DNA from: Candidatus Aerophobota bacterium
GTDB lineage: Bacteria > Aerophobota > Aerophobia > Aerophobales > AE-B3A
Reading direction: 5' to 3'
Assembly (NCBI GenBank): GCA_030602545.1
Contig: JAUVZN010000003.1
Coordinates: forward strand, 1-32,476
DNA: 32,476 bases
Shown: positions 1-32,476 of the stretch, in pieces
Numbering within the stretch: the stretch's first letter is position 1
Layout: every line of letters starts with the position of its first letter
Program-made: the position numbers and the translations under genes
The notes under the pieces: model-generated
The model's input: only the letters and a program-made list of their open reading frames with translations
What the model was told of the DNA's origin: nothing
Databases searched by the model: none

Positions 1-444
1 CTTTAAGTCGAGGGTGGACTCTACCCCCTCTACCTTCTTCCAAGTTAGGTAATGCTTGCCTAAACCCCTTCTGACTGCCTCAGGAACATCATTGGTGATG
101 GTGATCACGCCAACAGAGCTTCCCAGTATTCGAGATACAGCTGCTAAACTCTCCCCAGCCCCTATGACTGGGATATTTACTATCTCTTTGAGCTCCTTTA
201 CGGCAGGATCTGCTGCACAGCTAACGATAATCGCTTCAACACCTTTCTTTAACTCCTTTGTTAGGCTTATAATCTTCGGCTTTGCCTCTTCCTCGGATGT
301 CTTGTCGTATAGCCCTTTGGGATAGTTTTCTATACATCTGGATATGACTTTGAGTCCAGGAAAAACACCCTCAATTATCAAACCATGCCTATCAATCTCT
401 TTTTGATCTGACAGAGTTAATACCCTTATTAATCCGATATTCAT
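1..444 (-). CDS. Asp/Glu/hydantoin racemase-like protein, N-terminal part (runs off the window)
   Basis: Reverse-strand translation from ATG at 444: MNIGLIRVLTLSDQKEIDRHGLIIEGVFPGLKVISRCIENYPKG...VEAIIVSCAADPAVKELKEIVNIPVIGAGESLAAVSRILGSSVGVIT. The SCAADP and PVIGAGE motifs resemble the Asp/Glu racemase superfamily. Start overlaps the IclR stop (ATGA). Absent from the ORF track because it is open at the window edge. Confidence 0.75.
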   Translation of the reverse strand, partial: MNIGLIRVLTLSDQKEIDRHGLIIEGVFPGLKVISRCIENYPKGLYDKTSEEEAKPKIISLTKELKKGVEAIIVSCAADPAVKELKEIVNIPVIGAGESLAAVSRILGSSVGVITITNDVPEAVRRGLGKHYLTWKKVEGVESTLDLK

Positions 445-1208
445 AGTATCCACCCTGCCTTATCTATCTGTTCAGCTATCTCGCTAGCAGCTTCTATTAG
501 TAAATGAGTGAACTTATCAACCTTTGGGCCATTAATACGGTCGAGCGGTCCAGCGATGGACAATCCTGCTATTATCTTTCTATGCTTGTCTAAGATGGGC
601 GCAGCGATAGCACGGGCTCCGGGATCCAACTCTCCAGTGCTTATCGCAAATCCCTTCTTACGAATGTTCTTGAAATCGGTTTTTAATCTCTCGGGGTCCG
701 TGATCGTATTCTCAGTGAACTTAGGAAGACCTGCTTCTTTGATAATCTTGTCTTGCTCCGCCTCATCAAGATAGGCCATTATCACTTTTGCCGATGCTCC
801 TGCATGCATAAACATCGTTCGACCTTGTTCGAACGAGAGTCTCAACGTATGGTTACTTTCAACCCGCTCGATACAGATAACTTTCTCTCCATAAATGGCT
901 GTTAAGACAATAGTCTCCTCTGTTTTTTTCAGAAGTTGTTGCATTACTGGCAGGGCAATATCGATAATGCTCAACTGTTCTCGCGCAACCTGAGCTAACT
1001 CTAGGATTTTAAGGCCGAGTCGGTAATATCCTGACTTTGTATCCTCCTCAATTAACCCTTGTGATTTCAGAGTGGCAACATATCTATAGGCTGTGCTCTC
1101 GGGGAGATTCGACCGGGCTGCTATCTCTGGAATGCTCATTACGGGATAGTCTTTATCAAAGAGCGACAGAATATTTAAACCCTTCTCTAAGGTGCTTAAC
1201 TCTACCAT
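441..1208 (-). CDS. IclR family transcriptional regulator
   Basis: 255 aa; N-terminal winged helix (LEKGLNILSLFDKDYPVMSIPEIAARSNLPESTAYRYVATLKSQGLIEED) and C-terminal IclR effector domain (GARAIAAPILDKHRKIIAGLSIAGPLDRI). Confidence 0.95.
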   Translation of the reverse strand: MVELSTLEKGLNILSLFDKDYPVMSIPEIAARSNLPESTAYRYVATLKSQGLIEEDTKSGYYRLGLKILELAQVAREQLSIIDIALPVMQQLLKKTEETIVLTAIYGEKVICIERVESNHTLRLSFEQGRTMFMHAGASAKVIMAYLDEAEQDKIIKEAGLPKFTENTITDPERLKTDFKNIRKKGFAISTGELDPGARAIAAPILDKHRKIIAGLSIAGPLDRINGPKVDKFTHLLIEAASEIAEQIDKAGWIL

Positions 1209-1273
1209 CCTTAACCCTCTTTCCCAAATTCTAAGAACTCTTTCTCAGAAACTGATACCATAAAGTATTCTCC

Positions 1274-1357
1274 TTGTCAAGGGCGCGTCCCTTTTGTTAA
1301 TTTTTAATTAACAATCTGCTTCCCAGTAGTTGACAAAGTTTCTAATCATGGTAAATT
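1274..1357. promoter_or_regulatory. Divergent promoter/operator region between the IclR gene and the ABC operon
   Basis: Perfect 9-3-9 inverted repeat TTGTTAATT-TTT-AATTAACAA at 1294-1314. TTGACA (1330-1335) with TAAATT (1352-1357), 16-nt spacer, on +. TTGACA (1280-1275) with a weak TATCAG (1257-1252) on -. Confidence 0.45.
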
Positions 1358-1651
1358 ACAATTGGTTTCCTGGAAAGACTTAACTGTTACATTCAGGGGA
1401 TAAAGCTATTCGATAAGAGGCTCTTTTTCTCTCTGGGAGGGTCAAAGATGCGACTTTCTCAAAAAGCGGCTCTTAATAAAGGTGTTGATCTTTGGCAAAG
1501 GAAGAGTTAAAAATGAGGCCAGAGGGAGGTGAGAGAGCAAGTATGGCCATTAGCTGGAACAAAGGAAAGGTTTCAGGGGAAAATAAACCAAGTCTATGAG
1601 TGAAAAATACAAGCTAGGGAAAGGAGGTGTACTAAGAAAAGCCAAGGAAGA

Positions 1652-1689
1652 CTCGAGTAATTGGGATGAACTCGAGTAATTGGGATGAA
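1652..1689. repeat. Perfect 19-bp tandem duplication (CTCGAGTAATTGGGATGAA x2)
   Basis: Read directly at 1652-1670 and 1671-1689. Confidence 0.95.
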
Positions 1690-1742
1690 AAAGAGCTTGG
1701 AAACACGTTTTTAAACTGAAAGTTTTAGGAGAGGAGGCAAGA

Positions 1743-2873
1743 ATGAGAAGATTAGTAGATGTGGTGGTCACTAGTATCCTGCTGGGTCTTCTTATTAACG
1801 TGGGTGCGGTAGGTGGTGCAGAAGAACCTGTTCGAATCGGCCTTTTGTGTCCCATTACAGGAACTCAAGCTGTGATGTCGGAGGATATGCTGACAGGAGC
1901 AAAGATGGCAGTAGAGGAGACCAATGCGGCGGGTGGCGTATTAGGGAGACCTCTGGAATTAATTGTCGAGGACACCGAAACCCGGCCGGCACCCGGAATG
2001 GATGCCGCACGAAAACTGATAGGGGTGGATAGGGTTGAAATCCTAACAGGCGGTTTTTCTAGCGGCGTGTCCCTGCCAATTGCTGAGTATGCTCAAGAGC
2101 AAGGAGTTCTTTATGTTTTGGCCGTTCCAACTTCCCCGTTGTTCCGTGACGTCGGCCCGTGTTGTATGAGTATCACGGTGGTGGATAGCTTTAAAGGTAA
2201 AGCGGTAGCGGACTTTGCTGTTGAAGATTCGGGCAAGAAGAAATTTGCCTTGATCCATATGAATAATGCATTTGGACAAGCGATAAAGCAGGTAACCATT
2301 AACAGGCTCAAGGAGTTGGGCGCTGAAATAGTGACCGAAGTGGATTACGAGTTGAACAAGGTAGACTACAAAGCAGAGCTTCTGAGATTATTTGCAAAGG
2401 ATCCAGAAGCGATTGTCGGCACCTGGTATGCAAAAGAAGGCCTGGTGACCGCTAAACAAGCATATGAGATGGGGTTGCTCAACGTAGATAAGGTGCCCTG
2501 GTACGTGTCTGAAATAACATCAAGCTACGCAGAGGCATTAGACAAAATCCCAGAGGTCCTTGAAGGTATAAAAGGGCTTGATCCACTCGAACCCGGCAGA
2601 CTCTTTTCGGAGAAGTTCAAAGAAAGAATGGGACGTGAGCCGATAACGGCCTTTGCTGCTCACTACTATGATGCTGTAAGGATGATCGCAATGGCTATAA
2701 ACTTCGCCAATTCTACAGACCCGGCTGCGGTGCGAGATACATTGTTTGAAATCGATGACTGGTACAGAGGCATGTCTTATGGAGGAGACAAAAGATTTGA
2801 TGAAGATGGGATGCAGGACCATGCTCAATTCCGGAAGGTAATTATCCAAAACGGGAAAAAAGTTGATTATTAG
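1743..2873 (+). CDS. ABC transporter substrate-binding protein, branched-chain amino acid (LivK/Peripla_BP_6) type
   Basis: 376 aa; signal-peptide-like N-terminus (MRRLVDVVVTSILLGLLINVGAVGGA) then VRIGLLCPITGTQAVMSEDMLTGAKMAVEETNAAGGVLGRPLELIVEDTET. Followed by matching permease and ATPase genes. Confidence 0.93.
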   Translation: MRRLVDVVVTSILLGLLINVGAVGGAEEPVRIGLLCPITGTQAVMSEDMLTGAKMAVEETNAAGGVLGRPLELIVEDTETRPAPGMDAARKLIGVDRVEILTGGFSSGVSLPIAEYAQEQGVLYVLAVPTSPLFRDVGPCCMSITVVDSFKGKAVADFAVEDSGKKKFALIHMNNAFGQAIKQVTINRLKELGAEIVTEVDYELNKVDYKAELLRLFAKDPEAIVGTWYAKEGLVTAKQAYEMGLLNVDKVPWYVSEITSSYAEALDKIPEVLEGIKGLDPLEPGRLFSEKFKERMGREPITAFAAHYYDAVRMIAMAINFANSTDPAAVRDTLFEIDDWYRGMSYGGDKRFDEDGMQDHAQFRKVIIQNGKKVDY

Positions 2874-2946
2874 GGAGAATGAGAATACTCTTGAGCAAGG
2901 TTGACTATTTCCTGGATATCAGTTGACGGTCCATGGAGTGAGTGGA

Positions 2947-2982
2947 AGACCCCACCGGCGCTTACCCTGGTCGGCGGGGTCT
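2947..2982 (+). terminator. Intercistronic hairpin between the SBP and first permease gene (attenuator or processing hairpin)
   Basis: AGACCCCACCG ... CGGCGGGGTCT, 11-bp stem with one mismatch and a 14-nt loop, in the ~200-nt gap before the likely permease start. Confidence 0.45.
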
Positions 2983-3070
2983 AATTTCATATGTTAAACT
3001 AGTAATACCTTTCCATTTTCTTCCACATGCTCGAGTTGACACCTATTCGAAAGTTTTGGGGTATTACAAT

Positions 3071-3985
3071 ATGGACTTTTCTCAAATCATAGCCAATAGC
3101 CTAGTCAGAGGAGCCGAACTGAGCCTGTTAGCTATTGGACTTACTATGGTTTTTGATATTTTGAAATTTGCCAACTTTGCTCACGCTGATTATGCCGTTT
3201 TGGGCGCCTTTTTGGTTTATTCACTTAATCAGGTGCTTGGGTTAAGCCTGTTCCTTGCGGTCATTCTAGCTGCCCCTGCCACTGCGTTGATCGGTATTTG
3301 TATAGACACAGCTATTTTCAAACCCCTGAGAAGAAAAGAAGCCAAAGTAGTAACTGCAATGGTATGCTCGCTGGGCATCGGCATCGCTTTAAGGAATATT
3401 TTGCGATTGATATGGACCAGTCGCACGAAGACATACGCAATACCAATACAAAAACCCATTGAAATACTTGGCGCAAGACTTACCTTTACCCAGATAGGCA
3501 TAGTGTTGACCGGATTCATTTCCATGGTAATCTTTCATTTATTGCTACATCGAACAAAATTCGGAAAAGCGCTACGGGCAATTTCTGACAATAGGGTATT
3601 GGCCAGTGCTTGTGCCATTGACTCCGAGAAAGTGATCAAATGGATGTGGTTTATAGCATGCTGCTATGGAGTTATGGGAGGAACTATGATTGCGATGGAG
3701 CACCTCCTTTATCCTAGGTTGGGTTTTGATATTTTAATCCCGGTTTTTTGTGCCGCTATATTGGGAGGTATTGGTAATCCTTATGGGGCTATGTTGGGAG
3801 CACTGACTCTTGCCCTAGCTGAAAATATTGTTCTGGCCCTAGACTTTAGTTATTTGATAAGTTTAGGCGGATTGTTCGAGGTTGGTCCGATTCAAATAAG
3901 TACAGGTTACAAACCGGCAATTAGCTTCGTCATTTTAGTAGCTGTTTTGCTCTTTAGGCCAACTGGAATTTTAGGAAGGAAATAA
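3071..3985 (+). CDS. livH: Branched-chain amino acid ABC transporter permease (LivH type)
   Basis: ORF track starts at a GTG at 2942, but that extension overlaps the hairpin. MDFSQIIANSLVRGAELSLLAIGLTMVFDILKFANFAHADYAVLGAF from ATG 3071 matches the usual LivH N-terminus. Confidence 0.9.
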   Translation: MDFSQIIANSLVRGAELSLLAIGLTMVFDILKFANFAHADYAVLGAFLVYSLNQVLGLSLFLAVILAAPATALIGICIDTAIFKPLRRKEAKVVTAMVCSLGIGIALRNILRLIWTSRTKTYAIPIQKPIEILGARLTFTQIGIVLTGFISMVIFHLLLHRTKFGKALRAISDNRVLASACAIDSEKVIKWMWFIACCYGVMGGTMIAMEHLLYPRLGFDILIPVFCAAILGGIGNPYGAMLGALTLALAENIVLALDFSYLISLGGLFEVGPIQISTGYKPAISFVILVAVLLFRPTGILGRK

Positions 3986-3986
3986 G

Positions 3987-4907
3987 ATGCCTGTAATCTA
4001 CTTTCTCATATATCTTCTAACCATGATCGGTATATATAGCCTGCTTGCTATGAGCCTTAACTTTCAAGTTGGTTTTACAGGACTAATAAATTTTGGTCAA
4101 GTTGCCTTCTTCTGTATAGGGGCTTATGCATCGTCGCTTTTAGTGACAAAAGCAGGAGCGCCTCTAATATTGGGTTTTGTGGGGGGGATGGCTCTGAGCG
4201 GACTGTTCGGTTACATAATCAGTATTCCAACAAAGTCTTTAAAGGCTGATTATTGGGCAATCGCAACTCTCGCCGGTGGAGAGGTGGTCAGGCTACTCGC
4301 TCTAAATGAGGGGTGGTTGACAGAGGGTCCTTTTGGAGTTATGAGCATTCCTCAACCATTAAGGTGGCTCTTTTCCAAGGATAGTTACCCTCTTTTCTAC
4401 CTCTTCTTAATTGCTGCCTGCGTGCTAATAATCTACTTTGTCTTATCTTTACTAACCAACTCTCCATTCGGAAGGAATCTTAAAGCAATTAGGGATGAGG
4501 AAGATCTATGTTTGAGTTTAGGGAAAAATACTAGGAAATTAAAATTGCAGGCGATGGTTGTAGCTGGGATGGTCGCCGGCCTAGCTGGTGCGCTATTTGC
4601 CCACTATATAACCTATATTTCTCCAGAAAACTTCAAACCTATCGAAACTTTTCTTATGTGGGCCATGATTATAGTGGGGGGAAGAGGAAACCATCTAGGT
4701 GCTATCCTTGGTGCTGTGGTTATCCAGTTATTTAATGTCTCTACCAGATTCATTGGTGGTTACGTACCGTTGGGCTCCGATACTATGGCGGCGCTAAGAA
4801 TGGTCATAATCGGCCTTTTGATAGTCTTGTTCCTCCTGTATGCACCTGAGGGCTTGATAAGGGAGAGGAAGAAAGTGTATCATCTAAAACGCAAGCACAT
4901 CGAGTGA
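3987..4907 (+). CDS. livM: Branched-chain amino acid ABC transporter permease (LivM type)
   Basis: 306 aa; LAMSLNFQVGFTGLINFGQVAFFCIGAYASSLL and IVGGRGNHLGAILGAVVI motifs. Confidence 0.92.
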   Translation: MPVIYFLIYLLTMIGIYSLLAMSLNFQVGFTGLINFGQVAFFCIGAYASSLLVTKAGAPLILGFVGGMALSGLFGYIISIPTKSLKADYWAIATLAGGEVVRLLALNEGWLTEGPFGVMSIPQPLRWLFSKDSYPLFYLFLIAACVLIIYFVLSLLTNSPFGRNLKAIRDEEDLCLSLGKNTRKLKLQAMVVAGMVAGLAGALFAHYITYISPENFKPIETFLMWAMIIVGGRGNHLGAILGAVVIQLFNVSTRFIGGYVPLGSDTMAALRMVIIGLLIVLFLLYAPEGLIRERKKVYHLKRKHIE

Positions 4908-5677
4908 ACAATTCTATGTTAACGTTAACTATCAGAGATCTGCAAAAGAATTTCGGTAGCCTAAGGGCATTAGATCGAGTATCACTCGAAGTCCAAGGCA
5001 ATTCTATCGTAGGGCTAATAGGGCCTAATGGTTCGGGAAAAACTACTTTATTCAACGTAGTTTCGGGCTTTTATGAAAAGGATGGAGGGGAAATCTATTT
5101 CAAAGGAGAGAGGATAGATGGTCTAAGGCCGGATCAAATTGTAAAAAAAGGGCTCAGCCGAACTTTTCAGGTATGTAAAGCTCCTGAGAAATTAACAGTA
5201 TTAGAAAATATGATGCTAGCAGCAAAAAGTCAGATAGGAGAGGATCCATTTAGTGCACTGTTCAGGCGCCCGCGGGTCTCTATGTTGGAAAAAGCTAATT
5301 TAGATAGAGCGATGGATCTGCTTGAGGTGCTACAACTTGTTGATTTAAGAAACGAATATGCTGGCGATCTATCTGGTGGACAGAAAAAGCTTCTCTCGCT
5401 GGGAAGGGCTTTTATGCTGGACCCCGATCTAATATTGCTGGATGAACCTACCGCCGGTGTAAATCTTACTTTGGCCACGCAGTTACTGAAAGTGATAAGA
5501 GAACTCCAAAAAAAAGAAGGTAAAACTTTCTTTATAATCGAGCATAGTATGAAGGTCATCAGTGACATTTGTGATAAAGTTCTCGTATTGAACTTTGGGA
5601 AAATAATGGCTGAGGGAACACCAGAGGAGATTCGGAAGGATGAACAGGTACTAAAGGCATATCTAAGTGGCGCTTGA
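4904..5677 (+). CDS. livG: ABC transporter ATP-binding protein (LivG type)
   Basis: Walker A GPNGSGKTT, signature LSGGQKK, Walker B LILLDEPTAGV; GTG start overlaps the upstream stop. Confidence 0.94.
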   Translation: MNNSMLTLTIRDLQKNFGSLRALDRVSLEVQGNSIVGLIGPNGSGKTTLFNVVSGFYEKDGGEIYFKGERIDGLRPDQIVKKGLSRTFQVCKAPEKLTVLENMMLAAKSQIGEDPFSALFRRPRVSMLEKANLDRAMDLLEVLQLVDLRNEYAGDLSGGQKKLLSLGRAFMLDPDLILLDEPTAGVNLTLATQLLKVIRELQKKEGKTFFIIEHSMKVISDICDKVLVLNFGKIMAEGTPEEIRKDEQVLKAYLSGA

Positions 5678-5706
5678 GGAAGCCTGTTTCGGGAGGTTCA
5701 AGCAGA

Positions 5707-6414
5707 ATGCCTTTATTAAAGGTAAGTAATATAGTTTCAGGTTATGGGCGTACAGAGATCCTACACGGTGTTTCCATGTACGTTGATCAAGATGAGATTG
5801 TGACAATCATTGGACCTAATGGAGCTGGAAAATCCACGTTATTCAAGACAATAATGGGATATCTGATACCTAGTACTGGAAACATTCTATTTTTGGAAGA
5901 AGAGGTGGCCAAATTAGAGCCGAATAAAAAAGTGGAGAGAGGTATGGCCTATGTTCCACAACTTGAAAATGTTTTTCTATCCCTTACAGTTCAAGAAAAT
6001 TTGGAAATGGGAGGTTACTCAAGAGATAGCAAAAAGGTAAGAGAAGGGGTAGAGAATGCATATGATACTTTTCCAGTATTGAAAGAGAAGAGAAATAAAA
6101 AGGCACATACGCTCAGCGGTGGACAAAGGCAAATGTTGGGAATGGCTAGGGCACTCATGACTGAACCAAATCTCATATTGATAGATGAGCCGTCTGCTGG
6201 ACTCGACCCGAGAGCTACGGAAGCAGTATTTAATCAAATTAAGAATTTGCATAAAGAAGGGGTAGCAATCATAATTATTGAACAAGATGCCTATAGGTCC
6301 TTAAATATATCTGATAGAGGATATGTTTTGGCTATGGGGCAGAACCAATTTGACGACTCGGCTGATAGGATCCTTAATAATGACCAAATAAGAGAAGCTT
6401 ATTTGGGCGGCTAG
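5707..6414 (+). CDS. livF: ABC transporter ATP-binding protein (LivF type)
   Basis: Walker A GPNGAGKST, LSGGQRQM, LILIDEPSAGLDP. ORF track begins at TTG 5674; ATG 5707 is preceded by GGGAGG and is the likelier start. Confidence 0.93.
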   Translation: MPLLKVSNIVSGYGRTEILHGVSMYVDQDEIVTIIGPNGAGKSTLFKTIMGYLIPSTGNILFLEEEVAKLEPNKKVERGMAYVPQLENVFLSLTVQENLEMGGYSRDSKKVREGVENAYDTFPVLKEKRNKKAHTLSGGQRQMLGMARALMTEPNLILIDEPSAGLDPRATEAVFNQIKNLHKEGVAIIIIEQDAYRSLNISDRGYVLAMGQNQFDDSADRILNNDQIREAYLGG

Positions 6415-6649
6415 TTTCCGGTAGGATCTTGGTCAATGGACTTCCTAGCAATTGCAAATCCCTTGAAGAGGTAGCTAGGGGAACTTTCTCCTCAATACTA
6501 TGGAAAATCTCCTCTTGAGTTAGCAGGTGTTGACATAAGCGGTATAAATTGGGTCAAATACTCTCAAAGGAAATGAGCACCAACGAGATACGCAGCTAAT
6601 TTTTGTCAGTATTCATCAAAATATTTTCCCCAAAAAATGTGGGGCTGAC

Positions 6650-7459
6650 TCACATTGTAGGCTCTTCTCGCGTACATTCGGCCAATCGGTGGACTAGGTA
6701 GAACATACTGGCCTGCGACCCTCCATCGACGTTGATATCCTCCCCGGTGATGTAACTGGAGTCGCCCGATGCAAGAAAGATAGCGACCCTGGCCATCTCT
6801 TCCGGTGTTCCATGCCTATTCATTGGTATTGCCCTAGTCCTTGCTTCCAGAAGCTTTTCGCTTGGGTAGGCCTCTCGCTGTAAAGGGGTCATTACCGGTC
6901 CGGGACTGAGCGCATTGACCCGAATGCCGTATTTTGCCCATTCAACAGCAAGGAGACGGGTCAGTCCTATCACTCCGGCCTTGCTAGGCGTATAGGCACC
7001 ACTGTTGAGCTCAGGCATGTGAGCGGATATTGAAGCCACATTGATTATGGATCCTCCAGATTTTCTTTCGATCATGTGCCGCCCAACAGCCTGGCAGCAG
7101 AGAAACACACCTTTTAGATTAACTTCGATAACCCGGTCCCAATCCTCTTCTCTCAGGTTTTCAATGGGGCCAGCAACATAGATCCCGGCGTTATTGACCA
7201 GGATATCGATTCTGCCGAAAGTCCTTAAGGTCTGCTGGACCATCCGATCTACATCATTGCTTCTTGAAACGTCTCCCTGTATAGCTTCGGCTCGACGCCC
7301 CAGAGTCCGGATCTCATTTGCTACTGTATCTGCCCCATCAATGTTTCGATCACAGTTCACTACCACATCGGCTCCTGCTTCAGCAAATCCCAGGGCGATG
7401 CCCCTTCCTATTCCTTGGCTAGCACCTGTTACGATTGCGATCTTGTCTTTGAGTTTCAA
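6650..7459 (-). CDS. SDR family NAD(P)-dependent oxidoreductase
   Basis: 269 aa; TGASQGIGRGIA, NNAGIYVAGP, YTPSKAGVIGLTR, and terminal ITGEDINVDGGSQ. Confidence 0.95.
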   Translation of the reverse strand: MKLKDKIAIVTGASQGIGRGIALGFAEAGADVVVNCDRNIDGADTVANEIRTLGRRAEAIQGDVSRSNDVDRMVQQTLRTFGRIDILVNNAGIYVAGPIENLREEDWDRVIEVNLKGVFLCCQAVGRHMIERKSGGSIINVASISAHMPELNSGAYTPSKAGVIGLTRLLAVEWAKYGIRVNALSPGPVMTPLQREAYPSEKLLEARTRAIPMNRHGTPEEMARVAIFLASGDSSYITGEDINVDGGSQASMFYLVHRLAECTREEPTM

Positions 7460-7542
7460 CTGGAATTACCCCTTTTCTGAACCACATCTTTCACTCCATA
7501 ATATTTGAGGCATTCCCCATTGTCAAGAGAGGAATTAGCTCT

Positions 7543-8005
7543 TGTCGTTGCAAAGTGATAATGTCACCCCTTCATAAGATCTGATATACTACCTCCCAAT
7601 AATTGAGGGAGGTGAAAATGGAGAGGTGGCAATTGAGTACAAAAGAGATCAGAAGATATAACGTTATTGAAAATGCCATAGAGGGATATCTGAAAGCACA
7701 TCAAGCTGCCGAAGAGCTTCACCTATCTACAAGATAAATATTTAGACTCAAGAAAGCGTTGAGAGAGAAAGGAATGGAAGGACTTATCCACGGAAATAAA
7801 GGCAGACCATCGCCTCGGCGAATACCGGAATCTGTAAGAGGTACAATAAATTCTCTTTTCTTTTACAAGGGAGAACAACTTCCGTACAGACCTGTTATTC
7901 CTGTAGAAGGGGAAAGACATACTTCTCCTCAAATGAGAGCTTTAGCGGTGGGGGTATGACATTTCTATTTTGCAAAAAGTATGACATATTTACTTTGCAT
8001 TGACA
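7543..8005 (+). mobile_element. Degenerate insertion-sequence remnant with terminal inverted repeats
   Basis: Left end TGTCGTTGCAAAGTGATAATGTCA (7543-7566) matches the reverse complement of right end TGACATATTTACTTTGCATTGACA (7982-8005) at 19 of 24 positions. A second copy of the end motif (TGACATTTCTATTTTGCA) lies at 7957-7974. A transposase HTH fragment lies between. Confidence 0.7.
7618..7959 (+). pseudogene. Truncated transposase/integrase N-terminal HTH fragment
   Basis: Frame from ATG 7618: MERWQLSTKEIRRYNVIENAIEGYLKAHQAAEELHLSTR*IFRLKKALREKGMEGLIHGNKGRPSPRRIPESVRGTI... An in-frame TAA interrupts a winged-helix transposase N-terminus, and no catalytic domain follows. Confidence 0.7.
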
Positions 8006-8023
8006 CGGCTCAACTTAAGAGAC

Positions 8024-8060
8024 TTGACAGATGTAAAGGATTGTGTATAATGTATACAAT
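8024..8060 (+). promoter_or_regulatory. Sigma70-like promoter with overlapping GntR-type operator
   Basis: TTGACA (8024-8029), 16-nt spacer, TATAAT (8046-8051). The -10 sits inside the near-palindrome ATTGTGTATAATGTATACAAT (8040-8060), similar to the TTGTATACAA operator type of FCD-GntR regulators. The next gene encodes an FCD-GntR regulator. Confidence 0.65.
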
Positions 8061-8273
8061 CATTGAGGGGTGTTTTGATTGGTTGGAATTTCAGTAGAAT
8101 CCGAATGATTCAAAACAAGGAAGAGTTCCGTACTTAAAGTCGAAATTCTCTAAAAACGTAAGATCTCTAAAAATCAAGATATTCAGAGTAACAGCCCAGT
8201 TTTCCGAGAATTGCGTCAGAGATAAAATCAAGCCCGATGAGCTCGGGAGTTCAGAGGAAAGGATCAAAGGAAT

Positions 8274-8960
8274 ATGCAGTTTAAATTCCCAGAACCGCCA
8301 AGGCTCAATAGTCGTCCTAGTTTGAGTGAAGCTGTCTATGAGATGATCAAACAGAGGCTGCTCAGTCAGGAGCTGGAACCAGGCACCAAGCTCAGGGAGG
8401 AGGATTTAGCAGATCAGCTGGGGGTGAGTAGAACCCCGGTGAGAGAGGCCATAAACAAGTTGGAGCGGGAGGGATTGGTGGAGATCATTCCCCGCTATGG
8501 TACCTTCGTGGCCAATATCTCTTCCAAAGATGTGGAGGAAATTTACCAGATTAGAGAAGCTCTGGAGTGTCTCGCCATGAGATTAGCCCTGCCTCGATTC
8601 AGTAAGGATAAACTTCTAGAGCTGGCCCGTATTCATAAAGAGTGCAAAGTTCCTTTAGAGAAGGGGGACTTTGATCCCTTCATCAAAGTAGATACGGCCT
8701 TTCATGATCTTTTAGTAAAACTTTCAAAAAACAAGAGATTAATTCGTTTCATGAGTAATCTGAACAATCAGATAAGACTAGGAAGACTGGAGTCTTTCTC
8801 CGTACCGGGCCGAGCAAGAAAATCCCTTGCCGAACACCAGAGAATAATCGAGGCCATGCTGGAAGGGAATGCTGAGGAAGCAGAGAACCTGGTTAGACAG
8901 CACAGCCGAAACGTTAAAGATAATATACTCTATTTTCTGAAAATGAAAAAAAGAGACTAA
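8274..8960 (+). CDS. GntR family (FCD subfamily) transcriptional regulator
   Basis: N-terminal wHTH (EAVYEMIKQRLLSQELEPGTKLREEDLADQLGVSRTPVREAINKLEREGLVEIIPRYGTFV) and FCD-type helical domain (FHDLLVKLSKNKRL...EHQRIIEAMLEGNAEEAENLVRQHSRNV). Confidence 0.95.
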   Translation: MQFKFPEPPRLNSRPSLSEAVYEMIKQRLLSQELEPGTKLREEDLADQLGVSRTPVREAINKLEREGLVEIIPRYGTFVANISSKDVEEIYQIREALECLAMRLALPRFSKDKLLELARIHKECKVPLEKGDFDPFIKVDTAFHDLLVKLSKNKRLIRFMSNLNNQIRLGRLESFSVPGRARKSLAEHQRIIEAMLEGNAEEAENLVRQHSRNVKDNILYFLKMKKRD

Positions 8961-8976
8961 TTTTTGTAAAGGAGGT

Positions 8977-10326
8977 GTGATGATGGTGAGGAAACTAAGC
9001 AAGGAGGAGCTTCTAGCCAAAGCTGAAGAGCCAAAAAAGTACGCTATGAAGTACCATCCCTTCTATCGTGGGAAAATCGGGGTGGAGCTTAAAGCTCCGG
9101 TAAGAGATTATAATGATTTTGCTATCTGGTACACTCCTGGCGTGGCTGAACCCTGTAAGGCCATCCATCAAGATACTTCAACTGTTTTTGAGTACACCAA
9201 TCGGGCAAATTTTGTGGCCATAGTTACTGATGGCACCAGAGTACTTGGTCTGGGTGATATTGGTCCAGAGGCTGCCCTACCGGTAATGGAGGGAAAGGGT
9301 ATGCTTTTTAAGTATCTGGGGGGTGTGGATGCTTTTCCCATATGCCTCGATACCAAAGATCCTGATGAGATAATCAGAGCCGTAAAATGGCTGGCTCCCA
9401 CCTTTGGGGGGATAAACCTGGAGGATATCGCCAAGCCCAAGTGTTTTTATATCCTGGATCAACTAGGAAAAGATCTGGATATTCCCGTGTGGCACGATGA
9501 TCAGCAGGGCACAGCCCTGGTTAATCTGGCGGGTTTAATGAGTGCTTTGAAGGTGGTGGGAAAGAGAATTGATGATATCTCCATAGCCTTTATAGGGGCA
9601 GGAGCGGCTAACATTAACTGCGTCAAATACATCATTCTGGCTGGAGCCGATCCAGATCGAATGATTATGGTGGACAGCAAGGGTATCCTCAATCCAGAAA
9701 GGACCGAACTCAAGGAAACCGAACCAACCAAGTGGGCACTTTGTGAGAAGACAAACAAAGAGGAGAGACGCGGCGGAATAAAGGAAGCTGTGAAGGGAGC
9801 CGATGTCTGCATCGCTCTTTCTCACTCAGGGCCGGGGGTCATTGAAAAAGAGTGGGTGGCTGACATGGCTGATGAGGCTATTCTTTTTGCCTGCGCCAAT
9901 CCTATCCCTGAGATATGGCCCTGGGAAGCAAGGGAGGCCGGAGTCAGGATTGTGGCTACCGGTCGTTCTGATTTCCCCAACCAGGTAAACAATTCTTTAG
10001 GTTTTCCCGCGGTTTTCAGAGGAGCTCTGGATGTAGGTGCTAAGATGATAACGGACGAGATGTGTATCACTGCCTCTCAGGCTATATCCGGGTATGCGGA
10101 AAAGAAAGGTCTTTCTGATGAATACATAATCCCTACTATGGGCGAGACAGAAATGTTTGTTGAGGAAGCGGTGGCGGTAGGATTGAAAGCCATAGAGCAG
10201 GGAGTGGCCAGAATGAAAAAGAGTGCTGAAGAGCTCAGAGAAAGCGCTTCCTCAGCCATAAAGATGGCTCAGGAAACGGTGAGGCTGCGGATGGATAAGG
10301 GGTTTATCCAGCCTCCTCCAAAGTAA
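8977..10326 (+). CDS. NAD(P)-dependent malic enzyme (oxaloacetate-decarboxylating)
   Basis: 449 aa; YTPGVAEPC, VTDGTRVLGLGDIGPEAALPVMEGK, VWHDDQQGTALV, FIGAGAANINCVKYI, FACANPIPEIWPWEA. Confidence 0.96.
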   Translation: MMMVRKLSKEELLAKAEEPKKYAMKYHPFYRGKIGVELKAPVRDYNDFAIWYTPGVAEPCKAIHQDTSTVFEYTNRANFVAIVTDGTRVLGLGDIGPEAALPVMEGKGMLFKYLGGVDAFPICLDTKDPDEIIRAVKWLAPTFGGINLEDIAKPKCFYILDQLGKDLDIPVWHDDQQGTALVNLAGLMSALKVVGKRIDDISIAFIGAGAANINCVKYIILAGADPDRMIMVDSKGILNPERTELKETEPTKWALCEKTNKEERRGGIKEAVKGADVCIALSHSGPGVIEKEWVADMADEAILFACANPIPEIWPWEAREAGVRIVATGRSDFPNQVNNSLGFPAVFRGALDVGAKMITDEMCITASQAISGYAEKKGLSDEYIIPTMGETEMFVEEAVAVGLKAIEQGVARMKKSAEELRESASSAIKMAQETVRLRMDKGFIQPPPK

Positions 10327-10371
10327 ACCCTCAAGGTGAGAGTCCCGGAACTATAGGACAAGGAGCCATAA

Positions 10372-11217
10372 ATGAAACAAATTCATGTGGACAGCATTAT
10401 AGAGGTGGTTCGAAATATTTGTCAGGAGGCTAATTTCTATTTAGGGGATGATGTTCAGAGGGCCCTTGAAGAGTCCCTTAAGATAGAGGAATCACCCACG
10501 GGAAAGACCATCATAGAGCAAATTCTGGAAAATGCTGAGATTGCCCGCAAACACCGCGTCCCCATGTGTCAGGATACCGGCGCAGCCGTTTTTTTCGTGG
10601 AGCTAGGGCAGGAGGCTCAAGTAGTAGGGGGAGATTTTACTGAAGCTATAAATGAAGGAGTGCGTCAGGGATACAGGGAAGGGTATCTGCGTAAATCTAT
10701 GGTCAATGATCCCCTCATGGATCGAAAAAACACTCAGGACAATACTCCTGCCATTATTCATACCCGGGTAGTTCCTGGCGACAAATTAAAGATAACCTTT
10801 GCTCCCAAGGGTGGTGGGTCGGAGAATATGAGCGTTGTCAGGATGATGAAGCCTGCTGATGGGGTTGAGGGAGTAAGGGATTTTGTGGTGGACTGGGTAA
10901 AAAGATCTGGAGGAAATCCCTGCCCCCCTATTATTGTGGGAGTGGGCATTGGTGGAACTTTTGAGAAATGTGCTGAGCTTGCTAAAATATCCCTCCTCAG
11001 GGAGTTGGGCAGGCTTAATGCGGATCCTCGCTTTGCCTCTCTGGAGAAGCAGCTCAAAGAGGAGATAAATGATTTGGGGATTGGACCCATGGGATTGGGA
11101 GGAAGAGTAACTGCTCTGGCTGTTCACATAGAAACCCATCCCTGTCATATTGCTTCTCTTCCGGTAGCGGTGAATATTCAGTGCCATGCAGCAAGACATA
11201 AGAGCGTCACTCTTTAA
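10372..11217 (+). CDS. Fumarate hydratase class I, alpha (N-terminal) subunit
   Basis: 281 aa; PMCQDTGAAVFFVELG, KGGGSENMSVVRMMKPADG, VGVGIGGTFEKCAELAK, MGLGGRVTALAVHIETHPCHIASLPVAVN. Confidence 0.95.
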   Translation: MKQIHVDSIIEVVRNICQEANFYLGDDVQRALEESLKIEESPTGKTIIEQILENAEIARKHRVPMCQDTGAAVFFVELGQEAQVVGGDFTEAINEGVRQGYREGYLRKSMVNDPLMDRKNTQDNTPAIIHTRVVPGDKLKITFAPKGGGSENMSVVRMMKPADGVEGVRDFVVDWVKRSGGNPCPPIIVGVGIGGTFEKCAELAKISLLRELGRLNADPRFASLEKQLKEEINDLGIGPMGLGGRVTALAVHIETHPCHIASLPVAVNIQCHAARHKSVTL

Positions 11218-11262
11218 GTATATCAAAAAGTGAGGGGGATTCAGAGCAAAGGAGGTTCATTC

Positions 11263-11823
11263 ATGTCAAGGAAAGTTAGACTAAACACTCCCCTGAAGGA
11301 AGAAAAGGTAACCAGTCTCAGAGCTGGTGATGAAGTTCTTCTTAACGGCACCATTTATACGGGTAGAGACGCTGCCCACCAGAGACTGCTTGATTTATTG
11401 GAAAAGGGGAAGGAGCTACCCTTTGATGTAAAAGGACAAATCATCTACTATGTGGGTCCCTCTCCTGCCAAGCCCGGCACTCCTATAGGTTCCTGTGGTC
11501 CTACTACCAGCTATCGGATGGATTCTTACGCTCCTGCTTTGATGAAAATTGGACTCAAGGGAATGATTGGTAAAGGCCCTCGGGGGAAAGAAGTCGTAGA
11601 GGCCATGAAGAGATACAAGGCGGTTTATTTTGCTGCGGTGGGAGGTGCAGCCGCCCTTATAGCCAGATCGGTTAAGTCTTCCCGGATTGTAGCCTATGAA
11701 AATCTGGGAACGGAGGCTATCAGGGAGCTTGAAGTTGAGGATTTTCCGGTAATTGTGGCCAATGATGTCCTGGGAAACGACCTCTATGAGGAGGGAATAA
11801 GGAAATACAGTCGGAGGAAATAG
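11263..11823 (+). CDS. Fumarate hydratase class I, beta (C-terminal) subunit
   Basis: GPSPAKPGTPIGSCGPTTSYRMDSYAPALMKIGLKGMIGKGPRGKEV. Start placed at ATG 11263 after AAAGGAGG. Confidence 0.95.
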   Translation: MSRKVRLNTPLKEEKVTSLRAGDEVLLNGTIYTGRDAAHQRLLDLLEKGKELPFDVKGQIIYYVGPSPAKPGTPIGSCGPTTSYRMDSYAPALMKIGLKGMIGKGPRGKEVVEAMKRYKAVYFAAVGGAAALIARSVKSSRIVAYENLGTEAIRELEVEDFPVIVANDVLGNDLYEEGIRKYSRRK

Positions 11824-11838
11824 TAAAAGGAGGTAGAA

Positions 11839-12267
11839 ATGGCCAAGGTGGAAGAATATGATATGCCTGATGAGCTTTACTACCACAAGGAGTTTATGTG
11901 GGTAAGGGTAGAAGGTGAGGAGGCAGTGGTTGGTTTAAATGATTTCTCCCAGAAGCTAGCCGGTGAGATAAGTTATATTGAAATGCCTGAAGAGGGAGAT
12001 GAGGTCAAGCAGGACGAAGCCATAGGCTCTTATGAAACGGGCAAGTGGTTGGGTAAACTCTATGCACCTGTCTCCGGAGAGGTAACGGCTATGAATGAAG
12101 AAGTTGAGGATGAGCCAACTCTGGTAAATAAGGATCCTTATGGAGAAGGGTGGCTTTTTAAAATAAAGATGGGTGACCCTGCCCAGCTCGATAATTTAAT
12201 GAAGGGAGAAGAAGCGATTGAGTGGTTAAGAGGAGAAATAGCCAAACACGCCAAGGAAAAAAAATAA
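11839..12267 (+). CDS. gcvH: Glycine-cleavage H-protein-like lipoyl carrier protein
   Basis: 142 aa; lipoyl motif GSYETGKWLGKLYAPVSGEVTAMNEEVEDEP. The lysine codon at 12043-12045 aligns with the lipoylated K of canonical ESVKAASDVYAPVSGE. RBS AAAGGAGG. Confidence 0.93.
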   Translation: MAKVEEYDMPDELYYHKEFMWVRVEGEEAVVGLNDFSQKLAGEISYIEMPEEGDEVKQDEAIGSYETGKWLGKLYAPVSGEVTAMNEEVEDEPTLVNKDPYGEGWLFKIKMGDPAQLDNLMKGEEAIEWLRGEIAKHAKEKK

Positions 12268-13316
12268 TGTATGTATTTAATCTGGATAAACTTTCTGGGC
12301 AGCAATCTATGCTTATCTTCCATCTTCTTGCACGAATGGGTGTAGAAGCTTTAGTATTAGTTTCTCCAAAAATTCCTCTGGCAAGTATAGGATATTTCCA
12401 GAATGCTGAGGAAGAAATGGATCTCCGATTTTGCAAAAAGACGAATATTCCTGTAATGAGGCGAGAGGTGGGAGGAGGGGCTACATATTTAGATGAAAAT
12501 CAGATATTTCATCAAGTAATCATAAAGAGAGATAATCCCATATTTTCCCGAAACATAAGTGAAAATTATGAGAGATTTTCTCTTCCAGTAATAGAGACTT
12601 ACAGAGAATTTGGAATTGAGACAGGTTTTCATCCTGTAAACGATATTCTTACTAAAGAGGGAAGAAAGATTGATGGTGAAGGAAGTGGAGATATTGGAGA
12701 TTGCTTTGTTTGGGTGGGAGGAATTCTCTTAGATTTTGATTACCAAGTGATGAGCAGAGTATTAAAAGTCCCTGAGGAAAAATTTAGAGATAAGATATAT
12801 AAAAGCATGAAAGAGAATTTAACTACGATGAAGAAGGAGCTGGGGGAGATTCCTTCACGGGAAGAAATTAAATCTGTTTTAATTGAAAAATTTGAAAAGA
12901 TTTTTGGAAAGCTTGAGCCAGCGAATCTTACTTCCACAATGATTAGAGGAATGGAGAAGCTTGAAAAAGAGTTTACTTCCCCGGCTTTTCTTCTTAAGAA
13001 AACGCCGAGAATCTCCAAGGGTGTAAAAATAAGGGAAGGAGTAGAGGTTATTTACGGAATCCATAAGGCAAAAGGTGGATTGATAAGAGCTGCTCAGGAA
13101 GTAGAAAAAGAGATAATAAATGAGATTAGTCTCTCCGGTGATTTCACATTTTATCCAAAAGATTATCTTGAAGGATTGGAGGGAAAACTTAAAGGAAATG
13201 TTCGGGAAAAAAGTCTGTTAAACTCTAAAATAGAGGAATTCTATGATAAGGAGAAAGTTCAATCTCCCGGTGTTGAATCGGAAGACTTTTTAAAGGCAAT
13301 GAAAGTGGAGGAATAG
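12267..13316 (+). CDS. Lipoate--protein ligase family protein (LplA-like)
   Basis: From ATG 12267 (TAATG overlap with the H-protein stop): LDKLSGQQSMLIFHLLARMG, RREVGGGATYLDENQIFHQVI, NDILTKEGRKIDGEGSGDIGDCFVWVGGILLDFD, and an LplA C-terminal accessory-like region. Confidence 0.85.
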   Translation: MYVFNLDKLSGQQSMLIFHLLARMGVEALVLVSPKIPLASIGYFQNAEEEMDLRFCKKTNIPVMRREVGGGATYLDENQIFHQVIIKRDNPIFSRNISENYERFSLPVIETYREFGIETGFHPVNDILTKEGRKIDGEGSGDIGDCFVWVGGILLDFDYQVMSRVLKVPEEKFRDKIYKSMKENLTTMKKELGEIPSREEIKSVLIEKFEKIFGKLEPANLTSTMIRGMEKLEKEFTSPAFLLKKTPRISKGVKIREGVEVIYGIHKAKGGLIRAAQEVEKEIINEISLSGDFTFYPKDYLEGLEGKLKGNVREKSLLNSKIEEFYDKEKVQSPGVESEDFLKAMKVEE

Positions 13317-13318
13317 AA

Positions 13319-13726
13319 ATGAGGACGGAAATTTCTATTAAGAACACCAAAAGTAAGTTCTTAGGTAAGGTAGAAGAGTTGAGTGGAGAGAGCATTTACG
13401 CTTGTTATCAGTGCGGGAAATGTTCTGCAGGTTGTCCCAGTATATCAGAGATGGATATATCTCCCAGTGAGATCATCCGCCTGGTTCAACTAGGTGAGGA
13501 AAAAGAGGTTTTAAATTCTAAAACAATCTGGATTTGCGCTTCCTGTTTTACCTGTGTTACCCGTTGTCCTAAAGGGGTAGATTTAGCAAAAATTATGGAA
13601 TCTCTCAGGCAGATTAATCTGAGGAAAAATGTTGATTATGTTAGTCCTTTATCTATTCCCAAGGAGATACTTTCTCAAGTTCCTCAAATAGCTTTAGTTA
13701 GCAGTCTTCGTAAATTCAGTGCTTGA
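13319..13726 (+). CDS. hdrC: HdrC-like 4Fe-4S dicluster protein (copy 1)
   Basis: Two CX2CX2CX3C motifs: CYQCGKCSAGCPS and CASCFTCVTRCPKGVD. Followed by hdrB. Confidence 0.92.
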   Translation: MRTEISIKNTKSKFLGKVEELSGESIYACYQCGKCSAGCPSISEMDISPSEIIRLVQLGEEKEVLNSKTIWICASCFTCVTRCPKGVDLAKIMESLRQINLRKNVDYVSPLSIPKEILSQVPQIALVSSLRKFSA

Positions 13727-14636
13727 TAATATTATGAAAGAGGCAAAGGTGAAGATTTCTTATTTTCCAGGATGTACCCTAAAGACGATGGCAAAAGATT
13801 TTGAAGATTCAGCCTTAGCTTCTGCATCTTGTTTAGGTATAGAGCTGGTGGAACTTCCTCGATGGAACTGTTGTGGAACAGTCTATTCTTTAACTTCTGA
13901 TGACTTAATCCATCAAGTGGCTCCTATTCGTAATCTTATTCGGGTTAAAGAACAGGAAGATAACCGGGTGGTGACTCTCTGTTCTATGTGTTATCATACT
14001 TTAAAGAGAGCAAATAAATTAGTAAGAGAAGATAGAGAGAAACTGGATAAGCTTAATAATCTTATGTACAGAGAAGATGTGAAATATGATGGAGAAATTG
14101 AAGTTTTACATCTTTTGGAGATTTTAAAAAATGAGGTAAGTTTTAATCAGATTGCCAAGAAGGTAAAGATACCTCTTAAAGAACTAAAGGTAGCTCCTTA
14201 TTATGGTTGCCTGCTCCTGCGCCCTCCAGAGATAGGGTTAGATGATGCTGAAAATCCCACTATTTTAAAGGATTTTCTGGAATCTATTGGGGCAGAAGTG
14301 ATTGATTATCCCTATCAAACAGAATGTTGTGCTTCCTATCATACTGTGGTAAATGTAGATTTGGTTGTTGAACGGGCTCACGATATTTTGAGCTCAGCTA
14401 TTAATCAGGGAGCAGAAGCAATTGTTTTAAGTTGTCCCTTATGCGGATTTAATTTGGATAATCGACAAAAAGAGATAAAAGAGAAGTTTTCAGACTTTAA
14501 AGGTATACCGGTATTCTATTTTACTCAACTTTTGGCTCTTTCTTTAGGGCTTGATGAGAAGGTTTGTGGATTTGAATTGAATTTTGTGGACCCTCGCCAT
14601 TTGTTAAAAAGTAAACATTTAACAGGTAGAGTATAA
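13719..14636 (+). CDS. hdrB: HdrB-like heterodisulfide reductase subunit B (copy 1)
   Basis: Two CCG-type domains: YFPGCTLK...WNCCGTVY...CSMCYHTL and YYGCLLLRP...TECCASYH...CPLCGFNL. Confidence 0.93.
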   Translation: MLDNIMKEAKVKISYFPGCTLKTMAKDFEDSALASASCLGIELVELPRWNCCGTVYSLTSDDLIHQVAPIRNLIRVKEQEDNRVVTLCSMCYHTLKRANKLVREDREKLDKLNNLMYREDVKYDGEIEVLHLLEILKNEVSFNQIAKKVKIPLKELKVAPYYGCLLLRPPEIGLDDAENPTILKDFLESIGAEVIDYPYQTECCASYHTVVNVDLVVERAHDILSSAINQGAEAIVLSCPLCGFNLDNRQKEIKEKFSDFKGIPVFYFTQLLALSLGLDEKVCGFELNFVDPRHLLKSKHLTGRV

Positions 14637-14637
14637 A

Positions 14638-16593
14638 ATGAGTAGAATAGGTGTTTTTGTTTGTCACTGTGGTTTAAATATTGCAGGTACAGTAGATGTA
14701 GAAAAAGCAGCCAGGCTTATGAGTAATTACCCGGGTGTTATATATGCTAGTGATTATGTATATATGTGTTCCGATCCCGGTCAAGATATGATAAAAGAGG
14801 TGGTCAAAGAGAAAAAGCTTGATGGTATAGTGGTAGCTGCTTGCTCACCCACAATGCACGAGATCACCTTTCGTAATACAGTAGCTTCCATAGGACTAAA
14901 TCCTTATAGATGTGAGATTGCCAATATAAGAGAACAATGTAGCTGGGTGCACCAAGATAATAAAGAGATAGCTACGGAAAAAGCAGTACAGATTATTGAG
15001 GCTACTGTAGAAAAATTGAAGTTAGACAAATCTCTCGTTCCTCTAAGTATTCCCATTACTAAAAAAGCCCTGGTCATCGGAGGAGGAATAGCTGGTATTC
15101 AAGCTTCTTTAGATATTGCTGATAGTGGATATGAGGTTGTTTTAGTAGAGAAGAATCAGTCGATTGGGGGACACATGCTTCAACTTTCAGAAACTTTTCC
15201 TACCCTCGATTGCCCTCAATGTATTGCTACTCCAAGGATGGTCCAGGTAGGTCAGCATCCAAAGATAAAACTTCTTGCCTATTCGGAGGTGGAAGAAGTC
15301 TCCGGTTATGTGGGGAATTTCAAAGTAAAAATTAGGAGAAAAGTTTCTTTTGTTGATTGGGATAAATGCACGGGTTGCGGTCTCTGTATAGAAAAATGTC
15401 CGGTAAAGGTTCTTTCGGAATTTGATGAGTTTTTAGCTAAAAGGAAAGCTATTTACACTCTATTTCCCCAGGCTGTTCCTAATAAACCTGTGATTGATAG
15501 TAATAATTGCCTTTATTTCACTAAAGGAAAATGTAGGGCCTGTGAGAAGAATTGCTCAGTAAAAGCTATCAATTTTGAACAAAAAGACTCTTTCATTGAA
15601 GAGGATGTAGGGGCAATCATTGTAGCCACGGGTTATGATCTTATGGATAAAGCAGAAATTGGTGAATATGGATATGGAAAATATGAGGATGTGATAGATG
15701 GTTTACAGGCAGAAAGAGTCCTTGCTCCTGCTGGTCCTACCAATGGTATACCTTATAGACCCTCCGATGGTAAGATTCCTAAAGAAGTGGTGTTTATTCA
15801 ATGTGTAGGTTCACGAGACCCGGAGCATTATTATCCATATTGTTCAAAGGTATGTTGTATGTATACTATTAAACAGGCTATGCTTTATAAACACGCTGTT
15901 CCTGATGGTCAGGCTTATGTATTTTATATGGATATTCGGTGCAACGGAAAGGGATATGAGGAATTTCTTCAGAGAGGAATAGAAGAAGACAGGATTCTTT
16001 ATATAAGAGGTAGGGTTTCCAAAGTATTTAAGGATGGAGATAAAATCGAAGTTTGGGGAGCGGATACACTTACGGGAAGGAAGATTGAAATTTCGGCGGA
16101 TATGGTTGTTCTGGCTATGGCTATGGTTCCCAGCCAAGGGGTAAAGAAATTAGCTGAGAAATTGAGACTGGCTACAGATGAGTATGGTTTCTTAACAGAA
16201 GCTCATCCTAAGCTTCGTCCGGTTGAAAGTCTTACTGCCGGCTGTTTTCTTGCTGGAGCTGCTCAGGCACCAAAAGATATTCCTGAAGCTGTGGCTCAGG
16301 CATCCGGGGCGGCAAGTAAGGTGCTCAGTCTTTTTTCTCAAGATGTATTTTACCACGAGCCGATTATAGGCAGTGTTGATGAGGAAGTCTGTGTAGGATG
16401 TGGCAACTGTGTAAATATTTGTGCTTATGATGCCGTTGAACTTGATTTAGTAACCAAGGTAGCCAAGGTTAATCCAGCTCTTTGTGAAGGGTGCGGTGCC
16501 TGTAGTGCTGCCTGTCCTTCGGGAGCAATGCAACAGAACAATTTTGGCAAAAGGCAGATATTTGAAATGGTAGATGCTTTTACTAAAGGTTAA
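14638..16593 (+). CDS. hdrA: HdrA-like FAD/Fe-S subunit (copy 1)
   Basis: 651 aa; IGVFVCHCGLNIAGTVDV, VVAACSPTMHE, FAD site VIGGGIAGIQASLDIADSGYEVVLVEK, FIQCVGSRD, and C-terminal ferredoxin motifs CVGCGNCVNICAY and CEGCGACSAACPSGAMQ. Confidence 0.95.
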   Translation: MSRIGVFVCHCGLNIAGTVDVEKAARLMSNYPGVIYASDYVYMCSDPGQDMIKEVVKEKKLDGIVVAACSPTMHEITFRNTVASIGLNPYRCEIANIREQCSWVHQDNKEIATEKAVQIIEATVEKLKLDKSLVPLSIPITKKALVIGGGIAGIQASLDIADSGYEVVLVEKNQSIGGHMLQLSETFPTLDCPQCIATPRMVQVGQHPKIKLLAYSEVEEVSGYVGNFKVKIRRKVSFVDWDKCTGCGLCIEKCPVKVLSEFDEFLAKRKAIYTLFPQAVPNKPVIDSNNCLYFTKGKCRACEKNCSVKAINFEQKDSFIEEDVGAIIVATGYDLMDKAEIGEYGYGKYEDVIDGLQAERVLAPAGPTNGIPYRPSDGKIPKEVVFIQCVGSRDPEHYYPYCSKVCCMYTIKQAMLYKHAVPDGQAYVFYMDIRCNGKGYEEFLQRGIEEDRILYIRGRVSKVFKDGDKIEVWGADTLTGRKIEISADMVVLAMAMVPSQGVKKLAEKLRLATDEYGFLTEAHPKLRPVESLTAGCFLAGAAQAPKDIPEAVAQASGAASKVLSLFSQDVFYHEPIIGSVDEEVCVGCGNCVNICAYDAVELDLVTKVAKVNPALCEGCGACSAACPSGAMQQNNFGKRQIFEMVDAFTKG

Positions 16594-16691
16594 TAAAAAG
16601 TTATCTTTGCTTTAAAACAGATAAATTATCCAAATTTAGATTTTCATGTTATCTTTATGATAAAATTTAATCATAGCCAGTAGGGGGAGAT

Positions 16692-17453
16692 ATGAAGAAA
16701 GAAAAGAGTATTATGGAAAAAATTGCTGAGGCAAATAAGACAGTTACCAAAGGGGTGGATGAGAAAGAGGTAAAACACTGGGTAACAATTTACATAATGG
16801 GAAAACCATGCAGGGTTCCAGCGGCTCTGACAATTATGCAGGCTATGGAGTATGCCGGGTATAAATTTATCAGGTCTTGCGGGTGCAGAGCAGGATTTTG
16901 TGGAGCTTGTTCCACTGTGTACAGAGAGAAAGGAGAATATAAACTCCAGACCGCTATGGCCTGTCAAACAAGAGTTGAGGATGGGATGTATCTGGTTCAA
17001 ATTCCATTTGCTCCAGCAGAAAAAGCTATTTATGATATTAATGAAGAAGAATATGATATATCCGTATTTTTCAAATATTACCCGGAAGTTGCCAGATGTG
17101 TCTCTTGTAATACTTGTACAAAATCATGCCCTCAGGATCTTGAAGTAATGGATTATGTTCAAGCAGCAATCAAAGGTGATTTTGCTCAAGTGGCTGAGGG
17201 CTCCTTTGAATGTATTCAATGTGGACTTTGTGCCATGAGGTGCCCTGCTGATATTGTGCAATATCATCTGGCTCAATTAGCAAGAAGAATGTATGGAAGA
17301 TATGGCTCTCTTGAAGAAAAAAATGTTAAAAAAAGGGTCGAGGAAATAAAAAAAGGTAAGTATGACAAGGAGTTTGATAGAGTTATGAGTCTTGGTGGCA
17401 CCGAGTTTAAGAATCTTTATACAGAACAACAAAGGACACGTGAAGTTTACTAA
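16692..17453 (+). CDS. Soluble fumarate reductase/succinate dehydrogenase-type iron-sulfur subunit (TfrB-like N-terminal part)
   Basis: [2Fe-2S] motif CGCRAGFCGAC...ACQ, then CVSCNTCTKSCPQ and CIQCGLCAMRCPA. No predicted membrane segment. Confidence 0.8.
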   Translation: MKKEKSIMEKIAEANKTVTKGVDEKEVKHWVTIYIMGKPCRVPAALTIMQAMEYAGYKFIRSCGCRAGFCGACSTVYREKGEYKLQTAMACQTRVEDGMYLVQIPFAPAEKAIYDINEEEYDISVFFKYYPEVARCVSCNTCTKSCPQDLEVMDYVQAAIKGDFAQVAEGSFECIQCGLCAMRCPADIVQYHLAQLARRMYGRYGSLEEKNVKKRVEEIKKGKYDKEFDRVMSLGGTEFKNLYTEQQRTREVY

Positions 17454-17467
17454 AAAGGAGGAAAGAT

Positions 17468-19132
17468 TTGGCTGAACTTAAATTCATAGGCGGTTATCCT
17501 GAATATATGCGTGAATCAATCAAGCTTGTTGAAAGGACACGACCAGAGAGAATAGGAAAATTGCCTCCTCAGATGACCCCTGAGGAGAGAGAAGAAATTT
17601 TAAATCGTTATCATCCGGATTACGTTCCCGGCGGCAAAAGATGTATAAAAATTGGTCCCAATCGAGGAGACATCGCTCCTAACGAAGTAGTGGATCTGCT
17701 TGAGGCATATCCAGTGATAGACCCTGAAGAGATTGATCTAAGTGAAGTGGATTATGAACCGGATATTTTAATAATAGGAGGTGGTCTTGCGGGAACAAGC
17801 GCTGCTCTTCTGGCAAATGATTATGGAATTCCTGCAGAGAAGATTTTGCTTACCAATAAACTAAGACATGGAGATGCTAACTCTATGATGGCCCAAGGTG
17901 GTACTCAGGCAGCAGACCGCCCAGAAGATAGTCCACTAATTCATTATATTGATGGTCTGGGGGGAGGGCATTTTACGAATAAGCCTGATGTACTAAGAGC
18001 GCTTGTGGAAGATGCTCCTCTGGTAATGCAGTGGCTTGAGAAGCTTGGAGCTATATTTGATAAAGACCCTGATGGTAATTTTATGGAACTAACAGGTGGC
18101 GGCACCTCAAGAAGGAGGATGCACGCTTGCAGGGATTATACGGGAATGGAGGAGCTGCGAGTTCTAAGGGATGAGTTTAGAAATAGAAAAATTCCGGTTC
18201 TTGAATTTTATGCGGCTGTTGAACTTATTACTAATTCTGAGAATAAAGTAGCTGGTGCAGTCTTGTGGGGTCTGGAAACAGGGGACTATAAAATTGTAAA
18301 GGCTAAAGCAACTATCCTGGCTACCGGTGGTTTCGGAAGGCTTCATATAAGAGGATTCCCAACCACTAACCATTATGGTGCCACTTGTGATGGAGTTGTT
18401 CTTGCATATCATGTTGGAGCAAAGTTAAGGGATGCGGATACTGTTCAATATCATCCTACTGGAGCTGCGTATCCTCAGCAAATAATAGGCCTTCTTCTTA
18501 CTGAAAAATTAAGAACCAGCGGAGCCCAGCCAGTGAATAAAGACGGTGAAGCATTTGTATTTCCTCTTGAACCACGGGATGTAGAAGCTTCTGCCTTTAT
18601 AAGAGAATGTTATACCAGGGATAAGGGAATGGTGACACCTACAGGAATGAGAGGAATATGGTTAGACACTCCTCTTATTGATATTATTAATGGTGAAGGT
18701 AGAACTGAACGTTCTTTTCCAGCTATGGTGAGGATGTTTAAAAGATTTGGAGTTGATATGATAAAAGACCCTGTCCTTGTTTTCCCCACACTTCATTATC
18801 AGAATGGGGGGGTGGAGACAGACCCTGAAGGGAAGACAAATATAGAAGGCTTGTTTGTTGCCGGTGAGATATCAGGTGGTGTGCATGGCAAGAATAGACT
18901 TATGGGGAACTCAACTCTTGATTGTATGGTTTTTGGTAGAAGAGCGGGAATGTATAGTGCGGAATATGTAAAATTGGCTAAAAGCAACGGAAAACTATCC
19001 TTAGAGCATGTCAAAAAATATGTAAATATGGTCAAAGAAGCTGGTATAAAGTCTGAGAGAAAGGCTCCCATACTTCTTCCAGAGTATAGAGGCAGAGCAG
19101 TATTAGCAAGAAAAATTGATATATTTTATTAA
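17468..19132 (+). CDS. Fumarate reductase/succinate dehydrogenase flavoprotein-family subunit
   Basis: 554 aa, TTG start after AAAGGAGG; IIGGGLAGTSAALLA, MMAQGGTQAA, LHYQNGGVETDPEG, GEISGGVHGKNRLMGNSTLDCMVFGRRAG. Confidence 0.85.
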   Translation: MAELKFIGGYPEYMRESIKLVERTRPERIGKLPPQMTPEEREEILNRYHPDYVPGGKRCIKIGPNRGDIAPNEVVDLLEAYPVIDPEEIDLSEVDYEPDILIIGGGLAGTSAALLANDYGIPAEKILLTNKLRHGDANSMMAQGGTQAADRPEDSPLIHYIDGLGGGHFTNKPDVLRALVEDAPLVMQWLEKLGAIFDKDPDGNFMELTGGGTSRRRMHACRDYTGMEELRVLRDEFRNRKIPVLEFYAAVELITNSENKVAGAVLWGLETGDYKIVKAKATILATGGFGRLHIRGFPTTNHYGATCDGVVLAYHVGAKLRDADTVQYHPTGAAYPQQIIGLLLTEKLRTSGAQPVNKDGEAFVFPLEPRDVEASAFIRECYTRDKGMVTPTGMRGIWLDTPLIDIINGEGRTERSFPAMVRMFKRFGVDMIKDPVLVFPTLHYQNGGVETDPEGKTNIEGLFVAGEISGGVHGKNRLMGNSTLDCMVFGRRAGMYSAEYVKLAKSNGKLSLEHVKKYVNMVKEAGIKSERKAPILLPEYRGRAVLARKIDIFY

Positions 19133-19191
19133 ATAAAAGAAAAAAGTATAATCCGGTTTTTGTAGAGTTTTAATAGGTGAGGGTTTCTAAG

Positions 19192-22100
19192 ATGGAGAAA
19201 AATGTTGGGGCGGTAATGGTAGTTGGCGGCGGAATCGGCGGAATTCAGGCCTCTTTGGATCTGGCAGAATCCGGATTTAAAATATATTTAGTTGATAAAA
19301 AACCTGGTATTGGTGGAGTGATGGCACAACTGGACAAAACTTTTCCTACCAATGATTGTTCAATGTGTATTCTTTCTCCAAAACTTTTGGGAACAGGAAG
19401 AGATGAGAATATTGAAATTATGAGTTACACGGAAGTAGAAAGAGTGGAAGGCGAAGCAGGAGATTTTAAGGTTACTTTAAGGAAAAAACCCCGATATGTA
19501 GATCTAGATAAATGCACTGGCTGTGCAGAGTGTGTGGAGAGCTGTCCTGTAGAAGTTTTAACTGAGTTTGAGGAGGGTTTAAGCAACAGGAAAGCTATTT
19601 ATCGATTGTACCCTCAGGTAGTTCCCAATGTTTTTACTATAGATAAAAATGAAAATAAACCTCCCTGTAGATTAACCTGCCCGGGAGGAGTAAATGTGCA
19701 AGGTTACATCGCTTTAATTTCCCAGGGTAAATTTAAGGAAGCTTATGAGTTAATCAGGGAGAGAGTTCCTTTTCCGGGAGTTTTGGGTCGTATCTGTCAT
19801 CATCCTTGTGAAGAGAAGTGTAATAGGAAGGATTTTGATGAACCGTTAGCTATTGCCTCTTTAAAAAGGTTTGTTGCTGATTATGTAGCTGAGCATCAAG
19901 AAGAACTTCTCTCTCCCAAAAAGGATGAAGAAAAAGAGTCTAAAGAGCCTCCAAAAATTAGAGAGGAAAAAGTAGCTATTATTGGAGCCGGGCCAGCGGG
20001 ACTGACCTGTGCTTACGATTTAGCGAAGTTAGGATACAAAGTTACTGTATTTGAAGCTCAAAGCTCTCCCGGAGGGATGATGTATGCAGGGATTCCCGGA
20101 TATCGCCTATCCAAAGAAGTTCTGAAAAGGGAGATTAAACAGATTGAAGAGATAGGGGTAAAGATTCTTCTTAATACCCCTATTCGCTCAAAAGAGGAGT
20201 TCGAGAAATTAAGGAGGAATTATCAGGCGATATTTACTGCCATTGGAGCCCGGAAAAGCAAGAAATTAAGATTGGAGGGCTCAGATTTAAAAGGTGTACT
20301 TTATGGAGTAGAATTTCTTAAACATGTCAATGAAGGAAAAGAGATTACCATAGGAGAAAGAGTAGCCGTAATTGGTGGAGGAAATGTGGCCATTGATGTA
20401 GCTTTATCCTCATTGAGAGTGGGAGCAGAGGAGGTTCATCTCTTCTGTCTTGAGTCTCGTGAGGAGATGCCAGCATTTGAATGGGAAATTGAAGAAGCAG
20501 TAAGGGAGGGAATAAACCTTCATTGTTCCAGAGGACCAAAGAGGATTATAGGTAAAGAGGAAAAAGTTGGTGGATTGGAAACTATTCTTTGTAGCTCAGT
20601 TTTTGATGCTGAAGGAAGGTTTAGCCCCAAGTTTAAAGAGAAAACGGAGTCAACTATTGATGTAGATACAGTAATAATCGCCATAGGTCAAGAAGCGGAT
20701 TTTGCAGGATTTAAGGAAGTTAGAATTACTCCTCACCAGACTATCGATGTGGATAAGATTAGTTTAGCTACTTCTGTTCCCGGTGTCTTTGCTGGAGGTG
20801 ATGTAGTCAGTGGTCCCGCTTCAGTAATTGAAGCTATAAGTCAGGGACATGAGGCAGCTATCTCCATTGATAGATCTTTAAAATCTGAAGACTTAATCGA
20901 AGGCAGAGAAAAGATAGAGGAAGAAGCAGCGGAAGCTCCAGAAAAAGAAGTTGCCTTAGAAAAGAGAGAAATAATGCCTGCTCTTTCTCTCCAGGATAGA
21001 AAAAGGGATTTTAAAGAGATTGAGTTGGGATTCACTGAAAAGATGGCAATAGATGAGGCAAAGAGATGTCTTGACTGTGGTATCTGTTCGGAGTGCTTAG
21101 AGTGTGTGAAGACCTGTAAAGCAGAAGCAATCCTTCCTGATATGGTTGAAGAGAAAGTGGAAATAAAGGTTGGTTCCATTATCCTCTCTTTTGGTTTTGA
21201 TGAATTTAATCCGAGGGTAAAAGGAGAGTATGGATATGGGAGATTTCCTAATGTGATATCCAGTATTGAATTTGAGAGAATTTTATCTGCCTCAGGCCCC
21301 TATGAAGGTCAGGTAGTGAGACCCTCGGATAAGAAATTACCTAAGAAAATTGCCTGGATTCAGTGTGTGGGCTCGCGGGATATAAAATCTGGCTATCCCT
21401 ATTGTTCGTCTGTTTGCTGTATGTATGCTACCAAGGAGGCAGTTATTGCTAAAGAACATGCGGGTTCTGAGCTTACCTGCCATATTTACTTTATGGATAT
21501 GCGCTGTTTTGGTAAGGATTTTGATAAATATTATGAGAGAGCAGAGAATGAGCATGGGATAGAATACAGGAGATGCAGAGTCTCCTCTGTAGAGGAAGAC
21601 CTCCCAACAGATAACTTAAGAATAAAGTATGAGACTGAAGAGGGGAATTTAAAAGAAGAAGAGTATGATTTAGTAGTGTTATCGGTTGGTCTAACGCCTT
21701 CTGAGGATGTATTAAGGATAAGTGAAAAGTTAGGCCTTCAATTAAATGAGTATAACTTCATTAAATCAGATGAGCTATTTCCTGTAGACACAACAAGAAA
21801 AGGAATATATGCTTGTGGAGCAATTTTAGAGCCAAAAGATATCCCGGAGACAGTAACTCAGGCAAGCGGAGCTGCAGCCAGGGCCTCATCTTTGCTTTCC
21901 TCTGCTCGGAGAACTTTAATCAAGGAAAAGGAGTATCCCCCAGAGATAGATGTGAGTGGAGAGGCTCCAAGAATAGGGGTATTCGTCTGCCACTGTGGAA
22001 TAAATATTGGAGGGGTGGTTGATGTTCCCGCTGTTGTTGAATATACCAAGAGATTACCCAATGTAGTTTATGCTGAAGATAATCTTTATACCTGTTCCCA

Positions 22101-23634
22101 GGATACCCAGGAAAGAATAAAGGAAGCCATAAAGGAGCATAAATTAAACAGAGTGGTAGTTGCTTCTTGCACTCCAAGAACTCACGAGCCTCTTTTCCAG
22201 GAGACCATAAGGGAAGCAGGCTTAAACCCTCATCTTTTTGAGATGGCTAATATTCGTGACCAGGATTCCTGGGTTCATATGAGAGAGCCAGAAAAAGCTA
22301 CGGAAAAAGCCAAAGATTTAGTAAGAATGGCGGTGGCAAAAGCTTGTTTAATAGAGTCCTTACCTAGTTTTTCCTCAGAAGTTATTCAGAAAGGGCTTGT
22401 TATTGGAGGGGGTTTAGCGGGAATGATAGCTGCCTTAAATATAGCTGAACAGGAGTTTGAGGTATATCTTATGGAAAAGGAAGCCGAGTTAGGGGGAAAT
22501 TTAAGAAATCTTCATTATACTCTGGAGAACGAAGATATGCAGAGTTATCTGAAGTCGATAGTTAAAGAGGTAGAAGAGAATCCGAAAATCAAAGTATACA
22601 GGAATGTAAATATCAAAAGTGTAGAAGGATATGTAGGAAACTTTAAGACAACCATAGTACAAAATGAGGAAACTGAAAAGATAGAACTAGAACATGGAGT
22701 AATAGTTGTAGCTACCGGTGCTAAAGAGTCAAAGCCTAAAGAATATTTATATGGAGAAGATGAGAGAATAGTTACTCAGTTAGAACTTGAAGAGATGTTA
22801 GCCAGGCCCGATTCCAAAATTCCCACTCTCAACACTATAGTGATGATTCAATGTGTGGGCTCCAGAGAGAATGAGAGACCCTATTGCAGCCGGGTATGTT
22901 GCAGTGATGCAATGAAGAATGCTCTCAAGATGAAAAAAGAGAATCCTAGGGCAAATATATTTATTTTATATAGAGATATGAGAACCTATGGCTTTAAAGA
23001 AAGCTTCTATCAAGAATCTCGGGAGAAAGGAGTAGTTTTTATAAGATATGATAAGGATAAAAAGCCTTATGTAACCAGAGACGCTGAGGGTTTAACAGTA
23101 GAAGTTTTGGATCCTATTCTTAAAGAGAAACTTCGTATAACTGCTGATCTTCTGGTATTGAGTACAGCTATTATTCCTAATGAAGATAACCAAACTCTTG
23201 CTCAATTATTAAAGGTTCCTTTAACAGAGGATGGATTTTATTTAGAAGCTCATGTGAAACTCCGCCCCGTAGATTTTTCTACTCGGGGTATATTTTTAGC
23301 AGGAATGGCTCATGGTCCAAAGTTTATCAAGGAGACTATTTCTCAAGCTTATGCTGCTGCTGAGAAAGCCTGCAGTGTAATTTGCAAAGATCGTGTTGAG
23401 GCAGAGGCAATTATTGCCCAAGTGAATGAGAGATGGTGCCGGGGATGTGGTATATGTGTCTCAGCATGTCCCTATGAAGCTATAAGTATAGATGAGGAGA
23501 CTAATTTAGCCAAGGTAACCGAGGTGCTTTGTCAGGGTTGTGGTGCCTGTAGCGCTGCTTGTCCCAGTGGAGCTATTCAACAGAAGGGTTTTCAAAGAAA
23601 TCAGATTCTTTCCATGGTGGATATAGCACTATAA
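19192..23634 (+). CDS. hdrA: Giant HdrA protein: HdrA with internal GltD/NfnB-like NAD(P)H-FAD module, fused to a second HdrA
   Basis: ORF track 19177 (GTG); ATG 19192 also plausible. First FAD site VVGGGIGGIQASLDLAESG. Inserted GltD region from PPCRLTCPGGVNVQGYIALISQGKFKEAYELI through VAIIGAGPAGLTCAYDLAKLGYKVTVFEA to VPGVFAGGDVVSGPASVIEAISQG. HdrA resumes at YGYGRFPNVISSIEFERIL. Second HdrA IGVFVCHCGINIGGVVDV...VIGGGLAGMIAALNIAEQ. C-terminal CRGCGICVSACPYEAISI and CQGCGACSAACPSGAIQ. Confidence 0.93.
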   Translation: MEKNVGAVMVVGGGIGGIQASLDLAESGFKIYLVDKKPGIGGVMAQLDKTFPTNDCSMCILSPKLLGTGRDENIEIMSYTEVERVEGEAGDFKVTLRKKPRYVDLDKCTGCAECVESCPVEVLTEFEEGLSNRKAIYRLYPQVVPNVFTIDKNENKPPCRLTCPGGVNVQGYIALISQGKFKEAYELIRERVPFPGVLGRICHHPCEEKCNRKDFDEPLAIASLKRFVADYVAEHQEELLSPKKDEEKESKEPPKIREEKVAIIGAGPAGLTCAYDLAKLGYKVTVFEAQSSPGGMMYAGIPGYRLSKEVLKREIKQIEEIGVKILLNTPIRSKEEFEKLRRNYQAIFTAIGARKSKKLRLEGSDLKGVLYGVEFLKHVNEGKEITIGERVAVIGGGNVAIDVALSSLRVGAEEVHLFCLESREEMPAFEWEIEEAVREGINLHCSRGPKRIIGKEEKVGGLETILCSSVFDAEGRFSPKFKEKTESTIDVDTVIIAIGQEADFAGFKEVRITPHQTIDVDKISLATSVPGVFAGGDVVSGPASVIEAISQGHEAAISIDRSLKSEDLIEGREKIEEEAAEAPEKEVALEKREIMPALSLQDRKRDFKEIELGFTEKMAIDEAKRCLDCGICSECLECVKTCKAEAILPDMVEEKVEIKVGSIILSFGFDEFNPRVKGEYGYGRFPNVISSIEFERILSASGPYEGQVVRPSDKKLPKKIAWIQCVGSRDIKSGYPYCSSVCCMYATKEAVIAKEHAGSELTCHIYFMDMRCFGKDFDKYYERAENEHGIEYRRCRVSSVEEDLPTDNLRIKYETEEGNLKEEEYDLVVLSVGLTPSEDVLRISEKLGLQLNEYNFIKSDELFPVDTTRKGIYACGAILEPKDIPETVTQASGAAARASSLLSSARRTLIKEKEYPPEIDVSGEAPRIGVFVCHCGINIGGVVDVPAVVEYTKRLPNVVYAEDNLYTCSQDTQERIKEAIKEHKLNRVVVASCTPRTHEPLFQETIREAGLNPHLFEMANIRDQDSWVHMREPEKATEKAKDLVRMAVAKACLIESLPSFSSEVIQKGLVIGGGLAGMIAALNIAEQEFEVYLMEKEAELGGNLRNLHYTLENEDMQSYLKSIVKEVEENPKIKVYRNVNIKSVEGYVGNFKTTIVQNEETEKIELEHGVIVVATGAKESKPKEYLYGEDERIVTQLELEEMLARPDSKIPTLNTIVMIQCVGSRENERPYCSRVCCSDAMKNALKMKKENPRANIFILYRDMRTYGFKESFYQESREKGVVFIRYDKDKKPYVTRDAEGLTVEVLDPILKEKLRITADLLVLSTAIIPNEDNQTLAQLLKVPLTEDGFYLEAHVKLRPVDFSTRGIFLAGMAHGPKFIKETISQAYAAAEKACSVICKDRVEAEAIIAQVNERWCRGCGICVSACPYEAISIDEETNLAKVTEVLCQGCGACSAACPSGAIQQKGFQRNQILSMVDIAL

Positions 23635-23666
23635 AGAGATTTACTATGAGTATATGAAGGAGGTAA

Positions 23667-24092
23667 TTGATGGCTAATTTTGAGCCAAAGATAGTTGGTT
23701 TTTTGTGTAATTGGTGTACCTATGCGGGAGCAGACCTTGCGGGTACTTCAAGAATGCAATATCCGCCAAATATTAGGCCTATCAGAGTGATGTGTTCGGG
23801 GTCGGTTGATTCTGCTTATGTCCTTCGGGCTTTATTAGAAGGAGCTGATGGAGTCTTTATTGGCGGATGTCATCCCGGAGATTGCCATTATGTGAGTGGA
23901 AATTATAAGGAGAGGAGAAGAATTACTGTTTTGAAAAGTATTTTGAAAACCTTAGGGTTGGATGATAATCGAGTCTGGATTAGGTGGGTCAGTGCCAGCG
24001 AAGGTAAGAGATATGCGGATACTATATCTGAGATGACATCTCATTTGAAAAAATTAGGTCCCAATCCTATAAGTAAGTACTGGTCTTTATAG
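23667..24092 (+). CDS. mvhD: MvhD/FlxD-type iron-sulfur subunit (hydrogenase iron-sulfur subunit family)
   Basis: FLCNWCTYAGADLAGTSRMQYPPNIRPIRVMCSGSVD...DGVFIGGCHPGDCHYVSGNYKERRR. Confidence 0.95.
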   Translation: MMANFEPKIVGFLCNWCTYAGADLAGTSRMQYPPNIRPIRVMCSGSVDSAYVLRALLEGADGVFIGGCHPGDCHYVSGNYKERRRITVLKSILKTLGLDDNRVWIRWVSASEGKRYADTISEMTSHLKKLGPNPISKYWSL

Positions 24093-24103
24093 AGGTGAAG
24101 GAA

Positions 24104-25231
24104 ATGACAAAAGAGGTAGTTATTGAGGTAAAGAATGGTAAAGTAAAAGAAGCGATTAATTCTTTTTTAAAAGGTCTTCTTGAAAAAAATCTGGTGAGTG
24201 CACTTCTAGTTTCTCGGGAGGTCCCCTCAAAAGATAATGTGGTTCAGAGTTTGGTGACTAATTCCCATGGACTAAAAGAGGCAAATGTTATTGCTCCTGT
24301 CCTTCCGGTTAATTCGGCAAGGATTATCTCTGAGATGACCAGACTCAGTCCCCATAAAAGTCCTGTAGGAATTGTTCTTAGGTCCTGTGAAATAAGAGCC
24401 TTGATAGAGCTGGTTAAATTAAAACAAGCTTCCTTAGATAATCTACTTATAATTGGAGTAGATTGCTTAGGGACCTATTCAGTTAGTGATTATCAGGGCC
24501 TCTGTAAGCAAGGTGATTCGCCTTTAGACGAACTATTAAGGAAATTTAAGGAGGAAAACGAAGATGCTAAATTAAGAGAGGCCTGTCGGGTGTGTGAATA
24601 CGCTATCCCCTCTAATGCCGATTTAGTTGTCGGCTTAATAGGGGTAGATTTTGAAAAGAATATTCTTCTTGAGTCTCGTACTGAAAAAGGAGAAGGAATT
24701 TTAGAAAAATTCTCTTTTCCAAAATTTAACCAATCAAAGGAAAGAGAAGAATCTGTCTCTAAGTATATTGATGAAAAAATAGCCAAAAGAGATGCTCTTT
24801 TTTCTCAGACAAAAAAAGAGGTAGGGAATTGGGAGAATTTGCTTTCAGTCTTTTCTACCTGCATTAGCTGTCATAATTGTATGAGAGTTTGTCCCATTTG
24901 CTATTGCAGAGAATGTTTCTTCAAGTCCCCTACTTTTGAATTTGATTCAGAAAAATACCTGGGGTGGGCTAAAAGAAAAGGCTCTATTAAAATGCCCAAA
25001 GATACTATTCTTTTTCATTTGGGGAGAATGAGTCATATGGCTACTTCCTGTGTAGGATGCGGAGTCTGTGAAGGGGCTTGTCCCAGTAATATCCCACTTC
25101 TTAGAATATTTAAAACAGTAGGCCATAATGTGCAACAGATTTTCAAGTATGTTCCCGGAAGAGATTTAGAAGAGCCATTGCCACTTACTACTTTTAAAGA
25201 AGATGAACTTCAAGGTGTGGGGGAGGAGTAA
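24104..25231 (+). CDS. FrhB/FdhB-like iron-sulfur (flavo)protein, Hdr-associated electron-input subunit
   Basis: N-terminal region GIVLRSCEIRALIELVKLKQASLDNLLIIGVDCLGTYS; CISCHNCMRVCPICYCRECFF and CVGCGVCEGACPSNIPLLRIFK. ORF track start 24095; ATG 24104 also plausible. Confidence 0.75.
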   Translation: MTKEVVIEVKNGKVKEAINSFLKGLLEKNLVSALLVSREVPSKDNVVQSLVTNSHGLKEANVIAPVLPVNSARIISEMTRLSPHKSPVGIVLRSCEIRALIELVKLKQASLDNLLIIGVDCLGTYSVSDYQGLCKQGDSPLDELLRKFKEENEDAKLREACRVCEYAIPSNADLVVGLIGVDFEKNILLESRTEKGEGILEKFSFPKFNQSKEREESVSKYIDEKIAKRDALFSQTKKEVGNWENLLSVFSTCISCHNCMRVCPICYCRECFFKSPTFEFDSEKYLGWAKRKGSIKMPKDTILFHLGRMSHMATSCVGCGVCEGACPSNIPLLRIFKTVGHNVQQIFKYVPGRDLEEPLPLTTFKEDELQGVGEE

Positions 25232-25232
25232 A

Positions 25233-25757
25233 ATGAGTGAAAATGAAGAAAAGATTATCAAGGTAAATGAATTAAACCCCAATTTTAAATATGAGATTCA
25301 AGCGCAACCCGGAGGCGAGAATATTACTCGCTGCTTTGCCTGTGGCACCTGCAGCGCTGCCTGTCCTGTGAGAGAGGTAAACGAGAAGTATAATCCCCGA
25401 AAGATTATTAGAATGGCTTTATTGGGAATGAAAGAGAGGGTTCTTTCCAGCGATTTTATCTGGCTCTGTTCCAGCTGTTATACCTGCTATGAGAGATGTC
25501 CCCAGGATGTAAGAATTACAGAACTGATGAATGCTATGAAAAATATAGCTGTAAAAGAAGGATATATTCATCCATCTTTTGTAGCTCAAATGGAGGCTTT
25601 AAACTCTCATGGGAGACTTTATGAAATGGGGGAGTTCGATAATAAAAAGCGAGTAAAGGTTGGTCTTCCTCCCATAGAGGAAACTGCCGAGGATACCAAA
25701 AAATTATTTAAACAGGAAGGTGTGGATAAACTTATTGAGTTTAAGGAGGGAGGATAA
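25233..25757 (+). CDS. hdrC: HdrC-like 4Fe-4S dicluster protein (copy 2)
   Basis: RCFACGTCSAACPVREVNEKYNPRKIIRMALLG and LCSSCYTCYERCPQDVRITELMNAMKNIA. Start at ATG 25233 after GGGAGGAG. Confidence 0.94.
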   Translation: MSENEEKIIKVNELNPNFKYEIQAQPGGENITRCFACGTCSAACPVREVNEKYNPRKIIRMALLGMKERVLSSDFIWLCSSCYTCYERCPQDVRITELMNAMKNIAVKEGYIHPSFVAQMEALNSHGRLYEMGEFDNKKRVKVGLPPIEETAEDTKKLFKQEGVDKLIEFKEGG

Positions 25758-26629
25758 TGAAATACGCTTTATTTTTGGGATGTACTGTTCCGGTGAGGGC
25801 TTTAAATTATGAAGTTTCTGCAAGGAAAGTAGCCCATAAGCTAAATATAGAGTTTGTAGATATAAATGATTTTAGCTGTTGTGGTTTTCCTGTAAAATCG
25901 GTGGATAGAGATACTTTTCTTTTAATGGCCGCTAAAAATTTAAGTTTGGCGGAAGAGAAGGGTTTGGATATATGTTCTCTTTGTAGTGCCTGCACTTCCG
26001 TTTTAACAGAAGCAAATAAAGAGCTAAAAGAAGATGAAGATTTACGGAAAGGGATAAATAAGGAGCTTTCAGTTTTAGGGAGAAAATATGAGGGAAGGAT
26101 AAAAGTAAAACATTTTGCCCGAATTTTATATGAGGATGTGGGTCTGGATAAGATAAGGGAGAATTTAAGGGTTGATTTGTCTAAATTTAGCTTTGCTGCT
26201 CACTATGGCTGCCATTACTTAAAACCTTCAGAAATATACGAGGGTTTTGATGACCCCGAAAATCCAAAAACTCTGGATGAGTTAATTGAGCTGACAGGAG
26301 CAAAATCTATTCCTTATGAAGATAAAAAGGGGTGTTGTGGTGGGGGAATTTTGGGTATAGATGAAATGACAGCTCTGAAAGTAGCTAAGACTAAGCTTGA
26401 CCATGTAAAATCTGCTGGAGCAGATGCTGTCTGCTTGATTTGCCCTTTTTGTAGTATTATGTATGAAGGAAGTCAAAAAAAGATGGAGAGGGAATTTGAG
26501 GCAGAGTATAATCTACCCGTTTTATATTATCCTCAAATTCTTGGTCTTGCTCTGGGAATTCCTCAAGATGAGTTAGGGTTCCGCATGAACCGGGTTAAAC
26601 CTCGGGAAATTATCGCTCAATTGAGCTAG
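25757..26629 (+). CDS. hdrB: HdrB-like heterodisulfide reductase subunit B (copy 2)
   Basis: Two full CCG domains: FLGCTVPVRALNYE...FSCCGFP...CSLCSACTSVL and HYGCHYLKP...KGCCGGGIL...CPFCSIMY. Confidence 0.95.
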   Translation: MKYALFLGCTVPVRALNYEVSARKVAHKLNIEFVDINDFSCCGFPVKSVDRDTFLLMAAKNLSLAEEKGLDICSLCSACTSVLTEANKELKEDEDLRKGINKELSVLGRKYEGRIKVKHFARILYEDVGLDKIRENLRVDLSKFSFAAHYGCHYLKPSEIYEGFDDPENPKTLDELIELTGAKSIPYEDKKGCCGGGILGIDEMTALKVAKTKLDHVKSAGADAVCLICPFCSIMYEGSQKKMEREFEAEYNLPVLYYPQILGLALGIPQDELGFRMNRVKPREIIAQLS

Positions 26630-26677
26630 TGCTCCTTCGGGGAAAAGTCCCGAAATATTCTTTACAGTGAGCACTAG
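26626..26677 (+). repeat. Nested inverted repeat (possible structured RNA or terminator) at the end of hdrB copy 2
   Basis: Outer perfect 9-bp arms CTAGTGCTC (26626-26634) / GAGCACTAG (26669-26677). Inner arms TTCGGG (26636-26641) / CCCGAA (26649-26654). Confidence 0.6.
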
Positions 26678-26758
26678 ATGAGGATGAGCTGGCGATTGAC
26701 GGTAAGAGACCATTTGATATAGCATGAGGGCAGACTTAACAGCAAAAAGGAGTAGGGT

Positions 26759-28027
26759 ATGAAGGAAATAGAGTTTCCCAGTATGGCAGGCATCCGGCAG
26801 AAACTCGAGGCTCCGAGATTAGAGAATATTGCTCACGAGCTAAGAGAGGGGATGGTCAGATCCAGACTTAAGGAAAGAGTAAAACCTAATGATGAGGTGG
26901 CGGTAACCGCTGGCAGTAGAGGTATAGCCAATATTGTCCAGATCACTGCCACCATAGTAGAGGAGTTGAAGAAACTGGGAGCTCGCCCCTTCATAGTCCC
27001 CGCCATGGGATCACATGGAGGAGCCACCGCTGAAGGACAGATCGAGATCCTGGCTGGTTATGGCATTACTGAGGATTCGGTTGGAGTGCCTATTCGCTCT
27101 TCCATGGAGGTGGTAAAGATAGGAGAGATAAAGGATCAGGTTCCTGTGTTCATGGATAAGATAGCCCTAAGGAGCGATGCTATTGTTGTGGTTAATCGCA
27201 TTAAGCCCCACACTTCTTTCAGAGGTCCATTTGAGTCGGGTCTGATGAAAATGTTGGCCATTGGTTTGGGAAAACATGAAGGAGCCTCTTTGGTGCACTC
27301 TTTCGGATCCAGGGGCTTAAGAGAAATGGTTCCAGAGGCAGCCAGAGTTATGATGAGTAAAGCTAATTTTGTCCTGGGGGTTGGTATACTGGAAAATGCT
27401 TATGATGAGACAGCCAGAATTGTGGTTCTTGATCCAGAGGATTTTGAAAAAGAGGAGCCACACCTGTTGGAGGAAGCCCGCCGGCTTATGCCCCGTCTTC
27501 CTTTCGATGAGATAGATATCCTCATTGTGGATGAGTTAGGCAAAAATATCAGCGGCACGGGTATGGATACCAATATTATTGGTCGCCTCCTGATAAGAGG
27601 AGAGAAGGAATTTGAGAAGCCCAATATCAACAAGATCATCGTTCTTGATGTAACTCCTGCCTCTCATGGGAATACTTTAGGGGTGGGACTGGCTGATATT
27701 ACCACCAGAAGGCTGGTGAACAAAATTGACTATCACGCTATGTACACCAATGCCTTAACCGCGGGGTTTCTTAACCGTGTCTTTGTTCCATTGACCTGTG
27801 AGACAGACAAAGAAGCCATAACCACAGCCATAAGCACTTTTAAGAGAAAAGATCCCCAAAGCCTCAAGGTGATGAGGATAAAGAATACTCTGAAAATAGA
27901 GAAATTGTATATTTCGGAGCCTCTACTTGAGGAGGCCCGAGCAAGGGATGATATCCAGATCCTTGGTGAGATAGAACCTATGAAATTTGACTCCCAGGGC
28001 AACCTGGCGGGAGGAGACTATGCTTAA
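26759..28027 (+). CDS. DUF2088/LarA-N-like protein (lactate-racemase-domain family)
   Basis: 422 aa; AVTAGSRGIANI, FIVPAMGSHGGATAEGQ, VNRIKPHTSFRGPFESGLMKMLAIGLGKHEGA. Confidence 0.75.
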   Translation: MKEIEFPSMAGIRQKLEAPRLENIAHELREGMVRSRLKERVKPNDEVAVTAGSRGIANIVQITATIVEELKKLGARPFIVPAMGSHGGATAEGQIEILAGYGITEDSVGVPIRSSMEVVKIGEIKDQVPVFMDKIALRSDAIVVVNRIKPHTSFRGPFESGLMKMLAIGLGKHEGASLVHSFGSRGLREMVPEAARVMMSKANFVLGVGILENAYDETARIVVLDPEDFEKEEPHLLEEARRLMPRLPFDEIDILIVDELGKNISGTGMDTNIIGRLLIRGEKEFEKPNINKIIVLDVTPASHGNTLGVGLADITTRRLVNKIDYHAMYTNALTAGFLNRVFVPLTCETDKEAITTAISTFKRKDPQSLKVMRIKNTLKIEKLYISEPLLEEARARDDIQILGEIEPMKFDSQGNLAGGDYA

Positions 28028-29444
28028 ACAACTGCGTGCTATCGTAGGAGAGGAGAATGTCTCCGATGATTTGGCGGATCGGTATATCTATGGCTCAGAT
28101 GCCTCTATTCATCAAAGCTCTCCTTCAGTGGTGGTAAGGCCAGGGAGCATAAAGGAAATTCAGGAAATCTTAAGATTTGCTAACAGAGAGAAGATTCCTG
28201 TAGTGCCCAGAGGTGCGGGGACGGGAGAGTCGGGAAGCGCTGTTCCCCTGGATGGAGGAATTGTCCTGGATCTTAAACGTATGGACAAAATACTGGAAAT
28301 TCGACCCCAAGATATGTTCTGTCGGGTGGAGCCCGGCGTCATCAACGATGAGCTGAATCGTGAGCTGAAACCCTACGGGTTTTTCTTCCCTCCCACACCT
28401 GCAAGTGGAAAAGTGTGTACCATAGGAGGGATGATTGCCAACAATGCCTCGGGAATGAGAGCTATCAAGTACGGAGCCACCCGGGATGCCGTTTTAGGGC
28501 TAAAGGTGGTTTTGGCCAACGGGGACCTGGTGAGGATGGGAACCAGCACTATCATTCAAGCTTCGGGTTATCAACTGGAAAGATTGATGGTGGGAAGTGA
28601 AGGTACCCTGGGAGTTATGGTGGAGGCCACCCTGCGTCTGAAGCCGCTGCCCGAAGAAAGAGCAGTGGGTAGGGCTCTATTCTATGAGCTGAGTCAGGCA
28701 GGAGATGCTGTCTCCAAGATAATTACTGAGGGAATCGTCCCCTCGGCCTTGGAACTGATGGATGAGGTAGCCATTAAGTCAGTTAATAAGGCTCTTAAGG
28801 CTGGTCTTCCTGAAGTAGAGGCGCTGATTTTATTTGAGTGCGACGGAATTAAAGCTAGTTTCAATCATGAAATACAGAAGATAAAGAAAATATGTGAGGA
28901 TTGCGGAGCTTTTGACATCATCATTAGTGATAATCCAGAGGAGATGGAGAAGCTCTGGGAGGTAAGATCTTCCATTTTCCCCGCCACCAGTATGTACAAG
29001 GAGGATCGGATTCGGGCAACTTTAGCCGAGGATATCACCGTTCCTGTCTCCAGGCTCCCAGAGTTAGTAGAAGGGATTCACCGGATTGCCAGGGAAAACG
29101 GCATCATCATCGGAACTTATGGGCATGCGGGTGAGGGGCTTATTCACACTGCTTTTCTGGTTAATCCCCGAGTGAGCGATGAGTGGGATAGAACCCGCAA
29201 GGCTGTGGATGAGGTCTTCGCTCTGGTGCAGCACCTGGGGGGAACCACCTCCGGGGAACACGGCATAGGAATTTCCAAAGCCCCGTATTTTAAGAAGGAG
29301 AGGAAGGAGCTTCTGGAGCTTATGAGGGGAATCAAGAAGGTCTTTGATCCCCATAACATTCTCAATCCTCATAAACTCATGGATGCTCCGGAAGATTTCT
29401 TCACCGCTACCAAACTCAGATATCCAGTCAAGGAGAGGAGATGA
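28020..29444 (+). CDS. FAD-binding oxidase, GlcD/D-lactate dehydrogenase family
   Basis: VVVRPGSIKEIQEILRFANREKIPVVPRGAGTGESGSAVPLDGGIVLDLKRMDKI; GGMIANNASGMRAIKYGATRD; GTYGHAGEGLIHT; GGTTSGEHGIGISK. ATG 28020 overlaps the upstream gene end; ORF track start 27987 is internal to it. Confidence 0.95.
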   Translation: MLKQLRAIVGEENVSDDLADRYIYGSDASIHQSSPSVVVRPGSIKEIQEILRFANREKIPVVPRGAGTGESGSAVPLDGGIVLDLKRMDKILEIRPQDMFCRVEPGVINDELNRELKPYGFFFPPTPASGKVCTIGGMIANNASGMRAIKYGATRDAVLGLKVVLANGDLVRMGTSTIIQASGYQLERLMVGSEGTLGVMVEATLRLKPLPEERAVGRALFYELSQAGDAVSKIITEGIVPSALELMDEVAIKSVNKALKAGLPEVEALILFECDGIKASFNHEIQKIKKICEDCGAFDIIISDNPEEMEKLWEVRSSIFPATSMYKEDRIRATLAEDITVPVSRLPELVEGIHRIARENGIIIGTYGHAGEGLIHTAFLVNPRVSDEWDRTRKAVDEVFALVQHLGGTTSGEHGIGISKAPYFKKERKELLELMRGIKKVFDPHNILNPHKLMDAPEDFFTATKLRYPVKERR

Positions 29445-30526
29445 AGACCAAAGCGCTCGAGAGTTGGGAAAAAGATATACTTCGCTGTATCAGGTGTGCC
29501 TACTGTTTTGTAGATTGTCCTGTTCTTAAGGAACTGGGGTGGGAGTCGGCGGGAGCAAGATCCAAAATTATCCTCTCCTACGGCCTCAAAGAAGGTGAAA
29601 TCGAGCCTAATCAGCTCATTAAGGACAGGCTATTCCAGTGCTGTCTTTGTGCTCAGTGTGAGATAAATTGCCCGGCCAAGGTTAAGGTAGCGAGTGTGGT
29701 CAGGGCAGCCAGACGGGATTTGGTAGAAGCAGGGCATTATTTTGAAGCTCATCGAATGATGAAGGAGATGATAAAGAAAACCGGTAATCTGTATGGAGAA
29801 GAAAGAAAGGATTTCCATTATCCCAAGCTTGGTGCGGAGTTTGCTTTGTTTGTGGGCTGTGTGGGCAAATACCGGGAAGAGGAAAGTCTTAAGAGGACTC
29901 TAGAACTTCTCAAGGAACTAGGAGTTTCTTTTACTACTATTGAGGAAGTCTGCTGTGGGGGAGTATTTGGCGATGTGGGTTTTGAGGCAAGCCAGGAGGA
30001 TGCTGAGCATATCAAGGAGGAAATAAAGAAAACCAAAGCTAAAAAGCTTCTAACTACCTGCCCTATGTGTTACCGCACCTTTAAGGAGGATCCGCGATTC
30101 AAGGATCTGGGAGTCGAGGTTCTCCATATTACCCAGCTCCTGGAGAAGTTGGAGTTTCCCGTGAAGACAGAGCGGATAGTAACCTATCATGATCCCTGCG
30201 ATTTGGGAAGACACAGCGATCTCTACCAGGTACCGAGAAATGTCATCAGGAAGTTTGCCCCTAACTTTCAAGAAATGGTCAAGAATCGTGAAAATGCCCA
30301 TTGCTGCGGTGCAGGGGGTGGGGTAAGGGGATCTTTTACCCGACTTTCTATCAATATGGCTAAAAAGAGACTCCAGGAAGCTATAGACACGGGAGCAGAA
30401 GTTCTTCTCACCGAGTGCGCTTCCTGCCTTCATAATTTCAAGAACGCCAAAAAAAGGAAACAGAAAATTGAAATCTACAATATTTCCGAGTTCCTTTCCC
30501 TGCTTATGGATGGAGAGGTAAAATGA
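29441..30526 (+). CDS. (Fe-S)-binding protein, GlcF/CCG-domain family
   Basis: CIRCAYCFVDCPVL, CCLCAQCEINCPAKV, CCGGVFG...CPMCYRTF, THEN HCCGAGGGVRG...CASCLHNFK. ATG overlaps the upstream stop. Confidence 0.92.
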   Translation: MKTKALESWEKDILRCIRCAYCFVDCPVLKELGWESAGARSKIILSYGLKEGEIEPNQLIKDRLFQCCLCAQCEINCPAKVKVASVVRAARRDLVEAGHYFEAHRMMKEMIKKTGNLYGEERKDFHYPKLGAEFALFVGCVGKYREEESLKRTLELLKELGVSFTTIEEVCCGGVFGDVGFEASQEDAEHIKEEIKKTKAKKLLTTCPMCYRTFKEDPRFKDLGVEVLHITQLLEKLEFPVKTERIVTYHDPCDLGRHSDLYQVPRNVIRKFAPNFQEMVKNRENAHCCGAGGGVRGSFTRLSINMAKKRLQEAIDTGAEVLLTECASCLHNFKNAKKRKQKIEIYNISEFLSLLMDGEVK

Positions 30527-31656
30527 AGATCTATGAGTATCAGGCCCATGAGATTTTTTCCTCCCATGGCATCCCTACTCCCCCAATGGAAGTGGCGGAC
30601 AGTGCCGAGAAAGCCGAAGAGATAGCTAAAAGATTCGGCAGACCCGTGGCAGTCAAAGCCCAAGTCCTGGTGGGAGGAAGAGGGAAGGCTGGAGGAATCA
30701 AGATAGCCCGGGATCCCGACCAGGCTCATGAGACCGCCAGTAGGATTCTCTCCTCATCCCTTAAGGGCGAGCCGGTAAGGGAGGTTCTTATCCAGGAAGC
30801 TCTCCAGATAAAAGAGGAGTACTATCTGGGGATTACCGTGGATCGCTCCGAGAGAAAACCTGTGGTAATGGTTTCCCCGGCCGGAGGAGTAGAGATAGAA
30901 GAAGTAGCCAGGCTCAGTCCCCAAAAGATCTTCAAGCAGCACATCCACCCCTTGCTTGGTTTCCAGAACTACCAGGCGCTCTCACTCGCCTTTTCTCTGG
31001 GTGAGAGCAAAGAAAGAGCCAGGAGCATGGCCAAGATCCTGAGCAGCCTCTACCGCATATTTGAGGAAGTGGACTCTTCTTTAGTCGAGATCAATCCTCT
31101 TGTTATAACTCAAGACGACCAATTATATGCCCTGGATGCCAAAATCATCATAGATGATAATGCTCTTTATCGTCATCCTGAGCTATCCTCCCTTGGAAGC
31201 ACCCAAGTCGGGGATCCCCTGGAAGTAAAGGCGAAAGAGCAGGGTTTAAGTTATGTGCATCTGGATGGCGAAATCGGATGCATAGTTAACGGAGCAGGAT
31301 TGGCCATGGCAACTATGGATCTGGTTAAACGATACGGAGCTGAGCCGGCAAATTTTCTGGATGTGGGAGGGGGAGCTAGCAAAGAGAGGGTAAGCTCAGC
31401 TCTGGATATTGTTTGCTCTGAGGAGAAAGTAAAGGTGGTTCTGGTGAACATATTTGGAGGTATCACTCGGTGTGATGTGGTGGCTGATGGGCTCATAGAA
31501 GCCATCTCCCGGATGAGGCGAGATCTTCCTTTGGTTATCAGACTCTCCGGTACCAATGAAGAAGAGGGTCGGACGAAACTTTGCCAGACCAGGGCTATTT
31601 TAGCCACCACCATGGATGAAGCAGCCAGAATAGCGGTTAGAGAGGTAAAGAAGTGA
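30523..31656 (+). CDS. sucC: Succinyl-CoA ligase (ADP/GDP-forming) beta subunit
   Basis: [75 protein letters not shown]. Confidence 0.96.
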
Positions 31657-32476
31657 GCATATTGGTTGATTCTGACAGTAGGGTACTGGTTCAGGGAATA
31701 ACCGGCAGGGAGGGAAGCTTCCATGCTGCCAGGATGAGAGAATACGGAACCAATATTGTTGGCGGTGTTACCCCGGGAAGAGAAGGGGAGAAAGTAGATG
31801 GGATCCCTGTTTACAATACAGTCAAGAAGGCTTGCCAGGAAACTTCAGCTAACGCCTCGGTGATTTATGTTCCTCATCAGTTTGCTCCTGATGCTATCCT
31901 TGAAGCCGTAGATGCGGGAATTGAACTCATTGTCTGTATCAGCGAAGGAATCCCCACTCTGGATATGATTAAGGTTTGCTCTTATGTTAGCCTCAAGGGC
32001 TCACGGCTCATTGGGCCCAACTGTCCAGGAGTCATATCCCCAGGTAAGGCAAAGGTTGGCATTATGCCGGGAGCCATTCATAAGCCAGGCTCGGTGGGAG
32101 TGATATCAAGAAGCGGCACCCTTACCTATGAAGTGGTGTATAATCTAACCATCAGTAATCTTGGTCAATCGAGCTGTGTAGGTATTGGAGGTGATCCCAT
32201 CATTGGGTCTTCCTTTATCGACATTCTCTCTCTTTTTGAAGAGGACCAGGAGACCAAAGCCATTGTTCTCATTGGTGAGATCGGAGGAAGGGATGAGGAG
32301 GAAGCGGCCCTGTTTATCAGGGACAAAATTACTAAACCGGTAGTGGCCTTAGTTGCGGGAAAAACTGCTCCTCCTGGCAAGCGTATGGGACACGCAGGTG
32401 CTATCATATCCGGAGGAGAAGGAACGGCCCAGGAGAAAATAAAAGCGTTCAAGAGGGCTTCTGTCCCTGTAGCTGA
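31653..32476 (+). CDS. sucD: Succinyl-CoA ligase alpha subunit, partial (open at window end)
   Basis: Manual translation from GTG 31653 (overlaps the sucC TGA): [44 protein letters not shown]...[20 protein letters not shown]. Absent from the ORF track because it is open-ended. Confidence 0.95.

Follow-up and report, generated by a model that had tools for sequence, protein, structure and literature searches.

The window, i.e., the whole stretch of 32,476 nucleotides analyzed from a Candidatus Aerophobota bacterium (GCA_030602545.1, contig JAUVZN010000003.1), contains an operon with the gene order hdrCBA-tfrBA-hdrL-mvhD-frhB-hdrCB. The genes of the operon and the two preceding genes are as follows:

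11839..12267, + strand: GcvH-like lipoyl carrier with the motif YETGKWLGK, a second copy (the genome's own GcvH is on contig C74)
12222..13316, + strand: lipoate-protein ligase-like protein, below the model cut-off
13319..13726, + strand: hdrC1
13719..14636, + strand: hdrB1, with two full CCG motifs
14638..16593, + strand: hdrA1, a complete canonical HdrA of 651 aa
16692..17453, + strand: tfrB/frdB-like Fe-S subunit without a CCG domain
17468..19132, + strand: tfrA/frdA-like flavoprotein with the fumarate-site residues kept and the flavin-linking His replaced by Asn
19192..23634, + strand: hdrL
23667..24092, + strand: mvhD (FlpD), found near hdrL more often than any other gene
24095..25231, + strand: protein with an FrhB/FdhB-C-terminal domain and 4Fe-4S
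25203..25757, + strand: hdrC2
25757..26629, + strand: hdrB2, with two full CCG (non-cubane cluster) motifs

A terminator-like hairpin is located at 26636-26654, 3' of hdrB2, and genes for malic enzyme, fumarase, and SucCD flank the operon. Relatives share the gene order, with or without the GltD module of HdrL. The order tfrA-hdrL-mvhD is kept across genomes of the host order as far as the contigs reach, three with GltD and two without. In addition, hdrL was found with tfrAB nearby in one Gemmatimonadota genome, and near tfrA on one Chloroflexi contig.

HdrL is encoded by a single ORF of 1480 aa with an ATG start and no internal stop codon, and GGTGAGG lies 9 nt 5' of the ATG. The frame is already open from a GTG at 19177. 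The parts of HdrL are as follows:

19192..19641, + strand: residues 1-150, FAD-binding first half of the first HdrA (HdrA') and first inserted-ferredoxin [4Fe-4S] motif, mapping to 147-291 of HdrA (5odc)
19357..19368, + strand: DCSMC with C56 and C59, the latter aligned with Cys197 of HdrA
19645..21078, + strand: residues 152-629, GltD/NfnB cassette in the inserted-ferredoxin loop, with separate folds for FAD and NAD(P)H and two [4Fe-4S] sites of its own
20446..20457, + strand: C419-L420-E421-S422, where the Arg pair for the NADPH 2'-phosphate would be
21079..21906, + strand: residues 630-905, resumption of HdrA' with the second inserted-ferredoxin motif and the rest of the TrxR domain
21961..22386, + strand: residues 924-1065, N-terminal domain of the second HdrA (HdrA'') with C933, C935, C968, and C993
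22387..23181, + strand: residues 1066-1330, TrxR/FAD domain of HdrA'' without the inserted ferredoxin
23404..23631, + strand: C-terminal 2[4Fe-4S] ferredoxin of HdrA'' (Pfam, phmmer)

Thus, an HdrA without its N-terminal domain is interrupted in its inserted-ferredoxin loop by a GltD/NfnB module, continues after it, and is followed by a second HdrA without the loop. With phmmer against the solved HdrA (5odc), residues 9-153 and 632-849 of HdrL were aligned with 147-291 and 293-510, and residues 924-1078 and 1335-1476 with 2-156 and 503-646. Pfam recognized FAD/Rossmann folds at 8-45, 260-552, and 1065-1178, a DPD-II/GltD Fe-S domain at 156-236, and Fer4 at 101-123 and 1409-1463; two TrxR (HdrA) FAD domains were found in one chain. 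The whole protein scores below the NCBIfam cut-offs for HdrA (1007.7 against 1100 bits) and HdrA2 (761.2 against 1400 bits). The confidently predicted structure (pLDDT 90.2, pTM 0.86) has intact FAD and nucleotide folds; its HdrA TrxR fold matches 8rvu_a with a TM of 0.94, and the NfnB fold is recovered with a TM of about 0.8.

The preliminary description of this DNA had recognized a GltD-split HdrA fused to a second HdrA, and this is borne out by Pfam, phmmer, and the clean insertion seen against GltD-less double HdrAs. Domain parsing places GltD within the first HdrA, in its inserted-ferredoxin loop; the three FAD/Rossmann modules claimed for one polypeptide correspond to the three Pfam folds above, and the start of the second HdrA near 21967 agrees with the phmmer map from residue 924 onward. 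The GltD segment, drawn earlier at about 19640-21150, is present with its limits refined to residues ~152-629 (19645-21078). HdrA does return after it as described, but C626 and C629, then counted to the resumed HdrA, belong to GltD.

The two [4Fe-4S] sites of the cassette are C163/C202/C206 with K225 and C159/C210/C626/C629, a pairing of ligands that we infer from StnC and NfnB. An NfnB-like N-terminal segment, permuted to the C-terminus of the GltD module, brings C626 and C629. At the Arg-pair position, YRRT/S is observed in NfnB, StnC, and a paralog of HdrL in the host genome, versus CLES in the window HdrL. The NfnB-type Arg pair for the NADPH 2'-phosphate is absent, with LE at 420-421, and by this substitution the cassette is most likely of the NADH type.

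The HdrA N-terminal domain is absent from HdrA'. The ligands of its first inserted-ferredoxin motif are C108/C111/C114/C118, and those of the second, where HdrA resumes at C632, are C632/C635/C638/C642. HdrA Cys197 is a ligand donated in trans to the N-terminal cluster; the DCSMC site contains TGA (Sec) in many Desulfobacterota HdrLs and Cys in the window HdrL. The cluster ligands are conserved over 79 HdrLs. The E356/K409 bifurcation signature is retained at both HdrA flavins: E695 and K748 of HdrA' are found in 79/79 HdrLs, while E1200 and K1242 of HdrA'' are present in the window and variable across the family. HdrA'' has its N-terminal domain as well as its C-terminal ferredoxin, at whose side MvhD delivers electrons in HdrABC-MvhAGD. 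The two copies are complementary halves: neither the N-terminal domain nor the C-terminal ferredoxin is present in HdrA', and HdrA'' is without an inserted ferredoxin and the Cys197 ligand. Counting motifs, about 3 FAD and up to 9 [4Fe-4S] clusters would be expected in each chain, compared with 8 clusters predicted for the Moorella protein. HdrL is a Moorella-type HdrA, an intramolecular HdrA-HdrA'' pseudo-heterodimer with a plug-in GltD cassette in its first half.

Full-length orthologs of HdrL with 87% and 75% identity were found from two other genomes, each as one ORF, and the paralog in the host genome (C69; 60% identity) is also one ORF, with the NADPH-like motif YRRS. The search for the same architecture in public genomes revealed 80 hdrL loci from many phyla, complete chromosomes among them. 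The host MAG is fragmented, with 111 contigs, and separate genes could have been joined there by a frameshift or misassembly; the orthologs, the paralog, the 80 loci, and the layout of M. thermoacetica rule this out, and its probability is negligible.

Changes between CLES and YRRS number at least 16 on the HdrA tree versus 3 on the GltD tree. Whole-tree split sharing between the partitions (15, 8, and 14 shared) is not a clean discriminator, and therefore, cassette and frame were compared through supported conflicts and AU tests. By these tests, the GltD cassette has a history different from that of its HdrA frame, and NADH- and NADPH-type cassettes appear to have replaced each other many times in evolution. 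Conflict with HdrA' was likewise seen for the C-terminal part of HdrA'' (8/27 splits), which indicates that recombination is not restricted to GltD. Nucleotide type was rejected as a predictor of a MetF partner (7/30 versus 12/50 of the RR type, Fisher p = 1). The neighbours c7 and c8 were found only with the RR type (10/50 and 9/50 versus 0/30), in counts that ignore relatedness; Pfam identifies c8 as an NfnA/PyrK-like flavoprotein.

It is tentatively proposed, at somewhat less than even odds, that the inserted-ferredoxin loop of fused HdrAs is a recombination socket, where complete GltD cassettes (about residues 150-645, with the second ferredoxin motif) would come and go, and NADH and NADPH versions would replace each other, in a constant HdrA frame, re-wiring one bifurcating engine to different nucleotide pools. 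In the host genome, the NADH version would serve a bifurcating fumarate reductase linked to a lipoyl carrier, and the NADPH version adjoins a 2-oxoacid:ferredoxin oxidoreductase. For anaerobes near the thermodynamic limit, it matters which nucleotide pool supplies the bifurcating enzymes. If the cassettes are exchangeable in one fixed socket, these natural domain swaps would allow the choice of cofactor to be predicted from sequence and tested with chimeras.

The dicarboxylate and proton-delivery residues of TfrA (HPTG, TE..R, PRD, LHY, and NRL), whose roles are known from FrdA/SdhA work, are conserved in 7/7 members, and the flavin-linking His is missing in 7/7. Succinate oxidation is abolished in FrdA mutants without the covalent-flavin His. 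By analogy, its loss would favour fumarate reduction over succinate oxidation by TfrA. The window TfrA scores 294.6 bits, under the TfrA model cut-off of 718 bits, and no CCG domain was found in the window TfrB. At potentials of -320 mV for NADH, +33 mV for fumarate, and -400 to -500 mV for ferredoxin, the bifurcating reaction yields about -33 to -53 kJ/mol (arithmetic from textbook potentials).

The best reading of the HdrL operon, with a probability of about 0.55, is a NADH port for an electron-bifurcating fumarate reductase. The cofactor, electron route, partner, and direction, which we infer, would be as follows. A pyridine nucleotide, for this copy most likely NADH, would donate hydride to the GltD FAD, and single electrons would pass through the two GltD [4Fe-4S] clusters and the inserted-ferredoxin clusters to the FAD of HdrA', the flavin with the invariant bifurcation signature. 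There the path would split, with one branch running via HdrBC and the other toward ferredoxin or MvhD/FrhB, and the high-potential branch would most likely end on fumarate through TfrAB. The result would be an NADH-dependent, ferredoxin-reducing fumarate reductase, whose reduced ferredoxin could feed the host Rnf complex; RnfC is present in the host genome. If true, such a soluble enzyme would explain how quinone-independent fermenters could gain energy from fumarate. The E/K signature at the HdrA'' flavin implies that either flavin may bifurcate, and since the operon also encodes the complete HdrA1 and has HdrBC in duplicate, HdrA1 rather than HdrL may serve TfrAB. One genome of the same genus has a GltD-less version of the operon, and the port is thus not essential to it. 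The earlier suggestion that the port avoids a separate hydrogenase or formate dehydrogenase is not supported, given this version and the MvhD and FrhB/FdhB-like subunits kept in the operon, which are the usual docking parts for such partners.

In a rather unlikely alternative, GltD would take the place of ferredoxin at the inserted-ferredoxin site, HdrL would shuttle electrons in a linear or reversible manner as an NAD(P)H:HdrBC (disulfide/CCG) adaptor without bifurcation, and any energy coupling would occur at HdrA1 or elsewhere. The 2025 model for GltD-bearing (type III) HdrA, in which GltD is proposed to block ferredoxin access (PMC12054007) so that ferredoxin would be lost as the low-potential acceptor at that site, points in this direction, as does StnC, whose GltD-like module is a non-bifurcating electron shuttle via two clusters; the invariance of E695 and K748 in 79 GltD-bearing HdrLs argues against it. 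A reverse, confurcating reaction, where NAD+ would be reduced at the expense of succinate and a low-potential donor as part of an oxidative TCA segment, is consistent with the flanking sucCD, fumarase, and malic enzyme, but it is improbable: for ferredoxin at -500 mV, standard potentials make it endergonic by ~33 kJ/mol (arithmetic), and the covalent-flavin His is missing from TfrA in all members. Dsr-linked sulfite reduction, proposed for HdrL1, is probably not the role here, since no DsrA was found in the host MAG, and a Wood-Ljungdahl MetFV role, suggested by MetFV as a common hdrL neighbour in other genomes, was rejected with no FTHFS match in the host genome; at 87% completeness of the MAG, both absences are weak.

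Compatible with the NADH-driven fumarate reductase is the possible, though somewhat unlikely, use of protein-bound lipoyl on the GcvH-like carrier as the partner of HdrB1C1 instead of a small-molecule heterodisulfide, in a lipoyl-carrier-linked thiol:fumarate reductase to which HdrL would supply NADH electrons. The carrier and ligase are directly 5' of hdrC1B1A1-tfrBA in the window and in genome G009, and the carrier is 5' of hdrC1 in G001. The host genome has a separate complete glycine-cleavage set, with ESVKA in its GcvH versus GKWLGK in the operon-side carrier. Fumarase, LplA, or HdrBC is encoded within ~1.5 kb at 6/7 GKW-type carrier loci, 4/7 of which are close relatives of the window, versus 1/17 other-type loci with a readable motif. 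LbpA of the sHdr sulfur-oxidation system is a precedent for a lipoyl carrier with Hdr-type proteins. On the other side, the predicted ligase is below its cut-off, the link is one of proximity, and the carrier could serve another enzyme. If true, the lipoyl carrier would be a candidate disulfide partner of bacterial HdrBC.

The HdrL architecture and the idea of a built-in NAD(P)H port are already published, and the idea is sound. The port on a bifurcation-type HdrA, suggested in the preliminary description, is therefore not new, but it is well supported by the clean insertion, the intact folds in the model, the retained E/K signature, and the NADH-oxidising activity measured for the M. thermoacetica HdrA, which has the same layout and three FADs (PMC9430772). 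In the literature searched, no report was found of the split between cassette and frame histories, the hdrCBA-tfrBA-hdrL-mvhD-frhB-hdrCB operon, or a second lipoyl carrier and ligase ahead of it.

The Moorella HdrA, from the HdrCBA-MvhD-MetVF methylene-THF reductase (PMC9430772), resembles the window HdrL in its GltD-interrupted extra N-terminal TrxR and ferredoxin followed by HdrA without the inserted ferredoxin, and in the E/K signature of both HdrA flavins. The partner is MetVF in Moorella and TfrAB/HdrABC in the window; the likeness is drawn from the published description. As in HdrL/Moorella-type loci, mvhD is 3' of the window hdrL. HdrL1-3 of Desulfobacterium autotrophicum (Strittmatter 2009, PMC2702500) are likewise Hdr/glutamate-synthase fusions with a NADH site and with mvhD after them, but HdrL1 and HdrL3 are selenoproteins and HdrL1 is beside dsrABC, whereas the Sec position of Desulfobacterota relatives is occupied by Cys in the window protein. 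HdrA9-11 of ANME-1 (Chadwick 2022, PMC9012536) and type III HdrA (2025, PMC12054007) share the NfnB/GltD insertion of ~500 aa in the inserted-ferredoxin domain, a proposed NAD(P)H port; type III is otherwise similar to the single-HdrA type I, to which the window adds the HdrA-HdrA fusion. TfrAB thiol:fumarate reductase also combines a TfrA-like flavoprotein and a TfrB-like Fe-S subunit as found here beside HdrBC-type genes, but in the window TfrB has no fused CCG, HdrB and HdrC are separate genes, and the TfrA score is under the cut-off. The best matches of the cassette, by sequence and fold, are StnC of Sporomusa StnABC and NfnABC proteins (8oh5, 9bov, 9n5u), which share the permutation of the NfnB N-terminal segment to the C-terminus; in StnC, GltD is fused to NuoG/FDH-like parts and carries YRRT/S, in contrast to CLES in the window cassette.

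The ORF at 19192-23634 on the forward strand is uninterrupted, encodes 1480 aa, and has GGTGAGG 9 nt 5' of the ATG at 19192. Pfam, NCBIfam and PDB sequence searches gave a mutually consistent domain map of its product, HdrL:

Residues 1-150: FAD half of the first HdrA copy (HdrA') and first inserted-ferredoxin motif
Residues 152-629: GltD/NfnB module
Residues 630-905: remainder of HdrA'
Residues 924-1480: second HdrA copy (HdrA'')

These pieces map to residues 147-291, 293-510, 2-156 and 503-646 of HdrA in the solved structure 5odc. HdrA' is without the N-terminal domain and the C-terminal ferredoxin; HdrA'' has both and is without the inserted ferredoxin. Therefore, the two copies are complementary. 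The domain map and the 5odc alignment confirm the preliminary description of an HdrA split by a GltD/NfnB module and fused to a second HdrA. Misassembly or a frameshift as the origin of the fusion is ruled out by a second full-length HdrL copy on another contig of this genome (C69), 60% identical to the window protein, and by copies in other genomes of the order (87% and 75% identity). GltD-less double HdrAs (995-1076 aa) align with the window protein to either side of GltD and show a gap opposite it, which rules out a terminal fusion; the GltD segment is an insertion.

The AlphaFold2 model of residues 1-905 (pLDDT 90.2, pTM 0.86) retrieved both NfnABC/StnC/NfnB and HdrA with Foldseek, the HdrA match reaching a TM-score of 0.94 normalised to the 427-residue HdrA chain; the insertion is thus predicted to leave the HdrA fold intact. 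A GltD-less double HdrA model (pLDDT 86.0, pTM 0.86) also matches HdrA. In the phmmer alignment, residues 592-626 pair with residues 8-42 at the N-terminus of NfnB and the remainder with the NfnB body; on this basis, the GltD cassette is NfnB in circularly permuted form, with its ends brought together, and StnC and NfnABC show the same permutation. Because of the permuted N-terminal segment, C626 and C629 are likely to group with C159 and C210 in one GltD cluster, while C632, C635, C638 and C642 form the second HdrA ferredoxin motif. The C7 cluster of StnC, whose ligands are three Cys and one Lys (K170), has its counterpart in C163, C202, C206 and K225. At the K225 position, Lys predominates (61 of 79 HdrLs), followed by His (14) and Arg (3).

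E356 and K409 of Methanothermococcus thermolithotrophicus HdrA are literature markers of bifurcating HdrA flavins (PMC9430772). Their equivalents are E695/K748 in HdrA', invariant among 79 GltD-bearing HdrLs, and E1200/K1242 in HdrA'', where 43 of the 79 have E and 63 have K. C59 corresponds to HdrA Cys197, a ligand that one HdrA supplies to its partner's N-terminal cluster (PMC9012536). Many Desulfobacterota HdrLs have an in-frame TGA at this position (FPTNDCAMU; L064, L071, L072, L077, L079, L085, L087, L089 and other loci), consistent with HdrL1 and HdrL3 being selenoproteins (PMC2702500). PDB chain 9sfi_A has X, a non-standard letter, at the equivalent position.

At the strand ending at the NADPH 2'-phosphate, NfnB, StnC and NfnABC have YRRT/S, whereas the window HdrL has CLES (LE type); the C69 paralog has YRRS (RR type). 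By analogy with classic Rossmann-fold work on nucleotide specificity, CLES is probably NADH-type. For type III HdrA, a 2025 paper bases its case for NAD on a GxGxxG motif (PMC12054007). This criterion gives no decision for the window HdrL, because its FAD motif is GAGPAG and its NAD(P) motif is GGGNVA.

The 94-row tree of HdrA parts requires at least 11 changes in GltD presence and at least 16 in the LE/RR motif, compared with 3 motif changes on the tree of GltD parts; with contigs of at least 20 kb only, the motif changes number 10 versus 3. Within a subset of 28 Desulfobacterota rows, the HdrA data rejected the LE clade (ten rows) seen in the GltD tree (difference 823 log units, p 1e-38), and the GltD data rejected a 15-row HdrA clade (659 units, p 2e-26); the clades were chosen post hoc by inspecting the trees, although both differences are very large. 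Pairwise identity steps at residues ~150 and ~645, which points to GltD plus the second ferredoxin motif as the exchanged unit. The window-genome pair, with different motifs, is 85% identical at 925-1060 and 44% at 400-560. Supported GltD splits conflict with the HdrA' tree in 16 of 36 cases. Of HdrA'', the N-terminal half shows no conflict with HdrA', but the C-terminal half does (8 of 27 splits), and HdrL is thus mosaic at more than one place. No prior report of cassette exchange was found in the literature searched, most subscription journals being outside its coverage.

CLE-type and YRR-type HdrLs occur together at a groundwater deltaproteobacterial locus (L089). Locus L121 (G013:C93, 1776-12164) of a related genome has a GltD-bearing HdrL and a GltD-less double HdrA, with mvhD after each. 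L127 and L126 encode an HdrA of ~1130-1143 aa with an N-terminal domain and a GltD insertion, adjoining a GltD-less double HdrA; this layout differs from HdrL and looks closer to type III HdrA.

The window gene order is malic enzyme, fumarase alpha, fumarase beta, GcvH-like carrier, lipoate ligase-like gene, hdrC1, hdrB1, hdrA1, tfrB, tfrA, hdrL, mvhD, frhB-like gene, hdrC2 and hdrB2. Within contig reach, the hdr-tfr-hdrL core is also found with GltD in two genomes of the order (G004 and G013) and without GltD in G001, of the window's genus, and G009. In a complete Gemmatimonadota chromosome hdrL and tfrAB are ~10 kb apart at most with other genes intervening, and on a Chloroflexi contig a GltD-less double HdrA has a tfrA-like gene upstream of it. 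Other HdrL loci adjoin MetF/MetV, as in Moorella, or the neighbour-gene groups c6-c7-c8. TfrA keeps the fumarate-site residues in 7/7 members, and its flavin-linking His is replaced by Asn in all seven. RnfC is present in the window genome; DsrA and FTHFS were not found there. At the C69 locus (L118, 309-9735), the second HdrL (YRRS, NADPH-type) follows 2-oxoacid:ferredoxin oxidoreductase-like genes and precedes mvhD, a 4Fe-4S protein gene and c7. Beside the window operon, LarA-like, GlcD-like and GlcF/CCG genes, with sucC and sucD behind them (26759-32474), are a possible 2-hydroxyacid oxidation set. A branched-chain amino-acid-type ABC transporter operon, identified from translations alone, lies at 1743-6414.

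The GcvH-like lipoyl carrier (GKWLGK) and the lipoate-ligase-like gene (11839-13316) are directly 5' of hdrC1B1A1-tfrBA. The window genome also has, on contig C74, a separate set of glycine cleavage proteins (P, T and H) with its own GcvH, whose motif is ESVKA. Thirty carrier loci were surveyed: 7 were GKW-type, 17 read as other type, and 6 were unreadable by the pattern used. Fumarase, ligase or HdrBC genes lie within ~1.5 kb of 6/7 GKW-type carriers and of 1/17 other-type carriers (a ligase). These counts, and the precedent of LbpA in the sHdr system, suggest that the disulfide partner of HdrB1 may be a lipoyl group bound to a protein. In Desulfobacterota (L081, L085, L087, L091, L103 and L105), ORFs of ~300-350 aa ending in a GcvH-like domain lie near histidine kinases, response regulators and HdrL/MetF.

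To the observed protein layout, signature residues and operon we add an inferred nucleotide, route, partner and direction; the best-supported reading is a route from NADH through HdrL to fumarate and ferredoxin. NADH would reduce the GltD FAD, and electrons would reach the HdrA' FAD by way of the two GltD clusters and then those of the inserted ferredoxin. There the route would divide, one branch reaching fumarate through HdrBC/TfrAB and the other, at low potential, ending on ferredoxin. The overall reaction would be 2 NADH + fumarate + 2 Fd(ox) -> 2 NAD+ + succinate + 2 Fd(red), about -33 to -53 kJ/mol at standard potentials by our own arithmetic.

A built-in pyridine-nucleotide port had been proposed for this protein; the core idea is sound, and its novelty does not stand, as the HdrL layout is already published. 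The cassette exchange and the Tfr/lipoyl operon are the aspects worth following. The name HdrL comes from Strittmatter et al. 2009, where it was claimed to be unique to Db. autotrophicum (PMC2702500); this is overturned by the present screening, in which at least 575 candidate loci were found and the 80 kept are labelled as belonging to about fifteen phylum-level groups, counting MAG labels. In HdrA of Moorella thermoacetica, as described by Dietrich et al. 2022 (PMC9430772), a GltD domain interrupts an extra ferredoxin and TrxR domain; the protein is given eight clusters, three FADs and a single NAD(P)H site, and the NADH:viologen activity cited for it is 190 U/mg. ANME-1 HdrA9-11 have an NfnB-like insertion, and the same paper separately describes fused HdrA pairs in which Cys197 and the N-terminal domain complement each other (Chadwick et al. 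2022, PMC9012536). For type III HdrA, an NADH port and two independent insertions have been proposed (2025, PMC12054007).
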